39,954 nt of DNA from Candidatus Sulfopaludibacter sp. SbA3 (GTDB lineage: Bacteria; Acidobacteriota; Terriglobia; Bryobacterales; Bryobacteraceae): NCBI GenBank assembly GCA_945861625.1, contig CAMAVI010000023.1, positions 1-39,954 on the forward strand. The letters are read 5' to 3'. A model generated the notes under the pieces. The model saw nothing but the letters and a program-made list of their open reading frames with translations. It had not been told where the DNA came from and did no database searches. Position 1 is the first letter of the stretch. Every line of letters starts with the position of its first letter. The translations under genes and the position numbers were made by a program. Shown here in pieces: positions 1 through 39,954 of this stretch.

Positions 1-127
1 TCCCACCGCTCCTACGACTCTTCTCTCATTAAGAACCAAAACCAGAAAACCTCCTTCGGCCAGCCGTAGAGGTGCAACGGGATGAATAGACGAAACCGGA
101 CAGATCACGTGTGAATAAAACCGGACA
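1..127. mobile_element. Probable right end of an IS21-like insertion sequence (partial)
   Basis: A plus-strand reading frame is open from base 1 to a stop at 67-69. Its last residues (SSLIKNQNQKTSFGQP) have the basic, Asn/Gln-rich look of the tail of an IstB-type IS21 helper ATPase. That match is from memory of the family and is weak. The next bases carry two copies of AAACCGGACA (93-102 and 118-127) spaced 25 bp apart. On the other strand these read TGTCCGGTTT. Repeated short sequences inside the ends are typical of IS21-family elements. The rest of the element would lie outside the window, so the identity is tentative. Confidence 0.35.
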
Positions 128-155
128 CATTGACTTACTACCGACAGAGCAATCT

Positions 156-1199
156 TTAAGTGTGGCTTCGCAAAGCCGAGGCGAAGGCGTCCAGCGCGAT
201 CGGTTTCTGGATATTCCGGCGCAGAAGATGAACCAATTCGTCCACGCGGGCGACGGCGGCGCGGAGCCAGTCGAAGGAAACGCGGGCAGCCAGGGGCTGG
301 AGTTGCGCCCGGGCGTCTTCATTCCGCAAAGGACCGCCGCTATGACCCATCCGCAGGACATCTTCGAGCAGAATATAGAGAACTTCCAGGTACGAATCGA
401 GCTTTTCGGTGCGCCGTGCGGCAATGGAATCGGAGTGCTTCAGCCAGGCTCCGAAGGGATCCAGGCCGCTGGCCACGCGTAGAAGGGCCAGCATGGCTTC
501 GCGACGGCGGTCATAGGTTTCCAGATCCAACGAGACAGCCGCTCCGGGGCAGCCTTCGGCTAGTCGCAGGCGGCGCTCGGCATGATCCAGCTTGCGCGCG
601 GAGGCGAAGGCTGCCATTTCTTCATCCGTCAACCGGGCGAGCGCGAAGGGCACGGCGCGCGAGCGGATGGTGGGCAGTAGATCGTAAGGATTGCGCGCGG
701 TCATGATCAACACCAGATGCGAAGGCGGTTCTTCCAACGTCTTGAGCAGTGAGTTGGCGGCCTGCTCATTGGCGCGGTCGATGCCGTCAATGAGAAACAC
801 GCGCCAGGAGCCCTTTAGAGGCTTCAGCGACGCGCGGTTTTTGAGCAGGCGCATTTGTTGAATCGAGATCTGGCGCAGCGGGCCATCGGGCGGAAAGGTG
901 ACGAAATCCGGGTGCGAAGAAAACAGGAGCGGGTCTTCGTTGCGCTTTTCCGAGGGCCACTTCTCGCGGTCGGCGATGATCTGGAGATTGGAGTCGAGGC
1001 TGAGGTCGTCCTGGTCGATTCTGATCGAGTCCGTCTTCAGTAGTTCTGCCGCGAAGCGCCGGGCGAGCGTGGCTTTGCCCACGCCTTCGGGTCCGGAAAA
1101 GAGCAGGGTCTGCGCGATGCGCCCGGCTGCGACCATTTCATGCAGGGCCGCGACGGTAGGGGTGTTGCCGAAGAAAGCGTTACCGGAGAAATTGGTCAA
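156..1199 (-). CDS. holB: DNA polymerase III subunit delta' (clamp loader)
   Basis: A 347-aa AAA+ protein of the clamp-loader delta' type, which helps load the sliding clamp at replication forks in the cytoplasm. A P-loop-like GPEGVGKAT lies at residues 36-44, with Ala where Thr or Ser would follow the Lys. An INGIDRAN-like block reads LIDGIDRANEQAANSLL and is followed by LEEPP. The sensor region ends IRSRA rather than the usual SRC. No zinc-binding cysteine cluster is visible, unlike the E. coli subunit. The gene lies 28 bp downstream of ssb on the same strand, so the two are probably co-transcribed. Length is normal for delta'. Start: the ATG at 1199 puts the family N-terminus (NAFFGNTPTV) in place. 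Confidence 0.88.
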   Translation of the reverse strand: MTNFSGNAFFGNTPTVAALHEMVAAGRIAQTLLFSGPEGVGKATLARRFAAELLKTDSIRIDQDDLSLDSNLQIIADREKWPSEKRNEDPLLFSSHPDFVTFPPDGPLRQISIQQMRLLKNRASLKPLKGSWRVFLIDGIDRANEQAANSLLKTLEEPPSHLVLIMTARNPYDLLPTIRSRAVPFALARLTDEEMAAFASARKLDHAERRLRLAEGCPGAAVSLDLETYDRRREAMLALLRVASGLDPFGAWLKHSDSIAARRTEKLDSYLEVLYILLEDVLRMGHSGGPLRNEDARAQLQPLAARVSFDWLRAAVARVDELVHLLRRNIQKPIALDAFASALRSHT

Positions 1200-1227
1200 A
1201 GTTCAAAGTGCCGAGGCGTACCGGACT

Positions 1228-1761
1228 TTAGAACGGTACATCATCGTCCGTGATGCCTTCGCTCATGGACGCGGCGGGTTGTCCTGTTTGTGGCGCCGCG
1301 GGTTGCGCCGCTGACCGTCCACGGGGCGAACTGCGCAGCCCGGAAGACGGCGCCTCCTGCGAGAAGCCTTCGTCCATTCCTGATCCTGCGCCCGATCCCG
1401 CGCCGGCTGACGAGCCGCCGCCTTCACCGCGGCCGCCGAGCAGGATCACGTCTTCGGCCACCACCTCGGTGGCGTACACTTTCTTGCCGTCCTTGTCTTC
1501 GTAGCTATAGGAACGGAGCCGCCCCTCCACGTAGACTTGTTTGCCTTTGGTCAAGTACTGCGCCAGGTTCTCACTGCGCCAGAGCACCACGTTGCTCCAG
1601 TCGGTTTCTTCTTTCCACTCGCCGGATTGCTGGTCTTTCCAGCGGCGGCTGGTGGCCACGGAAAACTTGGTCCGGGCGACCTGCGAGGGCGTGAACCCGG
1701 TCTCGGCGTCACGTCCCAAATGCCCGATCAAAATCACTTTGTTCACACTGCGGCTAGCCAT
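1228..1761 (-). CDS. ssb: Single-stranded DNA-binding protein
   Basis: A 177-aa SSB that coats single-stranded DNA during replication, repair and recombination. The N-terminal OB fold begins MASRSVNKVILIGHLGRD and carries the conserved EWKEETDW strand region. It is followed by a Gly/Ser/Ala-rich flexible linker and the acidic tip DDDVPF, which recruits partner proteins. The frame opens 18 bp further upstream, but the ATG at 1761 gives the normal SSB N-terminus and is preferred. It is followed by holB on the same strand after 28 bp, so the two look like a replication pair. Confidence 0.93.
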   Translation of the reverse strand: MASRSVNKVILIGHLGRDAETGFTPSQVARTKFSVATSRRWKDQQSGEWKEETDWSNVVLWRSENLAQYLTKGKQVYVEGRLRSYSYEDKDGKKVYATEVVAEDVILLGGRGEGGGSSAGAGSGAGSGMDEGFSQEAPSSGLRSSPRGRSAAQPAAPQTGQPAASMSEGITDDDVPF

Positions 1762-1864
1762 GATTTTGAACTGTAGCACAGGTCGTCAAAGCGCGCCTTA
1801 GGAGCGGCGAGGCCACTTGTGGTAGCGGGCGGTGTATGATGAATTGCGCATTATTACCTTGTCG

Positions 1865-3088
1865 ATGACCCGGTTCCCTGTGCTCTATTGCATGGCCGTT
1901 GTGGTGGGTGCGACGTGTACTGCGCCTCTGCGCGCACAGGCGGTGCTTTCTTCCGATAGCGGCGAGGTCCACTTGGTGGGTACGGACCTGGCGGTGCTGG
2001 AAGCCCAGGAGGTCCGCAAGGAAATCAACTGCACCGTCACCCCTGAAAAACCCACGCTGGGCTTCGATCTGCGCTATCACGCCGGGTTCAATATCACGAT
2101 TCCGCTTAAAGAATTGGCCGGCGAGGAAAACACCCTCACGATCCTCTTCCGTGTGACGCCGCAGGACCCAAAAGCCGATCCCAATTATTTCATTCAGCGC
2201 TACTCGGTCCCGCGGGTTCCGGAGGATGCCGGCGGGGACACCGTGTTGCAGGGGATGCTGGATCTGGGGGAAGGGAACTACCACGTCGATTGGCTGATGC
2301 GGGATCGCCTGCAGCGCGTGTGCTCGTTCTATTGGGATATGGAGGCGGCTCTTCCCGCCAAAGACCGCGACATGAAGCTGGAGATGCCCGCCGGCACGGT
2401 ATCGGCGTTTCACCTGGAGCAGTTCAGCGCGGAGCCCCCAGCATCACGCGTTCTGAACCAGGAACCGCTCAAGATCAAAGTGCTCGTGAATTTTGCCCCG
2501 CAGAATTCCGGTGCCAGCACCATGCGGCCGCAGGATACCTCGGCGCTGGCCGGCATCCTCCGCCGGTTGGCCCGGGAGCCGCAATTCGGCAAGTTCTCCA
2601 TCGTCGCCTTCAATATTCAGGAGCAGCGGGTGCTCTATCGCCAGGACAGCGCGGAGGCCATCGATTTTCCGGCTTTGGGGCAGGCCTTGACCACCATTAA
2701 GCTGGGTACTGTGGACGCCGCGAAACTACAGCGCAAGCACGGTGACACCGAGTTTCTCACGGAGCTTATTCGCCAGGAGATGGGCGGCGAGGACCACCCC
2801 GACGCTTTGATTTTTGCTGGACCCAAAGTGATGCTGGAAGCGTCTGTATCGGAAGAAGCCTTAAAGCCACTGGCGGGCGTTCGCTACCCGGTCTTTTATA
2901 TAAATTACTCCCTGAATCCGCAAGCCGCTCCCTGGCGCGACACCATTGGACGCGTGATTCGCCTGTTCCGGGGGACGGAATTTACCATTACACGGCCGCG
3001 CGACATGTGGTTTTCGGTTTCCGACATGATTTCCCGTATAGTAAAATCAAGTTACGGACGGAAACTGGCGGTCCGGGCAACTCCATGA
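1865..3088 (+). CDS. Exported protein resembling acidobacterial VWFA-like proteins
   Basis: A 407-aa protein with a signal peptide (MTRFPVLYCMAVVVGATC, cleavage probably after LRAQ). The second half, from about residue 205, has the strand/helix pattern of the VWFA-like proteins common in Acidobacteriota (KVLVNFAP, FSIVAFNIQEQRVLY, DALIFAGPKV, FYINYSLN). No complete MIDAS metal site (DxSxS) is visible, so metal-dependent ligand binding cannot be claimed. The first half (residues 30-200) looks like a beta-rich domain of unknown role. The start at 1865 is chosen because it begins the signal peptide; an in-frame GTG lies at 1832. The stop overlaps the next start as ATGA, so translation of the downstream methyltransferase is probably coupled. 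The function is unknown. Confidence 0.6.
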   Translation: MTRFPVLYCMAVVVGATCTAPLRAQAVLSSDSGEVHLVGTDLAVLEAQEVRKEINCTVTPEKPTLGFDLRYHAGFNITIPLKELAGEENTLTILFRVTPQDPKADPNYFIQRYSVPRVPEDAGGDTVLQGMLDLGEGNYHVDWLMRDRLQRVCSFYWDMEAALPAKDRDMKLEMPAGTVSAFHLEQFSAEPPASRVLNQEPLKIKVLVNFAPQNSGASTMRPQDTSALAGILRRLAREPQFGKFSIVAFNIQEQRVLYRQDSAEAIDFPALGQALTTIKLGTVDAAKLQRKHGDTEFLTELIRQEMGGEDHPDALIFAGPKVMLEASVSEEALKPLAGVRYPVFYINYSLNPQAAPWRDTIGRVIRLFRGTEFTITRPRDMWFSVSDMISRIVKSSYGRKLAVRATP

Positions 3089-3666
3089 AACTGTATAAGC
3101 GCTTCGCAGCCCCGGCATGTGTTTTCCTGTGGATGGGGATATGGGCGTGCGCGCAGGATTCCACCTACGTGAACCGGCTGGCGCCGTATGTCTCCTCCCC
3201 GGAACATATTGTGGACCGGATGTTGGAACTGGCCAGTATCCGGCCAGGTGAAAGTGTTTACGATCTGGGGGCGGGCGATGGCCGCGTGGTGATTGCAGCG
3301 GCGGAGAAATACAAAGCGCGCGCCGTGGGCGTGGAGATTTCGCCCAAGCTGGTGGCGGAGGCCTCCGCCCGCATCGAGAAGCTGGGCCTTGCGGACAACG
3401 CCCGGGTCATTCAAGGCGACATCTTGAAAACGGATCTGAGCCGCGCCGACGTGGTGATTATTTATCTGGTAACTTCCTTGAATGAGAAGCTGCGGCCCCG
3501 TTTTGAGAAATTCCTGAAAGCCGGAGCCCGCGTCATCTCGCATGACTTCGCCGTGCCGGGTTGGAAGCCGTCGCGCGTGGAAAAGACCGCGGACCGCCAT
3601 CCCCACAGTATCTTTGTCTATGAGATGCCTCCGGTGAAGGCGCCCGAACTGCCTGGCGCGAACTAG
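3085..3666 (+). CDS. Exported class I SAM-dependent methyltransferase-like protein
   Basis: A 193-aa protein with a short hydrophobic N-terminal signal (MKLYKRFAAPACVFLWMGIW, then ACAQ) followed by a Rossmann methyltransferase core. Motif I reads VYDLGAGDGRVVI at about residues 51-63. The acidic end of strand 2 is VGVEISPKL, and strand 4 is DVVIIYL. This resembles the small methyltransferases related to protein-lysine methyltransferases. The ATG at 3085 overlaps the upstream TGA by four bases, so it is translationally coupled to the exported protein before it. A SAM-binding fold behind a signal peptide is odd, because SAM is cytoplasmic; the segment may act as a membrane anchor instead. The substrate is unknown. 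Confidence 0.72.
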   Translation: MKLYKRFAAPACVFLWMGIWACAQDSTYVNRLAPYVSSPEHIVDRMLELASIRPGESVYDLGAGDGRVVIAAAEKYKARAVGVEISPKLVAEASARIEKLGLADNARVIQGDILKTDLSRADVVIIYLVTSLNEKLRPRFEKFLKAGARVISHDFAVPGWKPSRVEKTADRHPHSIFVYEMPPVKAPELPGAN

Positions 3667-3691
3667 GCGCGCGGTTCCTGGCTGAGCGCGC

Positions 3692-4363
3692 ATGATACCG
3701 TTACGATCCACGGAGCGAACCTATTCGGTGGCCACCGCCACGGCCACGCTCATCGTGGTGAATATCCTGATTTTCCTATACGAGATCAGTATTCCTCCCG
3801 TGGCGCAGGAACCGTTTATCATGCGCTGGGGCATTGTTCCCGATCAGATTACCGGACACCTGTATTCGCTGGTCACTTCCATGTTTCTGCATGGGGGATG
3901 GCTCCATTTGTTAGGAAACATGATGTTCCTGTGGGTCTTCGGCCGCAATGTGGAGGACCTGATCGGCAGCGGCCCCTATTTGGCTTTCTATCTGGCGTGC
4001 GGTGTGGCTGCCGGAGTGTTGCAGGTGGTGACCAGTCCGTATTCCCGCGTACCGACGATTGGCGCCAGCGGCGCCATTGCCGGCGTCATGGGCGCGTATC
4101 TGGTGAAGTTTCCCCGCGCGCGCATCGTCACACTCGTTCCGATTATCGTCTTCATTACAACCATGGAAATTCCCGCGTGGATCATGCTGATCTGGTGGTT
4201 TGTGATTCAGTTATTCAGCGGCTTTGGCTCTCTGGCGACGGCGAATTACACGGGCGGCGGCACGGCGTGGTTCGCGCACATCGGAGGATTCGTGGCGGGA
4301 ATGCTGCTGATTCGCAAATTCGCCGCGAAGCGCCCGCGGTGGAAGGCCTGGAACGACGAGTAG
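3692..4363 (+). CDS. Rhomboid-family intramembrane serine protease
   Basis: A 223-aa polytopic membrane protein with about six or seven hydrophobic segments. It carries the rhomboid serine motif GASG (Ser126 by count) and the catalytic histidine in WFAHIGG (His196), giving the Ser-His dyad that cuts substrates within the membrane. The loop with HGGWLHLLGNM and a WVFG segment (residues 67-84) also matches the family. It starts 25 bp after the methyltransferase and is likely in the same transcript. The substrate is not predictable. The gene converges with the MBL-fold gene, leaving only six bases between them. Confidence 0.9.
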   Translation: MIPLRSTERTYSVATATATLIVVNILIFLYEISIPPVAQEPFIMRWGIVPDQITGHLYSLVTSMFLHGGWLHLLGNMMFLWVFGRNVEDLIGSGPYLAFYLACGVAAGVLQVVTSPYSRVPTIGASGAIAGVMGAYLVKFPRARIVTLVPIIVFITTMEIPAWIMLIWWFVIQLFSGFGSLATANYTGGGTAWFAHIGGFVAGMLLIRKFAAKRPRWKAWNDE

Positions 4364-4369
4364 CTCCGG

Positions 4370-5125
4370 CTACTCTTCCGGTACAGTCCACTTTTCGCCG
4401 ATCTCAAATACTTTGAATTGCTGTTGCGGCCGCTGACCCAGCATGTGCGTGACGAACGCGCTTTCCTCGCCGGGTTCGTAATGCATGGGCACCAGCCAAC
4501 CCGCGCCGATGTCTTCGGCCAGTTGCGCGGCTTCGCTCGCGGCAAAATTCTTACCTCCGATGGGCAGTATCGCTACGTTTACGTTATAGGGGCGCAGACG
4601 ATGCGCAAGCGTGTCATACGGCACGCCGTCACCGGCGTGGTACACCGTCCAACGTCCGAAGCGAATCAGGTAGCCCAGATACGGATAGCCGCCGCCAGGG
4701 GTCCAATCGAGCTCCGGATGAGCGGAGGGCACCGAATAGATCCGTCCATACAGGTTGTCTTTGAAATATTCCACGCGCAGGCCGGAATCGGTGGTGGTCA
4801 TGCGCGGATACGCGATGCCGCGGACATGAGCGTCATCGGCGGCGCTCTTGGGCAAAATGATCTTGGCGCGTTTGGAACCTTCGAGCATCGGTACAACCGT
4901 GATTGGATCCAGATGACCGCGATGCGCGTGCGTGGCGAGGATCATGTCCGCATGCTTCACGTTGGAACCAGAGAGCAGGGAGCCGGGCCGGGAAAAGAAC
5001 GGGTCGACGTAGAACGTAATATTGGCGAAGCGCACGATGAAGCTGGCGTGACCGAGCCACCAGAGCGTCGGGGTTGCCGTCAACGTTTGGTCGATCTCGG
5101 CAATCAAGTCAAGACCCGTTTTCAT
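4370..5125 (-). CDS. MBL-fold metallo-hydrolase (UlaG/NAPE-PLD-like)
   Basis: A 251-aa metallo-beta-lactamase-fold protein. Family landmarks are LWWLGHASFIVRF near residue 20, the metal motif region LATHAHRGHLDP, YHAGDGVPYD and the late histidine in LVPMHYEPG. The metal motif reads HxHxGH instead of HxHxDH, so the aspartate that normally binds the second metal is replaced by glycine. The protein may bind one metal or have altered activity. The substrate is unknown. Start: the frame runs to 5209, but the ATG at 5123-5125 begins MKTGLDL and overlaps the sua5 stop as ATGA, which fits the tight packing here. Confidence 0.8.
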   Translation of the reverse strand: MKTGLDLIAEIDQTLTATPTLWWLGHASFIVRFANITFYVDPFFSRPGSLLSGSNVKHADMILATHAHRGHLDPITVVPMLEGSKRAKIILPKSAADDAHVRGIAYPRMTTTDSGLRVEYFKDNLYGRIYSVPSAHPELDWTPGGGYPYLGYLIRFGRWTVYHAGDGVPYDTLAHRLRPYNVNVAILPIGGKNFAASEAAQLAEDIGAGWLVPMHYEPGEESAFVTHMLGQRPQQQFKVFEIGEKWTVPEE

Positions 5126-6033
5126 CGCGTCGCGGCTCTCCTCAAGCGGTCGAGTATAGCAGTCCACTCGGGTGTATCGGGAGGTGCTTCCACCGCGATC
5201 CAGGGCCAATCTTCGTGATCGAGTATATGCAGAACATCGTAGAGCCGCGCGGCGTAGGCGGCCGCCCTGGTGGGCATCTTAATTTGGCGGCCGATATTCC
5301 CAGCAACAGGCGCCCGTTTTTCGCGCCATAAGTATGCGCCGTAGCCCGCGGGCAACTCTTCGGGATCCGCAACCAGAAACAGCGGCGTGCGTGGGCTGTA
5401 GTGGCGCTCGTGCATGCCGGGAGCGGGATGGGCGGATTCAGGTGCGGCAGCGAGTTCCAGTTGCGGGAAGGGAATCATGCCCGGCCGCAACAGAGTCAGC
5501 TTGCCACCCGCGATCGACACCACTGTCGATTCTATGCCCACGCGGCACGGCCCACCATCGATCACGTGGACTTTATCACCGAACGCGTCGAAGACGTGCC
5601 GCGCCGTTGTGGGGGAAAGCTGCATGAAGCGGTTGGCACTGGGCGCGGCGATGGGCACTCCTGCCTCGCGAATCAGTTCGAGCGCGACCGCGTGATCCGG
5701 CATGCGCAGACCGACTGTCGGAAGGCCCGCGGTGACGATATCGGGAATCGCGGCCGTCTTTGGCAACACCAGGGTCAGCGGCCCGGGCCAGTACCGGCGT
5801 GCGAGTTGATCGGCCTCTGGGGGCCATTCGGCGACGAGGACGCGCGCCATGTCGATCGAGGAAACGTGGACGATGAGAGGGCTGGTCGCTGGCCGGCCCT
5901 TCATCGCGTAAATCTTCGCGACGGCTGCCGCATCGAGCGCGTTCGCGCCCAGGCCATATACCGTCTCCGTGGGAAACGCCGCAAGCCTGCCCGCGCGGAT
6001 GAGATCGACGGCTTCCTGGATGGAGATCTCCAT
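5122..6033 (-). CDS. L-threonylcarbamoyladenylate synthase (Sua5 type)
   Basis: A 303-aa two-domain enzyme. It condenses threonine, bicarbonate and ATP to threonylcarbamoyl-AMP, the first step in the t6A modification of tRNAs reading ANN codons. The N-terminal YrdC domain shows AFPTETVYGLGANALD, IYAMKGRPATSPLIVHV and APSANRFMQLSPT. The C-terminal Sua5 domain follows the linker HPAPGMHERHYSPRTPL at about residue 200, so this is the long form rather than the short TsaC form. Its ATG at 6033 overlaps the prfB stop by one base (TAATG), and its own stop overlaps the next start, so prfB, sua5 and the MBL gene form a coupled operon. Confidence 0.93.
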   Translation of the reverse strand: MEISIQEAVDLIRAGRLAAFPTETVYGLGANALDAAAVAKIYAMKGRPATSPLIVHVSSIDMARVLVAEWPPEADQLARRYWPGPLTLVLPKTAAIPDIVTAGLPTVGLRMPDHAVALELIREAGVPIAAPSANRFMQLSPTTARHVFDAFGDKVHVIDGGPCRVGIESTVVSIAGGKLTLLRPGMIPFPQLELAAAPESAHPAPGMHERHYSPRTPLFLVADPEELPAGYGAYLWREKRAPVAGNIGRQIKMPTRAAAYAARLYDVLHILDHEDWPWIAVEAPPDTPEWTAILDRLRRAATR

Positions 6034-7173
6034 TAGTCCAAATCGTCTTTGTCGGCGTCGGTCGTGGCCGCTGTCTTACCTGTCTTTCGCAACACGAGAT
6101 AGGCGTGGATCAGCGCTTCCAGATCGCCTTCCAGCACGCGGTCCACGTCGCCGATCGACAGCTTGGTGCGGTTATCCTTGATCATGCGGTAGGGAGCCAA
6201 CACGTAGCTGCGGATCTGGCTGCCGAAGTTGATGCCGAGTTTGGTATCTTCGAGCTTGCGCTCCTCGACACGCTTCTTGGCCAGTTCGTGCTCGTATAAC
6301 TTAGCGCGCAGTTGCTTCATCGCGCTGGCGCGGTTCTTGTGCTGGCTGCGCTCATTCTGGCACTGCACCACGAGGCCGGTGGACAAGTGCGTCATGCGGA
6401 TGGCCGAATCCGTGCGGTTGACGTGCTGCCCGCCCGCGCCAGAGGCGCGAAACGTATCGACGCGCAAATCTTCAGGCCGGATGTCGATGACGATTTCATC
6501 GTCGATCTGCGGATAAACAAATACAGAAGCAAAAGAAGTATGCCGGCGCGCGTTGGCATCGAACGGTGAGATGCGCACCAGCCGGTGCACGCCGACTTCG
6601 CTCTGCAGCAGCCCGTAAGCGTTTTCGCCGTTGACCTCAAACGTGGCGGACTTGATGCCCGCGCCTTCGCCCTCCTGGCGGTCCGTGAGTACGGTCTCGA
6701 AACGATTGCGCTCGGCCCAGCGCAGGTACATGCGCAGCAGCATCTCGGCCCAGTCCTGGCTTTCGGTGCCGCCCGCGCCCGGGTGGATGGTGACGATAGC
6801 GCTGCGCGCGTCGTTTTCGCCGGAAAGCAGCATCTTGGTTTCCAGCGCTTCCAGATAGCTGGTCAGACCCTTGAGGTCGCGTTCAAAATCCGCGCTCACG
6901 CTCTCGCCCTCTTTGCCGAGTTCGAGCAGCGTGTCGAGATCCGACGTCATGGCCGAGATCTTCTCGTCCTGGGCGATCTGCTCTTCCAGGCGCTTGCGGT
7001 CCTGCATGATCTTCTGGCTCTTCTCGGGCTGGGACCAGAAATCCGGGGCGTTGATCTGCTCTTCGGTTAGGGCGAGCTGGGACTTGCGGGCGGGCGCGTC
7101 AAAGATAGCTCCGCACAGCGTCAGCCTGCTGGCGGAGCGAAACGTACTCTCTTTCCAATTCTTCGAGGGTCAT
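6033..7173 (-). CDS. prfB: Peptide chain release factor 2, with programmed +1 frameshift
   Basis: RF2 releases finished proteins at UGA and UAA stops. The first part runs from ATG at 7173 for 24 codons to an in-frame TGA at 7099-7101. A +1 shift continues in the frame that ends at 6033, giving about 379 aa in total. The shifted frame reads on without a start codon through LDAPARKSQLALTEEQIN into the known RF2 body. Recognised motifs are the SPF tripeptide that reads the stop codon (RISPFDANARRHTSF) and the peptidyl-hydrolysis GGQ loop (SGAGGQHVNRTDSA). An annotation starting at the internal ATG at 7007 would miss the first 55 residues. Confidence 0.92.
7098..7113 (-). promoter_or_regulatory. 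RF2 programmed +1 frameshift site
   Basis: On the minus strand the sequence reads CGG AGC TAT CTT TGA C. The core CTT-TGA-C is the classical bacterial RF2 shift site, preceded by the same TAT codon as in E. coli. A Shine-Dalgarno-like GGAG lies four bases upstream of CTT. Low RF2 makes the ribosome pause at TGA and slip, so RF2 controls its own synthesis. CTT is codon 24 and TGA codon 25 from the ATG at 7173. Confidence 0.92.
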
Positions 7174-7210
7174 CGGATACAAGTTTAGCAAGCGGAAGAG
7201 GGTCGCATTC

Positions 7211-8911
7211 CTAAAGGGCGACGGGCGGATCATTAGGGGACGAACTCGAGATGGCCGGTGGTCTCACTTGACCCGAAGCGGTTACAGTAGGCGGCTGAAG
7301 TGTTATGTTCGCAGAGCCAGATACATTAAGCGAAGCTGCGAATTCCTTTTTGTAAAGATTCGAGATTTGTCGGACCTGGGGCAATGCGGTAAGTAGCCGT
7401 CCGACGTGCACTTGCCCAAGCCTACCGCTCTTCGGGCCTCGAAGAAGTTGAAGCAGCCGTCGATCCTTTAGCCACTTCTCCAGTACCTCCGAGTGATCAG
7501 TGGTCCCCTCCAGCCTGCTGATGAGTTCTGGGTTCTTCTCAGCTTCCGCGAGAAACAGGGGCCAGCCCAAACTCAAGGCTACAAACGTACCGAGCTGGTC
7601 GATGGTAATACGACCTTGCACAGGAATTGAAGCCCCCACTGTCATGTCCAAAGCCTCGTCAATTACAAGACCGCCATCTTCGTCAAACAATCCTGTTTCT
7701 TCAGCGATGAATAACCGAAGCCGGAAGAGATTGATGAATACCTTCAGGCGGCGAGGGTTATTGTCGAACGAAGGGGCAACCCTCTCCGCCACGCCAAGTA
7801 TTTCAGGCGAGTCCTGATTCGACAGTCTTATCCGCTCTTGGCGCAAAGCATCATGTCGCGATTCTTGTTCACTTGGTGTAGGCGCAGTCCCGGATTGAGA
7901 GCGGATGTATCTCGCCATTTCCTTGGCGCTTGCACGGGGAAGTACGAACGGTATCTGAATGAACTTTTCGATGAATTCGTAGCCAAACCGTAGGCCTTGC
8001 AAATTCGGATCATTTGACGATTCACCTGCATATAAATAGGGAAGAATCTGAGAGTGCTTGAGGGCGATGCCGGCTGCGATCTTCTGTCGGTCCATTCCCA
8101 GAAGGAAGAATAGTTTATTCTTCGAAGACAGCATCAAGTTCAGTGCCTGCATGAGTTCCGCTGCCTTGGGTATTTCGCAACGGTCGAGGTCATCTACGAA
8201 TACGAACACACGGCGCTTTACGGCGTAGGCATTCAGAATATTGACGAAGTCCTCATGAAATTGCTCAAGAAACGAAATCTTCTGAGTGTAATCAGGAGAC
8301 TTGGAGTGCTGCTTCAGATCAATTTCAAGTGGGTTGCCAATTCGCTGCGCCAACCATGATGCCGCACTACCCAAACCTACGGCAGTAGTGGCGATCCCTA
8401 AAAACCACTTAGTTACGACGTCCTTTCCGTAATAAATGCCAGCGAAGATGGAAGCGCTAACAATGACGAACCAAGTGAAGGCACGCCCTACGTCACGCCA
8501 CCCTGAGCCCCACTTGAATCGAAGCCGAAACAGCTTCCAATACGCATTCCATCGCGCCGAACGCGTCAGCTGTTGTTTTCTGATTTGGCGCATGAATTCC
8601 AAGGCAAAAGAGGCCCACAATTCATCCGCCCGATCATAGCGCCACGCGTTGAACCGAATGATGATCGGATGGTTGGCGGACTGTTCTAGCTTGGCGGCAA
8701 GTTGCATCATGAACGACGACTTGCCACTACCCCATTCCCCTTCGATTGAGATCGTCAGCGGTCCATGGGTTTCCTCGTTCGTCAAGAATCGTTCGAGCGC
8801 GCTCACGTAAGGAGTGAAACCAAGGTTATCTACGGACGCAGGTAGATCTGCTGAGCTGTGGAGTCGCAGCTCGGCATCCACCGGGCGCTCGATCGGCGCA
8901 TTGTCTTCCAT
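7211..8911 (-). CDS. KAP-family P-loop NTPase (membrane-associated)
   Basis: A 566-aa KAP NTPase. Walker A is GEWGSGKSS (residues 58-66) and Walker B is VFVFVDDLDRCE near residue 240. Two hydrophobic segments, FVIVSASIFAGIYYG and GIATTAVGLGSAASWL, are inserted between them at about residues 140-187, as in membrane-associated KAP proteins. KAP NTPases are often found with phage-defence or mobile genes, but their chemistry is mostly unknown. The DNA looks lower in GC than its neighbours and uses more A/T-ending codons, suggesting recent transfer. The ATG lies three bases after the stop of a phosphoesterase 3'-end remnant, and the gene ends only 37 bp before the prfB start on the same strand. 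Confidence 0.85.
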   Translation of the reverse strand: MEDNAPIERPVDAELRLHSSADLPASVDNLGFTPYVSALERFLTNEETHGPLTISIEGEWGSGKSSFMMQLAAKLEQSANHPIIIRFNAWRYDRADELWASFALEFMRQIRKQQLTRSARWNAYWKLFRLRFKWGSGWRDVGRAFTWFVIVSASIFAGIYYGKDVVTKWFLGIATTAVGLGSAASWLAQRIGNPLEIDLKQHSKSPDYTQKISFLEQFHEDFVNILNAYAVKRRVFVFVDDLDRCEIPKAAELMQALNLMLSSKNKLFFLLGMDRQKIAAGIALKHSQILPYLYAGESSNDPNLQGLRFGYEFIEKFIQIPFVLPRASAKEMARYIRSQSGTAPTPSEQESRHDALRQERIRLSNQDSPEILGVAERVAPSFDNNPRRLKVFINLFRLRLFIAEETGLFDEDGGLVIDEALDMTVGASIPVQGRITIDQLGTFVALSLGWPLFLAEAEKNPELISRLEGTTDHSEVLEKWLKDRRLLQLLRGPKSGRLGQVHVGRLLTALPQVRQISNLYKKEFAASLNVSGSANITLQPPTVTASGQVRPPAISSSSPNDPPVAL

Positions 8912-8914
8912 GGC

Positions 8915-9045
8915 CTATAACTCTAGCAAATACCCCTTCTTGCCCACGTTCATCGCGCACGTCGCGCCCATTTGCGTGATGAGGTGTTCGGCTTCATGGA
9001 TGTGGCCGCAGAAGAAGTGGCCGGGCTGGCGTTCTTCGATGAACT
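8915..9045 (-). pseudogene. Remnant: 3' end of a metallophosphoesterase gene (second copy)
   Basis: Read on the minus strand, this stretch encodes EFIEERQPGHFFCGHIHEAE, then a further ~20 residues, and stops at 8915-8917. It matches the last ~43 codons of the intact phosphoesterase gene (9583-9713) at about 85% of bases. There are no gaps and the reading frame is kept, including the metal-binding CGHIHE motif. By hand count more than half of the changed codons are synonymous. It has no start or N-terminal part and is cut off at about 9045, 34 bp from the hicA stop. It is therefore the leftover end of a homologous gene, separated from the intact copy by hicBA. Confidence 0.85.
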
Positions 9046-9078
9046 CCGGGTTCGCTGACGCACCCTTCGGCGACCACG

Positions 9079-9324
9079 CTACTCCGCGAAGAAAAACGGG
9101 GCCAAGGCGGATTCGGGGATATAGCGGATAGCCTGGCGGAAGATGGCGTGTAGCGTGCCCTTGTCCACTTCCTTGTGCGCCACGATGGTCAGCGTTTGAC
9201 GCGTCCCGTTCGCGAGCACACGCCGCAGTTTCACATGACTGCCGCGTTGGGTGTGCGTCGTAGATCCGAATTGCGACAGGATCCGCAGCAGGTCGTCGCC
9301 TGAGAGCGTCCTCAGTTTTGGCAT
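9079..9324 (-). CDS. hicA: HicA-family toxin (mRNA interferase)
   Basis: An 81-aa protein with the HicA double-stranded-RNA-binding-like fold: PKLRTLSGDDLLRILSQFG at the start, the catalytic-histidine segment TQRGSHVKLRR, and the late block TIVAHKEVDKGTL. HicA toxins cleave mRNA and tmRNA when not held by HicB. The start codon overlaps the hicB stop by one base (TGATG), so toxin translation depends on antitoxin translation. The C-terminus (ESALAPFFFAE) is slightly longer than in typical members. It is followed by a phosphoesterase 3'-end remnant. Confidence 0.88.
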   Translation of the reverse strand: MPKLRTLSGDDLLRILSQFGSTTHTQRGSHVKLRRVLANGTRQTLTIVAHKEVDKGTLHAIFRQAIRYIPESALAPFFFAE

Positions 9325-9548
9325 CAGGCCACTGCGTCTAGCTCCATGGTGACAACTACCGCCGGATGCTGCGCGATACCCAGTTCCGCGAGGTCTTCGC
9401 CTTCCAGATGCAGCCCAATCGCCTCGCGAATATTCGCGGTAACCTCATCTAGCGTGCTGCCTTCGGTGACCACTGGGAGGTCCAAGCACTCGGCCACGTA
9501 CTTGGCCTCGCCTCGAAAAACACGAACCTGGATGGTTCTGCGCAGCAT
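9324..9548 (-). CDS. hicB: HicB-family antitoxin
   Basis: A 74-aa protein of the short HicB type, which has a partial RNase H-like fold that binds and neutralises HicA. Typical sequence is KYVAECLDLPVVTEGSTLDE followed by a helix with REAIGLHLEG. No separate DNA-binding domain is visible at the C-terminus, so any autoregulation would need another contact. The ATG at 9548 is preferred, although an in-frame GTG at 9563 would add MYTGG. It lies about 35 bp downstream of the intact phosphoesterase gene and is coupled to hicA by a one-base overlap. Confidence 0.87.
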   Translation of the reverse strand: MLRRTIQVRVFRGEAKYVAECLDLPVVTEGSTLDEVTANIREAIGLHLEGEDLAELGIAQHPAVVVTMELDAVA

Positions 9549-9582
9549 GCCCCCAGTGTACACCGGCCTGTTTACTACACGC

Positions 9583-10179
9583 TTAGATTTCCAGCAAATA
9601 CCCCTTCTTGCCCACGTTCATCGCTCGTGTGGCGCCCATTTGGGTGACGGTGCCTTCGGCTTCGTGAATGTGTCCGCAGAAAAAGTGCGCGGGCTGATGT
9701 TCTTCGATGAATGCGCGCACGCTGCGGCTGCCGGCGTGAAGTCCTTCGCGGATGCGGTCGAGCGGCGTTCCTAGCGGCGGGGAGTGGCAGATCAACACCT
9801 GCGGCTTCCACTCCGCGAAGTGCGCGAGGCGCTCGGCGATTTGCACGTCGCTGTATTCGCCGGGCGTATCGAAGGGAGTCGGCGTTGAATAACCGAGGCC
9901 CGCGAAGCGCACGCCGCCGATCTCCGCCTTCTCGCCGTGGAAATCCACAAAACCGAATTCGCGGCAAAAGGTCTCGATGTCCCGCACGGACTCGTGATTG
10001 CCAGGCAACACGTACACACGTCCGGCACGCGGCTTCATGATGTCTCCCATGGTGCCGAGCCCGCGCGCCCAGCTCACCAAGTCGCCGGCCGCGAAGTAGG
10101 CGTCCGCCTCGATGGCCATCAACTTTTCGAGCGCGGCTTTGTCATTGTGGATGTCGGAGAAAATCAGAGCCTTGGCCAT
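9583..10179 (-). CDS. Metallophosphoesterase
   Basis: A 198-aa calcineurin-like phosphoesterase. It shows the full metal-binding set: FSDIHND (residues 7-13), AAGDLVSW, LPGNHES, ICHSPPLGT and CGHIHEAEG. These proteins hydrolyse phosphodiester or phosphomonoester bonds with two metals; the substrate cannot be told here. It starts one base after the FN3 lipoprotein stop and probably belongs to the hslVU operon transcript. Its last ~130 bp (9583-9713) have a diverged second copy at 8915-9045, beyond hicBA. This suggests that the present 3' end may have arrived together with the TA pair. Confidence 0.88.
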   Translation of the reverse strand: MAKALIFSDIHNDKAALEKLMAIEADAYFAAGDLVSWARGLGTMGDIMKPRAGRVYVLPGNHESVRDIETFCREFGFVDFHGEKAEIGGVRFAGLGYSTPTPFDTPGEYSDVQIAERLAHFAEWKPQVLICHSPPLGTPLDRIREGLHAGSRSVRAFIEEHQPAHFFCGHIHEAEGTVTQMGATRAMNVGKKGYLLEI

Positions 10180-10180
10180 A

Positions 10181-11131
10181 CTATTGGGCGGTTATCTCCA
10201 CGACGATGGAGCGCGCGCTCTCATTGCCGGTGATGTCGATGGCGGTCACGGAATAACTATATTTCTTGCCGATCTCGACGGCGCGGTCACTATAGGTGGG
10301 CGCGGGAATCGAATCAGCCACGCGTTCGAACACGCCTCCGTCCGTGGAGCGGTACACGTGGTAGCCCAGGAAATCGCTTTCCTCACTGCGCTCCCATACG
10401 AGCTCGATGGAGTTGATTCCCGGTACTCCGGCGAGTCCATTCGGCGCAGCCGGAGGAAACGTGTCGCGAGGGGTAATGTTCACGGCCACCGATAGTTCGC
10501 TTTGGCGCAACGGGGTTTCAATCGCCTGGATAAAGTACTTGTATGACGTTCCGTATTCCACGCTGGTGTCGATGTATTCCGCTTTTTCCGACTCCGCGAC
10601 CATCGCCATGGGAGCATCGCTGACGGCCCGGAAGATCCAGAAATGCGGAGCCGCGTTTGACCACGTTAGGCGAACGGCCTCCGGCACGGTGACTGCCCGG
10701 ATATCCGCGGGCGGTGGCAAGGGCGGTCCCACCGGCAGTTGGAACGCATTGGATGGCTCCGACGCCTTCCCCTTGGGTCCTGTGGCGCGAACAGTCAGCG
10801 TGACCTGCTTGCCGGCCCAATCCTGGGACGGAAAATCGTAGCGCACGGCGCCTGGGCCGCCGGCGGGAACTTCGTAGTCTTTGGCCGATGATCCGGCGGC
10901 AGACGCGTGTAGCTGGGTGGCCTGCAAGCTAGTCAAGCCCAGCCCTTCGGTGGTCAAGGGAGGTACCGTGAACTCCACCAGGATCTTGCCGCCGTACTGC
11001 GCCGCGCGCAGATCCGAAATTCGCCCCGGGATATCCAGAGTGGGGGGCTTGGGGTCGCCAACGTAAGCGCAGCCAGATAGCGCTGCGCTTGCCAACAGCA
11101 CGGCTGCGGGAAGGGCGGAGAAGCGTCTCAC
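10181..11131 (-). CDS. Fibronectin type III domain lipoprotein
   Basis: A 316-aa protein with a lipoprotein signal: [21 protein letters not shown], lipobox LSGC, with Cys21 as the likely acylated residue. Two FN3-like beta-sandwich domains are visible in the second half. The clearest runs from [10 protein letters not shown] through [13 protein letters not shown] to [10 protein letters not shown] less clear beta-rich segment precedes them. It is probably anchored in the cell envelope and acts in binding or adhesion; no catalytic motif is seen. The start is a GTG that overlaps the hslU stop by four bases (GTGA), which is unusual company for a cytoplasmic protease. Confidence 0.8.
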
Positions 11132-12495
11132 AGAATATAGCGGCTCAGGTCCTGATCCTTCACGATCTCGGCCAGTTGTTTGCGCACGTAAGCGGCATCG
11201 ATTTTGACGGTCTTCTTCTTTAGATCCGGACCCTCGAAGGAAATCTCCTCGAGCAGCTTTTCGAGGATGGTGTGCAGGCGGCGCGCGCCGATGTTTTCAG
11301 CGTTCTCGTTCACGCGGGTCGCGAACGCGGCGATCTCCTGAATGGCGTCGTCGGTAAAGGTCAGCTTGATGCCTTCGGTATCGAGCAGGGCCTGATACTG
11401 CTTGAGCAGCGCGTTCTTGGGCTCCTTGAGAATGCGGATGAAATCGGCTTCGGTCAGCGACTTCAGCTCGACGCGGATCGGGAAGCGGCCTTGTAATTCG
11501 GGAATGAGGTCACTGGGTTTGGAAACATGAAACGCGCCGGCGGCAATGAAGAGGATGTGATCGGTGCGCACGAAGCCATAGCGCGTGTTGACGGTGGTGC
11601 CTTCCACGATGGGTAGGATGTCGCGCTGGACGCCCTCGCGGCTGACATCGGGACCATGGCCGCCTTCGCGCCCGGCGATCTTGTCGATTTCATCCAGGAA
11701 TACGATACCGTTGCGCTCCAGGCGCTCGATGGCGATGCGCGTGACCTGATCGATGTCGACGAGTTTTTGCTCTTCCTCAGTCACCAAGTAATCCAGCGCC
11801 TCACCCACGCGCATTTTGCGCTTCTTGGTGCGGCCGCCGAACAAACCGGGCAGGACATCCTTGAGATTGATGTCCATCTCCTCCATGCCACCCACGGCGG
11901 AAATTTCGAAGTTCGGTCCGCGCTCTTTGACATCGACTTCCACCATGCGGTCGTCGAGCTTTCCGGCGCGCAGCCGGTCGCGCAACTTCTCGCGCGTGCG
12001 CTCGATGCTCTCGGGCGCTTCGGCATTCTCCGTCGGCGGGGGCATCAACAGATCCAGCAGGCGCTCTTCGGCACTGCGCTCGGCGCGTTCGCCCACTTCG
12101 TTCAGGCGCTCCTCGCGGACCATGTCGATGGAGATCTCAACCAGATCGCGGATCATGGACTCGACATCACGGCCCACGTAGCCGACCTCGGTGAACTTGC
12201 TGGCCTCGACTTTGAGGAACGGCGAGTTGGCCAGCTTCGCCAGCCTGCGCGCGAGTTCCGTTTTGCCGACGCCGGTGGGCCCAATCATCAGGATGTTCTT
12301 GGGCATGACTTCTTCGGCCATTTCCGGATCGAGCTTCTGGCGGCGCACGCGGTTGCGCAGGGCGATGGCGACAGCCTTCTTGGCATCCCCCTGGCCGATG
12401 ACGTACTTGTCGAGTTCGCGCACAATCTCGCGCGGCGTCAGTTCGTCCAGCAACGGCGTGTCATCGGCGGATTGCGCGGGCAGATAGATGACCAT
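11128..12495 (-). CDS. hslU: ATP-dependent protease ATPase subunit HslU
   Basis: A 455-aa AAA+ unfoldase that feeds proteins into the HslV peptidase. Motifs are Walker [10 protein letters not shown] (residues 72-80), the pore loop GYVGRD, Walker [13 protein letters not shown] and the C-terminal tail DLSRYIL, which docks into HslV. The I-domain between Walker A and B is present. The length is usual. The ATG overlaps the hslV stop by one base (TAATG), giving strict 1:1 coupling, and the stop overlaps the following lipoprotein start. Confidence 0.96.
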
Positions 12496-13034
12496 TAGCC
12501 GAGTTCCTCATAGATGACGCTGTCATTGGTATAGATACAGATCTTGCCGGCGATGGCCATGGCCTTTTCGACGATCTCGTGCGCGGAAAGTTGCGTATTT
12601 TCCATGAGTGCGGTGGCGGCGGACTTGGCGAAGGGTCCGCCGGAACCGATGGCGGCGATATTGTCGTCAGGTTCAATCACGTCGCCGTTGCCGCTGAGAA
12701 TAAAAATGTCGGTGGGATCGGCGACCAGCAGCAGCGCTTCCAGGTGCCGCAGCATACGGTCGGTGCGCCAGTCCTTGGCGAGTTCGACCACGGAACGCGA
12801 TAGATTGCCGTTGTACTGTTCCAGCTTCGACTCAAAGCGGGTGAACAAGGCGAACGCGTCGGCAGTGGCGCCCGCGAAACCGGCGATGATCTTCCCGTTG
12901 TAGAGCCGCCGCAATTTCTTGGCGGAGGCTTTCAGGACTTCGGAACCGAGCGTGACTTGGCCGTCGCCCGCCATCACTACTTTGCCGTCCTTGCGGACGC
13001 ACAGGATGGTCGTGGAGCGTATGCGTTCTTTCAT
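12495..13034 (-). CDS. hslV: ATP-dependent protease peptidase subunit HslV
   Basis: A 179-aa threonine peptidase of the HslUV (ClpYQ) complex in the cytoplasm. Autocleavage of the first seven residues (MKERIRS) would expose the catalytic Thr of [10 protein letters not shown]. Other family blocks are [20 protein letters not shown] and [13 protein letters not shown]. It is the first gene of the hslV-hslU-lipoprotein-phosphoesterase run. Its start is 62 bp from the divergent pentapeptide gene, so both promoters must lie in that gap. No clear -35/-10 pair was picked out. Confidence 0.96.
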
Positions 13035-13096
13035 GGGGTGTAATTTTCAGTGTGACACAACGGTTCCGGGGATGCCGTTTGACGATATATTCAGAC

Positions 13097-13831
13097 ATGG
13101 CCAATCCCAAGCATGTCGCGATGCTTAAGAAGGGTGTCGATTCATGGAACGTGACTAGAATCACGGAGTGGTTGTTGTTTCCAGATCTCAGTTCGGCGGA
13201 TTTGAGCATGATGAATCTCTGTGGTGTGAATTTCGACAATGCGGACCTCAACTGCGCGAGTCTCCGCCGGGCCGACCTCTCGGGGGCGCATCTCAAGAAT
13301 GCCAACCTCACAGGGGCGGATCTCAAGGGGGCGGGTCTAGTTAGGGCGTCCTTTAACTTCGCGCAACTCGCCGGCGCCGATCTATTAGGAGCGGTATTCG
13401 GAGATACCGCACTTGGCGGCGTTGACCTGAGCGCTGCGAGAGGACTCGATGCCACGTGGCATGACGTTCCATCGATTCTTGGAGTTGACACGATCCTCAA
13501 ATCCGGCGGTCGGATCCCGGACATATTTCTGCGCGGCTGCGGTTGCGATCCTTTGATCCAGAAGATATTGGTGGGGGACGGCCATCCAACTCCGACGCTT
13601 TTACGGAATGGATATCCCGGCGTCACAACCCTCTACAGCGGTGTTTCATCAGTTACGCCACCGAGGACAAGCCATTCGTCGAGCGGCTCCAGAAGGCGCT
13701 CAACGAGCGGGGCGTGGCCTATTGGTATGCTCCCGAACATGGCCGGTGGGGCGTGGAACTCCATCGTCAGATCGATCTTGAAATCTCGTTGCGGGATCGG
13801 ATTCTGCTCGTGTGCAGCGAGGTCTCACTGA
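13097..13831 (+). CDS. Pentapeptide-repeat protein (N-terminal half of a frameshifted TIR protein)
   Basis: From the ATG at 13097 (MANPKHVAMLKKGVDSWN) this frame encodes about 15 pentapeptide repeats of the A(D/N)LXX type (residues 30-135), which form a right-handed beta helix. A linker containing DTILKSGGRIPDIFLRG follows. Related proteins continue straight into a TIR domain, but here the TIR domain lies in another frame. Homology in this frame stops near LYS at 13631-13639, and the remaining residues to 13831 are Ser/Arg-rich read-through with no family likeness. The most likely cause is a one-base loss (or two-base gain) near 13640. A GTG at 13052 is possible but adds residues unlike the family start. 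Confidence 0.7.
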   Translation: MANPKHVAMLKKGVDSWNVTRITEWLLFPDLSSADLSMMNLCGVNFDNADLNCASLRRADLSGAHLKNANLTGADLKGAGLVRASFNFAQLAGADLLGAVFGDTALGGVDLSAARGLDATWHDVPSILGVDTILKSGGRIPDIFLRGCGCDPLIQKILVGDGHPTPTLLRNGYPGVTTLYSGVSSVTPPRTSHSSSGSRRRSTSGAWPIGMLPNMAGGAWNSIVRSILKSRCGIGFCSCAARSH

Positions 13832-14067
13832 CCAAAGATTGGGTTGCCTACGAAATAGAGCGCGGTATCGAACAGGAAAAGAAGCGGAATGCACGGGTCA
13901 TCTTCCCGATCATGATCGATGATGCGCTTCTTAACTGGAACCACCCGCGTGCCACACGAGTTCGAGAGGTACTTGCGGCAGATTTCCGTGACGCAACTGA
14001 AGGCCACGGGTTTGAAAAGAAGATGCCGAGGCTGTTGAAGGAGCTCGGTTATGGCGAGGGGCAGTAG
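13543..14067 (+). CDS. TIR-domain protein (C-terminal half of a frameshifted pentapeptide-TIR protein)
   Basis: From about 13642 this frame encodes a TIR domain: CFISYATEDKPFVERL, then WYAPEHGRWG, RILLVCSEVSL and DWVAYEIERG. The Glu in WVAYEIE sits where NAD-cleaving TIR domains have their catalytic glutamate. The ATG at 13543 lies inside the pentapeptide frame, and its first ~30 residues have no family likeness. The true product was therefore probably one ~322-aa pentapeptide-TIR protein from 13097 to 14067. Such proteins are seen in bacterial defence or signalling contexts. If translated alone from 13543 the domain could still fold. The gene converges with the MFS 3'-end remnant 30 bp downstream. 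Confidence 0.68.
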   Translation: MRSFDPEDIGGGRPSNSDAFTEWISRRHNPLQRCFISYATEDKPFVERLQKALNERGVAYWYAPEHGRWGVELHRQIDLEISLRDRILLVCSEVSLTKDWVAYEIERGIEQEKKRNARVIFPIMIDDALLNWNHPRATRVREVLAADFRDATEGHGFEKKMPRLLKELGYGEGQ

Positions 14068-14097
14068 GCGCTTGCGTGCGCCACGCGGCTTCAACTG

Positions 14098-14175
14098 CTA
14101 CTCTTCCTCAAACGGAATATCCGGCCGCAAGCGGAGAGTCAGCACGGCGCCAATGAGCAGTCGCACGACGAAGGC
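14098..14175 (-). pseudogene. Remnant: 3' end of an MFS transporter gene (second copy)
   Basis: On the minus strand this encodes VVRLLIGAVLTLRLRPDI, then PFEEE and a stop at 14098-14100. It matches the last ~23 codons of the intact MFS gene (14813-14882), including a run of 30 identical bases. The differing codons are partly synonymous (CTC/CTG, ACT/ACC, ATT/ATC). The match ends next to the brnA stop at 14178. It is the left-behind end of a homologous transporter gene, separated from the intact one by brnTA. Confidence 0.82.
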
Positions 14176-14177
14176 CG

Positions 14178-14498
14178 CTACGCCGGCCCGCGAACCTGGC
14201 GCGTCCGCTGAGGCGTATCTTGCGCCATGGCGCGTTGTAAGAGTGTCTTGATAACGGCCTGCCGGCTAACATTCAGACGCGCGGCGCGGGCATCGAGGTC
14301 CCGTAGCATCCCTTGGGTCAGGTCGACGTTCACGCGGCGAACTGGCCGAACCACTGTAAAGTCGTTGGTGAAGAATCTGGAGACGTCCTCCCCGCGCGTT
14401 GCCATTCTCGCAATTTCATCGGCGGTTGGCTTGGCCTGGGTTGGCTTGGCTGCGGTTGGCCTAGCTACGGTTGGCTTACGTTTAGATTTGTGTGGCAT
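14178..14498 (-). CDS. brnA: BrnA-type antitoxin
   Basis: A 106-aa antitoxin. The block DEIARMATRGEDVSRFFTND followed by RRVNVDLTQGMLRDLDARAA and LNVSRQAVIKTLLQRA matches the ribbon-helix-helix antitoxins that pair with BrnT. The helix NVSRQAVIKTLL is the DNA-binding dimer part, so it probably represses its own operon. The first 26 residues are a low-complexity basic stretch made of four five-residue units (PTVAR, PTAAK, PTQAK, PTADE) encoded by a 15-bp tandem repeat at 14421-14482. The start overlaps the 3' end of brnT by 17 bases. Confidence 0.85.
   Translation of the reverse strand: MPHKSKRKPTVARPTAAKPTQAKPTADEIARMATRGEDVSRFFTNDFTVVRPVRRVNVDLTQGMLRDLDARAARLNVSRQAVIKTLLQRAMAQDTPQRTRQVRGPA
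14421..14482 (-). repeat. 15-bp tandem repeat inside brnA (about four units)
   Basis: Units share the core GGTTGGCTTGGC or close variants on the plus strand and encode five-residue steps of the form P-T-x-A-(K/R). The period is a multiple of three, so unit gain or loss would lengthen or shorten the BrnA N-terminal tail without breaking the frame. Confidence 0.7.
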
Positions 14499-14754
14499 AG
14501 GCGTACTCCTCCTGTTTGGTGGCTGTCCAGGCCGTCACCAGGCGATAGTATTCTCCGTGCCGGTCGCGTCGAATCTCAAAGATGACCGAGCACCGGCAAC
14601 CTTGGCTCCACCCGATGGCGCGATATTGCTCGGGATTGTCATTCTTCCTGTCGACGATGTAGGCTTGGTCAAATATCTCTTGCGCTTCCTCGAGACTCAC
14701 GCCGTGTTTCCGCCGGACCTCCAGGTTCTTACCGGCGTCAAAGTGAAAACGCAT
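14482..14754 (-). CDS. brnT: BrnT-family toxin
   Basis: A 90-aa RelE/ParE-fold ribonuclease toxin. Family features are the start MRFHFDAGKN, the block RRKHGVSLEEAQEIFDQ, a central RAIGWSQGCRCSVIFEIRR strand pair, and the C-terminal RLVTAWTATKQEEY. BrnT stops growth by cleaving RNA unless bound by BrnA. The toxin is encoded before the antitoxin, as usual for brnTA, with a 17-base overlap. The pair lies 58 bp downstream of the intact MFS gene and directly upstream of the MFS 3'-end remnant. Confidence 0.85.
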   Translation of the reverse strand: MRFHFDAGKNLEVRRKHGVSLEEAQEIFDQAYIVDRKNDNPEQYRAIGWSQGCRCSVIFEIRRDRHGEYYRLVTAWTATKQEEYAYATQI

Positions 14755-14812
14755 CTGGTATATAACGGTTTACTATCCAGAGCCCGATTGCGTCATTGGA
14801 TCGAGTGACGCG

Positions 14813-16093
14813 TTATTCCTCAAACGGAATATCCGGCCGCAAGCGCAGGGTCAGCACGGCGCCGATGAGCAGCAGCACGACGGACGCAACAAAGGGAACC
14901 ACCCAGCTTCCGGTGCGGTCCACCAGGTAGCCAAACATGGCGGGGGAAATCAGGCCGGCGGCTCCGAAGCCGAAGTTCATCATGCCGCTGGCAGTGCCCG
15001 CGTAACGTGGCGCGATGTCCATGGGGATGGCCCAGATCGGCGCGACAATCAGTTCGGAAAAGAAAAACGCCAGCGAGAGGCCGATGGTGGCGACCGTCAG
15101 ATCGTGGATTAGCATGACCGGTAATAGGAAGACAAACGCGCCCAGGAATCCCACCACCAGCACATTGCGGCGCGCGATCCGCACGCTGCCAGTCCGGCGG
15201 AGCAGGCGGTCCGTCATCACCCCGCCGACGGTGTCGCCGATGACGCCCGCGGATAGCACACCCATGGAGAACAGCGCCGACGATTGCAGGTTCAAGTGGT
15301 AGTTCTCATAGAAGAACGCCGGGATCCAGCTTTGGAATAACCAAAGGGTCCAACCGTAGCAAAAGTCGACCATGGTGACGGGGAGAATGCGCCGGCCGAG
15401 CCGCAGCCACGGAATTTCGGGGCGGGACTTGGCGGATCGCGCGGGAAGGGTCGCCAGTTCGGCGGCCGTGATGCCCGGATGTTCGTGCGGATCGTCCCGG
15501 TAGAACCACATCCACACCACCAGCCACAGAAGACTCGCGATGCCCAGGACCACGAACGAAATTCGCCAAGAGATGAACAGCAACATGCTGGCCATAAGCA
15601 GCGGCGTCACGGCGTTGCCGATGCGCGCGAAGGCGTGGGTGATGCCCTGTGCGAAGCCCCAGCGGCTGGCCGGGGTCCAGATGGCCATGGCGCGGGTGGC
15701 GGTGGGGAGCGCAGCTCCTTCCCCGAATCCCAACGCGATGCGCAGCGCGACGAGGGACGCAAAACCACCGATGGCGCCGGTCAGTGCCGTTGACACGCCC
15801 ACGATTAAACAGCCGACGAAAAGCGTACGGCGCACGCCGAAGCGGTCGCCGATCCAGCCACCCACCAATTGAAAAAACGCATAGGGGAGGGAAAACGCCG
15901 AAAACGCTATGCCCAACTGGGTATTGGTCAGTCCCAGATCCTTCATCATCATGGGACGCGGGGTGTTGAGGCTGACGCGGTCCATGAAAAGGATGAAATA
16001 CAACACGCACAGCAGGCCCAGTACGGCTCCCGGTGTCGTGAGCAGACCGAACAGGTGAGGCTTCCGCGCGGTTTCTGTTTGTGTGGTGTTCAC
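14813..16093 (-). CDS. MFS transporter (anion:cation symporter-like)
   Basis: A 426-aa major facilitator protein with about 12 membrane segments. The loop GGWIGDRFGVRRTLFVG matches the MFS signature between helices 2 and 3, and GFGEGAALPTATRAMA is typical of the ACS family, which takes up organic anions. The start is a GTG at 16093, 21 bp after the stop of a TauD-type dioxygenase, so the pair likely handles uptake and oxidation of one substrate. The last ~70 bp are duplicated at 14098-14175 beyond brnTA, so the present 3' end may be of foreign origin. Confidence 0.88.
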   Translation of the reverse strand: MNTTQTETARKPHLFGLLTTPGAVLGLLCVLYFILFMDRVSLNTPRPMMMKDLGLTNTQLGIAFSAFSLPYAFFQLVGGWIGDRFGVRRTLFVGCLIVGVSTALTGAIGGFASLVALRIALGFGEGAALPTATRAMAIWTPASRWGFAQGITHAFARIGNAVTPLLMASMLLFISWRISFVVLGIASLLWLVVWMWFYRDDPHEHPGITAAELATLPARSAKSRPEIPWLRLGRRILPVTMVDFCYGWTLWLFQSWIPAFFYENYHLNLQSSALFSMGVLSAGVIGDTVGGVMTDRLLRRTGSVRIARRNVLVVGFLGAFVFLLPVMLIHDLTVATIGLSLAFFFSELIVAPIWAIPMDIAPRYAGTASGMMNFGFGAAGLISPAMFGYLVDRTGSWVVPFVASVVLLLIGAVLTLRLRPDIPFEE

Positions 16094-16114
16094 TGTCGTG
16101 TGCTCATGAAGGCC

Positions 16115-16978
16115 TCATGCGGCCGGCGGCGCACTACCCTTGATCTGAGTGCGATGCATCACACGGCGGGAGTTAGCATCGAACGGATCGCGGCGGTGCA
16201 TAGTGCAGCGATTATCCCACAGCACCACGTCGCCCACTTTCCAGACGTTATGCCAGGCGAATCTTTCATCGGACGCATGCGTCCACAGTTCGTCGAGCAG
16301 CGCTTCGGATTCCGCCAGCGGCATTCCGTCGATGTAGGCGTTGCGGCGGCGGCCCAGATACAGCATGCGGCGTCCGGTCTCCGGATGCGTGCACACCAGC
16401 GGGTGATAGACGCCGGGAGAAGTCACGGGATCGTCGACAGCGGTCACGCCCTGGCGCACGTAACCGCCGCTGTTATAAGTTCCATCGTGCTTCACGCGAA
16501 GCCCCGCCACGCGCCGTTTAGTCTCGGCGGGCAGGGCGTCGTAGGCGCGATACATGTCGGTGAAATAGGTATTGCCGCCCGCGGCCGGAATTTCCAGCGC
16601 GTAGAGCATGCTGGCTTTCGGAGGATCCGCGAGGTACGACATGTCGGTGTGCCAGGAGGCTTCGCCCGCGCCGAGACTGCCGATGGGTTCGCCTTTTTCG
16701 ATGACGTTGGAGACCACGTAAATTTCCGGTAGGCCTTCCACGAAGCGGCGTCCGGTTTCCTGGACAGGCGCCCAGTCGAGATCACCCAAGCGGCGGCTAA
16801 ACGCGATCAAGTCTTGGTCGGTGAGCTGCTGGCCACGCACCAGGATCACCGAGCGATCCAGCCAAGCCTTGTAAATCGCGGCAAAATCGTCGTCATTGAG
16901 ATGCCGGAGATCCACACCCTGGATCTCCGCGCCCAGCGTTTTGTCCGACGGAAGCACCCGCACGCTCGAAGAGATCAT
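16115..16978 (-). CDS. TauD/TfdA-family Fe(II)/2-oxoglutarate dioxygenase
   Basis: A 287-aa non-haem iron oxygenase. The metal facial triad is visible as HTD in GEASWHTDMSYLAD and the distal His in CTMHRRDPFD. The 2-oxoglutarate-binding Arg is in SRRVMHRTQIKG, just after it. The N-terminal segment (LGAEIQGVDLRHL) is typical of the family. Members hydroxylate sulfonates, aryloxyacids or other acids; the substrate here is unknown. The frame can start at a TTG (16990), but the ATG at 16978 is preferred. It heads a two-gene unit with the MFS transporter. Confidence 0.87.
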   Translation of the reverse strand: MISSSVRVLPSDKTLGAEIQGVDLRHLNDDDFAAIYKAWLDRSVILVRGQQLTDQDLIAFSRRLGDLDWAPVQETGRRFVEGLPEIYVVSNVIEKGEPIGSLGAGEASWHTDMSYLADPPKASMLYALEIPAAGGNTYFTDMYRAYDALPAETKRRVAGLRVKHDGTYNSGGYVRQGVTAVDDPVTSPGVYHPLVCTHPETGRRMLYLGRRRNAYIDGMPLAESEALLDELWTHASDERFAWHNVWKVGDVVLWDNRCTMHRRDPFDANSRRVMHRTQIKGSAPPAA

Positions 16979-17062
16979 CGCAGGATCCAATTTAGCAGAT
17001 TGGGCTTTGACAAATGCGCAGACGCCGCGGGATGTACAATTGATGGCGGCTAGGAGGCCAGA

Positions 17063-18274
17063 ATGAGATATCCGCGACTCAGCGTTGCCGTGCTTACCAT
17101 CGTTGGAATCGGAGCGTTAGTGTTGGCTTCCGTTAGGCTCAACGCGGATGGATCTCCGGGGCCACTGGCCCAGTCCTGCGGCGTGACTCCCGCGGCGACT
17201 TCCGGCCAAGCCGGCCGCGAGCTTCCACAGTTTCCCCCCGGCCAATATCCCGTCAAATTGCCGCCGATGTCCTTGCTGGGCGCGCGCAATGATCTTCCGA
17301 ATCCATATCGACCCGGCGTGAGTTGGGGACGGTTGCCGGAGGGACGGAAGTGGGGATCGAGCGCGAGCATCACCGTTGCTCCCGACGGCAAACTCTGGGT
17401 CGTTGACCGGTGCGGAGTCTCCGGAGCCGGCGGCACCACCTGCGGTGGCGCGAATGCGACCGTCAATCCGGTCTTTCAATTTGATCCCTCCGGCAAGCTG
17501 CTGAAGTCGTTCGGCGCCGGCATGTTTGTCAGCCCCCACAAATTGTCGGTGGATAGAGAGGGAAACCTGTGGCTTGCCGACAACGGGGGGCACCAGGTTT
17601 TCAAGATGAATCAAGACGGCAAGGTTCTGCTGACGCTGGGCAAGAAGGGCCTGGCGGGGGCTGGGAATGATGAGTTCGATGCGCCCACCGACGTCGCCAT
17701 CGCCCCGAATGGCGACATATTCGTTAGCGACGGACACACAGGTGGCGGTACGGCGGCCGGCAACGCCCGCATCATGAAGTTCGGTAAGGACGGAAAGTTC
17801 ATTAAGACCTGGGGCAGGAAAGGCATGGGTCCGGGTGAATTCGACGTGGTCCACACTCTTGCCTTCGACTCGAGGGGCAGGCTCTTCGTCGGCGACCGGC
17901 AGAATAACCGGATTCAGATCTTTGACCAGGACGGCAAGTGGATCGCCCAGTGGTTCCAGTTTGGCCGGCCCAGCGGCATGTACATCGACAAGAACGACGT
18001 CATCTATGTGGCCGACTCGGAATCCAGAGATGGCCGGACCAACACCGGACAATTCGCATTGCCGCGCACTGGTTATTCGTACAACCTGGGCGCCCAACGA
18101 GGCATTCGGATCGGGAGCGCCCGCGATGGCTCCGTCAGATACTTCATTCCGGACCCCTGTCCGTATCCCTACGCGGGCGGGTCGAGCCTGGCGGAAGGCA
18201 TCACCACGGATTTCGAGGGCAACGTTTACGGGGCGGATTTCCTCGGCGACGTTAGAAAATTCGTGAAGAAGTGA
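17063..18274 (+). CDS. Exported NHL-repeat (beta-propeller) protein
   Basis: A 403-aa protein with an N-terminal signal or anchor (MRYPRLSVAVLTIVGIGALV) followed by NHL repeats from about residue 105. Clear blades include KLSVDREGNLWLADNGGHQV, PTDVAIAPNGDIFVSDGH and LAFDSRGRLFVGDRQNNRI. The fold is a six-bladed propeller as in peptidylglycine alpha-amidating lyase-like proteins. No lyase active-site set can be confirmed, so a binding or enzymatic role outside the cytoplasm is left open. A strong ribosome binding site AGGAGG (17052-17057) sits five bases before the ATG at 17063. It is divergent from the dioxygenase gene and convergent with lutC. Confidence 0.8.
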   Translation: MRYPRLSVAVLTIVGIGALVLASVRLNADGSPGPLAQSCGVTPAATSGQAGRELPQFPPGQYPVKLPPMSLLGARNDLPNPYRPGVSWGRLPEGRKWGSSASITVAPDGKLWVVDRCGVSGAGGTTCGGANATVNPVFQFDPSGKLLKSFGAGMFVSPHKLSVDREGNLWLADNGGHQVFKMNQDGKVLLTLGKKGLAGAGNDEFDAPTDVAIAPNGDIFVSDGHTGGGTAAGNARIMKFGKDGKFIKTWGRKGMGPGEFDVVHTLAFDSRGRLFVGDRQNNRIQIFDQDGKWIAQWFQFGRPSGMYIDKNDVIYVADSESRDGRTNTGQFALPRTGYSYNLGAQRGIRIGSARDGSVRYFIPDPCPYPYAGGSSLAEGITTDFEGNVYGADFLGDVRKFVKK

Positions 18275-18298
18275 GCGGGGGGGCGCCTCACCGCAGAA

Positions 18299-18871
18299 TC
18301 ACTGTGCAACTAAAATCACTGTACAACTACGGGCACCGTGCGCGCCCATGACCAGGGACTGTTCGATGTCGGCGGTTTTCGATGGACCTGAGATAAGAAT
18401 GCCGAAACTATTCGGGCGCCACTGAATTCGCTCATAGGCCTGGTGGAGATTATCCACGATTTGATCGGAGGGAACGACCAGGATCAGGTGCTGCGCGATG
18501 ACGAAGATGGCTCGATGAGGCGCGAGAATTTCGCCGGGTACCCATACGGCTCCGTTTTCAGCGACTCCGAACTCGCCCGGAATAACCGCGACGTCGACGC
18601 CATCGAGTTCATGGGGGTCTTGAATCGCGTGGAGATCGACGTTCCGGGAGGGAACGCCGGGCACCAGTGACGCCACCTTTGGCGCGTTCGCGTAGACGTC
18701 GAGACTGGCCAGATCGCCGCCGCGCACCAGCCTTCCGCCCACTGCGGTCAAAGTCTCCTCAAACTGTTTCAGCGGGTCGGCGTAGCGGGTTCCAATCATC
18801 GGGGCCGGACGAGATGCGGGCGGTACTACGCTCTTGCGAAGTGAATCCAAAATGGCGTTGCGGCTACTCAT
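18299..18871 (-). CDS. lutC: LUD-domain protein, lactate utilization LutC
   Basis: A 190-aa LUD-domain protein of the LutABC complex that oxidises L-lactate to pyruvate. It shows the family block VDVAVIPGEFGVAENGAVWV and the end SGPSKTADIEQSLVMGAHGA. The reading frame is open far upstream through lutB, but the ATG at 18871, giving MSSRNAILDSLRKS, is the real start. It overlaps the lutB stop as ATGA. It is the last gene of lutABC. Its C-terminal codons contain a near-repeat of AATCACTGT(G/A)CAACTA on the plus strand. Confidence 0.88.
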   Translation of the reverse strand: MSSRNAILDSLRKSVVPPASRPAPMIGTRYADPLKQFEETLTAVGGRLVRGGDLASLDVYANAPKVASLVPGVPSRNVDLHAIQDPHELDGVDVAVIPGEFGVAENGAVWVPGEILAPHRAIFVIAQHLILVVPSDQIVDNLHQAYERIQWRPNSFGILISGPSKTADIEQSLVMGAHGARSCTVILVAQ

Positions 18872-20232
18872 GACAGTTCTTTCCCGATGAGATCGCGAAA
18901 ACTTTCTTTGGGCATTGCGGGCAACTCGCGCTGGACTCCCCAACGATTCCAGGCTCCGTAAACCAGGCCGCGCGGCAGAACCGGCATCACCGCGCGCAGC
19001 AGACTCCCACTCATCCGATACAGCCAAGGCCGTGACAGGACGAAGCCCAGGCCCGCCATCCCCAAGCGCTTTTGGAGCGGGACCACTTTGAGATCCACCA
19101 GTTTTTTGCGGAAGGCCAGCAACTGCTGATGGAGATCGATCTTCACCGGACAAACATCGGTGCAAGAGCCGCACAGGCTCGACGCAAAAGGAAGAGACGC
19201 GTACTTTTCGGGATCGCGCTGCGGAGCGAGAATCGATCCAATCGGACCGGGGACGATGTATCCATAGCTGTAACCGCCACTGCGCCGGTAGACTGGGCAC
19301 GTGTTCATGCAGGCGCCGCAGCGAATGCAGCCGAGGGAACTCCGGAAGGTCGGTTGTCCGAGGATGCGGCTGCGGCCGTTATCCACGATAACGACGTGCA
19401 TCTCACCACCGGGAAGGGGCCCATTGAAGTGGGATGTATAAGTAGTGACGGGTTGGCCGGTGCCGCTCCGCGCCAGCAGGCGGAGGAACACCGCGAGGTC
19501 TTCGGCGCGCGGGATGAGCTTCTCCATGCCCATGCAAGCGATATGCAGCGGCGGGAGACTGGTGCCCATATCCGCATTGCCTTCATTGGTGCAAACGACG
19601 ACACCTCCGGTTTCGGCGACGGCAAAATTCACGCCGGTGAGTCCGGCCTGCGCCTCCATGAACTTGCTCCGCAGGTGGCCGCGGGCCGCTTCGGTGAGGT
19701 ACTTGGGATCCGACGCGCCCTTCTCGGTGCCGAGTTCGATGTGGAATAGCTCGCCGATGTCTTCCTTCTTCAAGTGAATGGCCGGCAGCACGATATGGCT
19801 GGGCGGTTCCTTGCGTAGCTGCACGATGCGTTCGCCGAGATCCGTGTCGGTGACCTCAATGCCCCGGGCCTCCAGGTACGGGTTGAGGTGGCACTCTTCG
19901 GTGAGCATCGATTTCGACTTCACCAGCCGCGTGACGTTGTGGCTCGCGAGGATCTGATGAACGATGGCGTTGTGCTCGGCCGCATCGCGCGCCCAATGCA
20001 CGTGAATGCCATTGGCGGTGGCATTGCGCTCGAACTCTTCCAGGTAATCTGCGAGTCGGGAGAGCGTGTGCGTTTTGATGGCGGATGCCGCTTCGCGCAG
20101 CGCTTCCCATTCGGGGATGCTCGCCGCCTGCCGGTCGCGCTTGACCCGCACGAACCAGAGGGACTCGTCGTGCCAGTGCGTCCGGCTTTCATTGGCGGCG
20201 AAAGCAGCCGCTTTTTCCGCGTGGCCGGTCAT
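18868..20232 (-). CDS. lutB: Lactate utilization iron-sulfur protein LutB
   Basis: A 454-aa protein with an N-terminal LUD domain (KSMLTEECHLNPYLEARGIE, ETGGVVVCTNEGNADM) and two 4Fe-4S ferredoxin motifs. These are CIRCGACMNTCPVYRR near residue 300 and CGSCTDVCPVKID near residue 350. It passes electrons from lactate within the cytoplasmic LutABC complex. The start overlaps the lutA stop (ATGA) and the end overlaps lutC, so the three proteins are made in a coupled set. Its length fits the LutB/LldF family. Confidence 0.93.
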   Translation of the reverse strand: MTGHAEKAAAFAANESRTHWHDESLWFVRVKRDRQAASIPEWEALREAASAIKTHTLSRLADYLEEFERNATANGIHVHWARDAAEHNAIVHQILASHNVTRLVKSKSMLTEECHLNPYLEARGIEVTDTDLGERIVQLRKEPPSHIVLPAIHLKKEDIGELFHIELGTEKGASDPKYLTEAARGHLRSKFMEAQAGLTGVNFAVAETGGVVVCTNEGNADMGTSLPPLHIACMGMEKLIPRAEDLAVFLRLLARSGTGQPVTTYTSHFNGPLPGGEMHVVIVDNGRSRILGQPTFRSSLGCIRCGACMNTCPVYRRSGGYSYGYIVPGPIGSILAPQRDPEKYASLPFASSLCGSCTDVCPVKIDLHQQLLAFRKKLVDLKVVPLQKRLGMAGLGFVLSRPWLYRMSGSLLRAVMPVLPRGLVYGAWNRWGVQRELPAMPKESFRDLIGKELS

Positions 20233-20978
20233 GCGAGCTGCGCTTTCTCCAGAATCTCCGCGACGTGCATCACCCGCTGCGCGCGCTCAGCGCGGCGGAT
20301 CAGGCCGTCCAGGTGCATCAGGCAGGACATGTCGTAGCCAACGATTACTTCGGCGCCGGCGCGCGCGTGATCCTCGATCCGGTCGCGGCCCATGAGGCAG
20401 GAGACGGCTTCCTCGTCCACGGCAAAGGCGCCGCCGAAACCACAGCACTCGTCGGGACGTAACAGGTCCACGATTTCGATGCCACGCAACTGCGAGAGAA
20501 GCTGGCGCACCTTGTTATAGGGGGCGGTCATCTGTTCCGAGGAGCGGGCCAGACGGAGTTCACGCAGGCCATGGCAGCTCATCTGAAGGCCGACCTTGAA
20601 GGGGAAGTCGCCGTCGATCTTCGTTACTTTGACGACGCCGGTCAGGTATTCGCAAAGCTCGAAAGTGTTGTCGCGAAGATGCTCGAAGCGCGGCTTGCCG
20701 TGCAGCCAGTGATCGTAATGGTTGCGCACCATGGAGACGCAACTGCCGGAGGGCGCGACCACGTGGTCGTACTTCCCGAAGATCGCGAGGAACCGTTCCG
20801 CCAACGGCCGCGCCGCTGCGTCACAACCGGAGTTGGCCATGGGCTGACCACAGCAAGTCTGCTCCGGGGGGAACTCCACGTTGAAGCCGAGCCGCCGCAA
20901 AATGCGCAAAGTGGCGAGGCCGACTTGCGGATAAAGCTGGTCGACGTAACAGGGTATGAATAAACCAACGCTGGGCAT
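20229..20978 (-). CDS. lutA: Lactate utilization Fe-S oxidoreductase subunit LutA
   Basis: A 249-aa protein with two cysteine-rich CCG domains: CCGQPMANSGC in the first half and DECCGFGGAF in the second. These are the hallmark of LutA and heterodisulfide-reductase-like subunits that hold Fe-S clusters. The N-terminus SVGLFIPCYVDQLYPQVG is typical. The ATG at 20978 is preferred over the TTG at 20990. It is the first gene of lutABC. No LysR- or GntR-type regulator gene is adjacent, so regulation cannot be inferred from neighbours. Confidence 0.93.
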   Translation of the reverse strand: MPSVGLFIPCYVDQLYPQVGLATLRILRRLGFNVEFPPEQTCCGQPMANSGCDAAARPLAERFLAIFGKYDHVVAPSGSCVSMVRNHYDHWLHGKPRFEHLRDNTFELCEYLTGVVKVTKIDGDFPFKVGLQMSCHGLRELRLARSSEQMTAPYNKVRQLLSQLRGIEIVDLLRPDECCGFGGAFAVDEEAVSCLMGRDRIEDHARAGAEVIVGYDMSCLMHLDGLIRRAERAQRVMHVAEILEKAQLA

Positions 20979-21030
20979 CCGCACTCTCAAGTGTTACATT
21001 CCCGGAACCGCCTGCGCCAATTCACCAAGC

Positions 21031-21552
21031 TCACTCGACGGGATGGCCTAATGCGGTGGCGTTGTCACGGACGCGAAGGTCGCGCGTGATGATTGTGAGG
21101 AGAGCGGGGGGATCGCCCAGGGCTTCCGCGGTAGCCAGATGAATGGCGTCTAGAGTGCGGATCGGTTCCATGGGGAAGGGGCGTCCGGCGTGAGCGAGGA
21201 TCGCATCGGTAACACTCACCACGTGACAACGCCGGGCAAACCTTTGCAGCGTGAGAATTGCCGCCCGCTCCTGCTGCGCTGTGATCCTTCCTGAGAGGCG
21301 GGCTCGCAATACGGCGCGGCTGGACTCGGCCAGCGTGAGTGCCGAAGTGACCGGCTGCCCCTGAGCACGAATGGAAGCTCTGGCTGCCGCATCGCCTTCA
21401 AGGATGGCCGCGATGAGCGCGCTTGATTCGATGTAGCGCCTCGATTTTATGTTGGGCACGGCAGGAGTGCCCCCAGCTGCAGTCGAGGAACGGACGGTCC
21501 GCCGAACGCGGCGGGAGGCAACCGGCTTACGCTTCGTCACGGACTGAGTCAA
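21031..21552 (-). CDS. PIN-domain toxin (VapC-like)
   Basis: A 173-aa PIN-domain ribonuclease. The first acidic position reads YIESSALIAAILEGD, with Glu where Asp is more common. The other acidic positions are in LTLAESSRAVLRA, RTLDAIHLATAEAL and ITRDLRVRDNA. About 40 basic residues precede the PIN core, longer than in most VapC toxins. The start is a TTG at 21552 (a GTG at 21540 is also possible), inside a 16-bp repeat that also holds the antitoxin stop. It follows the Phd/YefM-like antitoxin gene by 12 bases, making a type II TA pair. Confidence 0.85.
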   Translation of the reverse strand: MTQSVTKRKPVASRRVRRTVRSSTAAGGTPAVPNIKSRRYIESSALIAAILEGDAAARASIRAQGQPVTSALTLAESSRAVLRARLSGRITAQQERAAILTLQRFARRCHVVSVTDAILAHAGRPFPMEPIRTLDAIHLATAEALGDPPALLTIITRDLRVRDNATALGHPVE

Positions 21553-21588
21553 TCACGGCCGGAGTCAATCGCGGTCTAAGTCAATCAA
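21541..21588. repeat. Three 16-bp tandem repeats at the antitoxin/toxin junction
   Basis: Units are GGACTGAGTCAATCAC, GGCCGGAGTCAATCGC and GGTCTAAGTCAATCAA, sharing the core AGTCAATC. The antitoxin stop lies in the second unit and the toxin TTG start in the first. Sixteen is not a multiple of three, so gain or loss of a unit would change the frame relation between the two genes. Confidence 0.8.
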
Positions 21589-21843
21589 CGCCGCTGCCGT
21601 TCCCGGAGGGAGACGAATGTCCGGGCAGTTTTCCAGCGGATCACCAGACTCGTCGGGCGGGGTGATCACTCCGGAAGCGATGAGTTGATCGAACTGGGTG
21701 GTTCGGACTTTGCGGCCCGCCGCTGGCGGAACAAGTTCCGCCACTGCCCGCCCATGGGCAGTCACTACGATACGCTCTCCTCCTTCAATTCGCCGGATGT
21801 ACCGGCTGAGGTTGTCCTTCAATTCGCGGATTCCTGTTTCCAC
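21565..21843 (-). CDS. Phd/YefM-type antitoxin of a vapBC-like pair
   Basis: A 92-aa antitoxin with the Phd/YefM N-terminal DNA-binding fold (TGIRELKDNLSRYIRRIEGG, then ERIVVTAHGRAVAELVPP). The C-terminal toxin-binding tail ends AALIDLDRD. The start is a GTG at 21843, only six bases after a perfect TATAAT, so the mRNA may be leaderless. A 12-bp palindrome just upstream is a likely self-binding operator. It pairs with the PIN-domain toxin downstream. Confidence 0.85.
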   Translation of the reverse strand: METGIRELKDNLSRYIRRIEGGERIVVTAHGRAVAELVPPAAGRKVRTTQFDQLIASGVITPPDESGDPLENCPDIRLPPGTAAALIDLDRD

Positions 21844-21849
21844 GCTCTA

Positions 21850-21867
21850 ATTATAGCTACATGTAGC
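21850..21867 (-). promoter_or_regulatory. TA operon promoter with palindromic operator
   Basis: On the minus strand the perfect palindrome GCTACATGTAGC (21856-21867) runs directly into a consensus -10 box TATAAT (21850-21855). The antitoxin GTG start follows six bases later. An operator placed between -35 and -10 is a typical autoregulatory layout for TA operons. No good -35 is visible. The stop codon of the truncated mtgA also lies inside the palindrome. Confidence 0.6.
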
Positions 21868-22186
21868 CACGGAAAGCGCGAAGTGTGTCTCGTAAGCACA
21901 CCTGGCGGTTTACGGCCCAATAGAAGCCGCCGTCTTCCGCTGAAATCACCGCATGCCGCATCTCGGGAAAAATTCGTAACAGAGGCACGAACGTGCAGCG
22001 CTTCCGGTAGGGGGTACTCTTAAAGAGTGCTTCGATTCCCGGCTGCATCTGAACGCCCGTTGTCGGGGGATTCACCACGCGGAGACCCGCTAGAGCCAGA
22101 GCCCACGCGGCGTGCAATCCAACGATGAACAGCAGGAAATAAATAACGATCCGGCGTAACACTTCTCTATAGTTTCGCAAATGCAC
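21857..22186 (-). pseudogene. mtgA: Truncated monofunctional peptidoglycan glycosyltransferase (mtgA 5' part)
   Basis: The first ~84 residues match MtgA/GT51 glycosyltransferases: an N-terminal membrane segment (RIVIYFLLFIVGLHAAWALA), VVNPPTTGV, the block PYRKRCTFVPLLRIFPEMRH and AVISAEDGGFY, which contains the catalytic Glu. Homology then stops at about 21930. The last ~25 residues are unrelated, and the frame ends inside the vapBC-like operator. Most of the glycosyltransferase domain, including the FxxHxG part, is missing, so the product cannot be active. The break lies at the TA module, and no 3' part is seen in the window. The proposed start at 22186 overlaps the divergent antiporter start; the GTG at 22165 may be truer. 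Confidence 0.75.
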
Positions 22187-23341
22187 GATTCTCCGGCCGA
22201 TATTGCGTTCTCCATGCTCGTGATCTTTGTCAGCGCGAAAGTGCTCTCGGAGATCTGCGAGCGCGTGCGTCTGCCGGGCGTCGTGGGGGAGATCCTGGCC
22301 GGCATCGTCGTGGGTCCATACGTACTCGGCTGGATTACGCCCAACCCGGTGACAACGGTTCTTTCCGAGCTCGGTGTGATGTTCCTGCTCTTCCGGGTCG
22401 GCCTGGAAGTGAAGTCTTCGGAACTCATTTCCCTCGGAGGGCGAGCCGGTTTCATCGCTGCCTCCGGCGTAGTGTTGCCCTTTGCCTCTGGATGGGGAAT
22501 CGCTACGCTATGGGGCTTGTCGTCCGTTGAGTCCATCTTCATCGGAGCGGCTCTGGTAGCCACCAGCGTTGGCATCACCGCGCAAGTGCTTGCCGCCGGA
22601 GGATGGCTCGACACTCGCGCCAGTAAGATCATTCTTGCCGCGGCGGTCATCGATGACGTACTTGGTTTGCTGGTTCTGGCGGCAGTGAGCGGGCTCGCGC
22701 GCGGGCGTGTGAACTACCTGGACTTGGCACTGACCGCCGGGTTGGCAATCGGATTCGTCGTGTTCGTGGCAACCTTTGGCACACGAGCCATGGGCCGCCT
22801 GATCCCGGGCGTGCGGTCGCGGATGAAGCTGGCGGAGTCTGAATTTGCCCTCGCTCTGATCCTGCTGTTCGCGCTGTCTCTGTTGGCGGCTCAAGCTGGC
22901 GTTGCGGCGATTGTAGGGGCATTTCTGGCCGGCATGGCGCTCTCGGAAACCGTGGAGCGTCGTGTACATGTGTTGACGGAAGGCGTGACCGCCTTATTAA
23001 CGCCGTTTTTCCTGGTGGGCATTGGCCTTCACTTTGACCCGGCGCCGTTTCGCGATTCATCCACGTTGATCCTGGCGGGCGTGTTGTGCGTAGCCGCCGT
23101 GCTTTCTAAGTTCGTGGGCTGTGGCGGCGCGGCCTTGCAACTTGGACGCCGGGACGCCATGAGAATTGCCGTGGGGATGATTCCGCGTGGGGAAGTCGGC
23201 GTGGTGGTCGCACAAGTGGGATTGAGTGGAGGAATGCTGACGGCCGGCATCTACGGCACGATTGTGTTCATATCGCTTGTGACGACAGTACTGGCACCGC
23301 CGCTTCTCAGAATCGCGTTCCGTGGCCGGGCCAATGCCTGA
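22181..23341 (+). CDS. Cation:proton antiporter (CPA2 family)
   Basis: A 386-aa membrane protein with about 12-13 hydrophobic segments. Family blocks are [47 protein letters not shown] and the ion-binding acidic pair in [14 protein letters not shown]. It exchanges Na+ or K+ for protons across the inner membrane. There is no C-terminal RCK/TrkA regulatory domain. The start codon region overlaps the start of the truncated mtgA on the other strand, so the promoter must lie within former mtgA DNA. Confidence 0.88.
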
Positions 23342-23364
23342 TCAGCCGCGCTACACTGAAGCGA

Positions 23365-23847
23365 ATGTCCAAACAATATCCCAACCCGCCCGCGATGGGC
23401 ATCGATCCAGCCAAGAAGTACACTGCTACGATTACGACCTCACGCGGAGAAATCGTCTGCGAACTGTTCGCCAAGGAGGCTCCCAAGACCGTCAATAATT
23501 TTGTGTTTCTCGCCCGTGACAAGTTCTATGACGGCACGGTGTTCCACCGCGTCATCGCGGACTTCATGATTCAGGGTGGAGACCCCACTGGCACCGGCAG
23601 CGGCGGCCCCGGCTATCGCTTTGAAGACGAATGCAAGGGCAACCCGCACCAGCACCAGATCGGTTCGCTTTCCATGGCCAACGCCGGTCCAGGCACCAAT
23701 GGAAGCCAGTTCTTTGTCACGCACATCGCCACTGACTGGCTCAACGGCAAGCACACGGTGTTTGGAAAGGTTCTGAAGGGCCAGGACGTCGTCAATGCAA
23801 CCAAGCAGGGCGACGAACTCAAGAGCGTAACGATCAGCGAGGAGTAG
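23365..23847 (+). CDS. Peptidyl-prolyl cis-trans isomerase (cyclophilin type)
   Basis: A 160-aa single-domain cyclophilin that speeds proline isomerisation in protein folding. Conserved blocks are [60 protein letters not shown] and HTVFGKV. There is no signal peptide, so it is probably cytoplasmic. The ATG at 23365 follows a GAAG-type ribosome binding site and lies 23 bp after the antiporter stop. Confidence 0.93.
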
Positions 23848-23853
23848 TGAGCC

Positions 23854-23960
23854 GCTGAAAAACCGGGACTGCCTCGTCTGTCCCAAGCCGGCAGCCGCGA
23901 CTTGCCACGTCGCTGTTCGTTGGCGTGTGGAGAGAGGTGGCTGTCCCACAGTTTTTCAGC
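23854..23960. repeat. 107-bp inverted-repeat element (MITE/REP-like)
   Basis: This element between the cyclophilin and DUF1684 genes begins GCTGAAAAAC and ends GTTTTTCAGC, a perfect 10-bp inverted repeat. An imperfect extension follows (CGGGACTG near the left end against GCTGTCCCACA near the right). It has no coding potential and contains a small inner stem GCGAC-TTGCCAC-GTCGC. It fills the whole gap between two convergent genes, so it could also act as a two-way terminator. No target-site duplication is evident. Confidence 0.6.
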
Positions 23961-23966
23961 ATGCCC

Positions 23967-24851
23967 TCAGTGCCTCCTCCCATACATCATTTCACCCGCA
24001 GTCACCGCAAGTGGTAAGCGATTCCGCGGCGGAGGCAGTGGGCAAGTGGCGTAATTCGTGAATACGCATGGCGGATTCTCGGCCTTGTTGAAGTCAATCT
24101 CGAGCGCTCCCGGCCGCGTGATCCCGCTCTTCGGTACCGGCGCATAGAGGAATCGCGATGCGCCATAGGTGGTCTTTCCGCTGGTCTGGTCGCGCATCAC
24201 GAACCAGAAGTCAGTGCCGTCGAGCACGGGTTCCATACGGTACTCTTTCCCGGCGCGTTGAAAAGTCACATAGCCTGGTGATTCGGCTTCTTCCTTCAAC
24301 CCCGCCAGGGTCTCGAAGGCAAATTTATGCGGCTTCTCATAGGGTACGTATTTCGCGGAAACCTTCCAGGATTCATCCACCGGATACCACTTGAGCCCGC
24401 TGAACTCGCGCCGCGCCGCGCTGTTGTTGTCCTTGATACGCACGCCAAACCGCTGCTCGCGCTGAATGATGAAGAACTTGATCCGGCCGGCAGCCAGCTT
24501 GTCATACTGTGGCGTGATATCCGGCTTCAGTTCCGTCTCAACAGCCGGAACGCCATTGAAGGTCACCGCTACACCTCTCTCGGGACGGAATCGAACCTTC
24601 CCGCCTTTGAGGGTCAGCGTGCCAACTCTGTCCGGCGCCGCCTTGGGGAGCCGCACTTCGAAACTTGGATTCGACCCGACGCGGTTTTCGCCTTCCTTCA
24701 ACCAGTCGAGCCCGACGACGGTGAGCCACCCCTCGTCCGCCTTGAGTTTCGCTTCCGTTTGAGCACGATACTCGGCGATGCTGCGTTGGTAAGCGGGGTC
24801 GGCTGCATAGCCACTCAGCGCCGCAACGATAACCAATACAGCAGAACGCAT
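23967..24851 (-). CDS. Exported DUF1684 domain protein
   Basis: A 294-aa protein with a signal peptide (MRSAVLVIVAALSGYAA). The mature part matches DUF1684. Landmarks are GWLTVVGLDWLKEGENRVGS near residue 40, the central RRE-like stretch LKWYPVDESWKVSA, YGASRFLYAPVP, and the C-terminal DFNKAENPPCVFTNYATCPL. The biochemical role of DUF1684 is not known. Family members are mostly exported. The gene diverges from larE with 26 bp between starts and converges with the cyclophilin gene across the inverted-repeat element. Confidence 0.85.
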   Translation of the reverse strand: MRSAVLVIVAALSGYAADPAYQRSIAEYRAQTEAKLKADEGWLTVVGLDWLKEGENRVGSNPSFEVRLPKAAPDRVGTLTLKGGKVRFRPERGVAVTFNGVPAVETELKPDITPQYDKLAAGRIKFFIIQREQRFGVRIKDNNSAARREFSGLKWYPVDESWKVSAKYVPYEKPHKFAFETLAGLKEEAESPGYVTFQRAGKEYRMEPVLDGTDFWFVMRDQTSGKTTYGASRFLYAPVPKSGITRPGALEIDFNKAENPPCVFTNYATCPLPPPRNRLPLAVTAGEMMYGRRH

Positions 24852-24877
24852 CGTGATGAAGACCTTACAATAGAATT

Positions 24878-25681
24878 ATGGACGAAAAAGAGCGCCGCTT
24901 ATTGGCCGCGCTCGAAGCAATGGGGAGCGTCATCGTCGCCTATTCCGGCGGCGCGGATTCCGCGTATCTGGCGTGGGCCGCCAACCGCGTATTGGGAAGC
25001 AACGCGGTCGCGATCACGGCGGACTCGGCCTCATTGCCCGATTCCCACAAAGAGGACGCGGAGGCGTTTGCCCACGAGCACGGCATCCGTCACGAATACA
25101 TACTCACGCGCGAGTTCGACAACCCCGACTACGTCGCCAACAATCCTGATCGCTGCTTCCACTGCAAAGACGAGCTGTTCACGCGCCTGGATGAAATCGC
25201 CAAAGAGCAGGGAATCGCCCATGTCATCTATGGCGTGAATGTCGATGATTTGGGCGACTACCGTCCCGGACAGCGCGCCGCGAAATTGCATGAGGTAAAA
25301 GCTCCGCTTGTGGAAGCGGGTCTCACCAAGGCCGAGATTCGCGAACTCTCGAAACGTGCCGGCCTCGCCACATGGGACCGCCCCGCGTCAGCGTGCCTGA
25401 GTTCCCGGATTCCCTACGGAACGCCCGTCACGATTCAAAACGTTAAGACTGTCGACCGCGGCGAAGACGCCATCCGGGCCCTTGGCTTCCGTCAGTTCCG
25501 CGTTCGCTTCCATGGCGACGTGGTGCGCATCGAAGTCGCTCCGGAAGAATTGGAGCGCGCCATGAACGTGGAGATGGCGCGGCGCTTCACCGCCATCTTC
25601 AAGGCACTCGGTTTCCACTACGTCACGCTGGATCTGGAAGGCTACCGCCAGGGTTCGCTGAACGCGGTGCTGCAACACTGA
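24878..25681 (+). CDS. larE: ATP-dependent sacrificial sulfur transferase LarE
   Basis: A 267-aa PP-loop protein. LarE adds sulfur to a pyridinium dicarboxylate to build the nickel-pincer cofactor of lactate racemase and related enzymes. It shows the PP-loop AYSGGADSAYLAW (residues 21-33) and NPDRCFHCK with a CxxC pair (Cys93, Cys96). The third cysteine is Cys173 in RPASACLSSRIPYG. Three such cysteines bind a 4Fe-4S cluster in part of the family; others give up the single Cys sulfur. No larA, larB or larC is in the window. TACAAT seven bases before the ATG hints at a short or leaderless mRNA. Its last 59 bp overlap the symporter gene on the other strand. Confidence 0.92.
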   Translation: MDEKERRLLAALEAMGSVIVAYSGGADSAYLAWAANRVLGSNAVAITADSASLPDSHKEDAEAFAHEHGIRHEYILTREFDNPDYVANNPDRCFHCKDELFTRLDEIAKEQGIAHVIYGVNVDDLGDYRPGQRAAKLHEVKAPLVEAGLTKAEIRELSKRAGLATWDRPASACLSSRIPYGTPVTIQNVKTVDRGEDAIRALGFRQFRVRFHGDVVRIEVAPEELERAMNVEMARRFTAIFKALGFHYVTLDLEGYRQGSLNAVLQH

Positions 25682-27281
25682 TCGCCCAGGCTACGCCCAC
25701 GACCACAAGGCAGCCGATCAGGTTGTACCAAAGAAAAGCAATCGCGCTGAAGCGCGCGACCGCGAACACCACGGCCTGACCCGTCAGGACGCCCCAGAAC
25801 GCAGCAGTCCCGCCCGCGCGGCGCATGAAAAACGCCACCACGAACACACCCAGCATGCTGCCGTAGAACAACGAACCCACCTGATTCACCAGCTCGATCA
25901 ACGCGCCGAATCCTTGCGCGAGATTGGCGAACGCGATCGCGTATGCTCCCCAGAACACGGTCGCCACGCGCGAGGCGAACAGGTAATGACGGTCCGTGGC
26001 GCCCTTGTGGAAATGCCGCTGATAGACATCGACCATCGTCACCGTGGCCAGCGAATTAATCTCGCCTGAGCTGGCCGACATCGCCGCGCTGAAAATTACG
26101 CCGAGGATCAAGCCGACCAACCCGCTGGGCAGGTACCGGGTCACGAAAGATAGAAAGATGTAATTCGTATCGGACTCGTGGGTTAGCTTGGCGGCGTCCT
26201 TGCGAATTTCGTTTATCTTGTCCTGCGCCACGCGGAACGCCCCAGCAGCCCCACCGTCCTGCACCTTGCGTGCCGCCGCCTGACGTTCCTCCAGCGCCGC
26301 CTGGTAACGGTTCTGGAGAGCCGGATATTCGGCGGTCTGTTCGAGACGCTTCATCTCCACCGGATGAAACAGCAACGGCGGCCGCTCGAAAACGAAGAAC
26401 ACGAACACCATCGCGCCGATAAACAGAATGAAGAACTGCACGGGAACCTTGGCCATCGCGTTCAGCAGCAAGCCGAGCCTGCTCTGGCCGATCGATTTCC
26501 CGGTCAGGTAGCGCTGCACCTGGCTCTGATCCGTGCCGAAATAAGCCAGCATCAGAAACGTACTGCCGATCAGGCCGCTCCACAGGTTGTAGCGGCTGTT
26601 GAGATCGAAGTGAAGATCCACGGCGTTGAGCCGGCCCGCCGCCCCCGCGATCCGCAAGGCTCCGAGAAACGAAATATCGTGCGGCAGCTTCCAGAGCACG
26701 ACACCCAGGGCCACCACCAGTGCGCCCATGATCATGCCCATCTGCAGCACATCGGCCCAGGTGACTGCTTTGATTCCGCCCATCGTTGTGTAAAGAATAA
26801 TCAAGCTGCCCATGACGACTGTCGTTACGTGGAAAGACCATCCCAGCAACACCGACATTACGATCGCCGGAGCAGCCAGCGCGACTCCGGCGCCCAGTCC
26901 GCGCCCGATCAGAAAAATAATGGTCACTAGCGACCGCGTCTTCGCGTCGAAGCGTTGCTCTAGGTACTGGTATGCCGTGTAGACGTTCGCGCGGTGGAAA
27001 ATCGGCACGGCGGTTGCCGATAAAATCACCATCGCGATGGGCAGGCCAAAGTAAAACTGCACGAAGCGCATGCCATCCACGTAAGCTTGGCCGGTCGTGG
27101 AAATGAAGGTGATCGCGCTGGCCTGCGTCGCCATGATGGAAAGCCCCATGGCATACCAAGGCATCGACTTGCCCGCGAGAAGGTATTGATTGACGCTGCT
27201 CGAATCGCGGCCGCGCCACAGCCCGTAGGAAACCAGGAACACCAGCCAGCCGAATAGTACCACCCAGTCGAGTAGGGTCAT
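25623..27281 (-). CDS. Sodium:solute symporter (SSS family)
   Basis: A 552-aa membrane protein with about 13-14 hydrophobic segments. SSS signatures include QYLLAGKSMPWYAMGLSIMA near the start, SAITFISTTGQAY, and MGGIKAVTWADVLQMG. A hydrophilic, coiled-coil-prone insert (YQAALEERQAAARKVQDG) lies in the middle. It imports an unidentified solute with Na+. The frame opens upstream, but the ATG at 27281 (MTLLDWVVLFG) overlaps the small upstream gene's stop as ATGA. The 3' end overlaps larE on the other strand by 59 bp. Confidence 0.88.
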   Translation of the reverse strand: MTLLDWVVLFGWLVFLVSYGLWRGRDSSSVNQYLLAGKSMPWYAMGLSIMATQASAITFISTTGQAYVDGMRFVQFYFGLPIAMVILSATAVPIFHRANVYTAYQYLEQRFDAKTRSLVTIIFLIGRGLGAGVALAAPAIVMSVLLGWSFHVTTVVMGSLIILYTTMGGIKAVTWADVLQMGMIMGALVVALGVVLWKLPHDISFLGALRIAGAAGRLNAVDLHFDLNSRYNLWSGLIGSTFLMLAYFGTDQSQVQRYLTGKSIGQSRLGLLLNAMAKVPVQFFILFIGAMVFVFFVFERPPLLFHPVEMKRLEQTAEYPALQNRYQAALEERQAAARKVQDGGAAGAFRVAQDKINEIRKDAAKLTHESDTNYIFLSFVTRYLPSGLVGLILGVIFSAAMSASSGEINSLATVTMVDVYQRHFHKGATDRHYLFASRVATVFWGAYAIAFANLAQGFGALIELVNQVGSLFYGSMLGVFVVAFFMRRAGGTAAFWGVLTGQAVVFAVARFSAIAFLWYNLIGCLVVVGVAWAISVAAPRSANPGGSLPDPA

Positions 27282-27415
27282 GCGGCGTAGTGTTCGGTAA
27301 ACAACCAAAACAGGAAGATGACTGCCGCCAGATACAGCAGGACCATTTTGTAAACGCGTCTCCAAGTTCCGCAAAACGGCGGCGGCTCGTCCGGAATGTG
27401 TTCTTCGTTGCTCAC
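27278..27415 (-). CDS. Small single-pass membrane protein (45 aa)
   Basis: From GTG at 27415 the frame encodes MSNEEHIPDEPPPFCGTWRR, then the membrane segment MVLLYLAAVIFLFWLF, and ends TEHYAA. The GTG overlaps the PIG-L stop by four bases (GTGA), and its TGA overlaps the symporter ATG (ATGA). Both joins are the same type used by known genes in this window, which strongly supports a real gene. The acidic, proline-rich N-terminus is probably cytoplasmic. It may be a small partner of the symporter, like other short proteins paired with transporters; that role is an inference. Confidence 0.75.
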   Translation of the reverse strand: MSNEEHIPDEPPPFCGTWRRVYKMVLLYLAAVIFLFWLFTEHYAA

Positions 27416-30063
27416 TGGGTCTTCGCCGCGCTCAACATGTTGGCGAATACGCGATAGGCGCCGGGCACGCCGGCCGGCAGTTCCCGGAACCAGCTATAGG
27501 CGGTGAAAATGTAGGCGCCCTTTCCGTAGCGGGTGTACAGCATGCCGCCCAGCATCGGTTTTTCGCCCGGGTCGTGCGATTCCAGCACGCTGATATATCG
27601 CGGGTCCCATTCCACGGCAAAGTTTACTCCGCGCTCCTGAATCCATCCCTCGAAATCCTTGCTGGTGATTTCGTTGGGCGAGTGCAGCAATGGAAGTTTC
27701 GGATTCGGAAATACCACCGGAGCCTCCTCCACCGTCACGCGATCCTTGTTGTCGCGGCTTTCCTTTAGAGGATAGGGGCCGATGTGTTCCAGTTGCGTGA
27801 TATCCGGTGTCGCGCCAGTGCTCGCGGAGAGCGCGCCGCCGGATGGCACGCTGCCAGGAGCCGTGCGCGCCCCACCGCCGGCCGCGCCGCGGCCTTGTGG
27901 ATTTGCCTCGGGTACGTTGTACTGCACGATGACCGTGCCACCCTCTTCGGCGTACTGAAACAGGCGGTGGTGATTGGCTCGCAGATCGGCGCGCGTATTC
28001 CAGGCGCGCACTCCAGTCACAATGGCGTCAAAGCGACTCAAATTCCCCTGGACCAGATCCTCTCTGTCCAACAGAGTCACCTCGCAGCCCATCTGCCGGA
28101 GCGCCGCGGGAACTTCATCGCCCGCCCCCATGACATAGCCAACGCGCCTAGCCAACGTCTTGACTTCGACCCGCACCAGCCGCGATTCCGCCGCCGGAAA
28201 CAGCGTCTGGGCAGGGAAGTGCGGATATTCGATCACGCTGGTATCCACCGCAACCTGGCGGGAATTGACCGTCGCCACCGCGGACACCTTGCCGTCCGAC
28301 TCACCCGGCGGTGGAGCCAAATCGAAGTTAACCACCGTCTCTTCATTCGTGCCGCCTAGCTCGAAATGCTGCGCTTGCGGCGTGGAACGCCATCCCTTGG
28401 GCAGGTTCAACCGCACATCGCCGCTGACTTTTCCGCCGTTCGATTTCACCGGAACCTGAATGCGCCGGGGGTTGCCGTCGGCAAACACCACGGGCGAACC
28501 GCCGAACTCCAACGCCACTGGCGGAACAATCGCAAGGGGCCGGGTCAATTCTCCGTAGACGCGGTCCACGTAGCGATGCTCCACGGGCCGCTTCAATACG
28601 ATATCCGTCCCGCCCACTTTCAACGCGAACTCAGCAGTCAGCACCGGAGCGTTTTCCGGGCGGCCTACCTCCTCCAGGTCCGCCACCGAATACATCGCGC
28701 CTTCCTTGGGCAAGCGCAGCCAATACGGTTGCGACAAGGGCTGCCCCTCGGGAACTTTCACTGTCACTGGATGTTGGCTCGGCTTGTTGGTGACGAGCTG
28801 CGCTGCCGTGATGGCCGCCGTGGGAGCGTTCGTCATGCCTGACAAGCGCGCGCCGGAAAGCGTGACTTGCGCCGGATTGCGGGCGATCGCCGTCAGTGTG
28901 ACCTTAATCTCACTACCCGGCGTGACTGAATGCTTGTCGGATACCGCCTCCACCCACACGCCGCCGGCCTGGGCGATCGCTTCATCCAGTTGCTCCAGTT
29001 TGCGTGTGAACAGAGGATCGTTGCCGGAACGGGCCAACGCGGCCATCTTCGGGCGGGCTTTGGTCAACAGGGGCACAATCGCTTCCGGATGCGCGGGGAC
29101 AAAGGCGGACGTGGCCTGCTGGAGCAACCCCGCGACCTCCGCGCCTCCCGGCACGCGCGACCAGCCCATGTTGATGTTTTCGAATATATCCTTGCGGGCC
29201 TTATCGCCGCGCTCCGTCACCAGATAACTCGGCACCGCGCCGCGCCGCTCCGCCGTCCCCATGGCCTGGCTGCGGTGTTGGCTGCGGCTCATGCCCGCGA
29301 TCTCGTTATACGAATATCCCAGCTCCGGCGAATATGCGCCCAGATCCAACTCGAGCTTGTCGGTGACCTTCTCGATTTCCTTCCGTTGCTCTTCGTTAAA
29401 GCTCGGAAGGTTCGTCATCAACCGCTGCGCCTGCCAGGTCTTGACGTACTTCAGTTGTTCCGGAAAACGCTTCGAATCCGCCGCCGCCGTGAATGCTTCC
29501 TTGCCCAGAATCGCCGAAGCCTGATGCTGGCCATGACCGTCGCGCGGAGTGCCCGTAAAGCGCAGAATGATCACATCGGGGCGGAAGCGCCGGATCGCCC
29601 ACACCACGTCACCCAGCACTTTCTCGCGTGGCCACTTGGTACCCAGCGTTTCATCCGCCGTCTTGGTGAATCCGAAGTCAATGGCTCGCGTGAAATACTG
29701 TTCTGCGCCATCGATCTTGCGCGCGGCCAACAACTCCTGCGTGCGGATGATCCCCAATTCGTCGCTCTGTTCGCTGCCGATCAGGTTCTGCCCGCCCTCT
29801 CCGCGCGTGAGCGAAAGATAGCCGGTACGGACATGGCGCCCTCGGGCCAGATAGGCCAGCAGCGCTGTATTCTCATCGTCGGGATGCGCCGCGATCATCA
29901 TGACGCTGCCCAGATTGCCGATTTCATCCAGCAGCAGGCGCAGCTTGGTCTCGCCGGAAACGCTTCGCTGCGCCGCGGCTGGGGAAGGGAATAGCGAGGC
30001 CAGGAATAGGGCGCCAAACGCGATGAGGGTAGACTGCAAGCGGGTTGGAGTCGATGGTCTCAC
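27412..30063 (-). CDS. Exported PIG-L (LmbE-type) deacetylase with large C-terminal region
   Basis: An 883-aa protein with a signal peptide (TLIAFGALFLASLFPSPAAA). The PIG-L domain occupies about residues 45-290. It has the metal motif AHPDDE (59-64), then LTRGEGGQNLIG, the FTGTPRDGHGQHQAS block with the other metal histidines, and an ERGDKA stretch. PIG-L enzymes remove acetyl groups from N-acetylglucosamine-like substrates. The long C-terminal part holds beta-rich (NEW3-like) segments and a glutamine-amidotransferase-like end with TAYSWFRELP. The start is a GTG at 30063. It is coupled by GTGA to the small membrane protein and the symporter, suggesting sugar-derivative breakdown followed by uptake. 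Confidence 0.85.
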   Translation of the reverse strand: MRPSTPTRLQSTLIAFGALFLASLFPSPAAAQRSVSGETKLRLLLDEIGNLGSVMMIAAHPDDENTALLAYLARGRHVRTGYLSLTRGEGGQNLIGSEQSDELGIIRTQELLAARKIDGAEQYFTRAIDFGFTKTADETLGTKWPREKVLGDVVWAIRRFRPDVIILRFTGTPRDGHGQHQASAILGKEAFTAAADSKRFPEQLKYVKTWQAQRLMTNLPSFNEEQRKEIEKVTDKLELDLGAYSPELGYSYNEIAGMSRSQHRSQAMGTAERRGAVPSYLVTERGDKARKDIFENINMGWSRVPGGAEVAGLLQQATSAFVPAHPEAIVPLLTKARPKMAALARSGNDPLFTRKLEQLDEAIAQAGGVWVEAVSDKHSVTPGSEIKVTLTAIARNPAQVTLSGARLSGMTNAPTAAITAAQLVTNKPSQHPVTVKVPEGQPLSQPYWLRLPKEGAMYSVADLEEVGRPENAPVLTAEFALKVGGTDIVLKRPVEHRYVDRVYGELTRPLAIVPPVALEFGGSPVVFADGNPRRIQVPVKSNGGKVSGDVRLNLPKGWRSTPQAQHFELGGTNEETVVNFDLAPPPGESDGKVSAVATVNSRQVAVDTSVIEYPHFPAQTLFPAAESRLVRVEVKTLARRVGYVMGAGDEVPAALRQMGCEVTLLDREDLVQGNLSRFDAIVTGVRAWNTRADLRANHHRLFQYAEEGGTVIVQYNVPEANPQGRGAAGGGARTAPGSVPSGGALSASTGATPDITQLEHIGPYPLKESRDNKDRVTVEEAPVVFPNPKLPLLHSPNEITSKDFEGWIQERGVNFAVEWDPRYISVLESHDPGEKPMLGGMLYTRYGKGAYIFTAYSWFRELPAGVPGAYRVFANMLSAAKTQ

Positions 30064-30187
30064 GCTAGCACCTAGTTTAGATGCTATCTTACCAGTGCGC
30101 GATATCCTCTAAGCCATCACTTGTTCATGCGTGCTGCCCAGGGCGGCGCCAGGCGATGTTCTGCGCAGCGTCAGCGGCGAGTGAGGC

Positions 30188-30781
30188 TTACGTTCCGGCC
30201 CATTCGCGCTCCAACATGCGAGAATACTCGCCGGAAGCGTATATCTCGAAATCGAAGCCGAACCCGGAGATGTCCGCGAAAGTGCCTTCCGACTGCCGGA
30301 TTTGAAAAAGCTGATCCGCGTAGCGGTAGTAGTTGCGAATAAAGTCGTCCGTCAAACCGTGGCGCTCCGGCGCCGTGGCCAGCATCGCGTTGAGCCCCAG
30401 GGCACGGGAGAAAATGGACTTGTAATCGGCCACGCCCCACTTCTTCAGCTTGGCCACCACAGGCTCCGGTGGATTGGTTACCAGATACGCCGCGAAACTC
30501 TGGTAGCGGACACCGGCGTTCCACAATTCAGGAGCACGCTCCACCAATTCCATGCACTGCTCGATCCAACGCAGCAGATCCTTGCCGACATAGAACAGCA
30601 TGCGGATTTCGCAGAACCGGCCGTCCAGAAGCGTGCGTTCGATGTCCTCGGTCCGCCGCTCACCGCTCGGCAACAGCCCCTGCATCATCAGACTGGCGCG
30701 CGAGCTTTCGACGAGTTTGTCCGGGCCGCCGCTATCGGCAAACGGATGCAGAATCAACGGCGGTAACGTGCGGGCCAGCAT
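30188..30781 (-). CDS. Conserved-type protein of unknown function
   Basis: A 197-aa soluble protein, mostly helical, not recognised. It has no signal peptide or membrane segment. Notable stretches are LARTLPPLILHPFADSGGPD, RTEDIERTLLDGRFCEIRM and a C-terminal IYASGEYSRMLEREW. A strong GGAGG ribosome binding site lies four bases before the ATG at 30781, and codon use matches the neighbours, so it is real. It lies between the M28 peptidase gene and the PIG-L gene on the same strand, 58 and 124 bp away. Confidence 0.75.
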   Translation of the reverse strand: MLARTLPPLILHPFADSGGPDKLVESSRASLMMQGLLPSGERRTEDIERTLLDGRFCEIRMLFYVGKDLLRWIEQCMELVERAPELWNAGVRYQSFAAYLVTNPPEPVVAKLKKWGVADYKSIFSRALGLNAMLATAPERHGLTDDFIRNYYRYADQLFQIRQSEGTFADISGFGFDFEIYASGEYSRMLEREWAGT

Positions 30782-30839
30782 TTTCCTCCGGGTTCAATCT
30801 TAAGCAAGATCGGTTCTTAAGCAAATTCAGTATGCCAGA

Positions 30840-32690
30840 TTAACGCCGCTGGGAAAGCAGTACTTTCGTTTCAATTGTCTGGTCCCCGCGGAGTATCTTC
30901 ACGGCCACTTCGTCTCCCGGCTTATGATCCTGCAAGGCGTAAGTAAAGTCATAGATGTTGCCGATCTGCTTGCCGTCGAACTCAATCATAATATCGCCCG
31001 CTTTCAGTCCAGCTTGAGCCGCCGGACTTCCTTCGCGGACATCGGAGAAGCGCATGCCCTTGGGAGGCTCGTTGAAATCCGGTATGCTGCCGAAATATGG
31101 GCCATAGCCGCCCTGAGTACTACCCGAAGCCGAGCCCCGGTTGCCGCCCGTGGGACGCGCCACCCGCACAAATTGCGGCCGGTCGTCGGCGTCGGAGAGA
31201 CGGTTCGTGACATCGGCGATGTACTCCAGGAGCTTGGCCGCGTCGGGAGCATCGATTTTGTCCGCCGTGTCCCCAGGCCGGTGGTAATCGGAATGCAGCC
31301 CAGAGAAAAAGAACAACACCGGAATTTGTTTGGACACGAAGGACGCGTGATCGCTGGCGTCGCTCATGTTCGTACCCGCGTTTTTCCCGCCTTGGTCGAT
31401 GTGCAGCGGCGCAGGGGGATTAACCTCCTCCAGAATCTTGGCCAGCGTGGTTCCGGTCTGCGCGCCGCTGACGTAAACCTTGCCCTCGCGGATGCGCCCG
31501 ATCATATCCAAATTCAACATGGCCACGGCGTTTTCCTGCGGGAGGTCCGGATGGTTGACATACCAGTTGCTTCCCAGTAAGCCCAGTTCTTCACCCGCGA
31601 AAGCCATGAACAGAATCCCGCGCTTGGGCCGCGGCTGCTTGGAAAACCAGCGCGCCAGCTCGATCACGCCCGCCGTGCCGGAAGCATTATCGTCCGCGCC
31701 CGGGTGAATCGTCCCCGTCTGGTTCGGCGCCAGGGAGTTCTCGCCGCCCAATCCGAGATGGTCGTAGTGCGCCCCAATCACGATATACTCGGCCGTCTTG
31801 CCCGGCAAATAGGCGGCGAGGTTGTGGACCATCTTCGACTCGTGGATGAGATTCACCGCCATGTCCACGCCAACCTTGTTCAACGCAAACGAACGCGGCT
31901 TGAGATCGCCGTCGATAGCCGTCTCGATCTGGGCAAGCTGGTGACCCTCGGCGCGCAGCCATTGCTCAGCGTGGTTCTCTTTCATTTGGATGAAAAAGAT
32001 GCCTGCGTCCCGCGGCCCATGGCTCGTTCCAAACTTCTCCAGCCGGTCCTCGCCGTTCTTGTGAGCCGTAACGTCATTGACCAGGATCAGGCCGCGAGCG
32101 CCGTGCGCCTTGGCGTTGGACATCTTGCTCGTGAATGTGGCGTGAGAGGTCAGCCGCTTGCCCCCGAAAACACTCTGCTCGTTGTTTTCCTGCGGCTCGT
32201 GCCGCAGGACCAGAACAATTTTGCCGGTGACATCGATGCCCGCGTAGTCGTCGTAGTTATATTCCTTCGCGGTGATCCCATAACCTGCGAACACGACGGA
32301 CCCGCTGAACTGGCCGCTGGTGGAGTAAGAAAATGGCTCCCAATCGCGGCCCTCCCGCAGCTCCTGCTTGCCTTCGGTCTGATTGCCCTCGGTCCGAGTA
32401 AAAGAAAAGCGGTTCCCGTCACCCAGTTTCGCGCTGAGCTCCGCGGGGAAGGAGCGCCGGTAGCTCTTTCCATCCACCGGCTTCAAGCCAAACGAGCGAA
32501 ACTGCCCTGCAATGTAATCCGCCGCCTTGTCGAGTTCCGGGGTTCCCGTGGCCCGGCCCTTGAGCGCGGGTGAAGCCAGATACTTCACGTGTTCCAGATA
32601 CGCATCCGGACTAACGGCAGCCGCGCCCAACAGGGCGGGGATTGCGAGCACCAAACATCCGAACACCAACCAGGGGGTGGTCTTCCACAT
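30840..32690 (-). CDS. Exported M28-family metallopeptidase with PDZ domain
   Basis: A 616-aa exported aminopeptidase-type zinc enzyme. Domains in order: signal peptide (MWKTTPWLVFGCLVLAIPAL); a region with a PA-like insert (residues ~130-270); and the M28 catalytic domain. The last shows IGAHYDHLGLG, PGADDNASG, AGEELGLLG, NLDMIGR and the late HSDYHRPGDTADK, supplying the two-zinc ligands. A C-terminal PDZ domain has GSPAAQAGLKAGDIMIEFDG. It cleaves N-terminal residues from peptides outside the cytoplasm. It starts nine bases after the DsbA-like gene's stop, so the two are co-transcribed. Confidence 0.92.
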   Translation of the reverse strand: MWKTTPWLVFGCLVLAIPALLGAAAVSPDAYLEHVKYLASPALKGRATGTPELDKAADYIAGQFRSFGLKPVDGKSYRRSFPAELSAKLGDGNRFSFTRTEGNQTEGKQELREGRDWEPFSYSTSGQFSGSVVFAGYGITAKEYNYDDYAGIDVTGKIVLVLRHEPQENNEQSVFGGKRLTSHATFTSKMSNAKAHGARGLILVNDVTAHKNGEDRLEKFGTSHGPRDAGIFFIQMKENHAEQWLRAEGHQLAQIETAIDGDLKPRSFALNKVGVDMAVNLIHESKMVHNLAAYLPGKTAEYIVIGAHYDHLGLGGENSLAPNQTGTIHPGADDNASGTAGVIELARWFSKQPRPKRGILFMAFAGEELGLLGSNWYVNHPDLPQENAVAMLNLDMIGRIREGKVYVSGAQTGTTLAKILEEVNPPAPLHIDQGGKNAGTNMSDASDHASFVSKQIPVLFFFSGLHSDYHRPGDTADKIDAPDAAKLLEYIADVTNRLSDADDRPQFVRVARPTGGNRGSASGSTQGGYGPYFGSIPDFNEPPKGMRFSDVREGSPAAQAGLKAGDIMIEFDGKQIGNIYDFTYALQDHKPGDEVAVKILRGDQTIETKVLLSQRR

Positions 32691-32699
32691 AGGCTGTAC

Positions 32700-33665
32700 C
32701 TATTTCTTGGTCCCTACTAACGTGGGAATATTCACCGTGCAGCAACTGTCGTCAGCCTTTGCCGGCGCGGGACCGGCCGCGGCCAGCTTCGCCTCGGCGG
32801 CCTTGTGATCGATCTCGATCTGCAGCAACTGCTGTAAGATGGGCCACTCCACACCACCCTCAAGTTTGCGGCCGTTGAGGAACAACGTCGGAGTCGCGCT
32901 CACCTGCAGCGCGTGCCCCTGCGCCATGGCTTTCTCCACATCCGCGGCGGCTGTCTTGTCATCCATGCAGCGGCCCAGTTGCAACGCGTCCAAGCCTTTC
33001 TGCTTGGCATACTCCTGCAATTTTGCGTCGAATGTTTCCGGCGTGACTTCCTTCTGATTCTGATACATCCAATCGTGATAATCCCAGAACGCGTTCTGCC
33101 CGGTGCGATACATGCAGCGCCCGGCAATCGAAGCTTTCATGGCCCAGGGATGAATCTGCGTGAGCGGGAAATCCATGAAATAGACCCGCACCTTGTCGTT
33201 GAACGCCGCCGGAATGTTCTTGCGCAGCTCCTGCGCTTCCTTCTGGCAATAGGGACATTGAAAATCGCTGAAGATCACCAGGTTCACCGGAGCCCCCGCT
33301 GCCGCGCCAAACGTCGGCTGCTGGTCGGTCGTAATCTGATCCAGGTTGCCCTGGAAAGGACTCTTCGCAATGTCATAGGCGGTCCCTTTGACGATGCTCT
33401 TGCCGTCCTTGGAGACGTAATACATTTCATCCTTGGTCGCGCCATTGAACGTCAAATGAATCGTGACGTCCATGAAGCCGCTGATGGTGGATGGCTTGGG
33501 GTCGTCGATTTTCACGGCCACCTGCGGAATCCACAACTCGGAGTAACGCAGGTAGGCCTCCAGCGTGGCTTTATCCAGTGCGGACTTGGGCGCCGAATTC
33601 GGCGTATTTTGGCCTTGCGCGAACACGGACAGCCCGGCAAGTAACCAGATGGCAATAGATTTCAT
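32700..33665 (-). CDS. DsbA-like thioredoxin-fold protein (exported)
   Basis: A 321-aa protein with a signal peptide (MKSIAIWLLAGLSVFAQG). A region of about 100 residues precedes a DsbA/DSBA-like thioredoxin domain. The active-site motif is CPYC in FSDFQCPYCQKEAQEL near residue 137, and the typical TPTLFLNGRK cis-Pro loop follows. It probably forms or rearranges disulfides in exported proteins. A second cysteine pair, DSCCTV, sits near the C-terminus. The frame begins at 33734, but the ATG at 33665 starts the signal peptide. It is divergent from the GT39 gene. Confidence 0.87.
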   Translation of the reverse strand: MKSIAIWLLAGLSVFAQGQNTPNSAPKSALDKATLEAYLRYSELWIPQVAVKIDDPKPSTISGFMDVTIHLTFNGATKDEMYYVSKDGKSIVKGTAYDIAKSPFQGNLDQITTDQQPTFGAAAGAPVNLVIFSDFQCPYCQKEAQELRKNIPAAFNDKVRVYFMDFPLTQIHPWAMKASIAGRCMYRTGQNAFWDYHDWMYQNQKEVTPETFDAKLQEYAKQKGLDALQLGRCMDDKTAAADVEKAMAQGHALQVSATPTLFLNGRKLEGGVEWPILQQLLQIEIDHKAAEAKLAAAGPAPAKADDSCCTVNIPTLVGTKK

Positions 33666-33714
33666 GCTCAATCCCTCTGACGCGCAACTCTCGGATAAGT
33701 TACCTAGGCGTCGC

Positions 33715-33741
33715 TTCATTATACTGTCGTTCATTATACTG
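33715..33741. repeat. Direct repeat TTCATTATACTG (two copies, 15-bp period)
   Basis: Copies are at 33715-33726 and 33730-33741, in the short gap between the divergent DsbA-like and GT39 genes. Each contains TATACT, a fair -10 box on the plus strand. The second copy ends five bases before the GT39 TTG start. Confidence 0.65.
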
Positions 33742-33746
33742 AAGAC

Positions 33747-35153
33747 TTGTTCCGCCGCTGGCTCATGATCCCGCTTCTGGTGTTATACCTGTTGCACTTG
33801 GGTGGCGTCGGCTTCTTAGGTCCGGACGAGCCGCGCTACGCTTCCATCGGCCGTGAAATGGCCCGTTCCAGCGATTGGATTACACCCCGCCTCGATGGCC
33901 AACCCTGGTTTGAAAAGCCGCCGCTGACCTATTGGCTTACCGCAGCCGGTCATCTGGCGCACTTGCCCGCTGAGTGGGCCGCGCGCCTTCCCCAAGCGCT
34001 GCTGAGCGCGGGTTTTCTGGTCTTGTTCTACGTGAAGTTGGCGCGCGAGTTTTCGCCCCGCTTGGCAACCGCCGCCACGGCAATTCTCGCGACGTCGGCT
34101 GGGTGGATGGCCTACAGTTTCGCGGCGCTCACCGACCTGCCGATGGCCGCCGCACTCAATGCGGCGATTCTCATTACCTTGTTCGACACCAAGCCCAACC
34201 GTGGGCCCCACAACGCATGGATGGCCGGGGCATTTTTGGGCTTTTCGATTCTCGGCAAGGGCTTCGTGCCCGTGGTCTTGTTTGCCCCCTTGCTTTTGAT
34301 TTTCCGAGGAAAGCGGTGGCCAACCGTCTCGGCGGCAATTCTGGTCGCCGCGCCCTGGTTCCTTCTGTGCTGGCTGCGCAACGGCAGTGCTTTCTGGGAC
34401 GACCTATTTTGGAAGCAGCACGTCGCCCGCTTCCTCACGCCCAGCCTGGAGCACGTCCAGCCTTATTGGTATTACATCCCCGTACTGCTCGCGGGATTGT
34501 TCCCTTGGACGCCCCTGGCGATCCTCCTCACCCGCCGCAAAATCTACGACGACGTCCGCGTTCGCCTGCTGGCGGCATGGGTGGTTTACGGCCTGCTCTT
34601 CTTCTCGGTGGCAAAGAACAAGCTTCCCGGCTATTTGCTGCCCTTGATGCCCGCGTTGGCCATTGTTCTGGCCGTGGCACTCGATAAGGCTCCAGGAAAG
34701 CAGTGGTGGTTGGCCACCTGCGCTGCGTTTCTGATTGCGCTCCCAACCGCTGCCGCGCTTCTTCCTGTAGCGCTCGTATCCGGACTGAGCCGCGCTCCCC
34801 TTGCCTTCGCGCCGCTCGGGATCGTCTTTGGCGTCGTCGCGCTCGGAGTTTGGTGGCTGGCTCGGTCGGGACAATCGGAGATCGCGGTCCTCAGCGTGGC
34901 GCTGGCCGCGGGTTTGGGTATTGTCTACATCAAGATCGATACGTTCCCCCAGTTGGATCGGACGGTTTCGGTCCGTGGTTTTTGGCGAGCCAACCAGCCA
35001 GCCGCCGCTTTGGCCTGCGTCAACAACGTCAACCGCGCCTGGGAGTACGGATTGAACTACTATGTGGGCCACAAGCTCGAACGCTGCGCCGGAGGCGAAA
35101 GCCCGGCAGTTACCGTGCGCGACCGCAGGCTCGTGATGGAAGCCACGCGATAG
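33747..35153 (+). CDS. ArnT/PMT-like membrane glycosyltransferase (GT39/GT83 type)
   Basis: A 468-aa membrane protein with about ten hydrophobic segments. The catalytic first loop carries the acidic pair in FLGPDEPRYASIGREMA (Asp27-Glu28), and EKPPLTYWL follows. Both are typical of GT-C transferases that use polyprenyl-phosphate sugars, such as ArnT. The transferred sugar and acceptor are unknown. The start is given as TTG at 33747 with GAAG just upstream; the ATG at 33765 is the alternative and keeps all motifs. Confidence 0.83.
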   Translation: MFRRWLMIPLLVLYLLHLGGVGFLGPDEPRYASIGREMARSSDWITPRLDGQPWFEKPPLTYWLTAAGHLAHLPAEWAARLPQALLSAGFLVLFYVKLAREFSPRLATAATAILATSAGWMAYSFAALTDLPMAAALNAAILITLFDTKPNRGPHNAWMAGAFLGFSILGKGFVPVVLFAPLLLIFRGKRWPTVSAAILVAAPWFLLCWLRNGSAFWDDLFWKQHVARFLTPSLEHVQPYWYYIPVLLAGLFPWTPLAILLTRRKIYDDVRVRLLAAWVVYGLLFFSVAKNKLPGYLLPLMPALAIVLAVALDKAPGKQWWLATCAAFLIALPTAAALLPVALVSGLSRAPLAFAPLGIVFGVVALGVWWLARSGQSEIAVLSVALAAGLGIVYIKIDTFPQLDRTVSVRGFWRANQPAAALACVNNVNRAWEYGLNYYVGHKLERCAGGESPAVTVRDRRLVMEATR

Positions 35154-35229
35154 CGCCATCCACGCCGCCGTCAGGCGAGTCCTCTTGCGAGGAACGAGGC
35201 CCAAAAGGCGGTGTAGGATGGGATTCTAG

Positions 35230-35499
35230 ATGTCATTCCGGCTGACCGTAATCCTTGCATTTGTGGCCGCTGGACTGAGCTGCGCGTTTCCGCTTGCTTT
35301 CGGTAATCGTGACTTTGGCCGTGTTCTTTATGTGAGCTTCGCTTTATCGGTCGGATGGCTTGCAATAGTCATCTATGCGACTGCAAAATTCCGGAAGCGC
35401 GGCATGTGGACCCTCTTCGGACTACTTCCCGCTCTTTTTTGGCCGCTTCTTGCGGCCTTCATCTACTACGCGTGCGAAGTTAATCGTGACTGCTTATGA
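35230..35499 (+). CDS. Small membrane protein of unknown function
   Basis: An 89-aa protein with three hydrophobic segments (VILAFVAAGLSCAFPLAF, LYVSFALSVGWLAIVIYATA, LFGLLPALFWPLLAAFIYYA) and short basic loops. It is not recognised. The codon pattern is less GC-rich than the flanking GT39 gene, which may mean later arrival. It stands alone after the GT39 gene, with a 76-bp gap. A tiny reading frame overlaps its stop. Confidence 0.6.
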   Translation: MSFRLTVILAFVAAGLSCAFPLAFGNRDFGRVLYVSFALSVGWLAIVIYATAKFRKRGMWTLFGLLPALFWPLLAAFIYYACEVNRDCL

Positions 35500-35594
35500 A
35501 CGTGATCGTCGTTGCCGCAGGAATCTCTAACGAAGGCAACCGCGACGACATCTATCGCGTCGCCGCAAAGCTCATCCGGCTGGGGTTACTGTAG
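35496..35594 (+). CDS. Possible 32-aa peptide coupled to the small membrane protein
   Basis: An ATG overlapping the preceding stop as ATGA opens a 32-codon frame, MNVIVVAAGISNEGNRDDIY, then RVAAKLIRLGLL. The composition is protein-like, and the first part recalls a Rossmann beta-strand and helix, so it could be the broken start of a longer gene. Support is only the overlap, so this may be chance. Confidence 0.25.
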   Translation: MNVIVVAAGISNEGNRDDIYRVAAKLIRLGLL

Positions 35595-36109
35595 ATCCGC
35601 CTTTACCACGCTCACTTGTATCGGCGTTCATCCGCGAGCGCAATCAAAATATCTCCTCTTTTCGCACCATTTCCCGCTCCAACCCGTCCTCGTCCCCATC
35701 TTCCTTCGCTATCTTCGAGCCAAGAAGCCGGGTGTTCGTCTTGCAGAGTACCGGCTCGCCAAAGTCCCGGCATCCATGGCACCGCCGGGGCGCGGTTAAC
35801 ACCTCCCGGCGGGGAGGAATGAACGATTCAAGTCGCGAGCAGCCCGCAAAGGGCGCGGCGGCACCATCACTACGGCTAATTAACGCCGCCGCGCTCCGTT
35901 TTGCGGCTGTTACTTGGCGAAACCTCAGCCGGACGCCGGCTTCCGATAGTGGCGGCAGGGGTACCCCGAACAAAAAACACACCGAACCGCGTCGGTCACG
36001 GAGCGGCACGCCCTTCCCTCCCACGTCTCCCCGCCTCGACATCCACCGCCGGATTTGGCACCATGGTCTGCACTGCTCGTGACGTAAGCAGAGAAGCGAG
36101 GCTGCTTTC
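35595..36109. other. Long intergenic region, no supported gene
   Basis: About 515 bp between the small membrane gene and the GMC gene. Frames on both strands are low-complexity Arg/Ser/Pro-rich and look like chance openings. It holds a hairpin CCTCCC-GGCG-GGGAGG (35802-35817) without a T-run, and a palindrome GGGGTACCCC (35958-35967) followed by an A-rich stretch. It probably includes the promoter of the GMC operon and may contain a dispersed repeat. Confidence 0.5.
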
Positions 36110-37864
36110 ATGACCAATCTCAAACCTGTGGATGTCGCCATCATCGGCGGCGGTTGGACGGGCCTCCTCATGGCCAAGGAAATCACCGCCAGGAGCGGGC
36201 TCACCGTCGCCGTTTTCGAGCGCGGCATTCCGCGCAAGCAGTCCGACTACGAAGTGACGATGGATGAGCTCGACCACAATATCCGCCTGCGCATGATGCA
36301 GAACACGGCCGAGGAAACCATCACCCACCGGCATTCGTTGAAAGACCCGGCGGTGCCGGTGCGCCAGCACGGCTCCTTCCACCCCGGCACCGGTACCGGC
36401 GGAGCGGGGGAACACTGGGGTGGCGCATCCTTCCGCTTTCCCGTGGATCAGTTCAAACTGCGCACCCACCTGACGCAGAGGCACGGCGCGGCCAAGCTCT
36501 CCGCCGATCTCTCGGTGCAGGATTGGCCCGTCACCTACGACCAGCTCGAGCCGCTGTATTGGAAATCCGAGCTGTTGATGGGCATCAGCGGTAAAGCGGG
36601 CAACCTGAACGGCAAGAAGATTGATGGCGGCAACGTCTTCGAAGGGCCGCGCAAGAACGAGTACCCGACGCCTCCGCTGAAGCAGTCCTATTCGAGCAGC
36701 CAGTTTGATGCCGCCGTGCGCCGCCTCGGTTATCATCCCTATCCCACGCCCGCGGCCAATTTGAGCGAAACCTACAAGAATTTCGATGGCGTTACGCGCG
36801 CCGCCTGCCAGTATTGCGGACACTGCCAGCGCTACGGCTGCATGGTAGGAGCCAAGGCGCAACCCACCAATACGCTGATGCCGGTGCTGGTGGGACGCAA
36901 GAATTTTCAACTGCGCACGGGAAGCTGGGTGCGCCGCATCGTTCACAAAGATGGCCGGGCCACCGGTATCCAATTCACGGACGCCAAAGGCGAGGAATTT
37001 TTTCAGCCCGCCGCCACCGTCGTGCTGGGCTCCTTCACGTTGAATAACACGCGGCTGCTGGCGCTGTCGAAGATCGGCACGCAGTACGATGCCGTCTCCG
37101 GCAAAGGCACACTGGGCCGCAACCTCACGCATCAGGTCGGCGTCAACACGCGCGTCTTTTTTGACAAACCGCTCAATGCCTTCATGGGGGCGGGGGAGTT
37201 GGGCTCGCGTATTTCGGATTTCGACGGCGACAACGGCCTCACCGGCAAGGAGGATGGCGTGCTGCGCGTCGGCATGATCGCGCTGGCCAGCACCGGCGAG
37301 CCGCCCATTGGTTCCTTCGGCCTGATGCCGCGGGGCGCGAGCAAGAAGAACTGGGGCTCGGAATGGAAGAAAACCGCGCTCAAATACAAGGATCACACCG
37401 CCGCCATCGGCACTTCCGGCGAGCACCTTGCGTACCGCCACAATTTCATGGACCTGGACCCCACCTACACCGACAAGTTCGGCGACCCTCTGCTGCGCTT
37501 CACCTTCAATTGGACCGACCAGGAACACAAGCAGCGCGAATTCGCCAAGCAGGTCCAGCACAAGATCGCGCGCGAGATGGGCGTCAAATTCGACGACGAA
37601 TTGCCGCCGCGCGCCCGCTACAACACCATCAATTACCAGTCCACGCACATCCAGGGCGGGGTGGTGTTCGGCGCGTCACCCGAAAACAGCGTCGTCAACC
37701 CATCCCTGCAACATTGGAATATGCCGAACCTGTTTGTGGTGGGCGCCTCCGCGTTCCCGCAGAACGCCGCGCAGAATCCGACTCTGACGGCGCTCGCCAT
37801 CACCTATCTGGCGGCCGACGCCTTGATCGACAAATATCTGAAGCATCCGGAGAAACTCATATGA
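36110..37864 (+). CDS. GMC-family FAD oxidoreductase, gluconate/glucose dehydrogenase-type large subunit
   Basis: A 584-aa flavoprotein. The FAD-binding motif VAIIGGGWTGLLMAKEI lies at residues 9-25. The GMC C-terminal domain carries LFVVGASAFPQNAAQNPTLT and the active-site-region His in NTINYQSTHIQGG. A cysteine-rich stretch CQYCGHCQRYGC near residue 240 resembles the hinge that binds a 3Fe-4S cluster in bacterial FAD-dependent glucose dehydrogenases. It oxidises a sugar, sugar acid or alcohol. It is coupled by ATGA to a TAT-exported subunit 3, which probably carries it to the periplasm, since this protein lacks its own signal. Confidence 0.88.
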   Translation: MTNLKPVDVAIIGGGWTGLLMAKEITARSGLTVAVFERGIPRKQSDYEVTMDELDHNIRLRMMQNTAEETITHRHSLKDPAVPVRQHGSFHPGTGTGGAGEHWGGASFRFPVDQFKLRTHLTQRHGAAKLSADLSVQDWPVTYDQLEPLYWKSELLMGISGKAGNLNGKKIDGGNVFEGPRKNEYPTPPLKQSYSSSQFDAAVRRLGYHPYPTPAANLSETYKNFDGVTRAACQYCGHCQRYGCMVGAKAQPTNTLMPVLVGRKNFQLRTGSWVRRIVHKDGRATGIQFTDAKGEEFFQPAATVVLGSFTLNNTRLLALSKIGTQYDAVSGKGTLGRNLTHQVGVNTRVFFDKPLNAFMGAGELGSRISDFDGDNGLTGKEDGVLRVGMIALASTGEPPIGSFGLMPRGASKKNWGSEWKKTALKYKDHTAAIGTSGEHLAYRHNFMDLDPTYTDKFGDPLLRFTFNWTDQEHKQREFAKQVQHKIAREMGVKFDDELPPRARYNTINYQSTHIQGGVVFGASPENSVVNPSLQHWNMPNLFVVGASAFPQNAAQNPTLTALAITYLAADALIDKYLKHPEKLI

Positions 37865-38532
37865 AACGCCGAGAGTTCCTGACCGTTCCCGCAGCCGCCA
37901 TCGGAGGCACGCTGCTCTACAGCCTCGCCGGCGAGCCGATTCGACTGCAGGCCCAAAGCACGAAAGACGGCAAGGTGAAGGTCCCGCTCCGCTTCTTCAC
38001 CGCCGCCGAGGCGCGCACCGTAACCGCCGCCTGCGCGCGCATTCTGCCCACCGATGAAAGCGGACCCGGAGCCACCGAAGCCAACGCGGTCATTTACATC
38101 GACCGCCAGCTTGCCGGACCTTACGGCCGCGACAAGTACCGCTACACCAAGGGTCCGTTCGTGAAAACGTATCCGGAGCACGGCTACCAGGAAAAGGCCA
38201 ATCCGCAGGACACCTACCGCGAGGGCATCAAGGATCTCGGCAACTTCGCCGATCTCACTCTCGCCCAGCAGGACGCCAAACTGGAAGCCATCGAGAAGAC
38301 TCACTTCTTCATCCTCCTGCGCGCCCACACCATCGAAGGCATGTTCTGCGACCCGATGCACGGCGGCAACGCCGGTCTCATCGGCTGGCAGTTGGTCGGC
38401 TATCCCGGCCCGCAAATGAGTTACCGCAATGAGATCGACAAGCATTTCGGCCAACCATTCCACCTGAAGCCAGCCAGCCTGGAGCAGATCACCGGCAAGA
38501 AGCCGGATCCCTGGGAAGACGAGAAGGGGTAG
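37861..38532 (+). CDS. Gluconate 2-dehydrogenase subunit 3 family protein (TAT-exported)
   Basis: A 223-aa protein. It begins with a twin-arginine signal (MKRREFLTVPAAAIGGTLLY), with RLQAQ a likely cleavage region. The mature part matches subunit 3, with FTAAEARTVTAACARILPTD, AVIYIDRQLAGPYG and a C-terminal MHGGNAGLIGWQLVGYPGP. This subunit is needed for folding and export of the flavoprotein partner. The frame is open far upstream in an overlapping frame, but the ATG at 37861 overlapping the GMC stop is the true start. No cytochrome c subunit gene follows, so the electron acceptor must be encoded elsewhere. Confidence 0.9.
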   Translation: MKRREFLTVPAAAIGGTLLYSLAGEPIRLQAQSTKDGKVKVPLRFFTAAEARTVTAACARILPTDESGPGATEANAVIYIDRQLAGPYGRDKYRYTKGPFVKTYPEHGYQEKANPQDTYREGIKDLGNFADLTLAQQDAKLEAIEKTHFFILLRAHTIEGMFCDPMHGGNAGLIGWQLVGYPGPQMSYRNEIDKHFGQPFHLKPASLEQITGKKPDPWEDEKG

Positions 38533-38588
38533 ACGCATTATTCGGCGTAGTCGAGTAGCGGAAGAGTGGTGGATACGATGGACGTGGT

Positions 38589-38972
38589 ATGACTACGACG
38601 TACAGCGGCGGGTTTACCTCCAAAGAACGAGATGCCGAGACGGGCCTCGATTACTTCGGGGCCAGGTACTTCAGTTCCGCCCAAGGTAGGTTTACGACGC
38701 CGGATTGGTCGGCGAAGCCGCAACCAGTTCCGTATGCTAATCTTACTAATCCGCAGTCGTTGAACCTTTACGGATATGTGCTGAACAATCCGCTTTCGCA
38801 AAGGGATGATGATCACGAAATCGTCTATGCGGATGGATTGAAGAATTCGCGGTTGGTGAGAGGTACCGTAACTGCGATTTTGGCGAATCCGAACACTGGC
38901 ACCTACCTATCCGGGTACGTCGGCAAGGATGCTCCTGTAGCGCATTTTCAATGGGTGATGACGGAGGAATGA
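38589..38972 (+). CDS. Orphan RHS-repeat core tip with variable C-terminus
   Basis: A 127-aa frame starting at or near ATG 38589 (an in-frame stop lies at 38556). Residues 7-70 match the RHS-associated core consensus: GGFTSKERDAETGLDYFGAR, QGRFTTPDWSAKP and PQSLNLYGYVLNNPL. The usual D-P-x-G end is replaced by SQRDDDHE. The remaining ~55 residues (from about HEIVYADGL to HFQWVMTEE) are a variable tip of unknown function. Full RHS proteins are over a thousand residues long, so this is a detached 3' end, as seen when tips are displaced by recombination. Whether it is expressed is unclear; the ribosome binding site is weak. Confidence 0.65.
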   Translation: MTTTYSGGFTSKERDAETGLDYFGARYFSSAQGRFTTPDWSAKPQPVPYANLTNPQSLNLYGYVLNNPLSQRDDDHEIVYADGLKNSRLVRGTVTAILANPNTGTYLSGYVGKDAPVAHFQWVMTEE

Positions 38973-39187
38973 CACTTCGGTCAGCATCAAAGATTTCACT
39001 AGCTCCTTGCGATTGAAGTCTGGCACGTTCCGCCCGTTGCTCTGCTTCTGCCCTTTCGTTATAGAAACGTCATGAAGTATTCATTAGGTTGTGGCTATTC
39101 AAAGGCATAGTAAATACATTTGACACGAACCGCGGACGCGCTTGCGAAGATTGCACGCCGGGCGTATGCGACGGGGTCACTCTACGC

Positions 39188-39943
39188 ATGCGGCTGCACG
39201 GCGAATCGACTGGATATCATATGTACCTGCGTCGTTTGTCGGCTCAACGCCGCCGAAACGCGGTCGCATTGCTAGATGCTTTCTCAAAGTTGTTGGGATC
39301 GCGCGACACGTTTGCCGGCATCGACTGGGCGTCGGTGCCGGAGTGTGACTATAGCGGGGCGGTGCAGTACGTGCACCAGACCTTCCCAACGCGCACTATC
39401 AACGTCACGCGCAGTCACATACAGGCGGTTTTGCGTGAGGAGCACCTGATGGGCCGGTTAACCTTACAGCAACTGGACACTCTGCGGCGCCCGTGGGAGG
39501 AAGCGGCGAATGGCAAACGTCCGCGGAAGTGCGGGGCAGACCACACTGCTTGGGATCTAGGCTCACTATTGGAGACCTGTGAGAGGGATGCCACACCATG
39601 GGGAGCTCGCGACGGCGCGCTCATCTCCTTGATTTGGACTTTGCAGCTCGGTCCGAGTGAGCTCGTGAAAGTGGCTGTGGGCAAAGAATTTGGCCAGTTC
39701 ACCAGAGGGGGGAGCGATCCGAGGTTGCAACAGGCTCTCCACCGATGGTTGGACCTGCGGGGCCACTCACCAGGTCCGCTTCTGCTTTCGACCCATCGTC
39801 AGGGCCGCATTCGTCCGGTCCCGATGACTCAGGCCAGCGTGTCAGCCGCGATCAAACGGCGTGGCCGACAGGCAGGTTTTGGTGGACTCACCGCCTCGTC
39901 TCTGATTGCCGCTGCTGCGCTGAGCTCTCAATCAGCCGGATAA
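39188..39943 (+). CDS. Degenerate tyrosine recombinase (integrase-like, probably inactive)
   Basis: From ATG 39188 (TTG 39089 and ATG 39221 are alternatives) the product resembles XerC/D-like recombinases. There is an N-terminal core-binding domain (YLRRLSAQRRRNAVALLDAF, HIQAVLREEHLMGRLTLQQL), then the start of the catalytic domain (CERDATPWGARDGALISLIW). Key catalytic positions are lost. The first Arg (LRxSEL in the family) reads LGPSEL, and the HxxR box reads LTASSLIAAAAL. The protein stops before the GH box and the Tyr nucleophile. A segment after SELV also looks deleted. The frame is open, so it may be a late-stage relic or a protein kept for DNA binding. Confidence 0.6.
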   Translation: MRLHGESTGYHMYLRRLSAQRRRNAVALLDAFSKLLGSRDTFAGIDWASVPECDYSGAVQYVHQTFPTRTINVTRSHIQAVLREEHLMGRLTLQQLDTLRRPWEEAANGKRPRKCGADHTAWDLGSLLETCERDATPWGARDGALISLIWTLQLGPSELVKVAVGKEFGQFTRGGSDPRLQQALHRWLDLRGHSPGPLLLSTHRQGRIRPVPMTQASVSAAIKRRGRQAGFGGLTASSLIAAAALSSQSAG

Positions 39944-39954
39944 AAGAAAAGCGG

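What the first reader, a model, noticed from the sequence alone, without database searches (positions are those of the whole stretch)
8915..22186. Possible general mechanism: TA modules inserted by swapping a host gene's end
Three unrelated TA families (hicBA, brnTA, vapBC-like) in 13 kb all lie on the same strand as the host gene, directly after it, and all beside gene fragments. Two leave a duplicated 3' end and one leaves a truncated gene. The known parallel is integrative elements that restore the 3' end of a tRNA or protein gene on insertion, but no recombinase accompanies these pairs. A minimal mobile cassette made of a TA pair plus a replacement gene end, moved by homologous recombination at one side and illegitimate joining at the other, would explain all features and seems undescribed. 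The TA addiction effect would favour its retention.
Basis: inference. Interest (0 to 1): 0.72.

Follow-up and report, generated by a model that had tools for sequence, protein, structure and literature searches.

The report
Toxin-antitoxin pairs flanked by target duplications
In these soil bacteria small toxin-antitoxin gene pairs have been inserted at the edges of ordinary genes with a 40-250 base copy of the target left on the other side, so that the neighbouring gene stays whole; this had been described for restriction systems but seemingly not for toxin-antitoxin pairs.

Summary
hicBA and brnTA each sit between an intact gene end and a second, decaying copy of it (82% over 131 bp; 90% over 72 bp). 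The closest relative by the brnTA host protein (G002, 96%) has the empty site: one copy of the repeat, both flanks collinear. vapBC is different: shared with G002, no flanking repeat. The pattern is general: 14 of 99 TA seeds in genus stretches are bracketed (12 clean) against 1 of 857 genes in 60 stretches not centred on TA. It is not gene-end swapping: duplications also occur at 5' ends, on either strand and between genes, and substitutions mark the gene's copy as selected and the other as a relic. No recombinase is in the two window inserts, and I saw no common ends. Best reading: operon-sized TA fragments inserted with long, variable target duplication, as published for restriction-modification systems, surviving where the gene stays whole. 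Retention by addiction against repeat-mediated loss is inferred. Ku-dependent end joining appears not to be required.

The parts
8913..9046 (-). outer (relic) copy of the metallophosphoesterase 3' end
   Evidence: 81-82% to 9581-9714; encodes ...EFIEERQPGHFFCGHIHEAEHLITQMGATCAMNVGKKGYLLEL*
9079..9324 (-). hicA-like toxin
   Evidence: PF07927 2.4e-11
9324..9563 (-). partner ORF, hicB by position
   Evidence: no Pfam match; name from position only
9581..9714 (-). gene copy of the duplicated end
9583..10179 (-). intact host gene, calcineurin-like phosphoesterase
   Evidence: PF00149 3.1e-12; a match in 50 of 61 genomes searched
14104..14175 (-). outer (relic) copy of the 3' end of the gene 14813-16093
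   Evidence: 90% to 14816-14887; single copy in G002
14178..14498 (-). partner ORF, brnA by position
   Evidence: RHH_1 0.0052, below cut-off
14482..14754 (-). brnT-like toxin
   Evidence: PF04365 1.4e-10
14816..14887 (-). gene copy of the duplicated end
14813..16093 (-). intact host gene (called an MFS transporter by recall of its sequence; no family search was run on it)
   Evidence: 96% identical protein in G002
21031..21843 (-). PIN/Phd-type pair, considered and excluded from the pattern
   Evidence: shared with G002, no direct repeat
21857..22186 (-). 109-aa truncated ORF next to the PIN/Phd pair; breakpoint near 21912
   Evidence: (no Pfam match)

Best explanation
A short piece of DNA holding little more than one TA operon was joined into the chromosome at or near a gene edge, and 40-250 bp of target sequence ended up on both sides (insertion with long, variable target duplication). 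When the duplicated stretch covers a gene's end, the copy still attached to the gene keeps it whole and the other copy is left as a relic that decays. Shown: the insertion itself for brnTA (empty site in G002), the duplications and their variable length, the tight fit to the TA operon in most cases measured, and the enrichment for TA in the genus. Inferred: how the DNA was joined (most likely template switching or another illegitimate event, since Ku was not found in three genomes that hold 9 of the 12 bracketed HicA/BrnT seeds), and why TA dominate. My reason for the latter: such an insert can be lost precisely by recombination between its repeats, and the addiction effect removes the cells that lose it.
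For: Empty site: G002 (L070) joins the TIR-side flank (window 13420-14169, 85%) directly to the host gene and the genes before it (window 14811-21002, 89%) through one 71-bp copy of the repeat. A second site, L160 (DUF433/DUF5615 pair), has a single 115-bp copy joining both flanks in G011 at 71-75% identity. At the rpoD site of L192, G005 has only 149 bp between the last rpoD match and the next flank match, so no pair. Enrichment: HicA 9 of 59, BrnT 3 of 13, ParE 2 of 23, HicB 0 of 4, against 1 of 857 genes in 60 stretches of 1.135 Mb. Beyond the genus: 4 of 28 HicA loci of the class, after dropping L227 and setting aside the two of the genus. Decay of the outer copy: codon positions 17/21/32 against 6/5/30 for the gene copy. 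Tight fit: margin after the last stop codon 2-43 bp in 9 of 13 cases. Related pairs at different sites align over little more than the TA region. Ku: found in 20 of 23 genomes, not in G000, G002, G011.
Against: 85 of 99 TA seeds show no such repeats, so this is one route among several or fades with age. L078 (thrS) does not fit a recent in-situ duplication: the copies are less alike (0.797) than either is to G000 (0.873, 0.861). All differences together lean to codon position 3 (27/29/102, 15 cases, three of them non-TA), and those private to the outer copy slightly (32 of 70, p = 0.02), so some copies may have been diverged coding sequences when joined. Two relatives have the pair but no second copy of the gene end: G019 at the rpoD site of L192 and G000 at the site of L168; loss of the outer copy or another history must be assumed. 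G021 shows 0 of 8. In the GTDB loci the excess over neighbouring genes is weak (7 of 26 against 4 of 38, p = 0.086; the four lie in one interval of L270). Three non-TA inserts with long repeats exist (L090, L096b, L146). A transposase-like ORF (by recall) lies about 270 bp outside the L125 insert. Related pairs are only 70-82% alike, so shared non-coding ends could have become unrecognisable. No data on expression, toxicity or loss rates.
Confidence: 0.7

Rival explanations
1. Gene-end replacement by homology-facilitated illegitimate recombination: donor DNA from a relative carries a homologous gene end plus the TA; the end recombines homologously, the other side joins illegitimately, and the native end is displaced outwards.
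For: Third-position excess among all differences between copies (27/29/102); L078 copies about equidistant from G000. A comparable anchored model is proposed for toxin-immunity modules in Vibrio (PMC5361080, passages).
Against: Polarised changes put near-neutral change on the outer copy and coding-type change on the gene copy. For brnTA against G002 no site groups the outer copy with G002 (gene=outer 4, gene=G002 7, outer=G002 0), though these sites do not exclude a foreign outer copy. For L192 one site is shared by the two copies and differs in all six orthologues. It gives no reason for intergenic cases.
Confidence: 0.15
2. A dedicated element with its own or borrowed transposase moves the TA pairs.
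For: Operon-sized inserts with sharp borders; a transposase-like ORF near one insert (L125, by recall).
Against: No shared terminal or target motif seen by eye in 19 cases; duplications of 43-252 bp of variable length, unlike fixed short ones (recalled knowledge of DDE elements); related pairs align over little more than the TA region.
Confidence: 0.06
3. Chance repeats, paralogy or assembly artefacts.
For: Several local repeats were paralogues (for instance L133, L136, L165, L307); most of the genomes are in many contigs.
Against: Genes outside TA sites are rarely bracketed (1 of 857); borders are sharp; the empty site is seen in another genome; copies differ by up to 20%, so they are not one sequence assembled twice.
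Confidence: 0.04

Closest known systems
Insertion of restriction-modification systems with long target duplication (Nobusato 2000, Furuta 2010; neither read, seen through passages of PMC3874152 and PMC3031569)
   Same: insert without a known mobile element, long and variable duplication of the order of 100 bp, found by comparing close genomes, an addiction-type cargo
   Different: cargo is a type II TA operon, inserts of 0.45-1 kb in the measured cases; pattern measured here as an enrichment over other genes
Homology-facilitated illegitimate recombination, e.g. effector-immunity modules in Vibrio (PMC5361080, passages)
   Same: toxin-type cargo, displaced gene 3' ends, no recombinase in the module
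   Different: here the gene keeps a selected end of its own in most cases and 5'-end and intergenic duplications occur
Minimal mobile element (PMC3898611, passages)
   Same: whole-gene cassette between conserved genes, no mobility gene
   Different: MMEs are described as incorporated by homologous recombination alone; here a target duplication is left
Integrative elements that restore a gene end (recalled)
   Same: host gene stays intact and a displaced fragment lies beyond the insert
   Different: no integrase in the window inserts, no common attachment sequence seen, many unrelated host genes

Membership tests
Insertion with long target duplication | empty site with a single copy of the repeat in a close genome | tested here: met
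   for brnTA; for L160 in a more distant genome; not available for the window hicBA (G002 has no match to the host gene)
Insertion with long target duplication | duplication long and variable, order of 100 bp | tested here: met
   43-252 bp over the listed cases
Insertion with long target duplication | no known mobile element in the insert | tested here: met
   window inserts are filled by the TA region; in the other inserts none was recognised among the ORFs listed, of which only part was run against Pfam
Insertion with long target duplication | cargo is a restriction-modification system (the published cases) | tested here: not met
   TA pairs; so a variant, not a member in the strict published sense
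Homology-facilitated illegitimate recombination | one joint lies in homologous DNA from a donor, so that one copy is foreign | tested here: inconclusive
   not seen in most cases; L078 compatible
Gene-end-restoring integrative element | integrase gene in the insert | tested here: not met
   the two window inserts hold only the TA ORFs
DDE transposon | terminal inverted repeats and fixed short duplication | tested here: not met
   variable long duplications; no terminal motif seen by eye
Type II toxin-antitoxin pair | toxin family match plus adjacent partner | tested here: met
   PF07927, PF04365; partner named by position
Type II toxin-antitoxin pair | toxicity and neutralisation | not testable with these tools
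   needs expression assays

The most novel reading that the evidence does not exclude
Addiction-locked insertion: bacteria capture small DNA pieces with long target duplications all the time, these inserts are normally erased by recombination between the repeats, and TA operons are the ones that remain because loss kills the cell. TA pairs would then be their own minimal mobile unit, needing no transposase, and the duplicated gene end a fossil of each arrival. In line with it, the three non-TA inserts have repeats of 95-97% identity while TA inserts range from 80 to 98% (post hoc, 3 against 16, p = 0.011; L092 with its PIN gene, 82%, was not in the list). A bolder variant, capture of a TA transcript as cDNA (margin of 2-9 bp after the stop in 6 of 13 cases), is not excluded but has no direct support.
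Probability: 0.35. Interest if true: 0.78.

Novelty: new variant of a known kind. Interest (0 to 1): 0.62.

Why it matters
How chromosomal TA pairs spread without plasmids, phages or transposons is an open question. A dated footprint (the duplicated gene end and its decay) lets single arrivals be recognised, counted and aged, and makes the addiction hypothesis testable: pairs in fresh duplications should resist loss, dead pairs should vanish. It also joins TA and restriction systems under one mode of gain.

Tried and rejected
Considered and dropped: gene-end targeting (5'-end, opposite-strand and intergenic cases); a shared cassette end or target motif (by eye); Ku-dependent capture (no Ku match in G000, G002 and G011; G002 is only 65% complete); vapBC as a third case; a link between Ku absence and bracketing (9 of 35 against 3 of 37, p = 0.06, related genomes), left as a hint. 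G000:C68 as donor of the outer phosphoesterase copy was considered (that copy is cut at residue 145) and not supported.

Local repeats not counted as inserts. Judged paralogues after looking at the ORFs: L073, L110, L130, L133, L136, L165. Judged from length, number of copies or flank similarity only: L118, L126, L153, L155, L169, L182, L307. L227 dropped because its repeat is a second hicB. L291 and L313 have long repeats but no gene counted as bracketed; I take them for paralogues without proof. Short-spaced repeats in L079, L092, L103, L115 and L127 were not pursued. Doubtful among the 14 bracketed seeds: ParE in L160 (between HNH-gene copies) and L129 (1.9-kb insert with a partial brnT); without them 12 of 99. 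L120 (42-bp repeat, 3.3-kb insert) lay beyond the limits and is not in the counts.

Limits. Seeds were a part of the hits: 66 of 170 HicA and 15 of 76 BrnT matches tallied for the genus, 26 of 131 ParE, 4 of 11 HicB of G000, weighted towards G000, G002, G005, G011 and G021. Control genes come from crude ORF calls. The nearest to a size match is: 7 of 253 control genes up to 180 aa were bracketed, six of these seven in inserts with a TA-type gene. The 60 control stretches were picked by hand by contig and position, away from places already fetched, so they hold few of the listed TA hits. Identities for the TA and non-TA comparison, and the TA limits, were entered by hand from earlier calls.
Full report
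What is there. In the window, two TA-like operons lie on the minus strand directly after an intact gene. The hicA-like toxin 9079-9324 (PF07927, 2.4e-11) and its partner ORF 9324-9563 follow a phosphoesterase gene (9583-10179); the brnT-like toxin 14482-14754 (PF04365, 1.4e-10) and its partner ORF 14178-14498 follow a gene that I call MFS by recall of its sequence (14813-16093). Beyond each pair lies a second copy of the host gene's 3' end: 131 bp at 82% and 72 bp at 90%. The inserts are 534 and 640 bp, of which the TA region takes 485 and 577. hicB and brnA are names by position only.

The third pair. The PIN/Phd pair at 21031-21843 has no flanking repeat. G002 has it too (87%), after genes that match window 14811-21002 and an extra 0.8 kb, while on the other side the match stops at 21912 and G002 has a different gene. 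The truncated ORF is therefore a breakpoint, and the pair should not be counted with the other two.

Empty site. Of the 61 genomes searched with the MFS protein, G002 is nearest (96% identical). Its contig C82 matches window 13420-14169 at 85% and 14811-21002 at 89%, and the two matches overlap by 71 bp in G002: one copy of the repeat, no brnTA. So brnTA arrived in the lineage of this genome, or was lost from G002 by exact recombination between the repeats; the decay of the outer copy does not decide between the two, but loss would itself show that the repeats work as an exit. G002 has no match to the phosphoesterase, so the hicBA site could not be compared there. In G006 the phosphoesterase end lies next to the gene of window 6063-7190 without hicBA or the KAP-type ATPase gene.

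How general. I took stretches from 15 genomes of the genus around part of the hits to the Pfam models for HicA, BrnT, ParE and HicB (stretches). A self-comparison for direct repeats of 40-350 bp with inserts of 200-3000 bp bracketed 14 of 99 seeds: HicA 9 of 59, BrnT 3 of 13, ParE 2 of 23, HicB 0 of 4; 12 further seeds were left out because they lay near an end of a stretch. Two of the 14 are doubtful (ParE in L160, BrnT in L129). Among 841 other genes in the same and 20 control stretches 12 were bracketed (p = 3e-8 against the seeds); six of these 12 ORFs lie in four inserts that hold a TA-type gene (L092 PIN; L114 DUF433 with a sub-threshold DUF5615; L125 PIN just under its cut-off; L168 PemK), the others in L090 (two), L126, L146 and L182 (two). 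In 60 stretches not centred on TA (1.135 Mb), 1 of 857 genes was bracketed, in L146, of unknown function; Fisher p = 9e-14. In the wider class, 5 of 30 HicA loci were bracketed, 4 after removal of L227; two of the 30 are from the genus and not bracketed, so 4 of 28 outside it. There the comparison with neighbouring genes is weak (4 of 38, p = 0.086), all four in one interval.

What the cases look like. Host genes include those I recognise, by recall of their sequence, as rpoD (L192), a ribosomal-S1-type gene (L087), thrS (L078), acetate kinase (L254) and a NuoG-type gene (L242). The duplicated stretch is a 3' end in most, a 5' end in L078, L082, L096, L146, L225 and L242, and intergenic in L125 and L265. 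The TA lies on the strand of the host gene in many and opposite in L096, L097, L168, L192 and L254. This is what remains if insertion can happen anywhere but must leave the gene whole. Pairs of related sequence at different sites align over little more than the TA region (L087 and L192, L097 and L115, L096 and L173; L082 and L126 with 47 bp before it), at about 70-73% identity, so that non-coding ends may have become unrecognisable. I saw no common border motif in 19 cases.

Which copy is old. Over 15 cases, three of them non-TA, the differences between copies fall 27/29/102 on codon positions 1/2/3. With one orthologue each to polarise them (11 cases), changes private to the outer copy are 17/21/32 and those private to the gene copy 6/5/30. 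The gene copy evolved as a gene, the outer one nearly freely. A mild third-position excess remains (32 of 70, p = 0.02), and thrS in L078 stands out: the two copies are less alike than either is to G000. For brnTA the sites are compatible with duplication in place but do not prove it. At L192 one site is shared by both copies and differs in all six orthologues. So import of a diverged end may explain single cases but does not look like the rule. At two sites a relative has the pair without a second copy of the gene end (G019 at the L192 site, G000 at the L168 site), which asks for loss of the outer copy or a separate history.

Mechanism. Shown: one clear empty site, long variable duplications, tight fit to the operon (margin after the last stop 2-43 bp in 9 of 13), TA enrichment in the genus. 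Inferred: the joining reaction. Ku is found in 20 of 23 genomes of the genus, but not in G000, G002 (65% complete) or G011, which hold 9 of the 12 bracketed HicA/BrnT seeds, so Ku-dependent end joining seems dispensable. Template switching during replication, or illegitimate joining of taken-up fragments, would give variable duplications. TA enrichment may come from addiction: an insert between direct repeats can be lost exactly, and only those whose loss is punished persist. [quoted passage not shown] The higher identity of the repeats around the three non-TA inserts fits but is few and post hoc.

Known or new. [quoted passage not shown] also PMC3031569, passages). I did not read the original papers, and the one tried is not held. 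For TA pairs I found no report in the listings of searches; they cover only an open-licence library, and of some only the top was shown (15 of 20 papers, 15 of 152, 10 of 360). I therefore file it as a new variant of a known kind.

One result left out before, the pair without a second copy in G019, is now told, and the confidence of the best explanation is lowered from 0.72 to 0.70 for it.

Noticed in passing
L069 4845-5282 (G000:C68): A second, decayed phosphoesterase copy (68%, two stops) ends at residue 145, followed by ORFs that look transposase-like (by recall) on the other strand.
   Followed up: partly
window 7211-8911: A KAP-type P-loop ATPase gene (PF07693, 2.5e-34) starts directly beyond the outer phosphoesterase copy; in G006 both it and hicBA are absent from this place.
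   Followed up: partly
window 13543-14067: A TIR-domain gene (PF13676, 3.4e-20) converges on the brnTA site and is also there in G002.
   Followed up: no
L070 6942-7755 (G002:C82): An extra 0.8 kb beside vapC in G002 holds an ORF that looks hicB-like by recall, without a flanking repeat.
   Followed up: partly
G000, G002, G011: The three genomes of the genus without a Ku match have more bracketed HicA/BrnT seeds (9 of 35 against 3 of 37, p = 0.06).
   Followed up: partly
L192 and L227: hicBA pairs sit after an rpoD-like gene end (by recall) in two genomes, G013 and G188, the latter of another family of the class.
   Followed up: no
L096 7681-10187: One host gene carries two inserts: hicBA at its 5' end and an Imm50 gene (PF15594, 5.6e-16) with a 203-bp duplication at its 3' end.
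   Followed up: partly
L247: A contig titled Bordetella parapertussis has the length of G014:C21 of this genus and an overlapping range, so the record's name is probably wrong.
   Followed up: no
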